In this document: piece after piece, positions 1-64,000 of the stretch
How positions within the stretch are numbered: the stretch's first letter is position 1
How the letters are laid out: each line of letters begins with the position of its first letter
From: an uncultured Rhodospirillaceae bacterium
Lineage (GTDB): Bacteria > Pseudomonadota > Alphaproteobacteria > UBA8366
Assembly (NCBI GenBank): GCA_913043025.1
Contig: CAJWLM010000001.1
Coordinates: 124,001 to 188,000, forward strand
Direction of reading: 5' to 3'
Length of the DNA: 64,000 bases
Notes under the pieces: model-generated
Seen by the model: only the letters and a program-made list of their open reading frames with translations
Told to the model about the DNA's origin: nothing
Databases searched by the model: none
Made by a program: the position numbers and the translations under genes

Positions 1-242
1 GTTAAGGCAATGCAAAAAAGCGCGAAATTAATTTTCATTATACGTTCCAAGAAGTGCGTAGTCTGACACAAGTTTAATGATCGATTTCATCAAATTATAC
101 AAATGTTTTGATTCACGCACCAAAGATTAATTCTTTTTAAATAAAAAGGCCTTTGAAATATACCGCTGTAGTTGTTGATATCGGTAAAACATTGTTATTG
201 GAGTGCTTTGGTTTTTTTAGGTTTGTGTCTAGAATGTAGATC

Positions 243-659
243 ATGCGAAAAATCACACCCATACTGTTTCTTACTCTCTTCTTTACAAGCACATGCGCAT
301 CCACTTCATCTGCAAAATGGACGAGGCTATTTGAGAATTCCCAGGGAACAGCATATGTAGATTTCGAAAGAATTAGGGAAAAGAATGGATACGTTTATTT
401 CTGGTCTTTGGTCGATTACCTTAAGCCAACCGGAATAGGATTTTTGTCATCTAAAGCTCACATTAAAGGCGATTGCAGCTTATCCCGGGTGCAGATTTTA
501 AGATATGTACACTATACGAAATCAATGGGCCGCAATAATGGACAAAGTAGTGAGCGTAAAAGCCCCGAGTGGAGGTACCCGCCGCCGGTATCTTTGATGG
601 AGATAACTTTAAAATCTGTTTGTAAACACGTTTCCTTCTCAAAGTCTATTTCGAGGTAG
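243..659 (+). CDS. Surface-adhesin-E-like small secreted protein
   Basis: This is a 138-residue protein whose first ~23 residues (Arg-Lys, then a hydrophobic stretch ending near TSSAKW) read as a Sec signal peptide. The mature part contains the pattern WTRLFENSQGTAYVDFERIR, then a KxGDC motif, then PEWRYPPP, and a C-terminal LKSVC. That order is typical of the adhesin-E-like (surface-adhesin E) small periplasmic proteins; two cysteines (GDC and SVC) could form a disulphide. Function is unknown in this organism; the family name comes from a Haemophilus laminin/plasminogen-binding lipoprotein, but this copy has no lipobox. It stands alone before a dioxygenase. I see no clear Shine-Dalgarno sequence, so the start rests on the signal peptide. 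Confidence 0.75.
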   Translation: MRKITPILFLTLFFTSTCASTSSAKWTRLFENSQGTAYVDFERIREKNGYVYFWSLVDYLKPTGIGFLSSKAHIKGDCSLSRVQILRYVHYTKSMGRNNGQSSERKSPEWRYPPPVSLMEITLKSVCKHVSFSKSISR

Positions 660-765
660 ATTCGACATTCCCGGAAACAAAAAAATTTAGGATACGAAGT
701 TTTCAGCTTAACAGATGACACTTGGCCTTTTATTCGATTTTACTGGCTGCGAGGATCGGGTATGG

Positions 766-1662
766 ATGAAAGGAGATTTAAAATTGGATATAAAAATACA
801 AAAGTTATCTGAACACATTGGCGCCGAAGTACGGGGCGTTGATCTTTCAAAGCCTATGGATGACAAGGCAAAAAATATCCTTAACAAAGCCTTGGCCGAA
901 CATGTCGCCCTAGTTATAAAAAACCAGAATTTTGACGCTGACATGTTTGTAAACGCGGCTGTTGCATTTGGAAAACCCACTCGGCAAAATTTTACAAAGT
1001 TCGCCTGTAAAGAACAGCCATTGGTTTCTTACGTCTCAAATACTTTTAAAAGTGCTGAAGGAAAAAGAGTGTACCACTCTACCTATTGGCATAGCGATCA
1101 TGTTAATCGCCAAGAACCGCCAAAGTATACCGCGCTTTATGCGCTTGAAATGCCGGTAAGCGGAGGTGGCGATACGGGTATTTTCAATACTTGCGCAGCC
1201 TTTGAGTCACTATCGGAAGGGTGGCAAAAAAAATTAAAGTCACTGAAAGGCATTCACGGTTTTAAAGGTTCATCAAAAACAGCTGTATCCCACAAGTTGG
1301 GGGTATCTCAAAAACTAATAGAGGACTTACCTGTAACCCATGACTTGGTCAGACGGCATCCCGATACAGGGAAACTGGCAATATATTTACACCAAGGTAA
1401 GCTGAAAAACTTTTTGGGAATGCAAGGAAAAGAGAGCCAAGAATTAATATCAGAGGTTTTTCAGCTTACGCTGAAGCCAGAGTTTATTTATCGCCATCAA
1501 TGGCAGTTGGGTGACATGTTAATTTGGGATAACAGGCAGAGCATGCACCAATCCTACAAAGATTACAAATTGAGTGAAACGCGAACTTTATTCCGCATTA
1601 TAGGTGGGTCGGATAAGCCCCTATCGAGACTGGAAGAAGCGGAAAATTTAAAAAGTGCCTGA
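766..1662 (+). CDS. TauD/TfdA-family Fe(II)/2-oxoglutarate dioxygenase
   Basis: The 298-residue product has the iron-binding facial triad of the TauD/TfdA family: His109-Ser-Asp111 (in YWHSDH) and distal His261 (in QSMHQS), followed by arginines Arg273/Arg277 in ETRTLFR that would bind 2-oxoglutarate. The N-terminus IGAEVRGVDLSKP is also typical of the family. These enzymes are cytosolic and hydroxylate substrates such as taurine, other sulfonates, sulfate esters or phenoxyacids; the substrate cannot be told from sequence. The open frame extends upstream to 715, but a GAGG at 751-754 and the family's usual N-terminus favour ATG 766. It is about 45 kb from the sulfonate genes and not linked to a transporter, so a taurine role is not supported by context. 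Confidence 0.85.
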   Translation: MKGDLKLDIKIQKLSEHIGAEVRGVDLSKPMDDKAKNILNKALAEHVALVIKNQNFDADMFVNAAVAFGKPTRQNFTKFACKEQPLVSYVSNTFKSAEGKRVYHSTYWHSDHVNRQEPPKYTALYALEMPVSGGGDTGIFNTCAAFESLSEGWQKKLKSLKGIHGFKGSSKTAVSHKLGVSQKLIEDLPVTHDLVRRHPDTGKLAIYLHQGKLKNFLGMQGKESQELISEVFQLTLKPEFIYRHQWQLGDMLIWDNRQSMHQSYKDYKLSETRTLFRIIGGSDKPLSRLEEAENLKSA

Positions 1663-1784
1663 GTGCTGGGCTATTCTAAATATGCCTAACCAATGTATTA
1701 ACCTTGAGTAAATCTAAAAACGGTTCATGGAAGCAAGCTCCCCTAAAAAAATTCACAGACCATAATTAAAAAGTGATTGAATTA

Positions 1785-2360
1785 ATGCGTATAAAGAAAC
1801 TATCCGTAATATTTTTTCTTGCAGTATGTTTCCTCTTTGGCTGTGATCATGATGGATATGCGGATACACTTTGGAGCAAACTGCAGTCTGGCGAACACTT
1901 CGTTTTAATTCGCCACGCACTTGCACCGGGATATAGCGATCCTGGTAACTTCGACGTGGAAGATTGTAACACACAGCGTAACCTAAGTGATGAGGGTCGC
2001 CAACAGGCGAAGAATATCGGACGCCTTTTCCATTCAAATAAGATAGATACTGCTATACTGTATTCCAGTCAGTGGTGTAGATGCTTAGAAACTTCAAGAT
2101 TGTTAAATCTGGGGAAAGTAGCCGAGTTACCTGCTCTAAACTCATTTTTCGAAGACCCGGATAGGGGTCTAATCCAGACCAAAGCGTTACTAAAATGGGT
2201 AAGAAGTGCGCCGCTTAAGAAACCGACAGTTCTTGTAAGCCATCAGGTAAATATAGAGGCCTTGACGGAGGTTTCGGCTGACTCAGGGGAAATTATCTTC
2301 GTGCGTAGATTGGTTGACGGATCACTTTCTGTGATTGGTAGTATTCAAACACTAGATTAG
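1785..2360 (+). CDS. Histidine phosphatase superfamily lipoprotein
   Basis: This is a 191-residue protein with a short basic N-terminus, a hydrophobic stretch and an LFGC lipobox (Cys at about residue 20), so it is probably a membrane-anchored periplasmic lipoprotein. The mature part has the histidine-phosphatase fold signatures: LIRHA, where His is the phosphoacceptor (Ala replaces the usual Gly), NLSDEGRQQA, SSQWCRCLET, and the second catalytic histidine in LVSHQVNIEAL. Such proteins hydrolyse phosphate esters; the substrate is unknown. The open frame begins at GTG 1773, but ATG 1785 gives a cleaner signal sequence. Flanking genes are transcribed separately and do not hint at a pathway. Confidence 0.8.
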   Translation: MRIKKLSVIFFLAVCFLFGCDHDGYADTLWSKLQSGEHFVLIRHALAPGYSDPGNFDVEDCNTQRNLSDEGRQQAKNIGRLFHSNKIDTAILYSSQWCRCLETSRLLNLGKVAELPALNSFFEDPDRGLIQTKALLKWVRSAPLKKPTVLVSHQVNIEALTEVSADSGEIIFVRRLVDGSLSVIGSIQTLD

Positions 2361-2439
2361 CCTCAGTTATGGAAAATTTTATTAGTATAGGAGTTTATTT
2401 GTTATTTTTTGTGACACAAACATCTAAAGATATTCGTAT

Positions 2440-2949
2440 ATCAAAAAATCTATAAATGCGCTGTGTCTGACCACTCTTGCGCTAATTGCGTACCTGCCGG
2501 TGAATGAAACTGGTGATATCGGAAGAGGGTACATGGCATATTACAAGAGCAACTATGCAACTGCCTTTCAAGAACTATGAAACTACCTTTCAAGAATGGA
2601 AAATTGGTGTGAGGAAGGGGGACGCTGTTGCTCAGAATAATTTATGTGTTATGTACGAAAAAGGAGAGGCTGTGCCACAGGATTATAAAATCGCAGTGAG
2701 GTGGTGGAGGACTGCTGCCAGAGAAGGACATGCAGCTGCGCAACGAAATCTAGGCGAAATTTGCCCGTTTGGTGCCGGAATAAATAAGGATTATGTACAC
2801 GCTTATATGTGGGGAAAGATTGCAGCGATTTAAAGATATAAGGCCGGGATCAATTCGCTTTGTTTCATAAGGAAGAAAATGACCCCACCTCAATTAAATA
2901 ACGCGAAAAAAAGTTAGCTGAGGAATTCATTTGTAAAAAATACAAAAGG
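2440..2949 (+). pseudogene. Decayed Sel1-repeat secreted protein gene
   Basis: Piecing frames together gives a typical small Sel1-repeat protein with at least four lesions. (1) A signal-peptide-like stretch (SKKSINALCLTTLALIAYLP) begins near 2443 with no ATG/GTG/TTG in frame at its start, the natural position being an ATA. (2) A 22-bp near-perfect tandem duplication (2551-2572 and 2573-2594, two mismatches) shifts frame by one inside the YATAFQEW segment. (3) A TAA at 2831-2833 interrupts the end of the repeat region (AYMWGKIAAI). (4) A run of seven A at about 2905-2911 carries a further frame change, after which LAEEFICKKYKR matches the usual family C-terminus (KMTPxQLxxAxxLAxEC). The middle holds Sel1 repeats (AQNNLCVMYEKGEAVPQDYK). 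The 109-residue frame at 2504-2833 alone should not be annotated as an intact gene. Confidence 0.75.
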
Positions 2950-2973
2950 CGTTCACTTCTGAGACCATTTTTT

Positions 2974-4119
2974 CTAGTTATGAATATCTCGCTCGTGTAT
3001 CGGTATGTTTACGCATGCGGCACTATTGCCTTGGCAGTGATTAGGTGTGGGAGATGTCCGAGCATAAAACGCTGAATAAATAGTCCAACATAGCAATGCA
3101 ACTAAAATCAGAGGCTGGCTAAACTTATAAATGGTCTCAACACTCGATGCGCAGCCATTCGGATTTTCTACATATAACTTTTGAATGACAATACTCATTA
3201 TCAGATTTAAGCCCACCACCAGCGTTGCTATTAAAAATAATTCATCGACAAATTTTAAGTAATGAGTGACCGGTATTTGACCTGACAACGAAAATTTCAC
3301 GGCCAAAATCGTTAGAAAAAGAGTTATTTGCCCACCTATTCGCCAGTCGGCATTGGGACTGAATTTGAGAGTGAGAAAATAATTTAAAAACGAAGAAAAT
3401 ATTAAGACTGCGGCAATAGGAAGAAGCATTTTTTGCACGGGGTCTATGTAATCGTGTTGCAAAATAAAATGAAATTTGTTGTGGGAGAAAACCGAAGTAT
3501 GACTGCTTAATCGGTGGTCCTGCGACACAACCGCATATTTATCTTTAAGTAACCAAGGTCCTTTAATCACTTGCTCGTTTTTTCGTCCGTGTCCAATTTC
3601 AAAGGAAGTTGGCTTAAATACCATTTCGTGAAATTCATGCGTGAATGCGCTAATATCAAGTGTCAGGTCAAGATCGCCGAATGGATATTCATGTATGTCT
3701 GCGTCAAAGGCGATTTTAGAAATAAATTTCTCAAAAACCTCGATCGTACCATCATCGAATATCTTTAGTGTTCGGAAATCGGTAATTCTAGGACTTGTTT
3801 CATTTGATATTACGAATTTCGGATGCCATGTGTCGTCAAGAATTTTGCCTAATTTGGAGCCTGTGAAAGTGGTTTCCTGATATTGTTTTTTTACGCGTTC
3901 GACTAGTCCTGGATCTTTCCAATCCAAAATTATTTCAGCCTCTACTCGATACGTGCTGTTACTTAAATCAATATCATATATACGATCTATTAGAAGCATT
4001 ACTTCAACTGGTCGCGCATCGCTTGTATCGGCGCTAAGTTTGTTGTGGTGGGTCGGGCTGGCAAATGCTGATGCGCAAAAAATGAAAAGCCCGCTTAAAT
4101 ATAAAAATAATTTCTTCAT
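2974..4119 (-). CDS. Prokaryotic pentameric ligand-gated ion channel homologue
   Basis: The 381-residue product has a signal peptide (MKKLFLYLSGLFIFCASAFA), then an extracellular beta-sandwich domain of about 210 residues and four C-terminal membrane segments. Family marks of the Cys-loop receptor superfamily are visible: VEVMLLIDRIYDIDLSNSTY, the DTWHPKF loop (WxP), the YPFGDLDLTLDI segment matching the eukaryotic Cys-loop but without cysteines as in other bacterial members, and GQIPVTHYLKFVDELFL, the conserved M2-M3 linker. M1 starts near KMLLPIAAVLI; M4 lies in FSQPLILVALLCWTIYSAFY. It would form a pentameric cation or anion channel in the inner membrane with the ligand domain in the periplasm. 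The ligand is unknown. The frame extends to 4152, but ATG 4119 with GGGA upstream directly precedes the signal peptide. Confidence 0.82.
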   Translation of the reverse strand: MKKLFLYLSGLFIFCASAFASPTHHNKLSADTSDARPVEVMLLIDRIYDIDLSNSTYRVEAEIILDWKDPGLVERVKKQYQETTFTGSKLGKILDDTWHPKFVISNETSPRITDFRTLKIFDDGTIEVFEKFISKIAFDADIHEYPFGDLDLTLDISAFTHEFHEMVFKPTSFEIGHGRKNEQVIKGPWLLKDKYAVVSQDHRLSSHTSVFSHNKFHFILQHDYIDPVQKMLLPIAAVLIFSSFLNYFLTLKFSPNADWRIGGQITLFLTILAVKFSLSGQIPVTHYLKFVDELFLIATLVVGLNLIMSIVIQKLYVENPNGCASSVETIYKFSQPLILVALLCWTIYSAFYARTSPTPNHCQGNSAACVNIPIHERDIHN

Positions 4120-4989
4120 CAAATTTGGTCCCAGTAGATCTTCCGAAAACACAGTGGGCTTTCTAGAGGTCGACTACACAAGTAGACAACATGCCTTTTG
4201 AAGCGAAGTTTAGAAAATTGAATTTAAGTATGTATGCGGTCAGTATTTTTCGTATTAGTTTGCTCGTATCGGGCACTGTGTTTTTTCTGCTTTGAGGTAG
4301 TGATCAATGAAAGACAAAAGACAAAGTTTGTAAAGATAAAGAATGCACCCGTTTACGATAGCTCAGAAACATGGTGAGAACATCAAACCACCTACCCAAG
4401 TTGCCAGCACTTTCGACTATTGGTTTATCTGGAATAGTGGTCCGCACTGGAGGTAAAGAGTCCGCAAAGGAACTCAGTCTTCTTTTGGCAAAAATATTCA
4501 CATATTCAGGTTACAGTTAACTGTTCAAAGCTCTGCGAAACTAATCAAAGCAATGGGGTTTTTAGGAACGGTATTTCCTTTAGGAGAATAACAATACGGC
4601 TACACATTTTGAAACAGGGCAACTTTATCGAATGGGGTACAGAGCCCGAAAGAACGCGGGTACCGCGTGGAAGTGGTTTGTGTGACAGGATCCAAAATAT
4701 GGTGTGCCAGCCCAATGAGATGAAGGAAACAGGAGGGGAGAAGAATATGGGGTGTTACCCGGCGTTCGTCTCACGATGAACCGTTACAAAATGAGTGCCT
4801 GAAAAGACTATATAGATGCTTAATCTGCCTTGGGTCTTCCATAGGAGCAGGGTATTGAATTTCCCAACACATATCATCAAGCATTATCGCAGTGTAAGTT
4901 CGGTTTTAAAAAATCGAATTTTTTAAGACAACAATATTCTGTACAGGCGTTACTAAGCCTGCACAGAATACTTAAACTACTAGCAACAA
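4120..4989. other. Long intergenic stretch without a convincing gene
   Basis: About 870 bases between the channel gene and the pseudoazurin gene. The only tidy short frame is at 4371-4520 (+, 49 codons, MVRTSNHLPKLPALSTIGL at its start), which has a start and stop but no ribosome-binding site and no family I recognise; the opposite strand also has a 65-codon frame over the same bases. Neither is supported. The stretch between about 4,560 and 4,900 reads like eroded coding DNA (short open runs broken by stops), but I cannot identify a parent gene. A terminator hairpin lies at the right end. Confidence 0.5.
4935..4970 (-). terminator. Hairpin terminator of the pseudoazurin gene
   Basis: Arms 4935-4948 and 4957-4970 are 14 bp long around an 8-base loop, with one A/C mismatch on the plus strand that becomes a G-U pair in the minus-strand RNA. 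This points to transcription from the minus strand, and the hairpin lies 20 bases after the pseudoazurin stop. The tail is only moderately T-rich (TTGTTGTCTT). Confidence 0.75.
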
Positions 4990-5424
4990 TTATTTTTCTA
5001 ATTGGGCGATGAGCTTTTTAGCTAATTTTTTTGACTTGCCTACAAATTTCACCTTTTTGATCTTTGCAAGGTTAGATTTATCCTTACCAACCACAACAAA
5101 TCCGATCATACCCATGGCTTTGTGAGGTGTGCACCAATACGCATAGATGCCAGGTACTTTGAATGTATACTTGGCATCTTTTGACAGCTTCGATTTGAAT
5201 TTCTTAACGCCGTCAGGCACTCCGTTTTTCAGTATGAATTCAACGTTATGACCCTTGCTTTTTGACTTCCAAAAAACGGTATCGCCAGCGGATACGTAAG
5301 CGATTTGGTTAGAATAAACATTTCGGTCGCGACCTTGTTTGTTTAACATATCAATGTTTATTTCGGCGGCGTTAACAGAGAAACTAATACATATGGTAGA
5401 TAAGAGACCTATCAAACGTGACAT
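4990..5424 (-). CDS. Pseudoazurin-type blue copper protein
   Basis: This 144-residue protein has a signal peptide (cleavage after about SVNAA, residue 20) and a single cupredoxin domain. The type 1 copper ligands are visible as His59 (KGHNVEF) and, in YWCTPHKAMGM, Cys98, His101 and Met106; the spacing matches pseudoazurin. It would be a periplasmic one-electron carrier, in known cases donating electrons to nitrite or nitrous oxide reductase or to cytochrome peroxidases; none of those partners is in the window. The C-terminal ~30 residues are very lysine-rich, giving a strongly basic protein. It is monocistronic with its own terminator; the start is set by the signal peptide, with GAGG in the leader. 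Confidence 0.9.
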   Translation of the reverse strand: MSRLIGLLSTICISFSVNAAEINIDMLNKQGRDRNVYSNQIAYVSAGDTVFWKSKSKGHNVEFILKNGVPDGVKKFKSKLSKDAKYTFKVPGIYAYWCTPHKAMGMIGFVVVGKDKSNLAKIKKVKFVGKSKKLAKKLIAQLEK

Positions 5425-5793
5425 TTTTTACACCTCGGAGAATTGATTAGAGACCTAGATATCGGGATCGCATGGCTAGATTGAAAGTCTGTGCGACAAA
5501 ATGCCCGGGAGCGTTTTGATGGTCTAATAGAGGACAGAAATTAAACTTGCTGCCTCAAGTAAAAATCTCATTAGCATTCCAGGCAACCGAGAAGATGAGA
5601 AGCTGATTTATGATATTGTTACATGTCTAACGTGGTCTTTCACGGTGCTAAATAAGGATACGTTTACAGATATTTTTTTGTGATTTTGTCTCAAAATTAC
5701 GGTGTAAACCCTGTTGATGTAAGCCATCATCCTTTACAGTGGTCGAAACTTTTAAAAGTGATCAATCGGATTTTTATTTAGTATAGGGTGAAA
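5425..5793. other. Divergent intergenic region, no gene seen
   Basis: This is 369 bases between the leftward pseudoazurin gene and the rightward ABM-domain gene. Both promoters must lie here. I see no open frame with coding character and no conserved RNA fold; one short inverted repeat (ACTTG/CAAGT around 5548-5563) is too weak to call. Confidence 0.5.
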
Positions 5794-6096
5794 ATGTATA
5801 TAGCGATGAATAGGTTTAATATCGTTCCGGGGCGGGAGACTGATTTTGAAAAACTATGGCAGGAGCGGGAGACGCACTTGGAGCAAGTACCTGGATTCTT
5901 GGATTTCCATCTTGTGAGAGGAGAGAAACAAGACACCTCGACGCTTTACGCCTCGCATAGCACATGGGCATCAAAAGCCGACTTTTTAACCTGGACAAAG
6001 TCTGAAGCATTTAGACAAGCACATAAAGATGCAGGAAAAAATAGTGACTTGTATATTGGGCATCCAGTTTTCGAGGGATTTGATGTGATCATCTGA
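5794..6096 (+). CDS. ABM-domain (antibiotic biosynthesis monooxygenase/IsdG-like) protein
   Basis: The 100-residue product is a single dimeric alpha/beta ferredoxin-like ABM domain: MNRFNIVPGRETDFEKLW, then EQVPGFLDFHLVRG, then LYASHSTWASKADFLTWTKS and FRQAHKDAG. Members include heme-degrading monooxygenases and quinone-forming enzymes. The pattern PGFLDFHL followed by YASHSTW is the form common in proteobacterial IsdG-like proteins, but heme degradation is not proven by sequence. The frame also offers GTG 5788; ATG 5794 sits at a better distance from AGGG (5785-5788), so I chose it. The gene is cytosolic and stands alone. Confidence 0.8.
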   Translation: MYIAMNRFNIVPGRETDFEKLWQERETHLEQVPGFLDFHLVRGEKQDTSTLYASHSTWASKADFLTWTKSEAFRQAHKDAGKNSDLYIGHPVFEGFDVII

Positions 6097-6178
6097 CTTG
6101 TGTGTTTCCTAACTTCACCTAGAAACGTTGAGAAACCGATAATAACAGCATAACTATTTTTAAAAGCGGGGATGAAGA

Positions 6179-7180
6179 ATGGTTAAAAATGAGGAAAGCT
6201 CATTTAATGAGACGGAACCTTACGAAGTTGGTTTTGCAAGTCACTACGATGAACATCTAAAACCGCTCGTTCAAGATTTTGAAGGTCGCAGGCAGGAGGC
6301 AGTAAAAAAATTTAAAAAAAGATTGGCGCTCTCAATTTTTTTAGTGCCAATCTCGTTGGTTCTTTCTTTTATTTTAGTATTTGAAATACTTGACACCGAT
6401 CCGGATTCTTTTTGGGGTGAGATTTATTTTTGGGGGGTCATTCTTTTCGTCTTTGGAGTTGGGGGTTTCGTTTATTCTTCAATTAGCGACTACAAGGGCT
6501 CTATCAAGGAAGAGATATTTCCGCGCATCATCTCGTTTCTCGGTGAATATAGCTTCAATGCTGAGCCCGGGAAGCAGATGGAGAGATTTGCAAGTTCCCA
6601 GATTATTCCGGGATATGATCGAGAAAGTAGTGAGGATCGGACGACCGGCTCCTACAAAGGCGTTAGTATTGAATTTTTTGAGACTGATTTGGAGGTAAGA
6701 CGGCGGACTAGTAAAACAGTGCAATACAAAACTGTTTTTGAAGGTGTCGTCATCAGTTTGTCCGTCAAAAAGTCATTCGAAGGACATACAATAGTTATGC
6801 GCGATCGGGGCCTGGTGGGAAATTTTTTGAAGTCAAAGTTTGGAACCTCGTTAGAAAAGGCAGGTCTAGAGGATCCCAAATTTGAAAAGATTTTCGAGGT
6901 TTTCACAAATGATCAAGTTGAAGCTCGATATTTGTTAACCACCTCCTTTATGGAGCGCCTCTTGGATTTAAATGACGTTTTCGAAGGAAAAGGGATTCAA
7001 TGTAGTTTTTATGAAAAAACACTATTAATTACCATTCCAAGCGACAAAGATTTATTTGAGGCGGGCTCAATTTTTAAGCGTGAAGATTTCATTGATGATG
7101 CAAAGGCTTTATTGAAAGAAATGAACCTGATATTTTCGGTTATTGATATTCTCAAGTTGGATCAGGATATAGGACTTTAA
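6179..7180 (+). CDS. DUF3137-family membrane protein
   Basis: This 333-residue protein has a soluble N-terminus, two closely spaced membrane helices (about residues 45-68 and 83-102) and a long cytosolic C-terminal domain containing the GSYKGVSIEFFETDLEVRR segment that I associate with DUF3137 proteins. No enzymatic motif is visible and the role of the family is unknown. ATG 6179 follows a GGGGATGAAG ribosome-binding sequence. It stands alone between the ABM-domain gene and a helicase, with 80 and 254 bases of spacing. Confidence 0.75.
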   Translation: MVKNEESSFNETEPYEVGFASHYDEHLKPLVQDFEGRRQEAVKKFKKRLALSIFLVPISLVLSFILVFEILDTDPDSFWGEIYFWGVILFVFGVGGFVYSSISDYKGSIKEEIFPRIISFLGEYSFNAEPGKQMERFASSQIIPGYDRESSEDRTTGSYKGVSIEFFETDLEVRRRTSKTVQYKTVFEGVVISLSVKKSFEGHTIVMRDRGLVGNFLKSKFGTSLEKAGLEDPKFEKIFEVFTNDQVEARYLLTTSFMERLLDLNDVFEGKGIQCSFYEKTLLITIPSDKDLFEAGSIFKREDFIDDAKALLKEMNLIFSVIDILKLDQDIGL

Positions 7181-7434
7181 TGCGAGGTTGTATATTTAGG
7201 ATTAAATAACGAAATCTAAATTCGGCTTAAACTGTTTCCTTTCCTCATTGATTCTGCACACGGCGACAATTAGCCGCCTGGCAGGTTCTAATTCTAGACG
7301 TGCGATCTAATTGGTATTAGGTAATTAAGTTTAGCCTACACATGTAATTGCTATTAAATACTGAACCTGTATAAAAACGTTTTTGTTGAGCTTCTGGCGT
7401 AATGTTATACCTGTAAATTTGTGAACGGACTTCA

Positions 7435-9270
7435 ATGCAACTTAGAAATTGGCAAAAAGAGATCATCGATCAGTTTCCGGTGATAATACGCCAGCACCGT
7501 CGCTTCATATTGAAAGCGCCCACCGGTGCTGGAAAAACTGTACTCGCCAGCGAGATTGTAGAGAGGTTCTACAAAGGCAAAAAAATTATTGTTTTATGCC
7601 ACCGACTAGTTTTGTTGGAGCAATTAGAAAAAGCTCTCAGTAAGAAACATCGAGTAAAAAAGTTATCGGTATCCGATGATGGCCCAGCTTTTGATGGGTA
7701 TGAAATTCTTCTCTCTACCAACATGCGAGCAAAAGACGTGCTTGAAGATGCAATACCTAAGGCAGATTTAATTATTGTTGATGAGGCACATCGAGTTTCT
7801 CCAAACGGCAAGGGATACAAACGGATTATCGATGACTTCGAGAAGCGAGGAAAGAAAGAGGCATGCTTCATGGGGTTGACAGCATCTCCAGAGCGTCGGA
7901 CTGGAGACCAACGGGATCAATTACATTTGGCATTTGATACTATAATTGATTGCGCGGACATAGAAACATTGATTGAGGAAGGTATTCTGGTTCCGCCTAC
8001 TTACCGTCCACACTTTGTTCATGACCTTGACCTTACCGGGATCGATATAAGTTCCGGTGATTTTCCAGTTTCTAAGCTAGCGCCGGCAATAGTTAAGTCT
8101 TCAATGATTGATTATGCGCTTACTATTTACCGAGAAGAGCGGGAAAATATATCACCAAAGCCAATCTCAGCCTGGTTTTGTCCTGATGTAACGGTGGCAG
8201 AAGCTACGGTTGAAAGCATCCGGCTATTTGGTATCGAGACAGCTCTTGTAACCGCTCAAACCCCTATTGGCGAACGCATGAAGCTTCTCAAAAGTCATGA
8301 AATGGGCGAGATTGAGGCAATGGTTTCGGTTGGGGTGTTGGCCGAAGGTTGGGATAACCCACAATGTAATATTATCGTTCACATGCGACCGACATTATCG
8401 AAGGTTTTGTGGGGGCAGTCAGTTGGACGAGGGTTGAGATCGGCGCCAGGTAAAGAAAAATGCGTAGTCATTGACGTTAGCTCAAACTGGAGCACGTTTG
8501 GTCCAGTTGAGAAATTGCAGTGGAGTTTGTGGAGCCATCGGCGTTCATACATGCAATATATGAATCGGTTTAATTGGATTGGTCAACAGCAGCATGGTGA
8601 AGACAGTGAGGATACCTTCATGCTTTGTGAGAACCAATTACCGAGCAAATATCGCTGTTCTCATATTTATAAAAAGAATACTTACAGTGATGATACATGT
8701 CCGGTTTGTGGGTCATATGCAGCTATCGATATTCATAAAGAACAAAATCTTGACAGCACGCTGAATGAAATAGGCCTTCACCGGTTGTTTTTTGATCGAG
8801 TGGCTAAAGTCTATGAGGAAATGGACCTATCGGTTTGGGCCAGCCTTGGGGGTACGGCTTGGAAAACGGCTAACGCAAAGGAGCAAATCTTTCTTTCATT
8901 CTGCAAGGCTTTCGGGGAAGTTTCTGGCGAAGCAACTAACTCGGAGTCGCACTTTTGGGATGTCTCATTGGAAGTGGAAGCTAACATTAGAGGCTATCTT
9001 GTTGAAAATAAGTTACAGCTCAAAAAGCAAGAGAACTTTGAACTATCTCTCATCGCTGACGGTATGTTAGCTGGGAAGGAAATTAGAACCCTCCAAGCTC
9101 ACTACGGCATTTCTCTTTGTGGCGAGGTGTTTCAGACACACTCTGTGGTTGAAAGTGAACGCAAATACCAGAAAGCATTGAAAGTTGCTGAACGTCTTGC
9201 AGTGATGGGATGTTCTGCGAAAGATAATCTGCCGTATTTCAACGCCGCTGACCATCTTTCGAAAAAATAA
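7435..9270 (+). CDS. DEAH-box superfamily II helicase with zinc-binding insert
   Basis: The 611-residue product is an SF2 helicase of the UvrB/SSL2-like DEXH type. Visible motifs are a Q-like start (QLRNWQKEII), Walker A GAGKT at 31-35, DEAH at 116-119, TAS at 149-151, motif V in SVGVLAEGWDNPQCN, and motif VI QSVGRGLRS at about 328-336. Past the second RecA domain is a four-cysteine cluster (Cys398, Cys408, Cys422, Cys425), a probable zinc site, and a C-terminal region without recognised motifs. It should unwind or translocate on nucleic acid using ATP. It resembles helicases carried by phages and mobile elements, but no phage, restriction or nuclease genes lie beside it here. No partner gene is seen. 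Confidence 0.88.
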   Translation: MQLRNWQKEIIDQFPVIIRQHRRFILKAPTGAGKTVLASEIVERFYKGKKIIVLCHRLVLLEQLEKALSKKHRVKKLSVSDDGPAFDGYEILLSTNMRAKDVLEDAIPKADLIIVDEAHRVSPNGKGYKRIIDDFEKRGKKEACFMGLTASPERRTGDQRDQLHLAFDTIIDCADIETLIEEGILVPPTYRPHFVHDLDLTGIDISSGDFPVSKLAPAIVKSSMIDYALTIYREERENISPKPISAWFCPDVTVAEATVESIRLFGIETALVTAQTPIGERMKLLKSHEMGEIEAMVSVGVLAEGWDNPQCNIIVHMRPTLSKVLWGQSVGRGLRSAPGKEKCVVIDVSSNWSTFGPVEKLQWSLWSHRRSYMQYMNRFNWIGQQQHGEDSEDTFMLCENQLPSKYRCSHIYKKNTYSDDTCPVCGSYAAIDIHKEQNLDSTLNEIGLHRLFFDRVAKVYEEMDLSVWASLGGTAWKTANAKEQIFLSFCKAFGEVSGEATNSESHFWDVSLEVEANIRGYLVENKLQLKKQENFELSLIADGMLAGKEIRTLQAHYGISLCGEVFQTHSVVESERKYQKALKVAERLAVMGCSAKDNLPYFNAADHLSKK

Positions 9271-9390
9271 CCATGGCCCACAATACTGCGGCAGAAACGC
9301 AATCCTTTGTCGAAGCCGTCTGTTAAGTTTTATGGCGTTCAGGAATCTAAATTCCGAGAGCTTCGGCTGCGGAAAATGTATCCTCCGAAA

Positions 9391-10302
9391 TTAAATTCTT
9401 GGAATAACATCTGCTGCTAGAATATTAGCTTTATCCGCCTCATCCACGCCAAGTAAGAAGGAAATTTCCTCCATACCTGACTCTCGTAATTCATCGATCC
9501 CGGTACAGATTTGCTCTTCATTTCCCATAAGACACAATTCACGGTGGCGTTCACTGTTTTTTTCGGATTTTTTAATAAAATCTGTCCAGGCGGATTCTGG
9601 AGAAGAACCGAAGTGAACAACCGTATTCACGTACGCACGTTTGATCGTAGCGGGATCTCGTTTAATTAGCTCGCATTCAGCCATTATGTGGGACCACCCA
9701 CTAGATAATTGTTCAATCGGGGTGTGTAGACCTGATGCTTGCCAGCCGTCCCCAAATTCTGCAACTCTAGCCGCTGGCCGACCACCGCCGCTCCAACTTG
9801 CAATCCAGATCGGCATTCTTGGCTTTTGCACCGGCTTGGGCTCGATGCTGACATTTTCAAATGACCAGTAATCCCCGCAAAAAGACGTCGTGTCATTTTC
9901 CCAAAGTTGCTTAACGGCGCGAATGCCCTCATCCAGCATTTTACCTCGTTGGTTGAATGGAATACCCAGAGCTTCAAACTCTTTTTTATAAGAACCGGTA
10001 GCAAAAGCTGTGACTAAACGGCCCTCAGATAATGCATCCAGCATAGCAAATTCCTTTGCAATCACTATGGGGTGGCGCAATGGAACTTGATAAGCGGAAA
10101 ACCCAATTTGTAGGCGTTTCGTGGCAGCGCATAATACTGCTGCGGCGCTGACGGAATGAAAATTAGGATTATTATGATAGAAGTGATCGGTTACATAAAT
10201 GCCATGAAATCCAAGTGCTTCAGTGCTTTTGGCGAAGGCCTGTATTTCAGCGGCTGAAACTGGTTTATTGGTGCCTGAAGTCAAACTGATGCTGAATTTC
10301 AC
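9391..10302 (-). CDS. LLM-class flavin/F420-dependent oxidoreductase
   Basis: This 303-residue protein belongs to the bacterial luciferase-like monooxygenase superfamily: an N-terminal KFSISLTSG strand, then EALGFHGIYVTDHF, LQIGFSAYQVPLRHP, EFAMLDALSEGRL, YWSFENVSIEPKPVQKP and IWIASWSGGG. These TIM-barrel enzymes use FMN or coenzyme F420 and oxidise varied substrates; cofactor and substrate cannot be read from sequence. It is transcribed leftward alone, convergent with the helicase. ATG 10302 agrees with the family N-terminus. Confidence 0.85.
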   Translation of the reverse strand: MKFSISLTSGTNKPVSAAEIQAFAKSTEALGFHGIYVTDHFYHNNPNFHSVSAAAVLCAATKRLQIGFSAYQVPLRHPIVIAKEFAMLDALSEGRLVTAFATGSYKKEFEALGIPFNQRGKMLDEGIRAVKQLWENDTTSFCGDYWSFENVSIEPKPVQKPRMPIWIASWSGGGRPAARVAEFGDGWQASGLHTPIEQLSSGWSHIMAECELIKRDPATIKRAYVNTVVHFGSSPESAWTDFIKKSEKNSERHRELCLMGNEEQICTGIDELRESGMEEISFLLGVDEADKANILAADVIPRI

Positions 10303-10727
10303 TGCATTTGTCCAAAATGATTTATATTTGCTGGTCGCTCTGCGTTATATCGTGCCAAATTAAACGTCCACTTAAAAAAAAGATTATCAAGCTTTGTATT
10401 TTCATCCTCCTAAAATTTAGGTACGGCACAGTTATATTTTTGTTCCTTCCATGCCAGCAAGAAAAATTTCACACACAAAATGGTTTACCCTATTATAGCA
10501 TTTACGAAAACACGATGTCAGAACGGTTAAAATAGAATTCATAAGGATAAAAAATTTATCCGTTGTGGGCTGTCAATATTGTTTTTGTAGCTGATGGCCG
10601 GGCATATGTTTGAATTGTTTGCACATTCTCACTTTCATTTAGGTAATTTTTGTCTCTTCCGAGGCTTGTATTTGACTCTTATACTGTAAAAAACTGATTA
10701 AGAATAATTTTGGTAGGGGAGTATGGT
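10303..10727. other. Divergent intergenic region with a perfect palindrome
   Basis: This is 425 bases between the leftward LLM gene and the rightward dehydrogenase gene. The 75-codon frame at 10308-10535 is cysteine- and lysine-rich low-quality sequence with no family match and no ribosome-binding site; I do not call it. A TTGACT element near 10671 could be a -35 box, but no convincing -10 box sits at the right distance. A 17-base perfect inverted repeat is listed separately. Confidence 0.5.
10545..10561. repeat. Perfect 7-3-7 inverted repeat upstream of dehydrogenase gene
   Basis: GGATAAA, then AAA, then TTTATCC: a perfect palindrome with 7-bp arms, 167 bases before the downstream start codon. 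It could be an operator in the divergent promoter region or a weak hairpin. No second copy was noticed nearby. Confidence 0.4.
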
Positions 10728-12188
10728 ATGCAGCTGAAGGATAAGGGGCTTTTTCGTGAGCAATGCTATGTTAATGGAGAGTGGGTAGATGCTGATAGTG
10801 GGGTAACATTTGATGTAAATAATCCTGCCAACAATCAAAGGTTGGGGTCCGTGCCTAAAATGGGTGCCGCTGAGACACGGCGCGCAGTGCAGTCAGCAAG
10901 CGATGCCTATCCAGCCTGGCGTGCTCTTACAGCGAAAGAGCGGGGTGTTATATTACGCAAATGGTACGAACTTATACTTGAACATCAGGAGGATCTCGCC
11001 CTATTGATGACCTCTGAACAAGGAAAACCACTTCCGGAGGCGAGAGGTGAAGTTTTGTATGGCGCCGCTTTTATTGACTGGTTTGCGGAGGAGGGCAAGC
11101 GAACGTACGGTGACACAATACCACAACCCAACAATGATTGGCGGATTGTCGTGTCAAAAGAACCTATTGGTGTTTGTGCGGCAATAACGCCCTGGAATTT
11201 TCCTAATGCTATGATTGCCCGGAAAGTAGGGCCAGCCCTTGCTGCGGGGTGTACTATGGTTGCCCGTCCAGCATCTCAAACTCCGTTTTCTGCTCTGGCG
11301 ATGGCTGAATTGGGGGCGCGTGCAGGAATTCCAAAAGGGGTGTTTAGCGTTATAACCGGCTCATCTACCGAGATGGGGAAAGAACTGACCCACAGTAAAA
11401 TAGTACGTAAGTTGACATTCACGGGTTCTACAGAAATTGGCAAGCTGCTTATGGAACAGTCAGCAAGTACCATTAAAAAGATTAGTTTAGAACTGGGTGG
11501 TAACGCCCCATTCATTGTATTTGATGACGCAGATTTAGATGCCGCTGTTGACGGTGCAATGGCATCGAAGTTCCGTAACACCGGCCAAACCTGTGTTTGT
11601 GCCAATAGAATTTTGGTCCAGGACGAAGTTTATGATGAGTTTGCTGCAAAATTGAAGCAAGCCGTTAGTGGAATGAAAGTTGGCAATGGTACAGAAGACG
11701 GTATTAATCAGGGACCAATGATTGATATGGCGGCGGTAGAAAAGGTTGAAGAACATGTCCAAGACGCTGTGAATAAGGGTGCTCGAGTAATAACGGGAGG
11801 TAAGCGTCATGCACTGGGCGGCACATTTTACGAGCCCACAGTTTTAGCAGACGTTACAACTGAAATGCGTATTGCTCATGAAGAGACCTTCGGACCAGTA
11901 GCGCCATTATTCCGCTTTAGAAATGAGCTTCAGGCGATCGAAATGGCTAACGACACTGAATTTGGTTTAGCAGGCTATTTTTACAGCCGCGACGTCGGTC
12001 GCATTTGGCGCGTCTCAGAGGGCTTAGAATTCGGCCTTGTGGGGGTGAACGCTGGCGTCATATCAACTGAGGTTGCACCATTTGGAGGAATGAAAGAGTC
12101 TGGTATTGGCCGTGAAGGTTCTTACCAAGGAATAGAAGAATACCTTGAAATAAAATATATTTGTATGGGCGGCATAGAATCAAAATGA
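10728..12188 (+). CDS. gabD: NAD(P)-dependent succinate-semialdehyde dehydrogenase
   Basis: This 486-residue non-acylating aldehyde dehydrogenase has family marks in order: TPWNFPNAMIARK (cofactor pocket), FTGSTEIGK, the general base Glu255 in LELGGNAPF, and the nucleophile Cys289 in GQTCVCANR, whose second cysteine is the redox-switch position known from succinate-semialdehyde dehydrogenases. Length and the FGGMKESGIGREG C-terminal block also match that subgroup. It would oxidise succinate semialdehyde to succinate in GABA or related breakdown; no transaminase is adjacent, so glutarate semialdehyde or another semialdehyde is possible. The frame extends to TTG 10710, but AGGGGAG at 10715-10721 places the start at ATG 10728. 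Confidence 0.88.
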   Translation: MQLKDKGLFREQCYVNGEWVDADSGVTFDVNNPANNQRLGSVPKMGAAETRRAVQSASDAYPAWRALTAKERGVILRKWYELILEHQEDLALLMTSEQGKPLPEARGEVLYGAAFIDWFAEEGKRTYGDTIPQPNNDWRIVVSKEPIGVCAAITPWNFPNAMIARKVGPALAAGCTMVARPASQTPFSALAMAELGARAGIPKGVFSVITGSSTEMGKELTHSKIVRKLTFTGSTEIGKLLMEQSASTIKKISLELGGNAPFIVFDDADLDAAVDGAMASKFRNTGQTCVCANRILVQDEVYDEFAAKLKQAVSGMKVGNGTEDGINQGPMIDMAAVEKVEEHVQDAVNKGARVITGGKRHALGGTFYEPTVLADVTTEMRIAHEETFGPVAPLFRFRNELQAIEMANDTEFGLAGYFYSRDVGRIWRVSEGLEFGLVGVNAGVISTEVAPFGGMKESGIGREGSYQGIEEYLEIKYICMGGIESK

Positions 12189-12227
12189 ATGCAACCATAA
12201 CTAAACTTTCTAGAGCCCAAATTAGGG

Positions 12228-12252
12228 ATCCTAGTGGCCACTTGGGATTTTT
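12228..12252 (+). terminator. Possible terminator after the dehydrogenase gene
   Basis: ATCC-AGTGG pairs with CCACT-GGGAT around a tight GGCC turn, with a bulge (T versus CA), and is followed by TTTTT. It lies 40 bases after the stop codon. The small loop and the bulge make it a moderate candidate. Confidence 0.45.
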
Positions 12253-12330
12253 CGTGAAATGCCGTCATTAAAAACAGATCTCAAATACAAGATCACTCAG
12301 GATAGGTTTTAGTGGAAAGTGTCTAACATC

Positions 12331-13698
12331 ATGAAAGAAACAGTACGCTCTGAATTTGACTATGATTTATTTGTAATAGGCGGTGGTTCTGGGGGTGTAC
12401 GCTGTGCCAGATTTTCCGCACAAAAAGGTGCTCGTGTTGGCATTGCCGAAGAGAATTATTGGGGTGGTACTTGTGTAAATGTTGGGTGTGTGCCGAAGAA
12501 GTTATTTACATATGCCTCTCATTTTTCCGAAGATGTAAAAGCTGCAAAAGGTTTTGGCTGGTACGTGGATAAGCCTGGCTTTGATTGGCCGACACTGCGG
12601 GAAAATAAAGACAGTGAGATAACACGGCTTAATGGTATTTACGGAAAACTTTTGCAAAATGTCGGCTGTGACACGTTTTTTGATAGGGCTATTGTAGTTA
12701 GCCCCAACCGGGTTCGCGTTGGAAGTCGGGAGTTCAGTTCAAAGTTCATCGTAATAGCTACAGGTGGATGGCCTTCCGTGCCAAGCTTCCCTGGTAATGA
12801 GCATGTCGTCACATCAAACGAAATGTTTCATAATGAATCATTTCCAAAGAATATTGTTATTGTAGGAGGTGGATATATTGCGGTTGAATTCGCTGGTATT
12901 ATGCATGGTCTCGGTGCCGATGTTATCCAACTTTATCGCGGGCCTATGTTTTTGCGCGGTTTTGATGAAGAGGTGCGGCAGCATTTAGCCTTGGAGATGG
13001 TGAAAAAAGGTATTGATCTCCGCTTTGACGAGGATATCCTTTCGATAGAGAGGCACGGTTCTGGCCTGCATGCCCAGTTAAAATATGGAGAAAAAATAAA
13101 AACACAAATGGTAATGTACTGTACTGGTCGCAAGCCACTCAGTCATGGGATGGGGCTTGAAGAGGTTGGTGTTAAGCTTTCCCAAAGCGGGGCCATTGTG
13201 GTTGACGGTGACTTTAAGACTTCTGTTGATTCAATCTACGCCTTAGGAGATGTGATAGACAGAGTAGCCTTGACACCTGTGGCGTTAGCTGAGGGCACAG
13301 CCTTATCAAAATTACTTTTCGATAATGAACCCGTTTCTATGGACTACGATTATATCCCTACGGCGGTCTTCAGTAATCCGAATATTGGCACAGTTGGTTA
13401 TACCGAGGGTGAGGCAAAAAATAGATTCCAAAAGATTCGCGTCTATACCTCTTGCTTTACTCCAATGAAGCATACGTTGTCTGGGATGGATGAGAAATCA
13501 TTCATAAAGATTATCGTTGATGATGGTTCAGATAGGGTGGTTGGAGTTCATATGGTTGGCCCGGAAGCGGGTGAAATAATGCAAGGGGTGGGTGTTGCCA
13601 TAAAAGCTGGCGCCACGAAGGCCCAATTTGATGACACCATCGGGATCCACCCTACTAGCGCAGAAGAGCTGGTAACGATGCGGGAAGAGAGAGAATAG
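12331..13698 (+). CDS. gor: Glutathione-disulfide reductase
   Basis: The 455-residue flavoprotein disulfide reductase has an N-terminal FAD motif (VIGGGSGGVRCAR), redox-active Cys48 and Cys53 in GGTCVNVGCVPKKL, a second dinucleotide motif for NADPH (VIVGGGYIAVEFAGI), the FAD-ribityl aspartate in YALGDVIDRVALTPVA, and the C-terminal catalytic His-Glu in IGIHPTSAEELVTMR from the partner subunit. GCVPKKL and the whole layout point to glutathione reductase rather than dihydrolipoamide or mercuric reductase. It keeps glutathione reduced in the cytosol. An alternative start is GTG 12319; neither start has a strong ribosome-binding site, and ATG 12331 fits the family's short N-terminus better. Confidence 0.9.
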   Translation: MKETVRSEFDYDLFVIGGGSGGVRCARFSAQKGARVGIAEENYWGGTCVNVGCVPKKLFTYASHFSEDVKAAKGFGWYVDKPGFDWPTLRENKDSEITRLNGIYGKLLQNVGCDTFFDRAIVVSPNRVRVGSREFSSKFIVIATGGWPSVPSFPGNEHVVTSNEMFHNESFPKNIVIVGGGYIAVEFAGIMHGLGADVIQLYRGPMFLRGFDEEVRQHLALEMVKKGIDLRFDEDILSIERHGSGLHAQLKYGEKIKTQMVMYCTGRKPLSHGMGLEEVGVKLSQSGAIVVDGDFKTSVDSIYALGDVIDRVALTPVALAEGTALSKLLFDNEPVSMDYDYIPTAVFSNPNIGTVGYTEGEAKNRFQKIRVYTSCFTPMKHTLSGMDEKSFIKIIVDDGSDRVVGVHMVGPEAGEIMQGVGVAIKAGATKAQFDDTIGIHPTSAEELVTMREERE

Positions 13699-13741
13699 AG
13701 TTTTAGGTGCAGACAGCTCCCCTGTAATAAAGAGATGTTAA

Positions 13742-14743
13742 ATGGATCCGCTTACACAAGGGCTTATAGGCGCAAGTGCACCGCAATTACTGACAACTAA
13801 ATGTCGATCGATTGCTTGGGCAGGGTGTTTTGGCTTCATGGCCGGAATGGCACCTGATTTGGATGTGTTGATACGCAGCTCTTCGGATCCTCTTCTTCTT
13901 CTGGAATATCACCGTCAGTTTTCTCACTCAATATTTTTTATTCCGATTGGCGGACTTTTAATTGCTGGCATTCTCCATTTTCTATGCCGAAAAAAAACTC
14001 GATTCTCCTTTCGAGAATCTTGGCTTTTTTGTACTGTTGGCTTTGGGACTCATGGGCTCTTGGACTCATTTACCTCGTACGGGACAATGTTGTGGTGGCC
14101 ATTCAATGATGAGCGCGTTGCCCTGAACATAGTTTCCATAGTTGATCCATTATTTACAATCCCGATTTTATTACTTTTTTTGCTGGGGGTTTTCCGTAGC
14201 CAAAAAAGATATGGTGCAGCAGCTTTAGTGTGGGCGACGGTATATTTGGGTGCAGGTTTGATGCAGCGCGAACGTGTGACCAATATCGGCTATAATATTG
14301 CTGAAGGTCGAGGCCACTCACCAAGCAGACTTTTCGTTAAACCAAGCTTCGGGAATATATTAGTCTGGAAAGTTATTTATGAGGCGGATGGGCACTTTTT
14401 TGTAGACGCTGTTCGTGTCGGAACAGAAGGTTCTGTGATAAATGGAGAGTCAGTTCGTATTCTTAACTTGGCGCGAGATTTTCCGCGGTTAAATAGGAAC
14501 TCTCGGCAGGCAAAAGACGTTAGGCGCTTTGAGCGTCTTACAAATGGTTATTTAGCAGCTGATCCGGTTATGTCTGCGCGCATTATCGATATTAGGTACT
14601 CTATGATCCCCAATAAAATTGACCCACTTTGGTCAATAGAAATTCAGGAAGAGCAAGACGCATCGATAAAACTCCATTCACATAGGCATAATTCAACCGA
14701 AAAACTTTTACTTTTATGGAGTTTGATTACAGGCTCAAGTTGA
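13742..14743 (+). CDS. DUF457/YdjM-type membrane-bound metal-dependent hydrolase
   Basis: This 333-residue inner-membrane protein begins MDPLTQGLIGASAPQ and contains MAPDLDVL, YHRQFSHSIFF and GTHGLLDSFTSYG, the His/Asp motifs of the YdjM (DUF457) family of predicted membrane metal-dependent hydrolases. Four to five hydrophobic segments fill residues 25-180; the C-terminal half (about 190-333) is soluble. The activity is not established biochemically. ATG 13742 follows AGAGATGTTA, a weak ribosome site. It is likely co-transcribed with gor (43-base gap) but no functional link is evident. Confidence 0.85.
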   Translation: MDPLTQGLIGASAPQLLTTKCRSIAWAGCFGFMAGMAPDLDVLIRSSSDPLLLLEYHRQFSHSIFFIPIGGLLIAGILHFLCRKKTRFSFRESWLFCTVGFGTHGLLDSFTSYGTMLWWPFNDERVALNIVSIVDPLFTIPILLLFLLGVFRSQKRYGAAALVWATVYLGAGLMQRERVTNIGYNIAEGRGHSPSRLFVKPSFGNILVWKVIYEADGHFFVDAVRVGTEGSVINGESVRILNLARDFPRLNRNSRQAKDVRRFERLTNGYLAADPVMSARIIDIRYSMIPNKIDPLWSIEIQEEQDASIKLHSHRHNSTEKLLLLWSLITGSS

Positions 14744-14788
14744 GACTTTTATTGAGCTTTTCTGTCAAATACGCTGCTCGTCTGAGGG

Positions 14789-15547
14789 CTAATTTACCCC
14801 TACTAAATCGCCCAGTGTAGGCCCTATCTCTTCGTTTAATACCAAATTAGCATATTTATCAAGATCGGTGGGATCTCGATTGAGTATAACTAGTTGCGCC
14901 CCATTCTGCCGGGCGGTGATGGGGAAACTGGCGGCTGGGAATACTTTTAGTGAAGAGCCAACTGCTACCATGAGATCGCAAGCAAGTGTTTCTATTTGAG
15001 CTGCGCGCATTTTTTCTTTTGGCATTGATTGCCCAAAAGAGACTGTTGCTGTTTTGATAATTCCGCCGCAGTCAGGACAATTTGGGGCCAATCCATCCTT
15101 TAAATAAATCTCTCGTATCCACTCTAGTTCGTGCCTAAGATTGCAGGTGAGGCAAGTTGCGTAAGTGGAGTTGCCGTGAAGCTCTATAATATTCTTCTCC
15201 GGCACACCAGATTTCTGATGAAGTCCATCAGTGTTTTGGGTAATAACTACTGACGCCTTACCTCTCCGTATCAGACTGCTTACAGCTCTGTGACCGCGGT
15301 TAGGTTCGGCCTCAATCATGTCATCATGCCGGAAGAAACGTTGCCGCCAATACTCGTTGCGGCAATCCGTATTTTCTATGAAGTCTTGAAACATCACCGG
15401 TTTGAATTTTTCCCAGATCCCTCCTTTTGAACGAAAGTCTGGTATGCCTGACTCGGTTGAGATGCCCGCACCTGTAAAAAAAACAATCCGCTCACTATTT
15501 TTTAATAGCTGTGCAAGTCGTGTCATATTTTGTTCGGAATTTTTCAT
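14789..15547 (-). CDS. cobB: NAD-dependent protein deacylase (sirtuin, CobB type)
   Basis: The 252-residue product has all sirtuin motifs: GAGISTESGIPDFRS (NAD binding), TQNTDGLH, catalytic His124 in ELHGNS, a zinc ribbon Cys132-x2-Cys135 and Cys157-x2-Cys160, and VAVGSSLKVFPA. It removes acyl groups from lysines in cytosolic proteins such as acetyl-CoA synthetase, producing O-acyl-ADP-ribose. It faces the DUF457 gene convergently (45 bases between stops). The start could also be Met8 (15526); ATG 15547 is the longest frame and is acceptable because several family members carry a short extension. Confidence 0.92.
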   Translation of the reverse strand: MKNSEQNMTRLAQLLKNSERIVFFTGAGISTESGIPDFRSKGGIWEKFKPVMFQDFIENTDCRNEYWRQRFFRHDDMIEAEPNRGHRAVSSLIRRGKASVVITQNTDGLHQKSGVPEKNIIELHGNSTYATCLTCNLRHELEWIREIYLKDGLAPNCPDCGGIIKTATVSFGQSMPKEKMRAAQIETLACDLMVAVGSSLKVFPAASFPITARQNGAQLVILNRDPTDLDKYANLVLNEEIGPTLGDLVGVN

Positions 15548-15957
15548 TTAGCTTCTGTTATTGTTAGGTATGAATCCCCAATTCACAGGTGGGGCACGAG
15601 GCTCGCAGTAGCACTTGTCTCAACAAAAACGATACTGATGTATTACTGGGCCTTGCGCGTTGACTGAACGATTAGGTGGTTGGTAAATCCCATTTTTATA
15701 AAACCCTTATTTTCTCAACAACCCTAACAGGGCGCATTTTTTATCTCTGTTAGATATATTCGCATCAGTGCTTTGGGCCTTTATAGCGCATTTCACTACG
15801 ACCGCGTAAGGCCCAGGATTATTAATCAAACTGCTGGGGGGATTTTGCTGGAAATCCTAGCGTGAAAAGCGTAAACATTTCGGCCTTGAATATTACAATA
15901 TGGGTTGGCCACGTTTAGGCTCATTTTATTCTACCGCTAATGAGATTGGAGGACAGC
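15548..15957. other. Long leader region before DAHP synthase with two hairpins
   Basis: This 410-base divergent region holds no coding frame I trust. It carries two clear inverted repeats close to the DAHP synthase gene: TGGGCCTT (15774-15781) with AAGGCCCA (15808-15815) around a 26-base loop, and GGATTT (15840-15845) with AAATCC (15852-15857) around a 6-base loop. A weaker CCCT/AGGG hairpin followed by six T (15722-15742) lies upstream. These may form a transcribed leader controlling the aromatic pathway gene, but I see no obvious Trp/Phe/Tyr-rich leader peptide. Confidence 0.35.
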
Positions 15958-17322
15958 ATGGCAAATCTGTGGAAGCCCGACAGCTGGCGCGGTTATCCCA
16001 TTCGGCAGGTCCCAGATTACCCGAACCAAGATAAACTTTCATTGGTTGAGGCCGAATTATCCGCTTTGCCGCCCCTGGTATTTGCCGGAGAAGCGCGGCG
16101 TTTGCGTCAACAATTAGCAGATGTAGCTGATGGAAAGGCTTTCCTTTTACAAGGTGGTGATTGTGCGGAAAGTTTTTCAGATTTCAGCGCGAACAGTATT
16201 CGTGACAGTTTCAAAGTACTACTTCAAATGGCTGTGGTGCTTACTTTTGGGGCCTCTTGTCCAGTTGTAAAGGTTGGACGCATGGCAGGACAATTTGCCA
16301 AGCCTCGGTCAGAACCTGTGGAGATCAAAGGTGATATTGAATTGCCGAGTTACCGTGGCGACATTATTAATGATATCAATTTTGAAGCGTCTGATAGGGA
16401 TCCTGACCCAAATCGTATGATTAGGGCTTATAATCAGTCAGCATCAACCTTGAATCTAATCCGCGCATTTGCGCAGGGTGGCTTCGCCGACCTTCATCAA
16501 GTGCATCAGTGGAACTTAGACTTTGTTGCCGATAATCCAGCTAGTGATCAATACGAGGCACTTGCTCAGCGTATCGATGAGGCCCTAGGGTTTTTAAAGG
16601 CCTGTGGCATCACTGGAGATGCTGTGCAACAGATGCGCGAGACTGATTTCTACACCAGCCACGAGGCGTTGCTTCTTTGTTATGAGGAGGCACTAACACG
16701 GCAGGATAGTCTTACCGGTGATTGGTTTGATACTTCCGCACATATGGTTTGGATAGGCGATAGGACGCGAGACCCAGAGGAGGCCCATGTTGAGTACATG
16801 AGGGGCATCCACAACCCTATTGGTATTAAGTGTGGGCCCACCAGTGATCCCGATACCCTTTTGTCACTTTTGGATGTTCTCAATCCTATGAATGATCCGG
16901 GACGTATTACCCTAATATCACGTATGGGGCACGAACTCGTAGAGAAGCATTTGCCTACATTAATTCGTGCCGTGCAGCGTGAAGGGGCTAAGGTCGTTTG
17001 GTCATCCGATCCGATGCATGGCAATACTATTAAATCTACCAGCGGGTATAAGACACGCCCATTCGATCATATACTCTCCGAAGTGCGGCAGGTATTTGCG
17101 ATACATCAGGGTGAAGGATCTTATGCAGGCGGTATACACATTGAAATGACCGGCCAAAACGTTACCGAATGCTTGGGTGGGGCCCAGGCGATAGATGATG
17201 ATAGTCTTTCTCAGCGATACCACACCCAATGTGATCCGCGACTTAATGCTTCACAGGCATTAGAGATGGCCTTTTTGTTGGCTGAGGAGTTGAAGATGCT
17301 GAGAACCGAGTGTAAAAAGTAA
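15958..17322 (+). CDS. aroF: Class II 3-deoxy-7-phosphoheptulonate synthase
   Basis: The 454-residue enzyme condenses phosphoenolpyruvate and erythrose 4-phosphate, the first step of the shikimate pathway. It is the plant-like class II type: [12 protein letters not shown] with the metal-binding Cys, [46 protein letters not shown], and [10 protein letters not shown], followed by [15 protein letters not shown] with metal-binding residues. Length is normal. The frame starts at 15940, but GGAGGA at 15948-15953 fixes ATG 15958. The gene is alone and followed by a long AT-rich stretch. Feedback regulation in class II enzymes lies in N-terminal and inserted helices and cannot be judged here. The class II family has no single agreed gene symbol. 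Confidence 0.93.
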
Positions 17323-17751
17323 ATTGATATTGATAAATAATTAATTAGTAAAAATTTTATGATATTGAAGTTATCTGTGTATCTAATGCATTTTTGATGT
17401 AATTATCATCATGTATAGTATATTTATAGAAATACAAAAATTTATTTATTTCAAATAATTTTAAACTAATTGCAAATAATAAATTATTACACATAAAATT
17501 AAAACTGCTGTTTTAATCAAAATTACTATTTGATATATACATACTTGATATTTTCATAAATTATCTTAGCTAAAAAATTAGCTCAAATCCATTTGCTTCC
17601 TTGTGCTCTTATCGCCTCGGACCTTTTATTGCATGTTGCAAACCGTATAAGCGCTATTATGAACTGTATGTAAAAACTTGATTTTTCATTTGGACGTAGG
17701 ATATTCGTGCTCCGCGGGTACAGTGGTAAGAAAGGTAATGAAGATAATATA
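17323..17751. other. Strongly AT-rich intergenic region
   Basis: This is 429 bases between DAHP synthase and NAD synthetase. The first ~260 bases are mostly A and T with no open frame; a perfect small palindrome (AGCTAA-AAAA-TTAGCT) lies at 17568-17583. No promoter can be singled out because -10-like boxes occur throughout. It may act as a strong UP-element or nucleoid-protein binding region, which is inference from composition only. Confidence 0.5.
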
Positions 17752-19407
17752 ATGACCGATCAACTCACCATCGCATTGGCGCAACTCAATCCGACAGTCG
17801 GTGATGTTAAAGGCAATCTGGAGCTTATTCGGAATGCGCTAAGGAGCTCAAAGGGCGCTGACTTGGTATTATTTTCTGAATTGGTGGTATCCGGCTACTC
17901 GCCGGAGGACTTGGTTCTAAAACCCTTTTTTCAAGACAAGGTGCAAGAAGCAGTATTTAGCCTTGCTGAGGAAACCGCGGGCGGTGGGCCAGCAATGCTC
18001 CTTCCGACGCCATGGCGCATAGATGGCGCTCTGCACAATTCCGTTTTGTTATTGGACGAGGGGGCTGTTAAATCGGTCCGCTCCAAGCATGACCTTCCCA
18101 ATTACGGTGTGTTTGATGAAAAGCGTGTTTTTACTCCGGGCCCTATGCCGGGCCCCATAAACTTTCGTGGCGTGCGTTTAGGGGTTCCTATTTGCGAGGA
18201 TATCTGGACGCCAGATGTTGTAGAATGCCTTGAGGAATCTGGCGCTGAAATATTACTGGTTCCAAATGGCTCGCCTTTTGAGAGTGACAAAGCGGATCGT
18301 CGCCTTAATCACACTGTTGCACGAGTAAATGAAAGTGGTCTTCCACTTATTTATGTGAATCAGGTCGGTGGTCAGGATGAGCTCGTATTCGACGGGGCAA
18401 GTTTCGTACTCAATCATAACACTGAGATGGCGTTGCAACTTCCGTCCTGGCAAGAGGCTGTGGTCTTGACAGAATGGGTCCGTAAGGAGGGCGAGTGGCA
18501 TTGTATCCCGGGTACGTGTATGGCGCCCGATGGTGGTGTTGCAGCAATTTATCAGGCGATGGTGCTTGGCTTACGTGATTATGTAAATAAGGCGGGTTTC
18601 CCTGGTGTATTAATAGGTCTTTCAGGCGGTGTTGACTCAGCGTTGAGTGCTGCGGTTGCGGTAGACGCGCTAGGCCCTGATAGGGTTCACTGCGTAATGA
18701 TGCCATCACCCTTCACTAGTAGGGAAAGTCTGGAAGATGCATCCGAAGCTGCAACACTGCTGGGTATTCGCTATGATACAGTATCAATTGAGCCTGCGAT
18801 GGCAGCTTTTGATGAGATGCTCTCACCAATATTTGCAAGTCGTAAAGCGGACGTGACCGAGGAGAATATCCAGGCGCGCAGTCGAGGACTTTTGTTGATG
18901 AGCATTTCAAATAAATTTGGTGATATGTTACTCACAACTGGGAATAAATCGGAAATGGCAGTTGGCTACTCAACCCTTTACGGCGACATGAGTGGCGGTT
19001 ATTCGGTGCTGAAGGATGTTTATAAAACAGATGTTTTTAGGGCTTGCCATTGGCGCAATGAAAATTGTCGTGATACATTTTTCGGACCTAAGGGGCGTGT
19101 TATTCCGGAACGGATAATAACCAAGCCACCGTCAGCAGAATTGAAGCCAGATCAGACCGACCAGGACACACTGCCACCTTATGACAATCTGGATGACATC
19201 TTGGGCTGCCTTATTGAAGGTGAGATGGGAATAGAGGAGATTGCTTCGCGCGGGCATGAGCCGGAAACAGTTCAGCGGGTATGGCGGATGCTTGATGGGG
19301 CAGAGTACAAGCGTCGCCAAGCACCGCCAGGCGTTAAAATAACGAGCCGTGCCTTCGGCCGTGATCGACGTTATCCTATTACTAATTCCTTCCGTAATAT
19401 TCTTTAG
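17752..19407 (+). CDS. nadE: Glutamine-dependent NAD+ synthetase
   Basis: The 551-residue enzyme makes NAD+ from deamido-NAD+, ATP and glutamine. The N-terminal nitrilase-type glutaminase has the Glu-Lys-Cys triad (Glu43 in FSELVVSGYSPED, Lys112 in SKHDLPNYG, Cys148 in GVPICEDIW). The C-terminal synthetase has the ATP pyrophosphatase loop SGGVDS at 291-296 and GNKSEMAVGYSTLYGDMSGG. Length suits the two-domain form of proteobacteria. The open frame begins at 17707, but the family start MTDQLTIALAQLNP and AAGG upstream support ATG 17752. It sits 30 bases before the TPR-sulfotransferase gene and may be co-transcribed with it. Confidence 0.94.
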   Translation: MTDQLTIALAQLNPTVGDVKGNLELIRNALRSSKGADLVLFSELVVSGYSPEDLVLKPFFQDKVQEAVFSLAEETAGGGPAMLLPTPWRIDGALHNSVLLLDEGAVKSVRSKHDLPNYGVFDEKRVFTPGPMPGPINFRGVRLGVPICEDIWTPDVVECLEESGAEILLVPNGSPFESDKADRRLNHTVARVNESGLPLIYVNQVGGQDELVFDGASFVLNHNTEMALQLPSWQEAVVLTEWVRKEGEWHCIPGTCMAPDGGVAAIYQAMVLGLRDYVNKAGFPGVLIGLSGGVDSALSAAVAVDALGPDRVHCVMMPSPFTSRESLEDASEAATLLGIRYDTVSIEPAMAAFDEMLSPIFASRKADVTEENIQARSRGLLLMSISNKFGDMLLTTGNKSEMAVGYSTLYGDMSGGYSVLKDVYKTDVFRACHWRNENCRDTFFGPKGRVIPERIITKPPSAELKPDQTDQDTLPPYDNLDDILGCLIEGEMGIEEIASRGHEPETVQRVWRMLDGAEYKRRQAPPGVKITSRAFGRDRRYPITNSFRNIL

Positions 19408-19437
19408 CTACTATTGCAAAAGCAGGGGGTTGGAACC

Positions 19438-21354
19438 GTGAATCGACGCGAGAGGCGGAAAGCAAAAAGGAATAAAAGCCTGAATAGGGAGCGAGTATCA
19501 GCTCGGACAGATGAGCCGGCAAGAGACATTGACGGTTTGATGACTGAGGCAGCTAGGCTGTATGAAGCAGGAGACATAAGTGGGGCGCAGTCATCTTTTG
19601 AACTGATACTAACAATGAACCCTACACATTCGGACGCTCTATTCGGACTGGGTGTATTGGTCGAGCAAGGGGGAGATCTGATCCGAGCCAAGCAGAATTA
19701 TCGTGCTGCTGTCGAATCAACGCCATGCCACGCGCCATCCCTGGTTAATTTAGGAAATATACTCCGAACCGAGCGACAATATCCGGAGGCAATAGCACTA
19801 CTTGAACGTGCCGTACAAGAAGCGCCAGAGATACCCCTCGTTCATAATAATTTTGGGATAGCATTGCATCATAGTGGGCGCACCGAGGATGCAATTTCAG
19901 TTTTTCAAAAAGCTCTTGAATTAGATCCGCGGTTTGTAGAAGCAAGTTGTAACTTGGGTGCAGTTTTTGCAGATTTAGATCGCTTTGAAGAGGCTATTGA
20001 ATGTTTTGAACGGGCGTTGGAGCACTCACCTGATAACAGTGTAGTGTTGGCCAATCTTGGAAATGCATTGAATGGCGTAAATCGATGTACGGAAGCTATA
20101 TCGGCGTTAGAGCGTTCTATAGGATCGGATCCTTCTAATGCTTTTGCTTATGCAAAACTCGCAACACTTAACGAGAGGCTAAACCATCTTGATAAGGCTC
20201 GGGAGCAAATAGCGAAAGCGAAAGCTCTAGATCCAAGTAATCCAGAAATACAAGTCATGAACGGTATAATTGCTGGAAGAGATAAAAACTATGAATTGGG
20301 GATTAGTGAGATAGAGGCTGGTATTCCGGCACTTTATTCACCTAACATTATTTGTCGTGCCCATTTTGAGGCTGGTCACCTATACGACCGGATCAACAAC
20401 ACTGAAAGTGCTTTTAAGCATTTCACGGTTGGAAATAGTTTAATTGAAGAGAAAGTTGTGTGCTTAGGGGTTGACAGAAATGATTATGCCAAAGAAATAA
20501 AGGCAAACATTGAACATATAAAAAATAATAAAAATGACTATTTTATTAGTAATAAAAAAACAGAAAAAAATCCCCCTGTATTTATAGTCGGTTTTCCAAG
20601 GTCCGGAACAACATTAATAGAGCAAATACTTGATTCTCATCCTAATATAGATGTATTAGATGAAAAACCTATAGTTGAAAAAACCATTGAATACTTCAAA
20701 GAAAGTATTGGTGAATATCCAAAAAGTATATCGTTAGTAAATGATAACAATATAGAACAAATACGCGGGCATTTTTACAATAACATCAACCAGTATATGG
20801 AAGTTAAAGAAGAAAATATACTTGCTTATAAAATGCCATTAAATATGGTGCATGCCGGATTTATTTATAAAATTTTTCCTGGTGCAAAATTTATTTTTAC
20901 TACACGCCATCCTTATGATGCTTGTCTGAGCTGTTTTATGCAGCATTTTACGTTGAATAGAGCTATGACGCACTTCACTTCATTGCAATCAACAGCAGAA
21001 TTCTATGCATCGGTAGTCGGGTTATGGCAGTGCTATTCGGAACTCCTTCCCTTGCAATGGCATGCAATCAAATATGAAAGCTTGGTGGAGAGTTTTGAGG
21101 AAACTGTATTGAAGATGCTAAAATTTATTGGAGTGGATTGGGATGAGGCAGTATTAGCTTATGATAAGCATGCCCGAGGGCGGACTGTTATGACACCATC
21201 ATACTCGCAGGTGACCCAGCCCATTTATGATAGTTCGAAAGAACGCTGGCGGCGGTATTCGAAGGAAATGGAGCCGGTCATGCCAATATTGGAGCCGTTC
21301 ATAAAATATCATGGGTATAGCTCTAATAATTCTCCTGAAACAATAACAGAATGA
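19438..21354 (+). CDS. TPR-repeat sulfotransferase
   Basis: This 638-residue protein starts MNRRERRKAKRNK and has six to eight tetratricopeptide repeats (about residues 35-290, for example NLGNILRTERQYPEAIALLE and NLGAVFADLDRFEEAIECFE). A PAPS-dependent sulfotransferase domain follows, with the 5'-phosphosulfate loop GFPRSGTT at about 385-392 and a FTTRHPYDACLS 3'-phosphate motif. It probably transfers sulfate to a protein or cell-surface glycan bound through the TPRs; the acceptor is unknown. GTG 19438 behind AGGGGGTTGGA is a better start than TTG 19414. Bases about 20,480-20,930 are much more AT-rich than either side. The last four bases overlap the trmJ start. Confidence 0.87.
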   Translation: MNRRERRKAKRNKSLNRERVSARTDEPARDIDGLMTEAARLYEAGDISGAQSSFELILTMNPTHSDALFGLGVLVEQGGDLIRAKQNYRAAVESTPCHAPSLVNLGNILRTERQYPEAIALLERAVQEAPEIPLVHNNFGIALHHSGRTEDAISVFQKALELDPRFVEASCNLGAVFADLDRFEEAIECFERALEHSPDNSVVLANLGNALNGVNRCTEAISALERSIGSDPSNAFAYAKLATLNERLNHLDKAREQIAKAKALDPSNPEIQVMNGIIAGRDKNYELGISEIEAGIPALYSPNIICRAHFEAGHLYDRINNTESAFKHFTVGNSLIEEKVVCLGVDRNDYAKEIKANIEHIKNNKNDYFISNKKTEKNPPVFIVGFPRSGTTLIEQILDSHPNIDVLDEKPIVEKTIEYFKESIGEYPKSISLVNDNNIEQIRGHFYNNINQYMEVKEENILAYKMPLNMVHAGFIYKIFPGAKFIFTTRHPYDACLSCFMQHFTLNRAMTHFTSLQSTAEFYASVVGLWQCYSELLPLQWHAIKYESLVESFEETVLKMLKFIGVDWDEAVLAYDKHARGRTVMTPSYSQVTQPIYDSSKERWRRYSKEMEPVMPILEPFIKYHGYSSNNSPETITE

Positions 21355-22067
21355 TCCCACCTATCGTCATTCTTGATAGTCCGCAACTCGGGGAAAATAT
21401 AGGGTTTACGGCCCGTGCAATGCTCAATTGTGGGTTGAAGGAATTGCGTCTGGTTTCGCCACGGGACGGTTGGCCAAACCCGGCGGCATTAGCTGCTGCT
21501 GCTGGAGCCGGTGGTGTCATTGAATGTGCCAAAGTTTTTGATTGTCGTTACGATGCCATTAGTGATTGTCATAGGGTCTACGCCGCTACAGCACGAAGGC
21601 GAGAGCAAATAAAGCGTATTCTCTCGCCTCGGGCTGCGGCGGCAGAGGTTAAGGCTATTCGAGGTGATGTCCAAACTGGGATACTATTCGGCCCGGAACG
21701 ATCAGGCTTAGATAACGATGCAGTGGCATTGGCTGATGCTGTTATTGAGGTTCCAATGAATTCCGAATTTAATTCACTAAGCTTACCACAAGCGGTTTTA
21801 TTGATCGCTTATGACTGGCAAATGGCGGATGAGGCCGCGGGTGCGGAGATTAGATCTTTTGGTGACTTAGCATCCAAGAAAAAATTATTACATTTCTTCA
21901 CCCGACTTGAGGCAGCTTTGGATGACAGCGGTTTTTTCCACGTTAATGAAAAACGACCTTCTATGGTCCGCAACATTCGTAATATCTTTCAGAGGAGTAG
22001 CCTGACTGAGCAAGAAGTGAGTACGTTGCAGGGTATAATAACAAGTTTATCTCGGCGTGATAGCTAG
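21351..22067 (+). CDS. trmJ: tRNA (cytidine/uridine-32-2'-O)-methyltransferase TrmJ
   Basis: The 238-residue SPOUT-fold enzyme has PQLGENIGFTARAMLNCGL near its N-terminus, LFGPERSGL in the middle and EVPMNSEFNSLSLPQAV at the knot, which are the three TrmH/TrmJ signature blocks that bind S-adenosylmethionine. The start SPQLGENIG and the C-terminal helical extension (about 165-238) favour TrmJ over TrmH or TrmL. It methylates the ribose at position 32 of tRNAs. ATG 21351 overlaps the stop of the preceding gene (ATGA), implying translational coupling. It ends convergently with yedK, the two stop codons sharing a CTAG. Confidence 0.9.
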   Translation: MIPPIVILDSPQLGENIGFTARAMLNCGLKELRLVSPRDGWPNPAALAAAAGAGGVIECAKVFDCRYDAISDCHRVYAATARRREQIKRILSPRAAAAEVKAIRGDVQTGILFGPERSGLDNDAVALADAVIEVPMNSEFNSLSLPQAVLLIAYDWQMADEAAGAEIRSFGDLASKKKLLHFFTRLEAALDDSGFFHVNEKRPSMVRNIRNIFQRSSLTEQEVSTLQGIITSLSRRDS

Positions 22068-22762
22068 AGGAGACTCAATTGGGCTGGTGTTTTTCGGAAA
22101 ACTGGTGATAGCAGATTTTCGTCATCATTTCTTACGTTATTAACCCTATTGGATATTCTGTGTGCAAGAATAGGTTTGGTATAGGGTTTTAAAATTGAGA
22201 AGGTTTCCGTTGTTGGTGCAGATAGCCAAGTGGCGTAATTTTTGCTGCTCACAATCACTGGCATTCGGCGATGAATATGGGCAATTGACGGTGATGCCTC
22301 GGTTGTTACAATAGCAAAACTTGTAAAAATTTTGCCATTTATATCAGTGTAAGTTTGCCAAATTCCAGCTAAAGCGAAAAGGTTTTCGTGTTGAGGATGT
22401 ATGAGCCAGGGCTGTTTCTTTCTGCCGTTTTCTGTTGCCCATTCGTAGTAGCCGTCTGCTGGAATTAGGCAACGTCTGTACTTGAAGTCTTCTCGGAATA
22501 CTGCTTTGCGATTTAAAGTTTCTGACCTTGCGTTGATCAATTTGCCAGTTTTATTGTTAGAATGGGGCCAAGACTTATTGAGACCCCAATACGAAGATAT
22601 TAGCTCATTACCTTTGTTGGACGCACGAACGACTGGCACGAAATTAGTAGGTGCCACGTTGTATCGAGGTTCAATATTGCTAATATTGGATGTTTCGCTA
22701 TTGATATTGAATAGGGCTCTAATTGCCACCAAAGGGGATGAGATAGTATAGCGTCCACACAT
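22064..22762 (-). CDS. yedK: SRAP-domain abasic-site protein YedK (HMCES homologue)
   Basis: The 232-residue product begins MCGRYT, so removal of Met exposes Cys2, which crosslinks to abasic sites in single-stranded DNA. The other conserved active-site residues are seen: Asn77 (INARSET), Glu107 (GYYEWAT) and His164 (IHRRMPVI). The open frame extends 13 codons upstream to 22801, but the chemistry requires Cys at position 2, so ATG 22762 is correct. It protects abasic sites during replication. Its start is only 37 bases from the start of the divergent PrpD-family gene, so the promoters must overlap. Confidence 0.93.
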   Translation of the reverse strand: MCGRYTISSPLVAIRALFNINSETSNISNIEPRYNVAPTNFVPVVRASNKGNELISSYWGLNKSWPHSNNKTGKLINARSETLNRKAVFREDFKYRRCLIPADGYYEWATENGRKKQPWLIHPQHENLFALAGIWQTYTDINGKIFTSFAIVTTEASPSIAHIHRRMPVIVSSKNYATWLSAPTTETFSILKPYTKPILAHRISNRVNNVRNDDENLLSPVFRKTPAQLSLL

Positions 22763-22799
22763 GCCATGCATAATGACAAAAAAATCACGGAGATTCACC

Positions 22800-24299
22800 A
22801 TGCAAAATCATATTATTCGTGTTTGGGCATCAGCGGATGAGCACAAACGGGAGGAGGAGCTAGCATGGAAGCTTGCTGTGCTTGCTTCTGATGAGGCGCC
22901 GGTTGAAAACGTGGTGGAGTCGATGGTTATAAATCGTATCATAGACAACGCGGCAGTCGCTATGGCCTCGCTAAATCGTTCCCCAGTCATAACAGCTCGT
23001 GAACAGGCGTTAAGCCACCACCGTTCAAATGGGGCAACGCTTTTCGGAATGTCAAGTGATTACCGGATCCATGCTGAGTGGGCAGCATGGGCAAATGGTA
23101 CGGCCGTGCGTGAGCTTGATTTTCATGACACCTTCCTGCACTTGGAGTTTGGTCACCCAGGTGACAATATTTGTCCACTAATAGCCGTTGCACAACAGAT
23201 GCAAAGAACTGGGGGTGATTTAATTAGAGGAATAGTAACAGCATACGAAGTGCATGTACGTCTAATGCGATCAATTCAATTGCATAGCCATAAAATAGAC
23301 CATGTGGCGCATACTGGAGTGGCTGCGTGCGCAGGTATTGGCGCTTTATTAAGATTAGACCCCGAGGTTATTTATCAAGCTATTAATCAGACCCTGCATG
23401 TGTGTTGTTCGACGCGTCAGTCAAGAAAAGGATTAATTTCATCGTGGAAATCGGCTGCACCGGCACATTCTTCAAAGCTCGCTATTGAGGCTGTTGACCG
23501 TGCGATGCGTGGCGAGAGTGCTCCTTCTCCGATCTATGAGGGTGAGGATAGTGTTATTGCGTGGCTTCTTGATGGAGATAAAACAGAATATAAAATTGAT
23601 TTGCCAGATGCTGGAGAGCCAAAGAACGCTATCCTCCAAACGTGGACTAAAGAGCATTCTGCTGAATATCAAGGGCAAGCATTTATTGATCTCGCTTTTA
23701 AAATGCGAGATCGGATCGAAAACCTGGCGCTCATATCGGAAATCACCATAACGACAAATAAGCATAGCCATAATGTCATTGGATCGGGGTCCGATGATCC
23801 TCAGAAATATTCGCCGGATGCTTCGCGAGAAACTCTTGACCACTCACTACCATATATTTTCGCAGTAGCACTTGAAGATGGAACGTGGCATCATGAAGCT
23901 TCATATTCTGAAGAGCGAGCGCATCGTCCTGAGACGCAAATACTCTGGAAAAAAATCAAAACAGAAGAGGATGATCTTTGGGAGCAACGTTATTTATCAC
24001 TTGATCCTGAGGAAAAGGCATTTGGCGGTGCTGTTCGAATTTCATTCAAAGATGGTAAGATTATCGAGGATGAAATTCTTTTTGCAGACGCGCACCCTCA
24101 AGGTGCAGAGCCATTCAAACGTGAGGATTATATTTCCAAGTTCTTGACGCTGTCAGCTGGCGTCGCAAGTGATCATGAACAACGTCGCTTCATCGATTTT
24201 GTGGAGCAGCTCGCAAATATAAAATCAGAAACGATGATTGGAATTAATCCCATTGCTGATATTGGTGTCTTGAAACGTGGGGGAAAGGGTATTTTCTGA
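22800..24299 (+). CDS. prpD: MmgE/PrpD-family dehydratase, long (2-methylcitrate dehydratase-like)
   Basis: This 499-residue enzyme belongs to the MmgE/PrpD superfamily, the longer clade that contains PrpD. Visible blocks are ANGTAVRELDFHDTFL, FGHPGDNICPLIA (catalytic region), HTGVAACAGIGALLRL, WKSAAPAHSSKLAIEA, and SRETLDHSLPYIFAVALEDG near the C-terminus. PrpD dehydrates 2-methylcitrate to 2-methyl-cis-aconitate; relatives include aconitate decarboxylase and iminodisuccinate epimerase. GGAG at 22789-22792 fixes ATG 22800. No prpC or prpB-prpC unit is adjacent. An aldo/keto reductase gene follows 39 bases later and is probably co-transcribed. The prpD symbol is by similarity only. Confidence 0.83.
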   Translation: MQNHIIRVWASADEHKREEELAWKLAVLASDEAPVENVVESMVINRIIDNAAVAMASLNRSPVITAREQALSHHRSNGATLFGMSSDYRIHAEWAAWANGTAVRELDFHDTFLHLEFGHPGDNICPLIAVAQQMQRTGGDLIRGIVTAYEVHVRLMRSIQLHSHKIDHVAHTGVAACAGIGALLRLDPEVIYQAINQTLHVCCSTRQSRKGLISSWKSAAPAHSSKLAIEAVDRAMRGESAPSPIYEGEDSVIAWLLDGDKTEYKIDLPDAGEPKNAILQTWTKEHSAEYQGQAFIDLAFKMRDRIENLALISEITITTNKHSHNVIGSGSDDPQKYSPDASRETLDHSLPYIFAVALEDGTWHHEASYSEERAHRPETQILWKKIKTEEDDLWEQRYLSLDPEEKAFGGAVRISFKDGKIIEDEILFADAHPQGAEPFKREDYISKFLTLSAGVASDHEQRRFIDFVEQLANIKSETMIGINPIADIGVLKRGGKGIF

Positions 24300-24338
24300 T
24301 TTGCATTTTTGCGGTGTCAAATAACGGGGAGGTAAAAC

Positions 24339-25349
24339 GTGAATTATCAGTTGTTAGGGAATAGTGGAATTAAAATTAGCCAGATTTGCCTTGGAACCAT
24401 GAATTTTGGTGATGCCACTGATTTGAAGCAGGCGACGGCCATTCTTGAAAAAGCAAGGAATTTAGGGGTTAACTTTATTGATACAGCCGACGGTTACACT
24501 AATGGTGCATCTGAAGAAATCCTCGGCAAATTACTTAATTCTGAACGGGATGAATGGGTCTTGGCTACAAAAGTTGGACAGGCGGCCGGCACCGATAAAC
24601 GCAAAAAAGGTTTGTCCCGAAAATGGATGTTTGAAGCAATTGATCACAGCCTACAACGTCTTCAAACTGACTATGTTGATGTCTTTTACATGCATCATAT
24701 TGATTGGGAAACTCCCCTCGATGAAAGTGTCCATGCGATGGGTGAAATTATTGCGTCAGGCAAAGCGCTTCACTGGGGGTTTTCAAATCATCGCGGATGG
24801 CAGATTGGAGAGTTAATACGAATCTGTGACACATTAGGCGTACCTTATCCAATCGTGTGTCAACCGCATTACAACGCGATGATGCGAATTGCTGAGCATG
24901 ACGTGCTCCCAGCCTGTGAGTATTACAATATTGCTGTGACGCCTTTTTCACCTCTCGCGCGGGGCGTACTTACAGGTAAGTATCAGTATGGTAAAAGACC
25001 AATTCCGGAATCACGAGCTGCTCGCGGTGACAAAAGCATTCTTGAGCGTGATTTTAGAGAAACAAATTTTCAATTTGTTGATGCTGTAAATGCTCACATA
25101 AAAGGTCGAGATATGACATTAATCGACTTTGCTATGTTGTGGTTGTTTAACAATAAATTAGTAACGAGTGTTGTTGTGGGCCCACGTACTTCAGCGCAAC
25201 TTGAAAGCTATTGCAGTTGCTTGGGACAAGAATTTACAGCAGAAGATGAAGCTCTAGTGAATTCATTGTGCGCAAGCGGGTATGCAACTTCTTTCAATTT
25301 CCTTGATCCGAGGTATCCGCCGATGGGGCGCGTTGCAAAAACGAGTTAA
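24339..25349 (+). CDS. Aldo/keto reductase
   Basis: The 336-residue TIM-barrel oxidoreductase has the catalytic tetrad Asp48, Tyr53 (DTADGYTNGASEE), Lys78 (LATKVG) and His119/His120 (DVFYMHHID), plus the C-terminal NADPH-binding VVGPRTSAQLE. Its start LLGNSGIKISQICLGTMNFG is that of the YajO/Tas-like subfamily. It reduces an unknown carbonyl compound. The GTG start follows GGGGAGG. The stop codon overlaps that of the convergent PrpD-family gene in a TTAA. Placement with PrpD-type enzymes suggests it acts on an oxo- or hydroxyacid-derived carbonyl. Confidence 0.88.
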   Translation: MNYQLLGNSGIKISQICLGTMNFGDATDLKQATAILEKARNLGVNFIDTADGYTNGASEEILGKLLNSERDEWVLATKVGQAAGTDKRKKGLSRKWMFEAIDHSLQRLQTDYVDVFYMHHIDWETPLDESVHAMGEIIASGKALHWGFSNHRGWQIGELIRICDTLGVPYPIVCQPHYNAMMRIAEHDVLPACEYYNIAVTPFSPLARGVLTGKYQYGKRPIPESRAARGDKSILERDFRETNFQFVDAVNAHIKGRDMTLIDFAMLWLFNNKLVTSVVVGPRTSAQLESYCSCLGQEFTAEDEALVNSLCASGYATSFNFLDPRYPPMGRVAKTS

Positions 25350-26716
25350 AAACTCGCACGTGTCAGACTGACCAGGCTTTGAACGCTCTCTAGATTCTCG
25401 AAATTCCAGAGCGCATCTAAAATTTTGTCTTGTTGTGGTTTTTTAATTACCCCTTCTGTAAGAGTGCGAAATTTAGTCTCTACACATTCAATGTCGGGGC
25501 CCCGAAGAACATCCTCTGGTGTCTGAACATACTCTGCGGTAAAGCTTTCACCAGTTTTGAGAGTTGCTTTAAGTCGACAAGAACGTGTTTCTGGGGCAAC
25601 TTCATTAAATGCATCATCAAAGACAATTTCTATTTTACTTATGAGTTCGCGCACATCTTTTTTAAGATATCGATTATTTTCGAGGCTCTTGCCATTAAAA
25701 GTTCCATCTAATAAGGCGGCGGCAACACAGAATGGTAGCGAATGGTCAGCGGTTTCGCGTGTTCTCGGTTCCCAAGTCGCATTTTGATCAATCCATTTTT
25801 CAAATCCATGTCGGTAAGTGTAAATTTTTAAACTTTTTATCTCGGATGCATTTATGGTCTGAGAGAGCTTTAAAGCAGCAAAAATGGGGACTTGGATCGC
25901 ATCCCGCACCGGAAATGTTTTAACGTTAGTTTTTTGCAGTGCAAATATTGTACTTTGCTTAAACTTATTAGGGATTTGGACTCGGTCGAATTTTCCGACG
26001 GTTTTTGCATAGAGACCATGTATCCCCTCGAATGGGTCTTCGGGTCCGCTCATTCCGTTCTCAGCTAACAATGCTGCAAAAACACCCTCGCGTGCCGCAT
26101 TCGGGCCGGCCATTCCTTTCCACATTGATAGGTTGCCGCGCCGAGTCTGATTAAGTGCAATATTGGCGGTGGCAGCAATCGCGGCTGCATGACGCATTTG
26201 TTCTGAATCAAGCTTAAGTAATCGGGCCGAAGCTAATGCCATTGCGCTAGCAGAGCACACTGGTTGGTCATAACCTTCTGCATTGAAGGGGGCCGTATCG
26301 CAAAGACGGACCTGGATTTCATAACTAACGATTATTGCTACTAGGAGGTCTTGAGGTAAAGCATCAATAGCCTCTCCAAGTGCTAGGATGCCGGGAATGT
26401 TATCTGAGGGGTGTGCTGTTGAACGCATCAAATAGGCGTCGCTTAAATCTAGGTAGCGCACCATTGCGCTATTAACTAACGTTGCATGCTCTACGGAAAC
26501 CCTTTTGAGCGTTCCGAATATGCGAGCGCTCCTCCCCACTTCTACCGGCGCGGAAATATTCTCAGCTGCTTTCACTGTTGGAGCATTTATAGCTCCGAGT
26601 GCACAACCAAAAGAGTCAATCAAACGAATTTTAGTTGCCTTGATGGCGGCCGGATTAAGATCGTCGTAGGTAATACTACTGGCAAAGTTAATAAGTCTTT
26701 TCTCTGTCTCATCCAT
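25346..26716 (-). CDS. MmgE/PrpD-family protein, short clade (copy A)
   Basis: This 456-residue enzyme carries RYLDLSDAY, HPSDNIPGILALGEA, NQTRRGNLSMWKGMAGPNAA and TRETADHSLPFCVAAALLDG, the conserved blocks of the MmgE/PrpD fold. It is the last gene of a five-gene leftward operon that also holds two paralogues (29283-30650 and 30659-32029). The three share start MDxTxx and identical motif layout, so they arose by duplication and differ from the long PrpD at 22800. The start codon overlaps the preceding ThDP gene's stop (TGATG). No Shine-Dalgarno sequence is seen, in keeping with coupling. The reaction is unknown: dehydration, decarboxylation or epimerisation of a di- or tricarboxylate. Confidence 0.86.
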   Translation of the reverse strand: MDETEKRLINFASSITYDDLNPAAIKATKIRLIDSFGCALGAINAPTVKAAENISAPVEVGRSARIFGTLKRVSVEHATLVNSAMVRYLDLSDAYLMRSTAHPSDNIPGILALGEAIDALPQDLLVAIIVSYEIQVRLCDTAPFNAEGYDQPVCSASAMALASARLLKLDSEQMRHAAAIAATANIALNQTRRGNLSMWKGMAGPNAAREGVFAALLAENGMSGPEDPFEGIHGLYAKTVGKFDRVQIPNKFKQSTIFALQKTNVKTFPVRDAIQVPIFAALKLSQTINASEIKSLKIYTYRHGFEKWIDQNATWEPRTRETADHSLPFCVAAALLDGTFNGKSLENNRYLKKDVRELISKIEIVFDDAFNEVAPETRSCRLKATLKTGESFTAEYVQTPEDVLRGPDIECVETKFRTLTEGVIKKPQQDKILDALWNFENLESVQSLVSLTRASF

Positions 26717-28350
26717 CAGTGTTTATTACCGGCGCTTGAGGGTCGCTTGACTAAGGACCATGTGTTGGGCACCTCTCCAATAGGCACTTCAATAAGCGTT
26801 GGCCCAGGCGAATTCATGCTTTCATCAAGTGCCGCTCGAAGGGCATCCGGTCCATTTGCATATAAACCCGCCATTCCAAATGTTTCCGCCATTTTTGCAA
26901 AGTCGGGATTGTGTAGATCTACTCCTATATGACGCCCACCATATCCTTCTTTTTGGAAACGCTTCACATTGCCGTACGCGTTGTCAGCAAAAACAACGCA
27001 CACGACATCGATTCCATGAGCTACAGCGGATGATAGCTCTTGCACATTAAACATGAAACCACCATCACCACAGATACAAACTACCTTTTTATCTGGTAGC
27101 GCGACTTTTGCCCCAAGAGCAGTAGGATAGCCATACCCAAGGGTAGCCTGATACCCGGGAGTTATAAGTGTGCGTGGCTGATAAATGGGACACCAATTTT
27201 GCATAAACGTAGCCATTTGAGTGACGTCTGTAACAAGTATACCGTCCTCTGGTAGAGCTTCACGTAACACTTTGCCAAACCCATATTGTGGCTGGAGATC
27301 TTCGAGTTTAGCTAGGGTGTCTTTTTTAGCCGAATTCAATTCGGTGGTTCGGCTTTCACGAATTTTGTTATGGGGTCCTACCCTGCTTTCCAATAATGGC
27401 AGCGCTTTTTTTGCAGTCGTGACCATAGTAATATCGGCCTCACGTGGAAGTTTTGCTTGATGCTTATCGGGATCAATGCGTATTAATTTAACTTCTTTTT
27501 CACGCCCCCATGCCAATCCGGGTGATGAAAATCGCGTTCCCACGACTAGTGCGACGTCAGCCTCTTCCCATAACTTTTGCCCTGTTATCATGGTCTGAGC
27601 AAGGTAATGGCGATCAGTAAGTGCGCCGCGGCCTGTACGGCTCATAATGACCGGTGCCTCGAGCATTTCGGCTAGATTCTTTAATTCCGTTTCGGCACCA
27701 AAGACACCCGAACCGACAAGTATCATAGGTTTCTCGGCTTCTCCGAGCATCTTTGCCGCAGCTTCAAGTGAATCCTCTTCAACATCTGATTCGATTTCAT
27801 AATTCTCAATGTCAAGTAGAGAAACATCACTGATTTTCCCCATGATATCGGGAGCCATTTCAAAAACGACTGGCTGCTTACGTCCCCTAAGCATTTGACT
27901 AAAAGCCTCCTGAAGAACCGGAGGAGCATCGGCTGGGGTGTCTGCACGTCCAACCCATTTTACAACGCCTCTCATGGCATTCGTTTGATCGATAATCTCA
28001 TGAGTTGCTCCAAGGCCAACGCCTATTTGATGGGAGGGAATTTGACCTGCGATACATATCACTGGCACGTTTGAGCCATATGCAGTGCAAAGCGCAGCGC
28101 CAGCATTTAATAATCCGGGCCCGGGCCCAACGATGCAAGCACCAACTTTGCCACTCGCTTGAGCATAACCAAGGGCCATATATGCGGCGCCTTGCTCGTG
28201 GCGGGTATGGATTGTCCGAAGTTGGTTGCGGGCCTCGAAAAGCGCATCAAAGGTGTTATCAAGTTGAACACCTGGTAGGCCGAAGATTGTAGTAACGCCA
28301 TGGTTTACAAGTGTTTGGATGATAGCTTGACCACCGGTCATATCGGTCAT
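26716..28350 (-). CDS. Thiamine-diphosphate-dependent enzyme, acetolactate-synthase-like
   Basis: This 544-residue ThDP enzyme has the three-domain layout of the acetolactate synthase/decarboxylase family. The catalytic Glu is in TRHEQGAAYMALGYAQ, the ThDP/Mg motif spans GDGGFMFNVQELSS to FADNAYGN, and the central FAD-like domain carries VLVGSGVFG-type loops. True acetolactate synthases are close relatives, but here there is no small subunit and the neighbours are PrpD-family enzymes and a CmcJ-like oxygenase. A role as a 2-oxoacid decarboxylase, lyase or carboligase in the same unknown pathway is more likely (inference). AGGAG stands about 9 bases before ATG 28350. Confidence 0.87.
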   Translation of the reverse strand: MTDMTGGQAIIQTLVNHGVTTIFGLPGVQLDNTFDALFEARNQLRTIHTRHEQGAAYMALGYAQASGKVGACIVGPGPGLLNAGAALCTAYGSNVPVICIAGQIPSHQIGVGLGATHEIIDQTNAMRGVVKWVGRADTPADAPPVLQEAFSQMLRGRKQPVVFEMAPDIMGKISDVSLLDIENYEIESDVEEDSLEAAAKMLGEAEKPMILVGSGVFGAETELKNLAEMLEAPVIMSRTGRGALTDRHYLAQTMITGQKLWEEADVALVVGTRFSSPGLAWGREKEVKLIRIDPDKHQAKLPREADITMVTTAKKALPLLESRVGPHNKIRESRTTELNSAKKDTLAKLEDLQPQYGFGKVLREALPEDGILVTDVTQMATFMQNWCPIYQPRTLITPGYQATLGYGYPTALGAKVALPDKKVVCICGDGGFMFNVQELSSAVAHGIDVVCVVFADNAYGNVKRFQKEGYGGRHIGVDLHNPDFAKMAETFGMAGLYANGPDALRAALDESMNSPGPTLIEVPIGEVPNTWSLVKRPSSAGNKH

Positions 28351-28418
28351 TGGGATTTTCTCCTAAGTTGGCAAGAATATTTACCATGATTGCAAAGTAA
28401 GTGAATGTAGTTGCTCTA

Positions 28419-29258
28419 TCACTTGTTAAAAAATACTAACGCTCGCATCTCACAGCTTTCTCGCGGATATTTATCGCTATCTTGATTTGGTAGAGGAAAT
28501 GATGAGTGTGCTGTCCACCTGGCTTTCCCGTCTATTGCAGAGTCGTACACTTTGAAAATGAGCACTTCGTCGCGCATCATTTCAGGAAAATAAAGCCATT
28601 TATGCCTGGCGCTGTGGGTGACCACGTATGTTTCCCCAACCCTATCTGGGTAAACCCGTCTCGATGGAAAGAGATCCTCTTTAGCAATATTGCGCGCGTC
28701 ACAAATACAGAGCGGGTCAGATTTTATCGGCCTATTAATTGCCCTCCAAACTTGGATGATTGCAAAACGATTTTTTAGCAGATTGTTTGCTTCATTCGGG
28801 AGCAAGTCATAGACCCGCTGAGGGCCAGACCACTCTGTGTAGTCATTGTGAACACGCCGAACCGGCTCGCGCACTGGCTGGCCCTCTCGTGCGTCTCTAT
28901 CACCAGAGCGCAGCGTATGATCAAAGACATGGACTCGAGTTGCCCCAGACACTAACTGAATAAGTTTTGCTGTCTCATCATAATAGATTTGCCGCATTTG
29001 TTCAGGACAATAAAAGTCTTTTACTTTGGTCTTATGGCTCAGAAACTCGAAACCGTGAATATCTAATGTAAACGTTCCCTGCATTGGTCTGGCGTTCTCA
29101 ATTTTCACTTTTCGATGTTCGTAATTACCTTGATATATACGTGTAGAAACGGTCTCGTCGCCTGTAAGGTTCTCCGCTGGTGTGCCATCATCAATATAAT
29201 ACATTAATGGCGCTTCAACTGTGTCTTGGGACATCTTAGTATTGGCCTTGCTAGTCAT
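28419..29258 (-). CDS. CmcJ/NvfI-family oxygenase
   Basis: This 279-residue protein matches the CmcJ/NvfI (GA4-desaturase-like) family: VHVFDHTLRSGD, VHNDYT with His137-x-Asp139 as likely iron ligands, ANNLLKNRFAIIQVWRAINRPI, and the closing PRESCEMRALVFF. In characterised cases these are Fe(II)/2-oxoglutarate oxygenases or partners in antibiotic and fungal meroterpenoid synthesis. The substrate is unknown here. It lies between a PrpD paralogue (24 bases upstream) and the ThDP enzyme (68 bases downstream) in one operon. AAGGGG precedes ATG 29258. Its presence in a carboxylic-acid operon is unusual. Confidence 0.8.
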   Translation of the reverse strand: MTSKANTKMSQDTVEAPLMYYIDDGTPAENLTGDETVSTRIYQGNYEHRKVKIENARPMQGTFTLDIHGFEFLSHKTKVKDFYCPEQMRQIYYDETAKLIQLVSGATRVHVFDHTLRSGDRDAREGQPVREPVRRVHNDYTEWSGPQRVYDLLPNEANNLLKNRFAIIQVWRAINRPIKSDPLCICDARNIAKEDLFPSRRVYPDRVGETYVVTHSARHKWLYFPEMMRDEVLIFKVYDSAIDGKARWTAHSSFPLPNQDSDKYPRESCEMRALVFFNK

Positions 29259-29282
29259 CCTTGCCCCTTTCTCACCATTCTA

Positions 29283-30650
29283 CTAAACGCCCGTTAAGCT
29301 GACTAAGTCCTCAACTCGATCTATCTCTTCAAGGTGCCATATTGCATCTGCCAGTTTTCGACGGCTTGTTTCATTAAGGATGCCGCCACTCATTTTATTA
29401 AATTTCTTCTCAAGGTGCCGTCTTGGTAATCCGCGCTCAGAAAGAGCTTGGGTCTGACATCGTTCTGTTACAATTTCCCTTTCGGAAGGAAACCTTGCGG
29501 TCATGCGGCAATTTCTATCTTCTGGCGCTGCGGCAGTAAATCCTGGGTTCAGCTCAATTGTAATTTTACTCATTAATTCATTGACATCAGGGTCAAGGAA
29601 CCTCTTTTTTTCGAAAGTTTCGGGCGTGATATCCCCGTCTATAAGTGCAACCGCGGCGCAGAAAGGAAGAGAGTGATCTGCCGATTCACGTGTCATGGGC
29701 TTCCAAAAATCAGGGACCCCTATCCATCGTCCGAAGGCTTGATCGAAGGTATCAATTTTAAGAAATTCAATGTTCGAGACATCATCAATTTTTTCGCGCA
29801 TATCTAGTGCTGTCAATACGGGGACATGGCAGCCGTATCGAATAGGAAAGGTCTTGATATCGCTTTGCTGCACACCAAACTCATGATTGGCCAAAGACTT
29901 TGGAACAGGCACATCATATTGCGTACCTTTCATTAGCTGGTTCCAGGCACCCATGTCACCCTCAAAAGGGTTCTCAGCGCAAGTCATACCCTCGCGTGCG
30001 AGGTAAGCAGCAAATACACCCTGTCGCGCAGCATTCGCGCCAGATAATCCCTTCCACATAGATAGAGTGCCAGTTCGGGTTTGATTGAGTGCCATATTTG
30101 GGATGAGAGCTAATGATAACGCTTGATGCATTTCATCTTTTGAAAGTTCTAGCAAACGGCCTGCACCAAGAGCGGCGCCTTGAACAACCTGAAATGGTTG
30201 ATCCCATCCAAATTTATCATTTGGCACCACATCAGCTAGGCGGCATTGGATTTCATAGGCAGCGGTGATAGCTGCTATAAGATCTTTTCCGCTTTTTTCC
30301 TCAGCCTCCGCTGTTGAGATTAGTCCAGCAATGACATCGGATGGATGGCTCACCCCGGCTCTGACATATGCGTCATTCATATCGAGATAACGTATCATGG
30401 CACTATTTACAAAAGTTGCACGTTCTGGGGATGTTGGAGTTAATGTGCCAAAAAGCCTGGCCGTTGGCCCTTCGGATATCGGATTAGCTAATCGACGAGA
30501 TATCCGCACTGGCTCCGCAAAGAACGCTGCCATAGCTACCCCAAGTGAATCTAGGATACGTTCCTTCGCAGCATCAATGACGCTATCGGGCAGTTTAGAA
30601 AAGGAAACTTTTGTTGCGAAGTTGACAAGTTTGTTGGCGGTTTTATCCAT
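29283..30650 (-). CDS. MmgE/PrpD-family protein, short clade (copy B)
   Basis: This 455-residue paralogue of the neighbouring copy C starts MDKTANKLVNFATKV and has RYLDMNDAYVRAGVSHPSD, NQTRTGTLSMWKGLSGANAA and TRESADHSLPFCAAVALIDG. Copy C begins only 8 bases upstream, so both must be expressed together. Family members act as homodimers; adjacent paralogues with the same motifs could form a heterodimer or work on successive substrates (inference). Compared with copy A, the loop around FGWDQPFQVVQGAALG and the C-terminal third differ most. AGG sits about 6 bases before ATG 30650. Confidence 0.86.
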   Translation of the reverse strand: MDKTANKLVNFATKVSFSKLPDSVIDAAKERILDSLGVAMAAFFAEPVRISRRLANPISEGPTARLFGTLTPTSPERATFVNSAMIRYLDMNDAYVRAGVSHPSDVIAGLISTAEAEEKSGKDLIAAITAAYEIQCRLADVVPNDKFGWDQPFQVVQGAALGAGRLLELSKDEMHQALSLALIPNMALNQTRTGTLSMWKGLSGANAARQGVFAAYLAREGMTCAENPFEGDMGAWNQLMKGTQYDVPVPKSLANHEFGVQQSDIKTFPIRYGCHVPVLTALDMREKIDDVSNIEFLKIDTFDQAFGRWIGVPDFWKPMTRESADHSLPFCAAVALIDGDITPETFEKKRFLDPDVNELMSKITIELNPGFTAAAPEDRNCRMTARFPSEREIVTERCQTQALSERGLPRRHLEKKFNKMSGGILNETSRRKLADAIWHLEEIDRVEDLVSLTGV

Positions 30651-30658
30651 GGTGCTGC

Positions 30659-32029
30659 CTATGTTTCATCAATGCCTGTTAGGGTCACTAGGTTTCCAAC
30701 AGATTTCATTTTGTTAATGCGCCAACAAAGACTGAGAATTTTTTTCCGAGTAGTTGATTTCAAAAAAGGTTTTGTGAGGTTATTGAATTTTGACTCAAGG
30801 ATTTTCTTTGGCATTCCACGAGCGTCATCTCTTGGAGTCATCTCGATTTCAACACTGATTTTCTTTCCCTTTTTTGTTGTTACTATTAACTGACAACATC
30901 GAATTTCGTATGCAAGCTCTGCATATTCGTTTGGTAGTGCCACCGAACATTTTTTCATAAGCGACAGAACGTCCTTATCCTTGTAACGTTCTGCACTGAA
31001 TGTCTCCGGGATAATTTTACCGTCGAGCATTGCGACTGAAACACAAAAGGGTAAAGAATGGTCTGCACTTTCGCGGGTAGTTGGTTTCCAGAATTCTGGT
31101 AGGTCAATCCAACGTTCAAAAGCTTGACGGATACTTCTGATTTCTAGGTGTTTTATGTCGCGCACCTTGACTTTTTTTCGCAATTCAAGGGCAGCTAAGG
31201 TTGGCGCATGACAATTGAAGCGAATTGGAAAAGACTTGATGGTAGTTTCCTCAATCGCAAAAGTATGCTTTGTGAATCTTGATGGAATTGGAATTTGGTA
31301 TTGTTCTCCAAATAACTGTTTCCAAACACCGTAATCACCTTCAAACGGTTGGTCCGGCCCACTCATGCCCTCGCGTGCGAGAAGCGCAGCAAAAACCCCT
31401 TGTCTTGCGCCTGCTGGGCCAGCCATTCCTTTCCACATTGAGATACGGTCTGTCCTTGTTTGATTTAAGGAGATATTAGGAACCAGTGCAAGTGATAGAG
31501 CATTTAACATTTGAGCCTTGTCTAGGTTCAAAAGTCGACTTGCACCAAGTGCTGTCCCCATGGCGACAACAGGAGTTTGATCCCAACCAAGTTGATTAAC
31601 TGGTACAACATCTACATACCGGCACTGAACTTCGTAGGCTATGATCAGGGAAAGGAGAAAGTCTTCGCCAGAACAATTCTCTGCTTCAGCAATTGCAAGC
31701 AACCCGGGCAAAGCATCGGCTGGATGACTTACGGATTCTCTTATGTAGGTGTCGGACAATTCAAGGTATCGGGTCATCGCTGAGTTCACAAAAGCAGCAA
31801 GATCAGGTGTCGTTGGGGTTAGTGTCGCAAAAGTACGCGCCATAGGGCCAATTGTGCTTGGGTAGGCAAGCTTACGTATTATCTTTATTGGAAGAGCATC
31901 ATGCGCTCCGATACTCACACCAAGGCAATTAATGAGCCTTGCTTTAGCATTCACAATCGCACGTCGACTTAAGTCCTCGAATTGTAGTTTCCTGGAAAAT
32001 GTTACCAGCTTATTGGCAGTCTGGTCCAA
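30659..32029 (-). CDS. MmgE/PrpD-family protein, short clade (copy C), operon leader
   Basis: This 456-residue enzyme is the first gene of the leftward operon. It starts with TTG at 32029, supported by an AAGGAAT ribosome site and by exact alignment of MDQTANKLVTFSRKL with copy B. Motifs are RYLELSDTYIRESVSHPAD, NQTRTDRISMWKGMAGPAG and TRESADHSLPFCVSVAMLDG. Note HPAD where copies A and B have HPSD. The N-terminal part keeps Cys-Leu-Gly-Val-Ser in NCLGVS, common in the family. It faces the lyase gene 204 bases away in a divergent arrangement. Confidence 0.86.
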   Translation of the reverse strand: MDQTANKLVTFSRKLQFEDLSRRAIVNAKARLINCLGVSIGAHDALPIKIIRKLAYPSTIGPMARTFATLTPTTPDLAAFVNSAMTRYLELSDTYIRESVSHPADALPGLLAIAEAENCSGEDFLLSLIIAYEVQCRYVDVVPVNQLGWDQTPVVAMGTALGASRLLNLDKAQMLNALSLALVPNISLNQTRTDRISMWKGMAGPAGARQGVFAALLAREGMSGPDQPFEGDYGVWKQLFGEQYQIPIPSRFTKHTFAIEETTIKSFPIRFNCHAPTLAALELRKKVKVRDIKHLEIRSIRQAFERWIDLPEFWKPTTRESADHSLPFCVSVAMLDGKIIPETFSAERYKDKDVLSLMKKCSVALPNEYAELAYEIRCCQLIVTTKKGKKISVEIEMTPRDDARGMPKKILESKFNNLTKPFLKSTTRKKILSLCWRINKMKSVGNLVTLTGIDET

Positions 32030-32233
32030 AAGTGCATTCCTTATTCCGTGCGCATTTGCAGAGTACTGAATTAAAGCCCATTCTAATCAATTCATGCAGA
32101 GGAGAATTTGGCAAAAGTGCTATGTTATTCTTCTGTTATAAGTAAAAATACCACACTACCATGTTCAGAAAGTTATCGCAAAATTGCTTGTTATCATGCC
32201 TTGGTTGAAACATTATCTTAAAGGGGGAAGAAA

Positions 32234-33148
32234 ATGAGAGATGCAAAAAGCAGAGGCCGTTTGTTGAAAGATCTCATTGAGGCGCCTGAGATTTTAATTT
32301 CGCCCGGCATATTCGACGGGTACAGCGCGCGGTTGGTTGAAAGTCGAGGATACAAGAGTGGAGCGATATCAGGTGCCGGACTATCTGAATGTCATTTAGG
32401 CTATCCAGATAGAGGGTTAATGGGCCTGGATGAAAACCTTTCGTGTTGCCGCAAAATTGCTGATTGTAGCAATCTATTGCTGCATGCTGACGCAGATACG
32501 GGCTATGGGAATGCAGTAAATGTTTTCTTCGTCACGCAGGCTTTTGAGAAAGCAGGAGTAGCGGCAGTAATGTTTGAAGACCAGACATGGCCTAAACGTT
32601 GTGGTCACATGGTTGGAAAATCAGTCATTGCCGCTGAAGAAATGATTGAAAAGATACACGCAGCCCGCGATGCCAAAAAAGATCCGGATTTCGTAATCAA
32701 AGCCCGAACTGACGCACGAGGTCCCTTAGGTCTTGATGAGGCCATACGGCGGCTCAATCTTTATGCAGAGGCTGGTGCTGATTTATTGTTTGCAGACGCA
32801 TTATTATCGGAGGAGGACATTCGGACTGTTGCTGCTAATGTTGACAAGCCATTAACAGTGAATATGGGACTCGGCATAAGAGCGCGGTCAACAACACCGT
32901 TAATTCCACCAAAAAAGTTACAGGACTTGGGTGTTGCTGCTGTATCCTATCCACGCCTACTGACGACATCTGCCGTGCGCGGAATGATTAACGGTTTCGA
33001 TGCATTCGAGGAAATGGTTGAGAAAAATGAACCTTCAGACAGAGCAGATCTATGTGTCAACTTTGAAGAACTCAACAGTATGATGGAAGTTGAATTTCTT
33101 GATGAACTCGAAGAGAGGTATGCAGCCGGACCTGGAAAAGCCGTCTGA
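32234..33148 (+). CDS. Isocitrate lyase/PEP mutase-family C-C lyase (dimethylmalate/methylisocitrate lyase-like)
   Basis: This 304-residue TIM-barrel enzyme has the superfamily marks LLHADADTGYGN (86-93, Mg site), FEDQTWPKRCGHMVGK with the KRCGH catalytic loop at 121-125, and ARTDARGPLGLDEAI. The KRCGH loop marks true lyases (PrpB, isocitrate lyase, 2,3-dimethylmalate lyase) rather than mutases or hydrolases. It should cleave a 2-hydroxy- or 3-hydroxy-carboxylate into two acids, one probably pyruvate or another 2-oxoacid. The two hydro-lyase subunit genes follow 14 and 9 bases apart, as lyase and dehydratase genes are associated in nicotinate-fermenting clostridia. ATG 32234 follows AAGGGGGAAG. 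Confidence 0.87.
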   Translation: MRDAKSRGRLLKDLIEAPEILISPGIFDGYSARLVESRGYKSGAISGAGLSECHLGYPDRGLMGLDENLSCCRKIADCSNLLLHADADTGYGNAVNVFFVTQAFEKAGVAAVMFEDQTWPKRCGHMVGKSVIAAEEMIEKIHAARDAKKDPDFVIKARTDARGPLGLDEAIRRLNLYAEAGADLLFADALLSEEDIRTVAANVDKPLTVNMGLGIRARSTTPLIPPKKLQDLGVAAVSYPRLLTTSAVRGMINGFDAFEEMVEKNEPSDRADLCVNFEELNSMMEVEFLDELEERYAAGPGKAV

Positions 33149-33162
33149 CAGGAGAGCTTTTT

Positions 33163-34413
33163 ATGGGAATGACTATTATTGAAAAGATACTTACGAAAGC
33201 GGGAGGTGTTCCGGTTAAGCCCGGTGACCTTGCGACCGTTAAGGTCGATGTTGCATGTCTATTTGATAATAATTTTATGGCCAGTGTCTGGCGTGATGTT
33301 TTGCATGTGGAAGATCCTTCCAAAGTAGTCGTCGTTATAGATCATCGTGCACCTGCAGCTCACGTCGGTAGTGCGCATGCGCATGCTACTGCCCGGACCT
33401 TTGTTGAAAAATTTGGCATCGAGCATTTTCACGATATTGGATACGATCAAGGTATCTGTCATGTGCTTATGGCCGAGCATGGTTATGCTAGGCCTGGCGG
33501 AGTTCTTCTTTGTAGCGACTCTCACACTTGTAGTGCTGGTGCTTTGAATTGCGCCGCACGTGGTGTTGGTTCACCAGACATGTTTTACGCAGTCTGCAAG
33601 GGAGAAACTTGGTTTCGTGTAGGCGAAACCATTAGGTATGAGTTAACCGGGCAACTTCCTCACTATGCTTTTATGAAAGATGTATTCTTCAAGATAGCCG
33701 GTGAATATGGTGGACACGTATCTCAAAATGTAGAATTCGGCGGTCCGGCACTTGGGACCCTGCCAATTGATGCGCGTAGAACGATGGCAACAATGGGAGC
33801 AGAGTTATCCGCAGAATTTGCAACATTTGAACCGGACGACATTCTTTTTGATTACGTCAAAGAGCGGACAAATGTCCCGTTCGAGCCTCAGATACCTGAC
33901 CCTGATGCTGATTATCTCGATAAGCGGGAAATAAATTTGAGTGAAATAAGGCCGCTAGTGGCGCTACCCGATAGTGTCGTTAATAATTCTGCGAATGTGC
34001 AAGATGTCGCTGGCACTAGGCTTGATCAATGCTTTGTTGGTTCGTGTGCAAATGGCACATTCGATGATTTATCTAGTGTTGCTCAGGTACTTGCCGGTCG
34101 ACGAGTTGCTCGCGGTACCCGCTTTATCATAACGCCAGGCAGCCAAAGCATATACCGCCGTGCTTTGAAGGCCGGCATTATCGAAATTTTGATGGATGCT
34201 GGAGCCGTGGTGACTAATTCTACCTGTGGTGCGTGTGGCGGAGGTCATATGGGTATTGTAGGTGCCGGTGACACTGTCATTACGGCGTCAACTCGAAATT
34301 TCAAGGGTCGCATGGGGGATCCCACCGCCAAGATATATATGGGTTCTTCGGCTACAGTGGCTGCCTCTGCAGTTGAGGGTGCAATTGCTGACCCCACTCC
34401 TTACTTGAGTTAG
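33163..34413 (+). CDS. Aconitase-superfamily hydro-lyase large subunit (LeuC/DmdA-like)
   Basis: The 416-residue product has the [4Fe-4S] ligands Cys294 (FVGSCANGTFDDL) and Cys355/Cys358 (NSTCGACGGGHMG), plus CSDSHTCSAGAL and the closing FKGRMGDPTAKIYMGS block. Its length fits the short archaeal/clostridial-type isopropylmalate, citraconate or dimethylmaleate hydratases rather than the ~470-residue bacterial LeuC. GANG in place of the usual CTNG-type tail (SCANGTF) is also seen. It would interconvert a hydroxy-dicarboxylate and its unsaturated form with the small subunit encoded next. Leucine biosynthesis is unlikely because no leuB or leuA is near. AGGAG precedes ATG 33163. Confidence 0.87.
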   Translation: MGMTIIEKILTKAGGVPVKPGDLATVKVDVACLFDNNFMASVWRDVLHVEDPSKVVVVIDHRAPAAHVGSAHAHATARTFVEKFGIEHFHDIGYDQGICHVLMAEHGYARPGGVLLCSDSHTCSAGALNCAARGVGSPDMFYAVCKGETWFRVGETIRYELTGQLPHYAFMKDVFFKIAGEYGGHVSQNVEFGGPALGTLPIDARRTMATMGAELSAEFATFEPDDILFDYVKERTNVPFEPQIPDPDADYLDKREINLSEIRPLVALPDSVVNNSANVQDVAGTRLDQCFVGSCANGTFDDLSSVAQVLAGRRVARGTRFIITPGSQSIYRRALKAGIIEILMDAGAVVTNSTCGACGGGHMGIVGAGDTVITASTRNFKGRMGDPTAKIYMGSSATVAASAVEGAIADPTPYLS

Positions 34414-34422
34414 GGCGCAAAG

Positions 34423-34932
34423 ATGGATGGATTAAATGTAAGGGCACGGGTATGGAAGTTCCCAGAAAATGTAAACACTGATCAAATAATTCCAAACCGT
34501 GCTTACTATTTATCGCCGGAGGAGCAGTTACCTTTTATTTTTGATGCGATGCGGCCCGGCTGGGTTGACGAGATGAAGAATGGAGATATCATCATCGCGG
34601 AACGAAACTTTGGCATGGGCTCATCACGACCGGCCGCCCGTAATTTAGCTCTGCTCGGAGTTGGCTGCTTGGTTGCAGACAATATAAACGGTCTTTTTTA
34701 TCGGAATTCAGTGAACTTTGGTCTTCCAGCAATAGAGTGCTCTGGCGTCTCAGATATGTTTGAAGAGGGTCAAGTTGCAGAGGTATCTTTCCAAGATTTT
34801 ACGATAAGGAATATTGACACCGGCGAAAGCTTAACGGGGCGCGAGGTTCCTAAGTCCTTGCTGCGCATTCTTAAAGCGGGCGGACTTTATCCACTGCTGG
34901 AGGACGAAGGTATGATTGCATTAGTCGAATGA
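34423..34932 (+). CDS. Aconitase-superfamily hydro-lyase small subunit (LeuD/DmdB-like)
   Basis: This 169-residue swivelling domain starts 9 bases after the large-subunit gene. It has VWKFPENVNTDQIIPNRAYYL and IIAERNFGMGSSRPAARNLALLG, then NSVNFGLPAIEC. The Ser-Ser-Arg substrate-binding motif is kept, but the residue after Arg is Pro instead of the usual Glu, and Met replaces the usual Cys before GSS. Both changes lie beside the active site and suggest a substrate other than isopropylmalate or aconitate (inference). YYLSPEE replaces the YLRT-type specificity loop. Length matches short archaeal-type LeuD. Confidence 0.87.
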   Translation: MDGLNVRARVWKFPENVNTDQIIPNRAYYLSPEEQLPFIFDAMRPGWVDEMKNGDIIIAERNFGMGSSRPAARNLALLGVGCLVADNINGLFYRNSVNFGLPAIECSGVSDMFEEGQVAEVSFQDFTIRNIDTGESLTGREVPKSLLRILKAGGLYPLLEDEGMIALVE

Positions 34933-34966
34933 AGTGCGATTTGGAAACAGAAAATTCTGAGTGAGA

Positions 34967-36583
34967 TCATTCTCCAATTTTGTAGGCCTTCATAACTTCG
35001 ACTACTCGTTCAGCAATGGGATGGCCCTGCTTCGCAGCTTTCTCATACCAACGGCGCGCAATTCTATCATTTTTTTTGACCCCTCGGCCTTTACGATACA
35101 TTACACCAAGATTAAATTGCGCGGCTGGTTCGTTCTTTTCTGCCGCTTTGAGGTACCATTCTATTGCTTTTTTGTAATCCAGTTCGACTCCCTTTCCGTT
35201 TTCATAAAGATAGCCAAGCCGGTTCTGACTTTCTGCATTGCCTTTTTGTGCGAGCGGGTACCAATGACTAAAAGACGTTTTGAAATCACCTTTCTTGTAC
35301 GCCATTAGCCCTTGGCTGAAACTCGCATTATCTTGCTCTACAATAGTGCCGTCAGCATCATTCTCTGGGGCTAATTTTGCTAAATTTAACTGGGTATTCT
35401 GAATTGGGTCGGTTTGTTTTATGGGAGTCTTTGTCGGGGTTATTTTCTTTGGAAAGTCCGGTTTTGATATGTCGTTATCTTTTTTCTTTGCTGGCTGGAT
35501 GGTGCTGTTCACATTCTTGTTTTTGGAATCAATGGCTCTCTTTATCGAAGATGATGGGGTTGATGGTTTTACTCTGCGAATAGAACTGAAGTTGGGTACA
35601 GCGCCATCGCCATAACTTTGCGATGAATCCTTATCCGTTTTTACACTATCGATAGCATTTCTGCCTTGTTCGATGGAATCGCGGCCACCTTGGCTCTTTA
35701 GACCTTTTTGCTGATCATTCGAGATAGATGGTATTTCATCCTGCTGTGGTGCCCTTTCGTCGGCTGATCCGGTGTCACTTTGATTACTACCCTTGATCGT
35801 TGCCACTGAGTTTGAGGAGATCACAATGGTTGAGGGAGCATCAACCGCGGGTTCAATTAAAGCGGTACTTGGTAATTTTTTCGGAGCTTTTTTCTCGCCA
35901 GATATTAGCCGCTGCAGTTCAGTCTTAGCATCAGGATGCCCTTGCAAAGCAGCTTTTCTAAACCAACTTTCTGCCTTCTTAAGATCAGGGTTTACTCCAT
36001 AACCGTGGAGGTGCATTAAAGCCATCTCATACTGTGCAAAAGCATGTCCTTTTTTAGCAAGAGGATAATAAACGCCGTAAGCTGCAGAGTACCGGCGTTC
36101 TACTTTCCCTCTCACCGAGGGATTTTCATCAGCTGAGTTCGATTTAATCATATCTTGGCTTCTAGCGACGGAAGTATCCGAGTTGATTTTAGTGGGTGAT
36201 TTCCCTGCCTTCGATCCCCCAACTACCTTACGGCTGATCGTCGAGGACTGCTCCTTTACTTCTTTACCAAACAACTGCGAAAAAAAATCTCCTATTTCAT
36301 CTAAAGCATCGCGTTGAAAAATAATGTCCTCAGATTCTGAGTTAACTGCTGTGTCTGATGATGTGGGTTTTACATCTCTCTCATCGCCAGTAACGTTTTT
36401 GTTCGGTTCATCGTTCCTTGGCTGAATGACTACTGACTTGCGCACATCAAAAGGCGTCGCACTCCCCATAGGCTGCGTAATGTCTTTCTCTTCGGGCTTT
36501 TGTTGTGGAGGAAGATCGCCCAACAAAAAACTTTGGCAACTCGCCAATAATGAGACTGCTAAGAAACAAATAATTATTTTCAT
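34967..36583 (-). CDS. Sel1-repeat lipoprotein with long disordered middle
   Basis: This 538-residue protein begins MKIIICFLAVSLLASC, with an LLASC lipobox, so it is lipidated at about Cys16. Two Sel1 regions flank a Ser/Lys/Asp-rich, low-complexity stretch of some 180 residues. The first (about 160-220) has AQYEMALMHLHGYGVNPDLK; the second, C-terminal, has SQNRLGYLYENGKGVELDYK and AQFNLGVMYRKGRGVKK. Sel1 arrays are protein-binding platforms at the cell envelope. The start is uncertain: Met codons at 36592 and 36625 are also in frame. Whether it belongs with the neighbouring LLM gene is unclear, since the gap is about 70 bases. A second, ruined Sel1 gene lies at 2440-2949. Confidence 0.83.
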   Translation of the reverse strand: MKIIICFLAVSLLASCQSFLLGDLPPQQKPEEKDITQPMGSATPFDVRKSVVIQPRNDEPNKNVTGDERDVKPTSSDTAVNSESEDIIFQRDALDEIGDFFSQLFGKEVKEQSSTISRKVVGGSKAGKSPTKINSDTSVARSQDMIKSNSADENPSVRGKVERRYSAAYGVYYPLAKKGHAFAQYEMALMHLHGYGVNPDLKKAESWFRKAALQGHPDAKTELQRLISGEKKAPKKLPSTALIEPAVDAPSTIVISSNSVATIKGSNQSDTGSADERAPQQDEIPSISNDQQKGLKSQGGRDSIEQGRNAIDSVKTDKDSSQSYGDGAVPNFSSIRRVKPSTPSSSIKRAIDSKNKNVNSTIQPAKKKDNDISKPDFPKKITPTKTPIKQTDPIQNTQLNLAKLAPENDADGTIVEQDNASFSQGLMAYKKGDFKTSFSHWYPLAQKGNAESQNRLGYLYENGKGVELDYKKAIEWYLKAAEKNEPAAQFNLGVMYRKGRGVKKNDRIARRWYEKAAKQGHPIAERVVEVMKAYKIGE

Positions 36584-36655
36584 ATTACCCATACTTAATT
36601 GTATCTTTTTGGTGATGTAGTGCAAGGCTAGTGCAACGCGCTATAGAAGTTCCCA

Positions 36656-37702
36656 CTACCATGCGGTTTTATACTTTTTGAAAGGGCTTTCAATCTTTTG
36701 CAGATCTTTGATGAGATCTGAGGGAATCCCTGGGTCATCTGTTTCTCGAATGCCGCTAGAAATAGCGTCGGAGGCGCCACCAAACCGATTTTCAACTTGT
36801 TTTGCTATGTTTTCATAGGTTTCAACCGCTGCGAAAAGACGAACAACGTCGTCATCAATCTCTTTTGGCATTTTGTCCCATAATTTTTCACGCGACATTT
36901 GATGTAATTTTTTTCCAAGGTCCTCAAGGCCATGTGTTTCCCAAACCGGGAAATAGTTCGGCGTTGATCCGTAGAACGCAACGCGATAGCGAACCCATTC
37001 GAGGTTTCTAGCAACTGTTTCTTCATCTGCTCCCGTAACAATGTAACCGCCACCCACGATTTCAAAATTTTCTCTTTTACGTCCAGACCGAGCCATTCCG
37101 GTTCTAATTTCCTTCATCACAACGCTGTCGATATATTTACGGGTGCAGAATGGGTGGAGGCGAACGCCGTCGCAGACTTGCCCCGCCAAGCGCAGCATGG
37201 CCGGCCCGACTGCTGCGATAGTTATCGGAACCATTGATTGCTTTGACGCGGGTGGTTTAAAATTAGGAGTCATTAAAGTAAACTGGTAATGTTCGCCTTC
37301 ATATTTTAGGTCTGTATCATTCTCAAAGCACGACCAGATCGCTCTAAGGGACTCAATATACTCTCGCATGCGTGGTACAGGTGGGCTCCACGGCACGCTA
37401 AAACGGCGCACATTATGAGCCCGAACCTGACTGCCAATACCGAGAATAAATCGTCCACCGGAACTAGCTTGTAAGTCGAAACATTCACCAGCTACAACCA
37501 TTGGACTGCGTGCGAATGCAATAGCAATTCCAGTCATTAGCTTTATTTTGGAAGTTGTTGTAATTGCGGCAGCATGGGGCAAGAATGGTGCATGTTGATT
37601 TTCCATGCTAGCAAGTCCATCATAACCATCAGCCTCTGCTTTCGCAGCTGCGCTTGCTGCATGATTGAGATTATCTTGCGGTAAAACTGTGTAAACGTGC
37701 AT
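36656..37702 (-). CDS. LLM-class flavin/F420-dependent oxidoreductase (second)
   Basis: This 348-residue luciferase-superfamily enzyme matches the TIGR03617-like subgroup: MHVYTVLPQDNL, EADGYDGLASMENQHAPFLP, IKLMTGIAIAFARSP, DLQASSGGRFILGIGSQVRAHN, and PITIAAVGPAMLRLAG. Cofactor (FMN or F420) and substrate are unknown. It is less like the enzyme at 9391-10302 than either is like its own subgroup, so the two are not recent duplicates. AGGAGG stands 5 bases before ATG 37702, the best ribosome site in this region. It is divergent from the aldolase pair. Confidence 0.85.
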   Translation of the reverse strand: MHVYTVLPQDNLNHAASAAAKAEADGYDGLASMENQHAPFLPHAAAITTTSKIKLMTGIAIAFARSPMVVAGECFDLQASSGGRFILGIGSQVRAHNVRRFSVPWSPPVPRMREYIESLRAIWSCFENDTDLKYEGEHYQFTLMTPNFKPPASKQSMVPITIAAVGPAMLRLAGQVCDGVRLHPFCTRKYIDSVVMKEIRTGMARSGRKRENFEIVGGGYIVTGADEETVARNLEWVRYRVAFYGSTPNYFPVWETHGLEDLGKKLHQMSREKLWDKMPKEIDDDVVRLFAAVETYENIAKQVENRFGGASDAISSGIRETDDPGIPSDLIKDLQKIESPFKKYKTAW

Positions 37703-37883
37703 TTGTTCCTCCTGTACCCTCTTTTTATGTATTGGCTATAGGGCATCCCTACAACAGCTACAAGACCTGTAAATTGTAAGTCTCCGATAATTCATTAGGA
37801 GTCTGGTCATTTGTATGAAAGCTGTGATATTTTCTATTTGGCAGTCTGGGCTGAAAATTCAGATGTACAGAGGAGGAAAAAAA

Positions 37884-38666
37884 ATGGCAGTTTTAGCAAG
37901 CGTCCATCCAGATAATTTGCGTAGTGTGCGTGGTCAAGTATCAGATGAAGAATGGCAGACTAGGGTTGACCTCGCTGCCTGCTACCGGTTGGTGGACTAT
38001 TACGACATGTCGGATTTGTTAGGGACGCATATTTCAGCGCGGGTGCCTGGAGAGAAAAATACATTCTTGCTCAATCCTTACGGTATGTATTTTGATGAGA
38101 TTACGGCGTCCAGCCTAATCAAAGTTGATTATGACGGCAACGTGTTGACTGAAACTCCATTCGATCTAAACAAAGCCGGCTTTACTATCCATAGCGCAGT
38201 GATGATGGGCCGCCCCGATATCAATTGCGCCTTGCACACTCATACCCGAGCTGGCATAGCAGTTTCCGCACTTAAATGTGGCCTTTTGCCAATGTCGCAG
38301 CATTCGGCTCGTTTCATTGATAACATTGGTTACCATGATTACGAAGGCGTAGCACATGATCATGATGAACGAGAACGTTTGCAGCGCGACCTCGGCGATT
38401 ATCTTTCCCTAATTTTACGTAATCACGGGCTACTCACCTGCGGGTTCAATATTGGCCATGCTTTTTGGTTGATTTATAAATTGGAGCGAGCTTGTCAGGC
38501 GCAAATAGATGGAATGGCCGCAGGTACAAAAGTGATCGAGATAGACAGAGGGGTGCAAGAAAGCACAAAAGAATTATTTGCTAAAAAGAAAAGTGCTGGA
38601 GGGGACCTCGGTTGGCCAGGGCATTTACGTCGGCTTGATCGTATGGACCCTAGCTACAAGAACTAA
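37884..38666 (+). CDS. Class II aldolase/adducin-family protein (first of a pair)
   Basis: The 260-residue protein has the zinc site of class II aldolases: LHTHTRAG (His-x-His) and LRNHGLLTCG (third His), plus ISARVPGEKNTFLLNPYG. Members include L-fuculose-phosphate and ribulose-phosphate aldolases and decarboxylases or dehydratases such as MtnB. This short form without phosphate-loop extension occurs in many marine proteobacteria; the substrate is unknown. The frame begins at 37815, but AGGAGG at 37871-37876 sets ATG 37884. A paralogue follows 22 bases later. Confidence 0.87.
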   Translation: MAVLASVHPDNLRSVRGQVSDEEWQTRVDLAACYRLVDYYDMSDLLGTHISARVPGEKNTFLLNPYGMYFDEITASSLIKVDYDGNVLTETPFDLNKAGFTIHSAVMMGRPDINCALHTHTRAGIAVSALKCGLLPMSQHSARFIDNIGYHDYEGVAHDHDERERLQRDLGDYLSLILRNHGLLTCGFNIGHAFWLIYKLERACQAQIDGMAAGTKVIEIDRGVQESTKELFAKKKSAGGDLGWPGHLRRLDRMDPSYKN

Positions 38667-38688
38667 GTAACATAAAGGGGAGAATGCA

Positions 38689-39441
38689 ATGTCTTTAAAA
38701 AGTAAAGTAGCACCCGAGGAATGGCAAATGCGAGTCGATCTAGCAGCGGCTTATCGGCTCTGTGAGTTCTATGATATGACAGATCTAACTGGAACCCATC
38801 TCTCGGCTCGGGTGCCTGGTGAGGAGAATAATTTTCTTCTCAATCCTTACGGTCTATATTTCGAGGAAGTGACTGCATCAAGTTTGGTCAAATTAAGCTT
38901 AGATGGTGACGTGCTTGAGGACCACCTCGGCCTCGGCGTAAATTCTGCCGGTTACACTATTCATAGTGCTGTTCTGTCGGGTCGGGATGACCTTGATGCC
39001 GTTATGCATACTCACACGCGCGCCGGTATTGCTGTATCTTCCATGGAATGCGGCTTACTGCCGATGAGCCAACACTCCATGCATTTTCATAAATCTGTAT
39101 CCTATCATGATTACGAGGGGGTCGCGGTAAACCTTGATGAGAGAGAGATGCTGCAACGAGATTTGGGGCGTAATAATAAGGCAATGATGCTAAAGAACCA
39201 TGGACTACTTACTGCTGGGGTAAGTGTTCCAGACGCATTTTATGCCCTCATGCGGCTTGAAAAATCCTGCCAGGCACAAGTTGATGCAATGTCAACTGGA
39301 GCCGAGTTGCATTTAGTCCCTGAGGCAGTTTCTGACCACACAAATGGGCAGTTCAAAAACAGAGGTACAGAGCTTGCGGATCGAGGCTGGCCTGGGCATC
39401 TGCGTCGCCTAGACCGGATGGATCCAACCTACGCAGACTGA
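38689..39441 (+). CDS. Class II aldolase/adducin-family protein (second of a pair)
   Basis: This 250-residue paralogue of the preceding gene shows near-identical blocks (LSARVPGEENNFLLNPYG, MHTHTRAGIAVSSMECGLLPM, LKNHGLLTAG, GWPGHLRRLDRMDPTY at the C-terminus). All zinc histidines are kept in both copies, so both are probably active. The two share one operon, with GGGGAG before ATG 38689. They could form a heteromeric enzyme or act on successive aldol substrates of the same pathway. The C-terminal WPGHLRRLDRMDP tail is a subgroup mark. Confidence 0.87.
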   Translation: MSLKSKVAPEEWQMRVDLAAAYRLCEFYDMTDLTGTHLSARVPGEENNFLLNPYGLYFEEVTASSLVKLSLDGDVLEDHLGLGVNSAGYTIHSAVLSGRDDLDAVMHTHTRAGIAVSSMECGLLPMSQHSMHFHKSVSYHDYEGVAVNLDEREMLQRDLGRNNKAMMLKNHGLLTAGVSVPDAFYALMRLEKSCQAQVDAMSTGAELHLVPEAVSDHTNGQFKNRGTELADRGWPGHLRRLDRMDPTYAD

Positions 39442-39585
39442 ATGACTGTGTAACCTTTTGGTCGATTGACTATCGGGGTTGGCTGCTGTGGAATGTTTGA
39501 TGAGGTGCCTTTTCGGCACAGATTTTTCATTTCCGTTTGCTATCGCCTTCATTACACTTGTACCCCAACGCAAAAGGAGATGGAA

Positions 39586-40371
39586 GTGAACTACAGCCAA
39601 ACTGACGGAAAGCGAGTTCAAGCAGCATTGCTAATAATCGGTGACGAGATTCTTTCGGGTCAGACGCATGATAAGAATTTGCCTCACATAGCTGAAAAAT
39701 TGAATAATGCAGGGGTGCAACTTGCAGAGGTGCGGGTCGTCCCTGACGTAAAGCAGGAAATAATTGATGCAGTTAATGCATTGCGTGGCCGTTTTGACTA
39801 TTTGTTTACTACTGGGGGTATTGGGCCAACTCATGATGATATCACTGCGGAATCTGTTGCAGAAGCTGTTGGCCGAGAATTAATCCAAAATCAGGAGGCT
39901 CGTCGGTTGCTCGAAGAGCACTTCAAGTATAATGGTACGGAAATAAACGAGGCGCGCCTAAGCATGGCCAATACACCAAAGGGCGCAGAGCTAATAAGAA
40001 ATCCGATTTCCACAGCCCCCGGCTTTAAAGTGGAAAATGTTTACGTGATGGCGGGTGTTCCAAAGATAATGCAAGCCATGTTAGATAATATTATTCCTAC
40101 CCTGCAGGGGGGAGCACAAAAACTTTCTCGCAGTGTTCTCTGTAATTTAGGTGAAGGCAGTATTGCTCAGGGTTTAAAAAATATTCAAGAAAAACATCCT
40201 GACATCGATATTGGCTCCTATCCCCATTATGCAAGGGCAAACTATCGTCTTTCGCTAGTCATTAGAGGTTTTGACGATCAACAGCTACAAAATGTGCAAG
40301 AAGCGGTTCATAAAATGATAAGTGATCTGGGAGGAGATCCGATTCGAGGTGAAGAACTTGATAACCGATAA
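39586..40371 (+). CDS. CinA N-terminal/MoCF-type molybdopterin-binding-domain protein
   Basis: This 261-residue protein has the MoaB/Mog/CinA fold: LLIIGDEILSGQTHDKN, then TTGGIGPTHDDITAESVAEA, GRELIQN and NPISTAPGFKVENVYVMAGVP. It lacks the C-terminal CinA amidase domain, so it is the short stand-alone form, possibly an ADP-ribose or NAD-related pyrophosphatase-like protein. The long frame starts at 39466, and ATG 39580 lies directly against AAAGGAG. GTG 39586 is 6 bases from that ribosome site and gives MNYSQTDGKR, so I chose it. Its end overlaps the next gene by 23 bases. Confidence 0.87.
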   Translation: MNYSQTDGKRVQAALLIIGDEILSGQTHDKNLPHIAEKLNNAGVQLAEVRVVPDVKQEIIDAVNALRGRFDYLFTTGGIGPTHDDITAESVAEAVGRELIQNQEARRLLEEHFKYNGTEINEARLSMANTPKGAELIRNPISTAPGFKVENVYVMAGVPKIMQAMLDNIIPTLQGGAQKLSRSVLCNLGEGSIAQGLKNIQEKHPDIDIGSYPHYARANYRLSLVIRGFDDQQLQNVQEAVHKMISDLGGDPIRGEELDNR

Positions 40372-41845
40372 TAAACGTATTCTTGTAGTCACCTTTGATG
40401 CTTTGCGTCCTGATATGGTGACACCACAGCATATGCCTAACCTCTACCATTTTCGTGAAAAAGGCGTATTTTGGCCGAAAATGCATTCAACATTTCCTAC
40501 CGAAACAAGGGTGAATCAGACGGCTGTAATTACTGGTTGTTACCCGGAGCGCCATGGAATAGTTGGCAATCGTTTTGTTGACCCGGTTGCGGCTCCGGGA
40601 AGGTTATTTGACACCGGGGTAGAATCACAGCTACGCGATGGTGATGAGCGTTTGGGTGGAAAATTACTCGGGGTACCAAGTCTTGGGGAACTTCTGCGGT
40701 CGGCTAGTAAAAGCTTTGCAACAATTAGTGCTGGTACCTCTGGCGGGGGTAGGATGCTTAATCATAAGGCCGAGGAATTAGGCGGCTTTCGAATGGCACT
40801 ACATGCCCCAGAAGTTACGGTCGGACTAGAATCGCCGGAACAGCTTTGTGAATTGGATTATATTGAAAAAACTTTCGGACCCATCCCAAAACATGAAATA
40901 CCAGCACTTGATTGGAATACGTATGCAACGAAAGTTTATCTCGATTATGTTGAGCCGAAGTTGAGGCCAGACGTTGCTATTCTTTGGTTAAGTGAACCGG
41001 ATACAAGTTATCATGAAAAAGGTATTGGGTCGGATGAGAGTCTTGCTGCTGCCCGATGTGTTGATCAGTTGTTCGGCCAAATATTGGAAAATTGTGACAT
41101 AGGGTCATCATCCGATTTGCAAATTATTACATTATCTGATCACGGCCAAATTACTGTCGCTTCACAAAAGCTCAACCTTTCTTCGAAGCTAAAGGCAGCT
41201 GGTTTCAGCGTGGATGAGACACTAGAAGGTGGGGCAGATGTTGCTCTGGCCCTTTCTAGTGCAGGCGGTCTTTATGTTCGCGATAGCGATCCAAAGCTTA
41301 TTAGAGCCATTGTCGATTGGGTCCAGAGTGAGGATTGGTGTGGGCCAGTTTCAACTAGGGATGGAGACTGCACACTCAAGCATTCAGATCTTCTGTGGAA
41401 TCATGATAGGACACCCGACATTGGTCTGATCTTGAAAGCGGATGATCGGGAGAATGAGTATGGTTATACGGGGCATACCTTCCAAGATTCAGGTTATCCA
41501 ACAGGCGGTGGAATTCACGGCGGACTGCATAAGGCAGAACTAAATAATTGGTTGGTGGCCAGTGGAAGTATGTTTCAATCTAAGCAAACTATTGATATTC
41601 CGGCTGGTAATGTTGATATCCTGCCGACGATTCTATTTTTACTTGGCATAGACGTTCCGAGCCATGTGCAGGGGCGGGTATTGCTTGAGGCGCTGAATGA
41701 AACGCGCGATCACGCCCTGCCTGCGGTAAAAGATGAAGAAGTCACAGTTAATGAACGGTCAGGACGTAGGATAATCTTAAGCAAAAGCCACGTTAATGGA
41801 ACACAATATATCAACTCTAGTTGGGTGGAAGGTGGTTTTTGTTAG
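40349..41845 (+). CDS. Alkaline phosphatase-superfamily phosphodiesterase (NPP-like)
   Basis: The 498-residue enzyme is of the nucleotide pyrophosphatase/phosphodiesterase type. Metal ligand Asp17 is in VVTFDALRPDM, the nucleophile threonine (Thr51 or Thr53) in HSTFPTETRVNQTAVITG, further ligands in WLSEPDTSYHEKG and LSDHGQ, and the final His in GGIHGGLHK. No signal peptide is visible, so it may be cytosolic, unlike most NPPs. The start is uncertain: GTG 40349 lies 14 bases after GGAGG, TTG 40358 lies 8 bases after GAGG, and GTG 40322 is the frame limit. The substrate (phosphodiester or sulfate ester) is unknown. Confidence 0.84.
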   Translation: MKNLITDNKRILVVTFDALRPDMVTPQHMPNLYHFREKGVFWPKMHSTFPTETRVNQTAVITGCYPERHGIVGNRFVDPVAAPGRLFDTGVESQLRDGDERLGGKLLGVPSLGELLRSASKSFATISAGTSGGGRMLNHKAEELGGFRMALHAPEVTVGLESPEQLCELDYIEKTFGPIPKHEIPALDWNTYATKVYLDYVEPKLRPDVAILWLSEPDTSYHEKGIGSDESLAAARCVDQLFGQILENCDIGSSSDLQIITLSDHGQITVASQKLNLSSKLKAAGFSVDETLEGGADVALALSSAGGLYVRDSDPKLIRAIVDWVQSEDWCGPVSTRDGDCTLKHSDLLWNHDRTPDIGLILKADDRENEYGYTGHTFQDSGYPTGGGIHGGLHKAELNNWLVASGSMFQSKQTIDIPAGNVDILPTILFLLGIDVPSHVQGRVLLEALNETRDHALPAVKDEEVTVNERSGRRIILSKSHVNGTQYINSSWVEGGFC

Positions 41846-41895
41846 ACCAGTTCGGTTTTTTTTGCTGCAAATTTATCAAGAATTCGAAACAGCAA

Positions 41896-41924
41896 TTGTC
41901 CCCGAGCTAGCCCTCCTTTAAAGT
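41896..41924 (+). promoter_or_regulatory. Predicted promoter of tRNA-Leu
   Basis: TTGTCC (41896-41901) and TAAAGT (41919-41924) are separated by 17 bases and each match 4 of 6 positions of the sigma-70 consensus. A start about 7 bases later would fall at 41931, three bases before the tRNA. Confidence 0.4.
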
Positions 41925-41933
41925 GTACGCAGT

Positions 41934-42018
41934 GCGGGCGTGGCGGAATTGGCATACGCGACGGACTTAAAATCCGTTCCTTTCGAGGTTGAGGGTTCGA
42001 GTCCCTCCGCCCGCACCA
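41934..42018 (+). tRNA. tRNA-Leu (anticodon TAA)
   Basis: This 85-base gene has acceptor arms GCGGGCG (41934-41940) and CGCCCGC (42008-42014), a Leu-type long variable arm, anticodon stem ACGGA/TCCGT with loop CTTAAAA (anticodon TAA), the T-arm GAGGG-TTCGAGT-CCCTC, discriminator A and an encoded CCA end. It reads UUA (and UUG by wobble). No integrated element is seen at its 3' end: an IclR gene starts 29 bases later. Confidence 0.96.
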
Positions 42019-42047
42019 ACATAATAGAGGAAAACTGGGCCTAGTGG

Positions 42048-42815
42048 ATGGCATCTGACTCCGATCCCATTGTTGTTAAAGCTTTCTCAGTCATTGACCT
42101 TATACTGAGACAAGGCCGACCTATGAGACTCTCTGAGTTAGCTGAGTCGCTCGGCCGACCAAAACAAACTATCCACCGAACGGTCAGGCAGCTAGAGGAG
42201 CACGGGTTTCTCGCACGTGAACCTGGGCACAGTCGCTATGGAATTGGGCCTCGATTGGCTAAGACAGCGGATCACGTGCTTGAGTGGTGCGTTCGTCATG
42301 CACCGCGGCAGGCATCATTGGCGAGATTGGTGGGAGAGGTAGGTGAAACCTGTAACATAGGCATGCTGGATGGTGGTGCAATCAAATACCTCGATCGTGT
42401 GGAAAGTGATTTTCCGCTTCGCGCTGAGCTTCATCCAGGTAGTCGAGTGCCCCTCCACGCTACTGGCCTCGGCAAATTACTACTCTCTTTTTTGACTAGT
42501 CGCGACCGGAAAAGGTTATTGTCGAACCTCGCGTTAGAGCGGTTTACCTGCAATACCATTACAAATCTGAAGGATCTTGAGGTTGAGTTAAAAAAAATTC
42601 GCAAACGTGGTTACGCAATTAATAACCAAGAGTTTCATGAAGGAATTATCTCTGTGGCAGTGCCTATACGCAATTCAAATGGTCGCGCTATCGCGGGTCT
42701 TGCTCTGCACGCACCATTGGCCCGTGTTGGGGTAAAAGATGCTTTGAGTAGAGTGAAAGTACTTCAACATTATGCATCCAAGTTTGGGCGGGATTTTCAA
42801 TGGGAATTAGAATAA
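42048..42815 (+). CDS. IclR-family transcriptional regulator
   Basis: The 255-residue protein has an N-terminal winged helix (VIDLILRQGRPMRLSELAESLG, then PKQTIHRTVRQLEEHGFL) and a C-terminal IclR effector domain (LHATGLGKLLLSFL, IRKRGYAINNQEFHEGIISVAVPIRN). IclR proteins bind palindromic operators as tetramers and respond to small carboxylic acids. It is convergent with the sulfonate operon (25 bases between stops) and is the only regulator in that block, so it is the best candidate to control it; the paired sites at 46393-46409 and 46443-46459 are possible targets (inference). Confidence 0.92.
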   Translation: MASDSDPIVVKAFSVIDLILRQGRPMRLSELAESLGRPKQTIHRTVRQLEEHGFLAREPGHSRYGIGPRLAKTADHVLEWCVRHAPRQASLARLVGEVGETCNIGMLDGGAIKYLDRVESDFPLRAELHPGSRVPLHATGLGKLLLSFLTSRDRKRLLSNLALERFTCNTITNLKDLEVELKKIRKRGYAINNQEFHEGIISVAVPIRNSNGRAIAGLALHAPLARVGVKDALSRVKVLQHYASKFGRDFQWELE

Positions 42816-42840
42816 TACACCAAGATTATTAAAAAAACAC

Positions 42841-43716
42841 TCACGTAGCGTTTAGGGCATCTAACATTGCTGATCCCGCATCGGAAGGTGTATCGATGAC
42901 ATGGACGCCAGCCTCCATCAAGGCGCGGCGCTTAGAAACATACGTACCTTTGTTTCCAGAAACTATTGCACCCGCATGGCCCATTTTTTTTCCTTTCGGC
43001 GCTGCGCCGCCAGCTATAAATGCGACCACCGGTTTCTTCATGGTACTCGCATACTCAGCTGCTAATTCTTCCATAGTCCCGCCTATCTCACCAAGAATGA
43101 AAACGGCCTTCGTTCGGTCGTCCTCATCGAGACATTTGAGCGCTGCCAAGGTAGTTGTTCCTATCACTGGATCACCACCTATGCCTATGAATGCGGATTG
43201 CCCAAGCCCAGCCTGTGTTATGTTTAGGGATATTAATGTGCCGAGGCTACCACTCCTTGAAATAATTCCAACGTTACCTGCAGTCATTATATTTTTATTA
43301 AACGCAGGCATAAACCCGACGAAACATTCCCCCGGTGTGGCAACTCCGGTGGTATTTGGTCCAACAATTTGTGTCTCGTTCGCTTCTCCGGCGGCAATAA
43401 TCTCCATTACATCGTGAACTGGAATATGTTCGGTAAGTATGACTAATTTTTTTACACCAGCTTCTATAGCATCAATTGCTCCAACTTTTGCGAAGTAAGG
43501 TGGGACAAAGAGGCCAGCTACATCGAATGGTACCTCCGTCATTGCATGAAAAGCATTATCAAAAACCGGTACGCCTAGGTGATTGTGTCCCCCCTTTTTT
43601 GGCACGATTCCACCAACAATATTAGTTCCATATCGCTGCATGCGTTCGGTCCAAAATGTTCCTTGTTTGCCAGTAATGCCCTGGATCATAACTCTCTCAT
43701 GTTCACGAACTATCAA
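42841..43716 (-). CDS. Succinyl-CoA synthetase-like CoA ligase, alpha subunit
   Basis: The 291-residue alpha subunit of an ADP-forming acyl-CoA ligase has the CoA-binding start VMIQGITGKQGTFWTERM and the active-site phosphohistidine His247 in KKMGHAGAIVSG; ISRSGSLGT and GGDPVIGTT are also family marks. It is the last gene of the leftward operon and its start overlaps the beta-subunit stop by 14 bases. The position next to a CoA-acylating aldehyde dehydrogenase and xsc suggests it activates sulfoacetate rather than serving the citric acid cycle; malate-CoA ligase (MtkB) is an alternative. Confidence 0.9.
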   Translation of the reverse strand: MIVREHERVMIQGITGKQGTFWTERMQRYGTNIVGGIVPKKGGHNHLGVPVFDNAFHAMTEVPFDVAGLFVPPYFAKVGAIDAIEAGVKKLVILTEHIPVHDVMEIIAAGEANETQIVGPNTTGVATPGECFVGFMPAFNKNIMTAGNVGIISRSGSLGTLISLNITQAGLGQSAFIGIGGDPVIGTTTLAALKCLDEDDRTKAVFILGEIGGTMEELAAEYASTMKKPVVAFIAGGAAPKGKKMGHAGAIVSGNKGTYVSKRRALMEAGVHVIDTPSDAGSAMLDALNAT

Positions 43717-44860
43717 TTTTTCCCCCTTCCTCAGCCTTTTGCGCTGCTTTCACTGCGGCTTCACAAGCTTGGTCCATCGTATCGTAGGGGGAGATGCCGA
43801 GTCTCTGCTTGAGCATTTTGCGGGCTTCCTCATCACCTGTCCCATGAACCGAAAAGAAAACCGGCAATGTTGGATGGATTTCTTCCCATGCTGTAATAAT
43901 ACCTTCAGCCATAACGTCACAACGAGCAAAAGCTCCGCAAAAGTTGATGACTAAACTTTTCACTTTTGTATTTGCCAAAACTAATTCGAGCGCTGGCTTT
44001 CCTTTAGTATAGGCTTCGCCACCAATTTCCATGAAGTTTGCAGGTTTGCCGCCATAGAATTTTACGACATCCATGGTAGTCATGGTTAGGCCAGCGCCAT
44101 TTGCGAGAACGCCTACCGAGCCATCGAGTTCGATATATTTCAGGCCCTGGGTCTTTGCTTCTGCCTCAATTTTTGTGACCTTTTCGAGGCATCCATTAAC
44201 GGCTAATTCAGGATGACGCTGAATGGCCGAGTCATCCATTGAAAATTTACAGTCAAGCGCAATAATCTCATTACTCTTGGTCAATACGAGAGGATTAATC
44301 TCCAATAATTCTGCGTCGTATCGACGATATAAAGAGTAAAGCTTTAAGGATATATCAGCAATATCCGCTTTTTCATCGCCTAAGTTCGATTGCTGAAGAA
44401 TATTTATGATGCCGCTCGTATCGAGACCCGTAGAAATATTTATTGGCATACGGTGCACCTGTTTCGGATCTTGCATGGCAGCAGCCTCAATATCCATGCC
44501 ACCAAGTGTTGAAAAAAGTAGGGAAGGGCTGCGGGTCTCTGTATCATTTATGATTGCTAAATAGAATTCACGCTCAATATCTTTTTGTTCTTCGATTAAT
44601 AATTTTTCTACTTTATAGCCACTAATCTGCATGCCAAGGATGTCGCTGGCTGCTGCCTCTGCCTCTTGCGGAGTTTTGGCCAGTTTTATGCCCCCAGCCT
44701 TGCCACGTTTGCCGCTGGGTACCTGCGCCTTTACTACACACGGACCTAATTCAGCGGCAACCTTGCTTACATACTCTATAGACGTCGCCATCTTGCCGCG
44801 TGGTATGGCGATCCCTTCCTCCTTCAGGAGTGGCTTGGCTGCACATTCTTCAAAATTCAT
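43703..44860 (-). CDS. Succinyl-CoA synthetase-like CoA ligase, beta subunit
   Basis: This 385-residue beta subunit has an ATP-grasp fold: CVVKAQVPSGKRGKAGGIKLA (nucleotide site), LEINPLVLTKSNEIIALDCKF (metal site), NGAGLTMTTMDVVKFYGGKPANF and FGAFA-type CoA-linking C-terminus (VINFCGAFARCDVMAEGI). Residue substitutions relative to housekeeping SucC cannot be judged without alignment. The frame runs back to 44965, but MNFEECAAKPLLKEEGI is the normal family N-terminus and begins at ATG 44860 after GGACGTGAG. The upstream frame would also overlap the aldehyde dehydrogenase stop. Together with the alpha subunit it would form sulfoacetyl-CoA or a similar acyl-CoA with ATP. Confidence 0.9.
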   Translation of the reverse strand: MNFEECAAKPLLKEEGIAIPRGKMATSIEYVSKVAAELGPCVVKAQVPSGKRGKAGGIKLAKTPQEAEAAASDILGMQISGYKVEKLLIEEQKDIEREFYLAIINDTETRSPSLLFSTLGGMDIEAAAMQDPKQVHRMPINISTGLDTSGIINILQQSNLGDEKADIADISLKLYSLYRRYDAELLEINPLVLTKSNEIIALDCKFSMDDSAIQRHPELAVNGCLEKVTKIEAEAKTQGLKYIELDGSVGVLANGAGLTMTTMDVVKFYGGKPANFMEIGGEAYTKGKPALELVLANTKVKSLVINFCGAFARCDVMAEGIITAWEEIHPTLPVFFSVHGTGDEEARKMLKQRLGISPYDTMDQACEAAVKAAQKAEEGGKIDSS

Positions 44861-44891
44861 CTCACGTCCGATCGTTTTTAGCTGGTTGTAT

Positions 44892-46316
44892 TTACTTGCC
44901 GTATTTGCCCCAATAAGTGCCGAATAACTCCTCCTCGCTCGGCTTGTCTTCCGGGATAGTCTCAACCAGATGTGTCACATTGATGAAATGGTGATATGCG
45001 AGATTCTCGCTTATTGAATTACCAGCCCAAGTTCCACAACCCATTGTCAGGGTGAAGCCCAGACCGTTGTCAAAACTTCCGCCGTTTCCAAAGGTATGAG
45101 CTTGGTTAACGAGCACGCGAACGACGTCAAGGCGTTCGGCTAATAATTCAGCATTTTTAATGGTCTTGGTGTGAATGCCTACAGAATGCCCCATGCCCTG
45201 ATAGTTTAGGATATCCTGTACTTGGCTAATGGCTGCTTCAATATCTGGGACACGATATACGGTAAGTGCTAGTGACAGTTTTTCACCTGAGAGAGGTTTC
45301 TCAGAGCCGGCCCCGGTATCTTCAACCATAAAAAACTTTGCTTGTTTCGCGGCCACGGGTAGACCACAAACATCAGCAAAGACATCAGGGTCTTTGGCTA
45401 ATACATGTCTGTTTAGATGTCCATCCACCCAAAGATTATCAAGAATTTTCTTTTTATCTTCGCTAGTGCACATGTATCCGCCGGCCCTTGTAAGTGCATC
45501 GATAGCTTCTTCATAAACACTATCCTGAATAGTTACTGAATTTTCTGAAGAACACGAAGTTGCATTATCAAAGCATTTTGATGCCATTATCTTTTTTGCG
45601 GCATCATTTAAGTCTGCGCTGGCATCAATAACTACCGGCACGTTACCGGCTCCTACACCGATTGCGGGGGTGCCGCTCTTATAGGCATTCCTAACATTAT
45701 TTTGGGAGCCAGTTACAACCACAAGGTCACATTCTTGCATCAACGTGTTAGTCAAATTTTTAGAAATCGGGGCTGGCAGTATTTGTACAAGGTTTGCAGG
45801 TAATCCTATTTTCTCAAGTTCGTTTCGCATAAGCTCAACTGTACGTCCAGTTGCCTGCAAGCCAGCCGGTGATGGTGCTATTATGACTGCATTACGGCCC
45901 TTGATTGCCATCATTGCTTTATTAACTGGAGTAGCACAAGGATTGGTGGATGGTACTACAGCGCCAACAACTCCGACAGGTTTAGCGTATTTGACCAATC
46001 CCTTTTCCGGGAATGTTTCTATAATGCCAACTGTTTTGACTCGAAGTAGGTCTCTGAGAGTGCCAAAATTCTTGCGTTGATTTTTTATAATTTTGTCTTC
46101 AACATTTCCTAACCCCGTTCCAGCGACAGCGAGTTCGGCTGTTTCACGAGCGTTTTCTGGTTTGTAGATTGCCCAACATAGAGCTGTCACAGCTTCGTCA
46201 ACACGATCTTGATCAGCGGTGAGGAGCTGTGTCATTGCTTGCCTTGCATTAGCAATTAATTTGCTAACGACGTCCAAATCATCTTGGCCAGCATGAATAT
46301 TTTGGGCTCGTTGCAT
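44892..46316 (-). CDS. sauS: CoA-acylating aldehyde dehydrogenase, sulfoacetaldehyde type (SauS-like)
   Basis: The 474-residue enzyme lacks the non-acylating ALDH catalytic Glu motif and has the acylating type: KPVGVVGAVVPSTNPCATP, APSPAG, and nucleophile Cys255 in FDNATSCSSENSV. It would convert sulfoacetyl-CoA plus NAD(P)H to sulfoacetaldehyde and CoA. Assignment rests on similarity to SauS-type enzymes and on xsc lying divergently 288 bases away; ethanolamine/propanediol-type EutE/PduP and succinyl-CoA reductases are the other members of this fold. It is the first gene of an operon with the two CoA-ligase subunits. AGGAG sits about 6 bases before ATG 46316, which is preferred to the frame limit 46370. 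Confidence 0.8.
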   Translation of the reverse strand: MQRAQNIHAGQDDLDVVSKLIANARQAMTQLLTADQDRVDEAVTALCWAIYKPENARETAELAVAGTGLGNVEDKIIKNQRKNFGTLRDLLRVKTVGIIETFPEKGLVKYAKPVGVVGAVVPSTNPCATPVNKAMMAIKGRNAVIIAPSPAGLQATGRTVELMRNELEKIGLPANLVQILPAPISKNLTNTLMQECDLVVVTGSQNNVRNAYKSGTPAIGVGAGNVPVVIDASADLNDAAKKIMASKCFDNATSCSSENSVTIQDSVYEEAIDALTRAGGYMCTSEDKKKILDNLWVDGHLNRHVLAKDPDVFADVCGLPVAAKQAKFFMVEDTGAGSEKPLSGEKLSLALTVYRVPDIEAAISQVQDILNYQGMGHSVGIHTKTIKNAELLAERLDVVRVLVNQAHTFGNGGSFDNGLGFTLTMGCGTWAGNSISENLAYHHFINVTHLVETIPEDKPSEEELFGTYWGKYGK

Positions 46317-46392
46317 GTTGTTTCTCCTGCAATATCGGCCAAGACTATAAGTTAAATGACAGAAATGCATAGCACTTTCACCACGCTTGTCC

Positions 46393-46459
46393 CAAAATAT
46401 GGGATTTTGTTATAAAATTTAGCTTATAAAAAATCATAATCTCAAAATATGGTACTTTT
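46393..46459. repeat. Paired operator-like repeat in the sauS-xsc divergent region
   Basis: The 10-base sequence CAAAATATGG occurs at 46393-46402 and again at 46443-46452, exactly 50 bases apart, close to five helical turns. The first copy sits in a 17-base perfect palindrome (CAAAAT-ATGGG-ATTTTG); the second is imperfect (CAAAATATGGTACTTTT). The spacing between two divergent sulfonate genes suggests binding of a dimeric or tetrameric regulator, possibly the IclR protein at 42048. The flanking region is AT-rich. Confidence 0.5.
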
Positions 46460-46604
46460 ATATTAAATAATTGAAATTTAGATTTTAAAAGAGTAATGCA
46501 ATCTTATGACGATAGATTATTCAAAAGTAGACTAAAGAGGCGACAATGGCGGCTTCTTCCGTTAAATAAATGTGCAAATAAATATTACCAAGGAGGCTCA
46601 ACCA

Positions 46605-48377
46605 ATGGCTCAGATGACTACCGAAGAAGCCTTTGTAAAAGTGTTACAACGCCAAGGCATTGAACATGCCTTTGGTATTATAGGTTCTGCGATGATGCCT
46701 ATTTCAGATTTGTTCCCGAAAGCAGGTATTTCTTTTTGGGATTGTGCCCATGAGTGTAATGCCGGAATGATGGCTGATGGCTTTACTCGGTCAAGCGGCA
46801 AGATGAGTATGATGATTGCTCAGAATGGTCCCGGTATTACTAACTTTGTGACGCCGGTTAAAACTGCTTACTGGAACCATACACCACTTCTGTTAGTGAC
46901 TCCGCAGGCTGCTAATAAAACAATGGGGCAAGGCGGATTTCAGGAAATTCCCCAAATGGCTGTTTTTGAGGATATGGTTTGTTATCAGGAAGAAGTGCTT
47001 GATCCATCGCGTATCGCTGAAGTGCTCAATCGAGTGATAGCTCAAGCTTGGAGGGGGAGTGCCCCTGCGCAGATAAATGTGCCAAGAGATTTTTGGACAC
47101 AAGTTATTGATATTGAACTACCCGAAGTGATTGACATTGAGAAACCATCGGGAGGCCGTACGGGGATTGCTAGAGCAGCTGAATTACTGTCAAACGCGAA
47201 ATTTCCAGTCATCCTGAATGGAGCTGGAGTAGTGTTATCCGATGCAATTCCAGCCTCTGCAGCGCTGGCAGAAAAATTAAGTGCACCAGTTTGTTGCGGT
47301 TATCAGCACAATGATGCATTCCCAGGAACACATCCATTATCGGTTGGTCCGCTTGGCTATAATGGTTCCAAAGCAGCTATGGAATTGATTGCGAAAGCTG
47401 ATGTGGTTTTAGCACTTGGGACCCGATTAAATCCTTTTTCAACATTGCCAGGTTACGGCGTTGATTATTGGCCTGCAAAAGCCAAAGTAATACAGGTAGA
47501 TATAAATCCTGACCGCATTGGTCTTACCAAAAAAGTAAGCGTAGCAATTCAGGGCGATGCGAAAATGGTTGCCGAACAGCTTACAGAAGCATTAAATCCG
47601 ACTGCCGGTGACAATGGGCGAGATGATCGACTTGCACTTATCCAACAAACTAAATCCGCCTGGTTACAGAAGCTCTCATCCATGGATCACGAGGATGATG
47701 ATCCTGGTACGACCTGGAATGAACGCGCGCGAGATCGCGAGCCTGATAGAATGTCAGCACGGATGGCATGGAGGGCAATCCAGGCATCATTGCCTGTAGA
47801 AGCCATAATTTCTTCAGACATTGGCAACAATTGTGCGATAGGAAATGCTTACCCTACCTTTGAAACTGGTAGAAAGTATCTAGCGCCGGGCCTATTCGGC
47901 CCTTGTGGATATGGTTTTCCTGCAATACTTGGTGCAAAAATAGCGTGTCCTGATACCCCTGTCATTGGGTTTGCTGGCGATGGTGCATTTGGTATTTCCA
48001 TGAATGAGATGACCGCCTGTGGGCGAGATCCGTGGCCGCCGATAACAATGGTGATATTCCGCAATTACCAATGGGGTGCGGAGAAACGCAATACCACGCT
48101 ATGGTTCGACGATAATTTTGTCGGTACTGAGCTTGACCTTGATGTAAAGTATGCCGACATTGCCAAAGCGTGCGGTGTAAACGGAGTTCAAGTTGGTACT
48201 ATGGATGAGCTTACCGATGAGCTGGCTAAGGCCGTGGACGCTCAGATGAATGATAACAAAACGACTTTTATCGAAGTATTACTAAACCAAGAGTTAGGGG
48301 AACCTTTCCGTCGGGATGCAATGAAGAATCCTACTACCGTTGCCGATATAGATCCTGCCGACATGCGGCCGCAATAA
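46605..48377 (+). CDS. xsc: Sulfoacetaldehyde acetyltransferase
   Basis: The 590-residue ThDP enzyme converts sulfoacetaldehyde and phosphate to acetyl phosphate and sulfite. Marks are MTTEEAFVKVLQRQGIEHAFG, catalytic Glu in CAHECNAGMMADGF, the Xsc-typical FQEIPQMAVFEDMVCYQEEV, RDFWTQVIDIE, and the ThDP motif GDGAFGISMNEMTA to IFRNYQWGAEKRN. The EK-R-N-T-T stretch is characteristic of Xsc. AGGAGG at 46591-46596 fixes ATG 46605. It is followed by a strong terminator, so it is monocistronic. No pta gene (acetyl phosphate to acetyl-CoA) or sulfite exporter is in the window. Confidence 0.93.
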   Translation: MAQMTTEEAFVKVLQRQGIEHAFGIIGSAMMPISDLFPKAGISFWDCAHECNAGMMADGFTRSSGKMSMMIAQNGPGITNFVTPVKTAYWNHTPLLLVTPQAANKTMGQGGFQEIPQMAVFEDMVCYQEEVLDPSRIAEVLNRVIAQAWRGSAPAQINVPRDFWTQVIDIELPEVIDIEKPSGGRTGIARAAELLSNAKFPVILNGAGVVLSDAIPASAALAEKLSAPVCCGYQHNDAFPGTHPLSVGPLGYNGSKAAMELIAKADVVLALGTRLNPFSTLPGYGVDYWPAKAKVIQVDINPDRIGLTKKVSVAIQGDAKMVAEQLTEALNPTAGDNGRDDRLALIQQTKSAWLQKLSSMDHEDDDPGTTWNERARDREPDRMSARMAWRAIQASLPVEAIISSDIGNNCAIGNAYPTFETGRKYLAPGLFGPCGYGFPAILGAKIACPDTPVIGFAGDGAFGISMNEMTACGRDPWPPITMVIFRNYQWGAEKRNTTLWFDDNFVGTELDLDVKYADIAKACGVNGVQVGTMDELTDELAKAVDAQMNDNKTTFIEVLLNQELGEPFRRDAMKNPTTVADIDPADMRPQ

Positions 48378-48402
48378 AAAATGGCACATCCGCGCTAAAA
48401 TG

Positions 48403-48428
48403 GGCCCGCCATAGGATTGGCGGGCCTT
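48403..48428 (+). terminator. Rho-independent terminator of xsc
   Basis: GGCCCGCCA (48403-48411) pairs perfectly with TGGCGGGCC (48418-48426) around TAGGAT. It lies 25 bases after the xsc stop. The T tail is short (TT CAAG), but the GC-rich 9-bp stem is strong. Confidence 0.75.
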
Positions 48429-48615
48429 CAAGTAAGACTGCTTACGGAAAATGCCGTTTGCAGAATAAATTTATCTAAACGATATGTTTTCTGGAGTGGT
48501 TTATACACATTCAGCTTACCTTGAGATTATATTTCTATACTGTGACAAGAGAGAGATACACTGCGGTTGAAACATACTTTATGCTGTCAATAATTTGCTT
48601 TGTCGGGGGGAGAAG

Positions 48616-50949
48616 ATGATTGAAAGGCCAATGGGAAGTCCTGATGACTCCGCTGTTGGTCCGCAAGGTGGTGAAGCGAGTAGTCCGATAAGATCACCTA
48701 TAAGGCCAGAGGACTTGGGAAGCGTTGCATTGACGCCAACAGGTGAATTTGAGGCTGGCTCTTACCAGACTTATCAACTTGTATACACGGCAGGGAAATT
48801 CGGCATAGACGACTCGGGTTCAATGCGTGTGTGTTTCCGATTTGCTTCCGATCAGACAAGGCCACAATTTGAAGATCCAAAGGGGGCTAATTACACGACC
48901 ATAAAGGCAAGTAATGATGCCGTTCTCGAATATCATTATGATCCAAAAGGGAATGTACGTCCGTGGGACCGAACACTTTACATAAAAGTAATTAAAGGTT
49001 TTCTTCGTGAGGGAGACACCATAACCATCACATTTGGTGAAACAAGGCATGGGTCTCCGGGGATGCGGCTGCAAACATTTTTGGAAGATACATTTGAGTT
49101 TCACACGCTAGTAGATCCGATTGCGACCTACAATTACCAACCGTTATCGCTGCAACCCTCCATTAGTATTGTATCCGGCCCACCTGTAGATTACGTGGCT
49201 GTGTTACCAACGTTGAGAACGGCTGGGCAATTATTTGCGCTAAAGATTAAGGGTGAGGATACGTGGGGGAATCCCTCCGACCAATGCGATCTCACTTTAG
49301 GTTTAAAAGCGAATTTGGATATCATTGGCTTACCAGAAACCATAACACTCAAGCCAGGAATTGATGCCGTTATCATTGAAGGGCTCATGGTTGAAGAATT
49401 TGGTGATGTGGTCGTGGAGTTAATTGATCAAAAAGCGACAATTGTTACGCGTAGTAACCCTCTCCGTATTGTTGAGAAATCTCGTTTATTACACTGGTGG
49501 GGTGACCTTCATGGTCAGTCAGAAGAATCCATTGGAACCAACAGTGCGCGACAATATTTTACTTTTGCTCGTGACAAAGCTTTCTTAGATGCGACTGGTC
49601 ACCAAGCTAACGACTTTCAAATTACAAATGAGTTTTGGGCAGAGCTCGACCATTTGTCTGCGGAGTTTAATTCGGACGGTGAATTTGTTGTATTGCCGGG
49701 TTATGAATGGTCTGGCAATACAGGTTTGGGTGGAGATCGGAATGTCTATTTCTCTGAAGAAGGAAGGCAAATCCGGCGCTCATCGCATGCGCTAGTCGAA
49801 GATCAGAGTGATATTGATACGGATTGCAATAGTGCAGCCGAGCTTTTTGAAGCATTGACGGTCAGTGAAGAATTTGACGTTGTCACTTATGCCCATTGTG
49901 GTGGGAGGTATGCGGATGTGAAGCTAGCGCATGATGGTCATTTTGAAAAATCGATGGAAGTGCACTCATCGTGGGGTACTTTTGAGTGGTTAGTTAAAGA
50001 TGCTTTTGAAATGGGTTATCGTTGTGGAATTGTTTCTAATTCCGACGGCCACAAAGGTAGGCCTGGCGCAAGTTATCCGGGGGCTTCGTTGTTTGGCGCT
50101 GTGGGCGGTTTAACCTGTTTTTTAATGCCGGAATTAACTCGGCAGGCATTGCTTGATTGTATGCGTAAGCGAAGACATTATGCCACGACTGGCGGCCATG
50201 GCGGACGCATGATGATAGACGTGTCCGTGACTTTTGAACATCAAGGTGTGCTTTATCATGATGATCCGAATTTAGGGCCCGCCGATGGCTTCGCAACAAG
50301 TTCTGCTATAATCGGTGATATAGTGCATTTGCCTGATGGTAACGCAGAACTTTTTGTGGATATTGTGGGCGCAGCTCCAATAGAACGGGTTGATATCTTC
50401 AATGGACTAGAGCATGTAGAAACCATCCGGCCATATACTCAGGAAGAGCTTGGAAATCGTATTCGTGTGATTTGGGAGGGAGCGGAATATAGAGGTCGCT
50501 TTCGACAAGTAGTGTGGGATGGGGAAGCACTGGTTTCCGATAACCAGATTATCGACGCATCTCCAATTAACTTTTTCAATCGTGATAAAGCCCTCAACCG
50601 GCTAGGCACGACAGGTTTGCAATGGAGAGCATTGACCACCGGCAATCTTGGAGGATTTGATATTTGGGTGGAGGACCCGTACGGTGGCACTCTTAAGCTT
50701 GAAACACCACTGGTTAAATGCGGTATTCCGTTGGAAGAAATTGGCTTAGAAGATGAAGTTTTTGATGAGGGCGATGTGTTACCTAGATATTTGAAGGTAT
50801 TCCGTATGCCTGGCAAAAATCAACATACTTCAATCAAATTTTCTCGGAGTCTCAAACTTAAAAATAGAGGTGATAACGGTATTTTTATTCGATTAACTCA
50901 GGAAGATGGCACGATGGCTTGGACAAGCCCGATCTATATTTATAGGTGA
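48616..50949 (+). CDS. DUF3604-family protein
   Basis: This 777-residue protein has the DUF3604 layout: an N-terminal beta-rich half (about 1-290), then a PHP/metallohydrolase-like half beginning LLHWWGDLHGQSEESIGTNS and containing FVVLPGYEWSG, VTYAHCGGRYADV, EVHSSWGTFEWL and GIVSNSDGHKGRPGASYPG. The many His/Asp residues suggest a metal-dependent hydrolase; no reaction is known. No signal peptide is seen. ATG 48616 follows GGGGGGAGAAG; TTG 48595 is the frame limit and is less likely. It lies between xsc and a ThDP enzyme but has its own terminator. Confidence 0.86.
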   Translation: MIERPMGSPDDSAVGPQGGEASSPIRSPIRPEDLGSVALTPTGEFEAGSYQTYQLVYTAGKFGIDDSGSMRVCFRFASDQTRPQFEDPKGANYTTIKASNDAVLEYHYDPKGNVRPWDRTLYIKVIKGFLREGDTITITFGETRHGSPGMRLQTFLEDTFEFHTLVDPIATYNYQPLSLQPSISIVSGPPVDYVAVLPTLRTAGQLFALKIKGEDTWGNPSDQCDLTLGLKANLDIIGLPETITLKPGIDAVIIEGLMVEEFGDVVVELIDQKATIVTRSNPLRIVEKSRLLHWWGDLHGQSEESIGTNSARQYFTFARDKAFLDATGHQANDFQITNEFWAELDHLSAEFNSDGEFVVLPGYEWSGNTGLGGDRNVYFSEEGRQIRRSSHALVEDQSDIDTDCNSAAELFEALTVSEEFDVVTYAHCGGRYADVKLAHDGHFEKSMEVHSSWGTFEWLVKDAFEMGYRCGIVSNSDGHKGRPGASYPGASLFGAVGGLTCFLMPELTRQALLDCMRKRRHYATTGGHGGRMMIDVSVTFEHQGVLYHDDPNLGPADGFATSSAIIGDIVHLPDGNAELFVDIVGAAPIERVDIFNGLEHVETIRPYTQEELGNRIRVIWEGAEYRGRFRQVVWDGEALVSDNQIIDASPINFFNRDKALNRLGTTGLQWRALTTGNLGGFDIWVEDPYGGTLKLETPLVKCGIPLEEIGLEDEVFDEGDVLPRYLKVFRMPGKNQHTSIKFSRSLKLKNRGDNGIFIRLTQEDGTMAWTSPIYIYR

Positions 50950-50979
50950 AAAATTATTACCTCTGCTACATTTGTGTAT

Positions 50980-51013
50980 TCTCGCGAAGTGCGAGAGCAG
51001 TTTGCTGCTTTTT
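50980..51013 (+). terminator. Tandem hairpin terminator after DUF3604 gene
   Basis: TCTCGC/GCGAGA (50980-50985 and 50991-50996, 5-base loop) is followed directly by GCAG-TTTG-CTGC (50997-51008) and TTTTT. It lies 31 bases after the stop codon. Confidence 0.7.
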
Positions 51014-51081
51014 CAGGCAAAGAAAAACGTGGGTGGGGTGAAAAACCGTTTTTGATAACCGTTAAACTAACGGCACTAACT

Positions 51082-52773
51082 TCATTTTTTGCTGTTGTGA
51101 ACTGTTGTTGCCCACTGGTTCGTATCGGTTGAGCCTGTTACTTGCAACTGGCTGTCTGCAGCAGATCTGTATCCTTCAAATTCAAGGGGAACCTCAATGA
51201 TGGTTGTCTTGTCAGCTTTCAAGGCTCGCTCTATTGCTGGCGCTAAATCCCTCATGTCATGGACCTGTTCGCCGTAGAAGCCAAAGGCGTGAGCTAAAGT
51301 TACGTAGTCGGGATTACTCAGGCTGGTGCCGATATTACGATTGTATCTTGCATCTTGACGCTGACGAATAATTGAATACCCACCATTGTTAAAGACCACT
51401 ATTGGCATAGCGATATTATACTGTTGAAGCGTTGCTAGTTCACCGCAACCAAATATAAAGCCGCCGTCCCCGCAAAACCCAATAACCGTGCGCTCTGGAA
51501 AAGCTACTTTAGCTCCTACGGCTGCATGAAATGCATAGCCCATTGAGCCGAACGTATTTGCGAATAGAAATTGACCCGGCTGATAACATTGAAAACCAAA
51601 CCTTGTCCAATGGCCCATTATTGATTGCGATGCTACAATCGCGTCTCGCGGCAGGATTTTACGAATTTCTTCCATTGCATGGAAAACTTCTGGTTGTTTA
51701 CCTTTCATTTCCTCAATAGCTGCTGCCTTAAGTGTTTGTATTTCAGTTGTACGATCAGCAGCTTTCGGGATCTTGCTTTTATCTAATGAGTTTATGAGTT
51801 CCTGAAGTATGATTTTTGCGTCGCCTTCAACCGTTGCTGTAGGTGTATAGTTTCGGCCAAACTCCTCCGGGTCTATATCACAATGTATGATTTTACTAGG
51901 CATTGGAAGTGTCCATTGTTTGGTTGCGCGTTGAGAAAAGCGCGTTCCAAACGCCAGAAGTAAGTCACTCTTTTCTAGGACTTTCTCTTGAAGAGTGGCG
52001 CTCATGGATAACAGATTGCCAAGTGCCAGTTCGTGGTCTTCTGGAAGGACACCTTTTGATCCATTCGTACAAAAAACCGGAGCTTGTAAGCGTTCAGCTA
52101 TTTCTCTGAGTTCGGTGGATGCTTTTGCCTTCACTACGCCGCCGCCAGCCCAGATTGCGGGGCGTTTAGCACTCCTGATAAGTTGAATTGCGTTGTTAAT
52201 CTCGGTTTTTCGCAAAGAAGGAGGTGTGACTTTTGCTCTAGGCAATATCTTGAAGTCAGCCTCGCCGTTTAAAAAATCAGTTGGAATATCAAGAAATACT
52301 GGGCGGGGTCGGCCTGTGCGCATTCGTCGATAAGCTTCATTTATGGCTTCAGGGATCTCCTCAATTTTGGTTACGCTGTGTTGCCAAGACGAGACGGGAA
52401 CAAACATTTCGCCCTGGTTTGGGCCGTCATGGTAAAACCCCTTATTTTTGCCAACATGTTCGCTGATGATTTGCGTTGAAATGTGTAAGAGTGGCCATGA
52501 TTCATTATAAGCCTCACCCATTGCGCAAACCACTCCCGCTGCTCCGGGGCCAGCCGTCGTTAACACTACGCCAGGGTTCTGAGAAACTCTTGTGTAGGCG
52601 TCCGCCATGTGCCCTGCGCCATCTTCACTTCTTGGCGTGATTAGTTTAATTGGACTATCATAGAGGGCATCATATGTTGGCATGAGGTGACTGCCAAGAA
52701 CACCGAAAACTACCTGGGCGCCTTCTTCTTCGAGACTTTTTACCACTGCTTCACCGCCGGACATTATGGGCAT
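51082..52773 (-). CDS. Thiamine-diphosphate-dependent enzyme, acetolactate-synthase-like (third ThDP enzyme)
   Basis: The 563-residue enzyme has three ThDP-enzyme domains: TPRSEDGAGHMADAYTRVS with the catalytic Glu, central VLEKSDLLLAFGTRFS, and the ThDP motif GDGGFIFGCGELATLQ to VVFNNGGYSIIR. It is not Xsc (no FQEIPQMA block) and not a complete acetolactate synthase operon, as no small subunit is adjacent. The reaction is unknown: 2-oxoacid decarboxylation or carboligation. AGGA stands about 10 bases before ATG 52773. Its divergent partner 88 bases away is a pair of small paralogous genes of unknown family. Confidence 0.86.
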   Translation of the reverse strand: MPIMSGGEAVVKSLEEEGAQVVFGVLGSHLMPTYDALYDSPIKLITPRSEDGAGHMADAYTRVSQNPGVVLTTAGPGAAGVVCAMGEAYNESWPLLHISTQIISEHVGKNKGFYHDGPNQGEMFVPVSSWQHSVTKIEEIPEAINEAYRRMRTGRPRPVFLDIPTDFLNGEADFKILPRAKVTPPSLRKTEINNAIQLIRSAKRPAIWAGGGVVKAKASTELREIAERLQAPVFCTNGSKGVLPEDHELALGNLLSMSATLQEKVLEKSDLLLAFGTRFSQRATKQWTLPMPSKIIHCDIDPEEFGRNYTPTATVEGDAKIILQELINSLDKSKIPKAADRTTEIQTLKAAAIEEMKGKQPEVFHAMEEIRKILPRDAIVASQSIMGHWTRFGFQCYQPGQFLFANTFGSMGYAFHAAVGAKVAFPERTVIGFCGDGGFIFGCGELATLQQYNIAMPIVVFNNGGYSIIRQRQDARYNRNIGTSLSNPDYVTLAHAFGFYGEQVHDMRDLAPAIERALKADKTTIIEVPLEFEGYRSAADSQLQVTGSTDTNQWATTVHNSKK

Positions 52774-52861
52774 GGGTAAGTTTTCCTAAAATTCACACCT
52801 TTATACCAGCTCACTATGATCTTATAAATGAAGCACAGCAACATATTTTGGAATTGACGTT

Positions 52862-53272
52862 TTGGACATCGCGACGCATTTGAACTTAGCAAGACAATGG
52901 GAAGCAACGTTGGAGAAACTCTCTCCGGAGGAAGACCATATTGCAATTATAGAAATTTGTATGATGTTAGGGACGACTTTACTGAACACAATTTTTCATA
53001 AACGTGGAATACGCGAGGAGGAATACGACCAAAATCATACTACGCGGCCTCCCATTCCAAAGGAGGTGGAAGTGAAGATCACCTCTGAGGTTCGCGATAT
53101 AATGGACGAGCTGCATTATATTGAACAAATGCGCGGACTTTATTGTCGAGGTATAAGCGGTAAGCTTCGAGACCCCCGTGATTTACCAGATTTAGATCCT
53201 GCCGTCACAGCAAAGTGTCTTTCGAAGATTGAAAAGATTAGGAGATTTGCTGCTAAGGTAATGGAGGAGTGA
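52862..53272 (+). CDS. Unrecognised small helical protein, tandem paralogue 1
   Basis: This 136-residue soluble protein matches no family I know. It starts with TTG, supported because MDIATHLNLARQW aligns exactly with the start of the next gene. Conserved between the two: EDHIAIIEICMMLGTTLLN, FHKRGI, YDQNHTTRPPIPKE and a C-terminal Arg-rich helix (KIEKIRRFAAKVM). No signal peptide, membrane helix or nucleotide motif is visible; predicted mostly helical by eye. By my count 32 of the first 50 residues match the next gene. It is divergent from the ThDP enzyme, so a link to that enzyme is possible but unproven. Confidence 0.75.
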   Translation: MDIATHLNLARQWEATLEKLSPEEDHIAIIEICMMLGTTLLNTIFHKRGIREEEYDQNHTTRPPIPKEVEVKITSEVRDIMDELHYIEQMRGLYCRGISGKLRDPRDLPDLDPAVTAKCLSKIEKIRRFAAKVMEE

Positions 53273-53281
53273 CATAGGGTA

Positions 53282-53707
53282 ATGAAGATTGCTGCACATT
53301 TAAAGTTAGCTAAAAGTTGGACAACGACACTTGCAAAGCTTGATCCTGAAAACGATCATCTGGCGATATTAGAATTTTCTATGATGCTCGGTACAACCTT
53401 AATGAATGCCGTTTTGCACAAACGCGGTATTACAGACGAGTCCTTCGATCAGAACCATACTAACCGGCCGCCTTTTTCTAAAGAAATGATGACAAAAGTT
53501 ACTCCTGATATCTCGAAAATGATGGAAATGATGGCCTTCATTGAAAGTGCTCGTAACTTACATTGCCGGGCAATAGGTCATGATCGTACTGCTCCTCGTG
53601 TGTTGCCGAAATGGGAGCTCAACGTTGTGAGTCAGTGCGCAATTCGTCTTAGAACGATACAAGCTTTTGCCGATGTTGTTATGCAAGAGAAATCGAACTG
53701 TGATTAG
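53282..53707 (+). CDS. Unrecognised small helical protein, tandem paralogue 2
   Basis: This 141-residue paralogue of the preceding gene starts 9 bases after its stop. Shared core: HLKLAKSW, DPENDHLAILEF, MMLGTTLMNAVLHKRGI, FDQNHTNRPPFSKE. It differs in the C-terminal third, where HCRAIGHDRTAP replaces YCRGISGKLRDP. No catalytic residues are obvious, although DH, HKRG and QNHTxRPP are invariant and could bind a ligand or metal. The two proteins may form a heterodimer. Function unknown; I would not assign a family. Confidence 0.78.
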   Translation: MKIAAHLKLAKSWTTTLAKLDPENDHLAILEFSMMLGTTLMNAVLHKRGITDESFDQNHTNRPPFSKEMMTKVTPDISKMMEMMAFIESARNLHCRAIGHDRTAPRVLPKWELNVVSQCAIRLRTIQAFADVVMQEKSNCD

Positions 53708-54199
53708 AACTTGATATATCGTAAACTCAGAGAATATAGTTGGGTGTAAACGTTGACTGCAGACTGATGCCAGGCAGGCGCCATCGCGTTCGTCAAACGT
53801 CTTTACCAGCGAGAAAAATTAATCAAAATACTTCATGAGACTGAACTATCATTCTAGGGACATATTATGGACGTGACACCAAGGTAGTCTTTCGGCAGAA
53901 TTGTATAAGATGCACCGTCAGATGCTTGGACCGGTCTTGATCAAAGTTGGGGCCAAATAAACTATGCTTAGAGCCTTGACCGCGTTTTAAAGGCTACTGA
54001 TCAAGTTGTAACTACAAAATAGACTGCATCATAAATAGTCACAAAATTTTGGCAGAGCACAAAATATAGGCGTTGACGGGTTCTTTCCCTTTAAATAGTT
54101 ATATTTTACAGGGGGTTAGCAAACGGCATAGATAGTGCACTGCCCAACACCTTGGTTTTATTGAGATTTTTTATTGAAGCGTAAGAATAGGGGCCTCAA
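53708..54199. other. Intergenic region before the Anbu operon
   Basis: This is 492 bases with no open frame of coding character. A possible promoter for the next operon is TTGACG (54073-54078) with TAGTTA 17 bases later (54096-54101); a TATATT box also lies at 54100-54105 but at an unusual 21-base spacing. No RNA fold or repeat stands out. Confidence 0.4.
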
Positions 54200-55624
54200 T
54201 TGTTTGATGAGATGTCCACCGACAAGGGTGTTGTCAGACCTCCTTACAAGGTCCTATCAAAGTGGATCGAAAAAGTTGGCATAGAGTTTTTACGACAGCG
54301 CAGTGAGGAAGCCGAAACTATTTTTCAGAGGTTAGGGGTCACATTTTCTGTCTATTCTGATGGTGGAGATCCGGAGCGCTTGATCCCCTTTGACGTCATA
54401 CCGCGTATTTATGATGCCGAAGAGTGGAGATTTCTATCTGCCGGGATTATCCAGCGTTCTCGAGCCCTAAACGCTTTTCTATTTGATATCTATCATCGTG
54501 GTGAAATTTTACGCGCTGGTGTGGTCCCTACGGGATTGGTCTATCAAAATCAAAGTTTTATTCCAGAAATGGTATCTGTAGATCCGCCACACGGCATCTA
54601 CAGCCCAATAACTGGAATTGATTTGGTTCGAACAGGTGTAAATGACTTTTATGTGTTAGAAGATAACTGTCGCATTCCTTCTGGCGTTAGCTATATGATG
54701 GATAATCGCGAAATTATGATGCGAATGTTTCCAGATCTTTTTTCAAAAATAAGCATCGAACCCGTAGACCAATATCCTGATGGACTGAGGAAAACCTTGC
54801 TTGAGCTCGCGCCGAGTAATGCTTCGGAGGACCCGAATGTAGTAATATTAACGCCTGGAATGCATAATTCCGCTTTTTATGAGCATTCTTATTTAGCAGA
54901 CCAAATGGGTATTGACCTAGTTGAGTCACAGGATCTATTCGTCGAGGACCGTGTGGTTTGGATGCGAACAACCTTAGGTCCAAAGAGGGTTGACGTTATA
55001 TATCGTCGCGTAGATGATACGTTTTTAGATCCATTGTTTTTCCGACCCGATAGTCTCTTAGGAGTTATTGGGCTTTTCGACGCTTACCGGCATGGAAATG
55101 TAACTCTTTGTTCCGCACCAGGGGCTGGAGTTGCTGATGATAAAGCCGTTTACGCTTTCGTTCCAAAAATGATTGAGTTTTATCTTGGCCAGAAACCAAT
55201 TCTGAAGAATGTGAAGACCTGGCTATGTGGTGTGGCAGACGATTGCGCCTTTGTTCTTGATAACCTGAGCGAACTTGTGGTTAAGGAAGTGCATGCTTCC
55301 GGTGGATATGGAATGTTGATTGGTCCTGCAGCGACTTCGGCCGCATTAGCAGATTATTCTGCACGTATTCGTGACAACCCATCCAATTTTATTGCGCAGC
55401 CAACTCTCGCGTTATCAACTCTGGGCACACTTTGTGGCGACGCCCTTTCAGGTCGCCACGTAGATTTTCGCCCGTTTTGTCTTATTGGGGAAAAAGAACG
55501 GCTTGTGGCTGGTGGGTTAACTCGGGTTGCTCTTACGGAGGGCTCATTAGTGGTAAATTCGAGTCAGGGTGGTGGAGTTAAGGACACATGGGTTTTGGCT
55601 GACAATAAATTTGGCTTTCGGTAA
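54200..55624 (+). CDS. Circularly permuted ATP-grasp type 2 protein
   Basis: This 474-residue protein begins MFDEMSTDKGVVRPPYKVL and has FQRLGVTFSVY, RLIPFDVIPRI, EDNCRIPSGVSYMMDNRE, MVEVHASGGYGMLIGPAA and PFCLIGEKERLVAGGLTRVAL, all typical of the permuted ATP-grasp family that occurs with alpha-E proteins and Anbu. It probably forms amide or peptide-like bonds using ATP. The start is TTG 54200, supported by GGGG and by alignment of MFDEM with family starts; ATG 54212 is the alternative. It is the first gene of a four-gene operon. Confidence 0.9.
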   Translation: MFDEMSTDKGVVRPPYKVLSKWIEKVGIEFLRQRSEEAETIFQRLGVTFSVYSDGGDPERLIPFDVIPRIYDAEEWRFLSAGIIQRSRALNAFLFDIYHRGEILRAGVVPTGLVYQNQSFIPEMVSVDPPHGIYSPITGIDLVRTGVNDFYVLEDNCRIPSGVSYMMDNREIMMRMFPDLFSKISIEPVDQYPDGLRKTLLELAPSNASEDPNVVILTPGMHNSAFYEHSYLADQMGIDLVESQDLFVEDRVVWMRTTLGPKRVDVIYRRVDDTFLDPLFFRPDSLLGVIGLFDAYRHGNVTLCSAPGAGVADDKAVYAFVPKMIEFYLGQKPILKNVKTWLCGVADDCAFVLDNLSELVVKEVHASGGYGMLIGPAATSAALADYSARIRDNPSNFIAQPTLALSTLGTLCGDALSGRHVDFRPFCLIGEKERLVAGGLTRVALTEGSLVVNSSQGGGVKDTWVLADNKFGFR

Positions 55625-55630
55625 GGAACG

Positions 55631-56584
55631 ATGCTGAGCAGAACAGCAGAGAATTTATTTTGGATTGCTCGATACATAGAGAGAGCGGAGTCTATGGCTC
55701 GTCTCATTGAAATGGGTTGCCGTATGGCGATGCTACCAACATTTGCTGGTCGAGAGGAGTGGCGTTCTATTTTAATAGCGGCACAATCGCATAGACACCC
55801 TTTATCAGATCGTCGTGTTAATGAGGCTGAAGTTATTAATGAGTTGATGCTGAATCTTGAAAATCCTTCATCCATCGCAAGCTGCTTGAAGAGTGCGCGC
55901 AATAATGGTCGAAATGTCAGGTCAGCAATTACTCAAGAAATGTGGGAGGCACTCAATGATGGGTGGGGGCGTCTGTCAAACATAGATGGGGTCTCCGTTC
56001 AAAGAGATCTTCCAAGTCTCCTCGATTGGGTCAAACAACATTCATCTGTATTTAGAGGAGCTGCGGAAACCGGTATGATACGCGATGATGGGTACAATTT
56101 TTTAAGGATCGGTGGCGCGTTAGAGCGTGCTGATATGACATTGAGACTTTTGGACATAAAGTATTACGTTCTTTTGCCAGAAATTGACAAGATAGGCGGT
56201 GGCCGTGATCACCACCAATGGACAAGTATCTTGCATGCATTGTCGGCAACGCGGGCATATCAGTGGGTCTATCGTGGTGATTTCAGTCCATGGCGGATAG
56301 CAGACTTTCTCGTATTGAATCGTTCTTTCCCTAGGTCAGTTAATTTTTGTTATCAACAATTGGGGCATTTCTTGTCGTTATTGCATAATGGCTCAGGTTA
56401 CTCAGACCATTGTTATGATATTGCGCAGGAGATGATTTCAAAAATGGCAGAAGTGGGAATGGGGGAAATCTTCCGAGATGGACTGCATGAATTTATAGTT
56501 GATGCAATTGCCCACACTGATCGTTTGAATTCTGCAATCTCACATTCATATTATTTCGAACCGTCCCATGCTGTTAACTATTAA
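55631..56584 (+). CDS. Alpha-E domain protein (DUF403)
   Basis: The 317-residue all-helical protein starts MLSRTAENLFWIARYIERAESMARLIE, the alpha-E family signature, and has REEWRSILIAA, NARNNGRNVRSAITQEMWEALN and PRSVNFCYQQL. It contains no known catalytic residues. It follows the ATP-grasp gene by 6 bases and overlaps the transglutaminase gene by 17 bases. In this conserved operon it is thought to work with the ATP-grasp protein in a peptide-modification system. Confidence 0.93.
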   Translation: MLSRTAENLFWIARYIERAESMARLIEMGCRMAMLPTFAGREEWRSILIAAQSHRHPLSDRRVNEAEVINELMLNLENPSSIASCLKSARNNGRNVRSAITQEMWEALNDGWGRLSNIDGVSVQRDLPSLLDWVKQHSSVFRGAAETGMIRDDGYNFLRIGGALERADMTLRLLDIKYYVLLPEIDKIGGGRDHHQWTSILHALSATRAYQWVYRGDFSPWRIADFLVLNRSFPRSVNFCYQQLGHFLSLLHNGSGYSDHCYDIAQEMISKMAEVGMGEIFRDGLHEFIVDAIAHTDRLNSAISHSYYFEPSHAVNY

Positions 56585-57374
56585 ACATCGAACAACATAT
56601 GAATATGAGGTTGACCCTTACAGGGTCGGCTTGCGACTAATGATGTTTCCGAGAAATCTGCCTGCACAGAATGTTCAACATTGGGCTATCACAGTAAACG
56701 GCGAGGTCATCAATAAGCAATTTGAAAATGCCTTCGGCGAAGGCGAGGCTATTTGGCTTGCTTATGAGCCTGAGACACCCCTTGAGCTAATCGCGGAGGG
56801 TATTTTTGAGGTAAAGGACAATTCTGGTGTCGTTTGTGTTTCAGAAAGAAAAGTACCTAGCGAAATTTTTCTTCGCCAAACTCACTTGACACAGCCTGAT
56901 GAGGCCATTCGCAAATTGGCGCTAGGATTGCCGTCAAAGGCTTCGCTAGAAATGGCCCATGCATTATCCAATATAATTTCCGAAAGAATACTATATTTGC
57001 CTGGCAAAACTGACTCGGCGACTACGGCGGCTGACGTGCTCAAAAATGGGGCGGGGGTCTGCCAAGACCACACTCATTTGATGATAAGTATAGCGAGAGA
57101 AATTGGTGTTCCTGCTCGTTATGTGGTTGGATATTTATTTGAACCTGATAGAAAGGATGAGTTAAGGGAAACTCATGCATGGGCAGAATTACAAATAGAT
57201 GGGCTTGGTTGGGTTGGCTTTGACCCATCCAATCAAGTGTGCCCGACAGATCATTATGTACGTTTGACATCAGGGTTTGACGCAAATGATGCAGCACCAA
57301 TAAGCGGAATATTGGTGGGCACTTGTGCAGAGACTATGGATGTGGAAGTTAGTGTTGACTGCGTATCCCAATAA
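56568..57374 (+). CDS. Transglutaminase-like cysteine peptidase family protein
   Basis: The 268-residue protein has the N-terminal beta domain typical of the bacterial type (TIKHRTTYEYEVDPYRVGLRLMMFPRN) and the transglutaminase catalytic triad Cys165 (GAGVCQDHTHLM), His203 (ETHAWAEL) and Asp219 (VGFDPSNQ). No signal peptide, so it is cytosolic. The enzyme may hydrolyse or form isopeptide bonds. It overlaps the alpha-E gene and precedes the Anbu gene by 15 bases. Confidence 0.93.
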   Translation: MLLTIKHRTTYEYEVDPYRVGLRLMMFPRNLPAQNVQHWAITVNGEVINKQFENAFGEGEAIWLAYEPETPLELIAEGIFEVKDNSGVVCVSERKVPSEIFLRQTHLTQPDEAIRKLALGLPSKASLEMAHALSNIISERILYLPGKTDSATTAADVLKNGAGVCQDHTHLMISIAREIGVPARYVVGYLFEPDRKDELRETHAWAELQIDGLGWVGFDPSNQVCPTDHYVRLTSGFDANDAAPISGILVGTCAETMDVEVSVDCVSQ

Positions 57375-57389
57375 AATAGGTGACAAGAT

Positions 57390-58127
57390 ATGACGTATTG
57401 CGTCGGCATAAAAATTTCAGATGGTTTGGTATTTCTATCGGACACGCGAACCAATGCCGGTGTCGATAATATTGCACGATTTCGGAAGATGTTTACTTGG
57501 TCTATCAGGGGAAAACGCGCAATTGCGATAATGGCCTCGGGTAACCTATCAATTACACAAGGTGTCATAACTCGATTGAATCAAGATATTCAACGTTCAC
57601 AAACTGATGATGTTGAGTGCATTCTTAATGCAGACACTATGTTTAGGGTCGCTCAACTTGTGGGTAAAAAAATGAAAGGTATTCAACAAAGTCATAGTGA
57701 GGACCTTGAGGCGCACGGTGAGGCTTCCAGTGCGACGTTAATAGTGGGCGGTCAGCGATTAGGTGGTCGGCATCGGCTTTTTCAAATTTATTCGGCTGGA
57801 AACTTTATTGAAGCTACCCCTGATACTCCATATTTTCAGATTGGCGAGCACAAATATGGCAAACCAATTTTGGACCGAGTGCTGACCATTAACACACCTT
57901 TGAAGGATGCTATCAAGGCTGCAATGGTCTCAATGGACTCTACGTTGAGGAGTAATTTATCTGTTGGTATGCCATTAGATATAGCTGCAGTCAGAGGTGA
58001 CACCTTGGCTTTTACCCATCATAGAAGAATCGATGTCGATGATTCAAATTTTCTAAATATTACAAACAGCTGGTCTCTGGCACTGCGTGATGCTTTTCAA
58101 ACCCTTCCCGAACTCAAAGGTAATTAA
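57390..58127 (+). CDS. Anbu (ancestral proteasome beta-subunit-type) peptidase
   Basis: The 245-residue protein begins MTYCVGIKISDGLVFLSDTRTNAG, so Met removal exposes Thr as the N-terminal nucleophile, and contains RKMFTW and IMASGNLSITQ, the Anbu subgroup form of the proteasome fold. Anbu assembles into open helical or ring forms and sits with ATP-grasp, alpha-E and transglutaminase genes, as here. Substrate unknown. It ends the operon; no terminator hairpin is obvious in the 178-base convergent spacer. Confidence 0.94.
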   Translation: MTYCVGIKISDGLVFLSDTRTNAGVDNIARFRKMFTWSIRGKRAIAIMASGNLSITQGVITRLNQDIQRSQTDDVECILNADTMFRVAQLVGKKMKGIQQSHSEDLEAHGEASSATLIVGGQRLGGRHRLFQIYSAGNFIEATPDTPYFQIGEHKYGKPILDRVLTINTPLKDAIKAAMVSMDSTLRSNLSVGMPLDIAAVRGDTLAFTHHRRIDVDDSNFLNITNSWSLALRDAFQTLPELKGN

Positions 58128-58305
58128 CGCCACAGATGATTAATAACTGGAACGCAGAATTCCGGCGCATTAAAATCAAACTCAATTGTTTTAGTGAAAA
58201 AAGCTTATTTATCTGTCAAAAAAACTTCGTACACTACTTTATAAATAACAATAATTTTTATCGTAGATAAATTGACAAAAAAACCGAAGGTATTGGGACT
58301 TCACT

Positions 58306-59913
58306 TTAAAATGCATATGCAACGCCACCGCCAGCTCGTGGATCAGCACCACCTCGTGCCCTGCCGTTTTCATCGATGCTAATTAGATGTGCCATTGACA
58401 TATCCATAGCGAAACTTTCTGGTTTGTGGGTCACAGAATGGCCCATCTTTTTAAGCTCAGAAATCACGAATGTCGGCACGGTCGCCTCTGCGTGTATACC
58501 ATTTCCCTCACAATGTATACGCGGCACCGTTACTGCCTCTACTGGAGACATATTGAAATCTAAAACATTTATAATCGATTGAAGAACTGCGCTGATGATT
58601 ACGCTGCCTCCTGGAGCGCCCGCAATTAGAATAGGCCTCCCATCCTTAAATATCATTGTTGGCACCATGCCTGTGGTTCTCGCTTTTCCTGGCGCAATTG
58701 AATTTCTATTTCCCGGTATGGGGTCGAATAACTTCATGGAATTATTATAAGTGAAGCCTAAGCCCGGTGTTGTAACACCAGAACTGGTGCCGAGCGTATG
58801 AGTAACAGCAACCGCATTTCCGTCTGCGTCATAAACGCAGAGATGAGTTGTGCAAGATGGTGGTTCTTCCATGTCTGTTTGAGGGTTAACACCATTTTTT
58901 AACTCTTCTACCCATTGCTTTGCACGTTTTTCGGAAATTAGCATTTCGGTAGGTGTTTCTGTGAATATTGGATCACCAAGGTGGTTGTTGCGATCATGAT
59001 GTGCAGCCGCCATGGCTCTTGCGATAAAATCTAAATGATGAGCGCTAGTATGGGGGTAATGAGCAAGTGGAATATGATCAAGGATATGAAGCATTTCTAT
59101 AATGGTTGCACCACTGCCTGGCGGAGGATTGGACCGAACAGTTAGTCCTCTATAGGTTCCCGCAAGTGGCTCACACTCAGATGGCGAGTAGCTCTCGAGA
59201 TCGTTACGGGTAACAAAAGAACCATTTTTCTCTAAATCATTGGCGATAACCGTGGCCAAGTCGCCTGAATAAAAATCCTTGTATCCTGCTTCTGCTAACC
59301 TCGTTAAAGTATCTGCATAATCGGGCTGTTTAAAAAGCTCACCTTCATTATATAAACGCCCTTCCGGATGAAGATACACACGGGCGCATTCATCTGTCGC
59401 TCTTATTCGGGTGATGCCGTCTGGAATTCCTTCCATTCGATAGCGGGTCCACACCCGTCTAGTATAGGGCGTCATTATAAGTCCATTGCGGGCGTAGTCT
59501 ATGGCGGGCTGAAGGAGCTCAGCCCAAGGGCGAGAACATAATTTTTCATGAAAGACACCAAACCCTGCTGGAGTCCCTGGCGTCATGATGGCCGTATAGC
59601 CAAGTTCAGATCGAAAGTCATCAAATAGTGAATAGCCAGACACCTCCGTTCGGCCTTTAAAATCTTTCATCCACATGTCTGACGTTACATTAGCTCCTGC
59701 GGTGGAGTGAAAATCAATCATCCCACTTTGACCTGTGGCGGCACTGAAATACTGTAACGTTCCCATCCCACCAATACCGCACATAAATGGGTCACAAATC
59801 ATTTGAGCAAATGCGGCTGCAAGTGCGGCATCGAATGCCGTTCCTCCATCACTCAAAACCGTTGCTCCCACGTCGGCAGCTCGTGGTTGAGGGCACACAA
59901 CAACACCTTTCAT
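58306..59913 (-). CDS. ggt: Gamma-glutamyltransferase-family Ntn hydrolase
   Basis: The 535-residue precursor has TPGTPAGFGVFHEKL, NPPPGSGATIIEMLHIL and, near residue 355, CTTHLCVYDADGNAVAV. Cleavage before Thr355 would release the small subunit with Thr as nucleophile. SIAPGKARTTGMVPTM and GAPGGS (substrate site) are also kept. Unlike the periplasmic E. coli enzyme it has no signal peptide (MKGVVVCPQPRAADVG), so it may be cytosolic and could act on gamma-glutamyl amides or cephalosporin-like substrates. It is divergent from three amidase genes, with a 98-base spacer that must hold both promoters. Confidence 0.9.
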   Translation of the reverse strand: MKGVVVCPQPRAADVGATVLSDGGTAFDAALAAAFAQMICDPFMCGIGGMGTLQYFSAATGQSGMIDFHSTAGANVTSDMWMKDFKGRTEVSGYSLFDDFRSELGYTAIMTPGTPAGFGVFHEKLCSRPWAELLQPAIDYARNGLIMTPYTRRVWTRYRMEGIPDGITRIRATDECARVYLHPEGRLYNEGELFKQPDYADTLTRLAEAGYKDFYSGDLATVIANDLEKNGSFVTRNDLESYSPSECEPLAGTYRGLTVRSNPPPGSGATIIEMLHILDHIPLAHYPHTSAHHLDFIARAMAAAHHDRNNHLGDPIFTETPTEMLISEKRAKQWVEELKNGVNPQTDMEEPPSCTTHLCVYDADGNAVAVTHTLGTSSGVTTPGLGFTYNNSMKLFDPIPGNRNSIAPGKARTTGMVPTMIFKDGRPILIAGAPGGSVIISAVLQSIINVLDFNMSPVEAVTVPRIHCEGNGIHAEATVPTFVISELKKMGHSVTHKPESFAMDMSMAHLISIDENGRARGGADPRAGGGVAYAF

Positions 59914-60011
59914 AAAAACCTCCTAATCAGATTCTTATCGTTACAGTGGATGGTTAAGTAAGAAATAATGAGATAATATTACAGAAATATATATTAAGGG
60001 AGTAGCATTGT

Positions 60012-61655
60012 ATGTCTGACGAAGTACATTTTCTTTCCATTGGTGAAGCCAGCCGGTTAATTAAGGAGAAGAAATTATCGCCTGTCGAATACGTGGACGC
60101 ACTTCTAGCTCGAATCGAAAATCTTAACCCTATTTTAGATGCCTTTCTTCTTGTGACTGGTGATCAGGCGAGAGCCGCAGCAAAGATGGCCGAAACAGAA
60201 ATCACTGCAGGTCGATACAAAGGTCCACTCCATGGTATCCCGTTTGCCCTCAAAGATATTTACGAGACAAAAGGAATTTTAACTACAGCTCACTCTAAAA
60301 TACTTATCAATAACGTGCCTGATAATGATGCTACTTCCGTAGCGAACTTGAAACAAGCGGGCGGTATTTTGCTTGGTAAATTAGCGACACACGAATTCGC
60401 ACATGGTGGTCCTTCATTGGACTTACCCTGGCCGCCCGCACGCAACCCTTGGGACCTCACTCGGTTTACTGGCGGATCCTCATCTGGATCGGGATGTGGT
60501 GTAGCGGCCGGACTGTTCCCGCTCGCCACCGGTTCGGATACCGGTGGATCGATAAGAGGACCCGCAGGGCTTTGTGGAATAGTCGGTTTAAAACCAACGT
60601 ACGGATTAATAAGCCGGTCAGGCATTATACCCAATTCTTATTCTTATGATCACGCCGGGCCAATGGCATGGAATGTTGAGGATGCAGCTATTGGACTTCA
60701 GGGAATGGTCAGTTACGACCCCGTAGGGGATCCAGCTAGCGTAAAAATAGCCTACCCAGATTACCGTTCAGCACTGACTGGTAATATAAAAGGTTTGCGA
60801 GTTGGTGTGATAAGGCAATTTTACGAGGAAGAAAGTAAATTTCCGGAAACAGTAATTAAAGCAATGAACGAGAGTATTGCTGTTTTTAAAAGTTTAGGTG
60901 CTAACGTGTCTGACGTGCGTGTAAGGCCTTTACAAGAATATCGTATAACAAAACTGATAATGGGAGAATCCGAGATATTCTCCGTCAATTATCCGGATTT
61001 AATAAAGCGGCCTGGTGATTTCGGGCATGATTTTCGAAGTCGTACTATTCCTGCCTGTCTTATTTCGGGAGTTGACTACATGCAGGCAAGCCGACTGCGT
61101 CGGGTCATGATAGCTGAGATGGAGGACATTTATAAAAAATATGATGTCTTGATAACTGCGGGCCAAGGTCCGGCACCCGAGTTTCCAGCTTATAGGTCTA
61201 TTAGCAATTGGACTGGAGGAAAGGCCTCTGTGCAATTCAATGTTGTTTGTGGCCCGTCTATTTCGATATGCAATGGTTTTGACCCCAACGGTTTGCCAGT
61301 GTCGCTAATGATTTCAGGTCGTCCATTTGCAGAAACTACTGTGCTAAATGCTGCTTATGCCGTTGAGAAATCCACATCCTGGCGCAACACACGTCCTCAG
61401 CTCGAACCGGGAATGAAAAAACCACCGACAGGCGTAATACCAGTGAAGCCGGATGTTTCGTCTGTTGATGAACGAACAAAAGTCCGTGCCGCCGCGGCAG
61501 TGGAAAGTGCAGGACTAGAGCTAGATGATTTAATGATGGACGAGGTTTACGAGGCGGCACCCTATATTTATGATATGTCAGAACGTATGCGAAAAGATTT
61601 AACACGTGATGCTGAGCCGGCATCTATCATGGTAGCTCAACCGGCAAATGATTAA
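60012..61655 (+). CDS. Amidase (amidase-signature family), first of three
   Basis: The 547-residue enzyme has the Ser-cisSer-Lys triad: Lys81 (IPFALKDIYETKG), serines 156-158 in FTGGSSSGSGCG and Ser180 in SDTGGSIRGPAG. A ~60-residue C-terminal tail after the usual family end (PTGVIPVKPDVSSVDERTK) resembles an extra helical segment. Substrate unknown; amides, ureides or carbamoyl compounds are possible. GatA is unlikely because no gatB/gatC are near. It begins a run of three amidase genes (26- and 25-base gaps) divergent from ggt. Confidence 0.9.
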   Translation: MSDEVHFLSIGEASRLIKEKKLSPVEYVDALLARIENLNPILDAFLLVTGDQARAAAKMAETEITAGRYKGPLHGIPFALKDIYETKGILTTAHSKILINNVPDNDATSVANLKQAGGILLGKLATHEFAHGGPSLDLPWPPARNPWDLTRFTGGSSSGSGCGVAAGLFPLATGSDTGGSIRGPAGLCGIVGLKPTYGLISRSGIIPNSYSYDHAGPMAWNVEDAAIGLQGMVSYDPVGDPASVKIAYPDYRSALTGNIKGLRVGVIRQFYEEESKFPETVIKAMNESIAVFKSLGANVSDVRVRPLQEYRITKLIMGESEIFSVNYPDLIKRPGDFGHDFRSRTIPACLISGVDYMQASRLRRVMIAEMEDIYKKYDVLITAGQGPAPEFPAYRSISNWTGGKASVQFNVVCGPSISICNGFDPNGLPVSLMISGRPFAETTVLNAAYAVEKSTSWRNTRPQLEPGMKKPPTGVIPVKPDVSSVDERTKVRAAAAVESAGLELDDLMMDEVYEAAPYIYDMSERMRKDLTRDAEPASIMVAQPAND

Positions 61656-61681
61656 ATAAGATCAGTGGACATTGCAGCGGT

Positions 61682-63100
61682 ATGGAGATTCTTAATTTAA
61701 CTATTGCCGAATTAAGTGGAAAAATTTTCTCAAGAGAAATATCACCAATTGAGGTTACTGAAATTTTCTTAGAGCAAATTAATGGGCTCAACCCTATTTT
61801 GAACGCTTTTATAACCGTTGCGAGTGAACGTGCTCGCTCTGAGGCACAGCGCGCAGAGGATGAGCTAGCATTAGGAAATTACAGAGGGCCACTCCACGGA
61901 ATACCCATTGGTGTGAAGGACATTATTGATAGTGAAGGAATTTTAACTACTCATGGGTCGAGTTTCTATAGCAACAATGTTCCTACAGCCGACGCAGAGT
62001 GCGTTAGGCGGTTGCAGGATGCTGGCGCAATAATGATAGGTAAATGTAATACCGCTGAATTCGCGGCGGAGTCTTGCACCAACAATCCGCACTATGGAGC
62101 GTGCAGAAATCCGTGGGATACAAGCCGTGTTCCTTCAGGTTCAAGTGGTGGTTCTGGTGCTGCGGTTGCCGCTAAGATGGTGCCAGGTGCTCTTGGCACT
62201 GACACTGGTGGTTCGGTGAGAGGGCCAGCGGCTATTTGTGGCACGGTCGGGCTTAAGCCCACTTACGGTCGTGTCAGTGTCCGTGGCGTCTTTCCAAATG
62301 CTACGAGCTTGGACCATGTAGGTCCCTTGACGCGAACGGTTCAAGATAATGCCATTTTGTTACAGGGTATCGCGGGGTTCGATCGTGCAGATCCTTTTTG
62401 CCTAGACCTGCCCGTGCCGGATTTTAGCGCAAAACTTGATATGGGTATAAAAGGTGTAAAACTAGCGGTTTGCCCCGACCTTATTGACGTAGAGATAGAC
62501 AAGCCGATTTTAGATGCTTTTGATAAAGCAGTTGAAGTTTTCCGTGACCTGGGGGCAACGGTTGACACAATTCCATGCAGCTTTGCTGCGGAAATAAATC
62601 CTCATCGACGTGCTATTGCTAATGCAGAGTTTTTCAGTGTTCATTGCGATCGGTATGGTGAAAACTTATCTGGATTTGGCAAACGACTTCAAGATCGTTT
62701 GGAGAATGCTCGAAGCACAACGCTTAGAATGTATATCAGTTCGCTTGAACGGCGCAGGTCTCTGAGGCGGCTGATGGTCGACCTCTTAGAGGGGTATTCC
62801 GCACTCTTGACACCGGGCTATCCTTGTTTAGCAGCACCAATAAATACCGAAATGGCTTCTGTGAACGGTAAGGAGGTAGATTTCGTTGGGTTAGGTCGTA
62901 ATTTAGTCGGCCTTCAGAATTTTGTGGGCTTCCCTGGGCTTACTATGCCAACTGGGTATGATCCGGTGTTTGGATTGCCAACGAGTTTACAGATAACAAC
63001 GCTTCCAGGTGAAGAAGCAGAAGCGTTCCGTATAGGCCATGCTTTTGAAGAAGCGACTCCAGACCTTCGTAATCGCGAATGTTTGATCGACAAAGTTTAA
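61682..63100 (+). CDS. Amidase (amidase-signature family), second of three
   Basis: The 472-residue enzyme has Lys79 (IPIGVKDIIDSEG), VPSGSSGGSGAAVAAK and Ser178 in TDTGGSVRGPAA. Length is normal for a single-domain amidase, with no tail like that of the first copy. It is closer to the GatA-like group (HGSSFYSNNVPTADAE) but without partner subunits. It is co-transcribed with its neighbours. The three enzymes are diverged enough that they probably have different substrates rather than being recent duplicates. Confidence 0.9.
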   Translation: MEILNLTIAELSGKIFSREISPIEVTEIFLEQINGLNPILNAFITVASERARSEAQRAEDELALGNYRGPLHGIPIGVKDIIDSEGILTTHGSSFYSNNVPTADAECVRRLQDAGAIMIGKCNTAEFAAESCTNNPHYGACRNPWDTSRVPSGSSGGSGAAVAAKMVPGALGTDTGGSVRGPAAICGTVGLKPTYGRVSVRGVFPNATSLDHVGPLTRTVQDNAILLQGIAGFDRADPFCLDLPVPDFSAKLDMGIKGVKLAVCPDLIDVEIDKPILDAFDKAVEVFRDLGATVDTIPCSFAAEINPHRRAIANAEFFSVHCDRYGENLSGFGKRLQDRLENARSTTLRMYISSLERRRSLRRLMVDLLEGYSALLTPGYPCLAAPINTEMASVNGKEVDFVGLGRNLVGLQNFVGFPGLTMPTGYDPVFGLPTSLQITTLPGEEAEAFRIGHAFEEATPDLRNRECLIDKV

Positions 63101-63125
63101 CAAAAATGAATAAGGAAAAAATCAA

Positions 63126-64000
63126 ATGGCTGAAGCCTATGAACTTACTGCAACTGAGGGGCTCAAGGAAATTGAGGCGGGACACCTAACCGCGGAAGCA
63201 TGGATGGGGAGCTGCCTGGAGAGAATTTCTGACCGAGAAGGAGAGGTTCTTGCTTGGGAGTATATCGATCGCGAGGGAGCATTAGAGAAAGCCCGCAAAG
63301 TTGATAAACTGGGAGCGGCAAGTCTAGCTGCAGGTATACCTTTTGGCGCCAAAGATATTATCGATACACACGACATGCCAACTAGTTATGGCTCACAAAT
63401 ACATCAGGGTTTCCAGCCCGGCCGCGATGCTGGCTGCATAGCAATAACTCGTGCAGCCGGAGCTATACTTGTTGGAAAAACAGTAACTACTGAATTTGGC
63501 CATCGGTTCCCAGGTAAAACCAAAAATCCTTTTAATCCGGCCTTTACACCTGGCGGCTCTTCTTCCGGTTCTGCTGCTGCAGTGGGTGACAGAATGGTTC
63601 CGATGGCCTTCGGAACACAGACGGGCGGCTCAGTTATAAGACCGGCAGCTTATTGTGGAACCGTTGGGTACAAGCCCACATTTCAGGATATCAATCGTAA
63701 TGGCGTGTTGCCTAATTCGCCAAGCTTTGACACCGTAGGAATAATAGCTCGATCCGTTGATGACCTTGCCCTTTTTAGGTCGGTGGTTTTAGAGGAGAGG
63801 CTACATCCGGTTTTGCCAGCTGACGTAACTAATCTGAAGTTGGCTTTTTATCCAACGCCGAATTGGGAAAAGGCGGACACATCGACTCATGAAATGCTCG
63901 AAAGCGCTTCGGCCGCTCTAATAGATGCTGGTGCAAATGTAACGGAACTGACTTTACCATCAGAGAATGATTTTGATCGGCTACACAAAACTATAGCTGG
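63126..64000 (+). CDS. Amidase (amidase-signature family), third of three, partial
   Basis: The gene runs off the window; 291 codons are visible. It starts ATG 63126 after AAGGAAAAAATC and reads MAEAYELTATEGLKEIEAG. The catalytic Lys76 (IPFGAKDIIDTHD), TPGGSSSGSAAAV and Ser169 (TQTGGSVIRPAAYCG) are present. The T-Q-T-G-G-S motif (Gln for Asp) and short spacing before it set it apart from the two upstream amidases. No stop codon lies before the end of the window. Confidence 0.9.
   Translation, partial: MAEAYELTATEGLKEIEAGHLTAEAWMGSCLERISDREGEVLAWEYIDREGALEKARKVDKLGAASLAAGIPFGAKDIIDTHDMPTSYGSQIHQGFQPGRDAGCIAITRAAGAILVGKTVTTEFGHRFPGKTKNPFNPAFTPGGSSSGSAAAVGDRMVPMAFGTQTGGSVIRPAAYCGTVGYKPTFQDINRNGVLPNSPSFDTVGIIARSVDDLALFRSVVLEERLHPVLPADVTNLKLAFYPTPNWEKADTSTHEMLESASAALIDAGANVTELTLPSENDFDRLHKTIA

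Follow-up and report, generated by a model that had tools for sequence, protein, structure and literature searches.

Introduction

In nicotinate fermentation, a pathway known from anaerobes, Eubacterium barkeri uses DmdAB and 2,3-dimethylmalate lyase. An aconitase-type two-subunit hydro-lyase, with a small subunit of the LeuD/DmdB family, is encoded there together with a lyase of the ICL/PEPM family, and hydration is followed by retro-aldol cleavage. In the methylcitrate cycle, members of the same superfamilies (AcnD or AcnB, and PrpB) are joined by PrpD, and the order is dehydration, hydration and cleavage. The substrates of known MmgE/PrpD family members are free acids built on a 1,4-dicarboxylate backbone. 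The catalytic Cys of the KRCGH loop is found in the lyases of the ICL/PEPM family and not in its PEP mutases. GSSRE is the substrate-binding motif of the small subunits or domains of the aconitase superfamily (PMC7308503), and gene clusters of the phosphonomethylmalate type pair a PEP mutase with LeuCD-like genes (PMC8417944). Here we describe a locus in a marine alphaproteobacterium that combines these families; in the open-access literature we found no paper that joins them.

Results and Discussion

The window that we analysed is a stretch of 64,000 nucleotides. The first-pass annotation had described eight genes in two divergent units around a 204-base shared region, with a KRCGH loop in the lyase, and ORF reading and profile searches confirmed all eight genes, their positions and their families. 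The rightward unit consists of an ICL/PEPM-family lyase, a short LeuC and a LeuD, separated by 14 and 9 bases, respectively. Read from the shared region, the leftward unit consists of PrpD-A, PrpD-B, a CmcJ-like oxygenase, a ThDP-dependent enzyme and PrpD-C, with spacings of 8, 24 and 68 bases and finally a 1-base overlap; A is the promoter-proximal and C the distal paralogue, the reverse of the earlier lettering. The intergenic region (32030..32233) contains blocks, such as GTTATCGCAAAATTGCTTG, that are conserved on alignment with two congeners. The cluster genes are under purifying selection, with dN/dS values of 0.04 to 0.20. Profile matches make the folds of the cluster enzymes all clear. 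No regulator or transporter gene was found in the window's own cluster.

The lyase (32234..33148, forward strand; 304 aa) is a C-C lyase of the ICL/PEP-mutase superfamily (Pfam PEP_mutase, 158 bits) with a dN/dS of 0.04 and the catalytic loop PKRCGHM, that is, KRCGH with the catalytic Cys. It scored 220.3 bits against the PrpB model TIGR02317, under the curated cut-off of 354.4, and 86.4 bits against the PEP mutase model TIGR02320, under the cut-off of 319.6. We refer to it and the lyases that share its signature as type 1. In E. coli PrpB numbering, D58, D85, D87, E115, KRCGH (K121-R-C-G-H) and R158 are kept in all 46 type-1 lyases, so that each has the loop with the catalytic Cys and the Mg-site acids of an ICL/PEPM lyase. 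The type-1 signature, likewise present in 46/46 loci, is D188 plus an NMG(L/M)GxRxRxTTPL loop (NMGLGIRAR-TTPL in the window), where PrpB has E188 and NITEFG. With PrpB and the petal death protein the type-1 lyases share the fold, the full catalytic set, F or Y186 and P236, but they differ from them in Y43 (A, S or T), G47A, E188D, T212G and position 234, which is L in E. coli PrpB, S in the window lyase and S or T in all 46. They also have an Arg-rich insertion, NMGLGIRARSTTPL in place of NITEFGATPL. Judged by these residues, the lyase is not a standard PrpB and belongs to a new subfamily.

The large subunit of the hydro-lyase (33163..34413, forward strand; 416 aa; Pfam Aconitase) is a [4Fe-4S] protein of the aconitase superfamily (hacA_fam or short LeuC type) and scored above the subfamily cut-offs of PRK00402 (428 versus 385 bits) and TIGR01343 (412 versus 385.7 bits); its Fe-S cluster cysteines C295, C355 and C358 are invariant (alignment A1). 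The small subunit (34423..34932, forward strand; 169 aa; Pfam Aconitase_C), of the LeuD/DmdB family, reached 118.6 bits against TIGR02087, above the cut-off of 108.95. The LeuCD equivalog models were missed by a wide interval (LEU2, 353 versus 611; leuD TIGR02084, 112.5 versus 246). The nearest solved relatives of both subunits belong to the Methanocaldococcus isopropylmalate/citramalate isomerase (PDB 4kp1 and 4nqy for the large subunit, where the relative is the M. jannaschii enzyme, and 3vba for the small one), with which the Fe-S cysteines are shared. The window small subunit, however, has GSSRP and not GSSRE, NRAYYLSPEE takes the place of ARYLVYTKPEE in the specificity loop that follows IIP, and the genes are linked to a lyase rather than to leucine genes. 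This replacement is general in the clade, as P or A follows GSSR (GSSRP or GSSRA) in 82 of the 83 GSSR-bearing small subunits of the set. By its residues the hydro-lyase is thus not a standard LeuCD and represents a new subfamily. Given the missed equivalog cut-offs and changed signature residues, neither enzyme is a close orthologue of PrpB or LeuCD, the case that would have counted against the first-pass annotation.

The trio of lyase, LeuC and LeuD is a real recurrent unit that is conserved far beyond the genus. A same-strand lyase lies at most 400 bp upstream of LeuC in 50 of 74 related loci, mostly from alpha- and betaproteobacterial MAGs, and for 42 of them the identity is at least 55%. 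Within 3.6 kb of LeuC, a lyase is present for 68 of 91 related LeuC genes and absent for the other 23, although the host's own genome of 3.1 Mb has just 10 such lyases. Lyases of two or more further subfamilies, type 2 (NRTGVSP) and PrpB-like, also accompany this hydro-lyase clade, so that the lyase and the isomerase are functionally coupled. On an Ancylobacter plasmid the trio, with a different lyase, stands alone between mobile elements, and in S. cattleyicolor LeuC, LeuD, PrpD and lyase genes are found together. Among cultivated bacteria, Bosea caraganae (L117) and Candidimonas nitroreducens (L116) have LeuCs of this family. Of 79 loci, 42 contain genes for tripartite-tricarboxylate receptors (TctC), in 17 cases on the same strand and no more than 3 kb away, and in one locus (L107) directly in front of the trio; this nearness is weak evidence, because TctC genes are abundant in betaproteobacteria anyway. 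On plasmids that carry relatives of the lyase, LeuC, PrpD and ThDP genes, the annotated neighbours suggest carboxylate catabolism and name no substrate.

Based on these results, we favour, with somewhat better than even confidence, the reading that the core at 32234-34932 is a catabolic hydro-lyase/lyase module acting on a branched organic acid. We infer the reaction order, direction and substrate class as follows. The [4Fe-4S] two-subunit enzyme would add water to, or shift a hydroxyl along, a branched maleate- or malate-type acid, giving a 2-hydroxy-3-substituted succinate. The lyase would then cleave the C2-C3 bond in a retro-aldol reaction into a 2-oxo acid, which would be pyruvate if C2 is methylated and glyoxylate if it is not, and a short carboxylate. 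The module is most likely fed by at least one of the divergent PrpDs, through dehydration or epimerisation of the free acid, much as PrpD acts on 2-methylcitrate, and the oxygenase and the ThDP enzyme are best interpreted as lineage-specific additions that precede or follow it. The trio, which recurs in many alpha- and betaproteobacteria, probably degrades a branched organic acid by means of enzyme variants with unusual active sites.

The genes of the leftward unit are less widely shared. The oxygenase (28419..29258, reverse strand; 279 aa) belongs to the CmcJ/NvfI family of Fe(II)/2-oxoglutarate-type enzymes (NF041278, 285.6 bits, cut-off 80) and has an HxD metal motif (VHND) that aligns with that of two homologues of solved structure, the 2OG dioxygenases 7eus and 7de2. 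Among 16 CmcJ neighbourhoods from the order of the host, few had a PrpD, lyase, ThDP or LLM gene, no more than the high number of such genes allows. The ThDP-dependent enzyme (26716..28350, reverse strand; 544 aa) falls in the acetolactate synthase-like subfamily PRK08266 (685 bits, cut-off 571), has all of its N, M and C domains and is 81% identical to the copy in the sister genus; its nearest relatives adjoin an aminotransferase, with nitroreductase neighbours as well, and not the trio.

The most serious alternative, which we nevertheless consider rather unlikely, is a single dedicated pathway that comprises all eight genes and the adjoining reductase, LLM oxidoreductase and aldolases. A larger natural compound would be converted by oxygenation and ThDP chemistry to a branched di- or tricarboxylate, the substrate for degradation by the PrpDs, LeuCD and the lyase. 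The gene order is kept across two genera, the low dN/dS values extend to every gene, and a further locus (L093) retains PrpD-C (51% identity; 61% in the sister genus), the trio, the LLM oxidoreductase and both aldolases. However, the complete eight-gene set occurs in one genus only. PrpD-A is absent from the sister genus and PrpD-B is at most a 3' remnant there, encoding a C-terminal part (L034), so both are dispensable in that genus, and a single obligatory eight-enzyme pathway is therefore not supported. Neither CmcJ nor the ThDP enzyme occurs in L093 or in any other non-orthologous trio locus, which limits their link to the trio to two related genera, and distant trios mostly lack PrpD as well. 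Of the undescribed hydroxy-acid degradation pathway first proposed for this locus, a hydro-lyase/lyase module of DmdAB-lyase or methylcitrate type that lacks a synthase of its own is supported, and so is the conservation of the trio in related genomes; that the oxygenase, the ThDP enzyme and three PrpDs belong to one pathway with it is unsupported or weakly supported.

The PrpDs bear on a second alternative, a methylcitrate cycle with its synthase elsewhere, in which the single citrate synthase would supply the 2-methylcitrate for PrpD, hydro-lyase and lyase. The reaction types and their order would be the same, the same three superfamilies are present, and one neighbouring PrpD is close to the actinobacterial methylcitrate dehydratase. 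PrpD-A (30659..32029, 456 aa, TTG start; Pfam MmgE_PrpD_N/C, 211 + 87 bits), PrpD-B (29283..30650, 455 aa; 226 + 100 bits) and PrpD-C (25346..26716, 456 aa; 234 + 98 bits), all on the reverse strand, have the family's domains and its catalytic His and Lys positions and group with its dehydratase-like half (HPSD/HPAD and DHSL motifs). In the DH motif, however, they have Gln, in contrast to the His of E. coli PrpD and hiGC-type PrpD; PrpD-A is 50% identical to B, 42% to C and only 24% to E. coli PrpD, and all three are far under every PrpD equivalog cut-off (at best 166.5 versus 950, for PrpD-B). The lyase is also under its PrpB cut-off and has lost T212 and E188 at the substrate site, and a LeuCD-type enzyme replaces the monomeric aconitase. 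As first noted, the cluster contains no methylcitrate synthase. The whole genome has one citrate-synthase gene, on contig C20, and 24 PrpD genes, so most of these PrpDs cannot each serve a methylcitrate cycle, and further PrpB-like lyases are present elsewhere (L200 and L201). We regard this alternative as improbable.

A similarly low probability is given to the degradation of dimethylmaleate or 2,3-dimethylmalate as in nicotinate fermentation. The window has the same architecture of a two-subunit hydro-lyase adjoining an ICL-family lyase, and the TIGR02087 match places its small subunit with LeuD/DmdB, a likeness at the level of architecture and family model. Hydration followed by retro-aldol cleavage would also be common to both. 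The window module differs in its other taxa, its PrpDs alongside, its GSSRP small subunit and its type-1 lyase signature; the surroundings of the cluster contain no other recognisable nicotinate-fermentation gene, and the pathway is known from anaerobes. Phosphonate biosynthesis with phosphonomethylmalate-derived products, in which a PEP mutase would work with a LeuCD-like isomerase as in the clusters that pair such genes (PMC8417944), was rejected as highly improbable, based on the lyase-like KRCGH loop with its catalytic Cys and the PEP mutase score (86 versus 320), and the window's cluster has no recognisable phosphonomethylmalate synthase-like gene.

Returning to the module on a branched organic acid, we tentatively suggest, at somewhat less than even confidence, a more specific version. 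The trio may define a widespread aerobic pathway for branched hydroxy- or unsaturated dicarboxylates, with a new aconitase clade that lacks the near-universal Glu of GSSRE and a new ICL subfamily with a rebuilt, Arg-rich product site. Its substrate and second product would be unlike those of ICL, PrpB and dimethylmalate lyase, and it would be fed here by three specialised PrpDs and an Fe/2OG oxygenase. If so, the current annotations 'isopropylmalate dehydratase' and 'methylisocitrate lyase' are wrong for an operon that is common in alpha- and betaproteobacteria, and its real substrate would be an unmapped carbon source that is consumed in sea water, groundwater and soil. With the residue signatures, these enzymes could easily be told apart from those of leucine and propionate metabolism at the genome level, and both enzyme families have a directly testable specificity.

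Five further genes, which the first-pass annotation did not mention, are all kept beside the cluster in relatives. On the left these are a fourth PrpD (22761..24299, forward strand), closest to the actinobacterial methylcitrate dehydratase (NF042438, 736 bits, under the cut-off of 950), and an aldo-keto reductase (24339..25349, forward strand; Pfam); both have synteny, and their membership is uncertain. On the right there are a luciferase-like (LLM) flavin oxidoreductase (36656..37702, reverse strand; Pfam, 197 bits; dN/dS 0.05), which also adjoins the trio in L093, and two class II aldolase/adducin proteins (37815..38666 and 38689..39441, forward strand; Pfam, 154 and 148 bits), both syntenic and found in L093 as well.

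The lyase-LeuC-LeuD trio is the core of this cluster. An ICL/PEPM-family lyase gene (32234-33148) is followed in the same rightward direction, after 14 bases, by the LeuC-type large subunit of an aconitase-type hydro-lyase (33163-34413) and, after another 9 bases, by its LeuD-type small subunit (34423-34932). A LeuC alignment run against about 85,000 species genomes gave 79 loci; most come from MAGs of alpha- and betaproteobacteria, and the isolates among the carriers are Candidimonas nitroreducens and Bosea caraganae. A same-strand lyase gene lies at most 400 bases upstream of LeuC in 50 of the 74 loci with sufficient upstream sequence, and 42 of these 50 lyases are 55 to 97% identical to the window's lyase. 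With a wider LeuC set, a lyase is found within 3.6 kb in 68/91 loci, where we estimate a chance expectation of roughly 3% from the 10 lyase genes of this kind in the bacterium's own 3.1-Mb genome.

The trio also occurs in other settings. In the LeuC tree, lyases of at least three subfamilies are found as partners of the window-type clade, and type 1 (the window's subfamily) and type 2 (with an NRTGVSP motif) occur together in 13 loci. The two types stand side by side in L101, L115, L133, L143, L144, L147, L152, L157, L160, and L164 (and L106, L109, and L112), mainly betaproteobacterial loci and in most cases divergent. A mobilizable plasmid of Ancylobacter pratisalsi carries the trio, here with a different lyase, as an isolated group of three genes flanked by transposase genes and unrelated genes. 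Streptantibioticus cattleyicolor has the order LeuC-LeuD-PrpD-lyase. On a Halalkalicoccus plasmid, a 33-kb stretch includes LeuCD and PrpF together with five PrpDs, a single lyase, a tripartite tricarboxylate transporter, and one LLM and one ThDP protein. TctC receptor genes adjoin 17 of the 79 trios, which may hint at carboxylate uptake. On Antarctobacter and Shinella plasmids (L052, 8449-12897; L054, 8363-12891), a relative of the window's lyase (44 to 48%) adjoins AcnA, a dihydroorotase/amidohydrolase-type protein, and an isochorismatase; this set may represent a further catabolic pathway with the same kind of terminal cleavage. Elsewhere in the own genome, a leucine-type LeuC-LeuD pair faces a PrpB-like lyase (L200, 7885-10758; G000:C24) and an AcnA-like aconitase adjoins two lyases (L201, 6048-10599; G000:C10).

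The eight genes described in the first-pass annotation are present and arranged as it reported. Leftward from a 204-base divergent region (32030-32233) run PrpD-A (30659-32029), PrpD-B (29283-30650, after 8 bases), a CmcJ/NvfI oxygenase (28419-29258, after 24 bases), a ThDP enzyme (26716-28350, after 68 bases), and PrpD-C (25346-26716, overlapping the latter by one base). The PrpDs are lettered here in order of distance from the promoter, opposite to the lettering of the first-pass annotation. This order is retained in two congeneric genomes (L031 and L032) and largely in two sister-genus genomes (L033 and L034), so the arrangement is not chance stacking; a fourth PrpD and genes for an aldo-keto reductase, an LLM oxidoreductase, and two class II aldolases travel with it. 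The relatives that the scan names are 'Rhodospirillaceae' MAGs of marine origin. Within the genus, pairwise dN/dS is 0.04 to 0.06 for the trio and 0.07 to 0.20 for the leftward genes. Among three congeners, the divergent region retains blocks such as GTTATCGCAAAATTGCTTG that could serve as an operator; we noted no regulator gene in the window's cluster.

The proposal of an undescribed hydroxy-acid degradation pathway is partly supported, namely for the recurrent hydro-lyase and lyase; the oxygenase and ThDP enzyme have a local link to the trio and no wider one. In L093, the trio is accompanied by PrpD-C, LLM, and both aldolases, while CmcJ and ThDP are missing, and close relatives of the ThDP enzyme elsewhere (63%) adjoin an aminotransferase. 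The sister genus retains PrpD-C, ThDP, CmcJ, and the trio, lacks PrpD-A, and has at most a C-terminal remnant of PrpD-B (L034, 10432-10794); a second type-1 lyase survives in L033 as a decayed fragment (10538-10972). These remnants, which sit between CmcJ and the intact lyase, represent gene loss in progress.

The window's lyase retains all catalytic residues of E. coli PrpB. All 46 type-1 lyases have Asp188, Gly212, and Ala47 (PrpB numbering) and the loop NMG(L/M)G(I/L/M/V)RxRxTTPL. In ICL and PrpB structures, this loop and Glu188 grip the succinate half; since both are changed, the second product is probably held differently from succinate.

The small subunit has GSSRP in place of GSSRE, a highly conserved substrate-binding motif (PMC7308503) whose serine acts as the base (Ser642 in mitochondrial aconitase; PMC8184944). 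GSSRE is present in E. coli LeuD, in the leucine-type LeuD of the own genome, and in the five solved small subunits that the search retrieved. In our collected set, GSSRP occurs in 76 sequences and GSSRA in 6, and GSSRE is confined to the outgroup from the Halalkalicoccus plasmid; across these sequences, loss of the glutamate is the mark of a distinct clade. Because the serines and arginine are retained, the enzyme should be active. The Fe-S cysteines of the large subunit (C295, C355, and C358) are invariant in the alignment. Its substrate-recognition loop after IIP reads NRAYYLSPEE, without arginine at what we take to be the homoaconitase-determinant position, which we read as pointing to an uncharged side group.

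Most likely, one of the PrpDs would first dehydrate or epimerise a branched free acid. LeuCD, judging from its family, would then hydrate or isomerise a maleate-type intermediate to a presumed 2-hydroxy-3-substituted succinate, which the lyase, with its intact residues, would cut between C2 and C3 into pyruvate or glyoxylate and a short acid. In its reaction logic, the system would resemble both DmdAB with dimethylmalate lyase and the PrpD-aconitase-PrpB segment. By curated cut-offs and residues, the trio enzymes fall outside PrpB, LeuCD, and PEP mutase. Phosphonate biosynthesis, in which LeuCD-like genes likewise accompany a PEP-mutase homologue (PMC8417944), is ruled out by the lyase loop. 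We found no description of a lyase-LeuC-LeuD module in open-access papers; the trio is widespread, misannotated, and open to direct testing.

PrpD-A, -B, and -C are local duplicates (mutually 50, 42, and 42% identical); their identity to both E. coli PrpD and the adjacent hiGC-type PrpD is 22 to 26%. The catalytic His (HPSD/HPAD) is retained, as are both Lys. The three fall in the dehydratase-like (DHSL) half of the family, with Gln at its usual His position (DQ for DH). The own genome has 24 MmgE/PrpD genes in 24 places (e.g., L183-L199), a striking expansion in a family that is poorly characterised. Because the genome encodes one citrate synthase, most of these PrpDs must act outside the methylcitrate cycle. 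The fourth PrpD (22761-24299) scores 736 bits with the actinobacterial methylcitrate-dehydratase model and so comes close to it, short of the cut-off of 950. Its host is alphaproteobacterial, it always adjoins the cluster in relatives, and a second gene like it (47%) is found at L199 (4222-5826).
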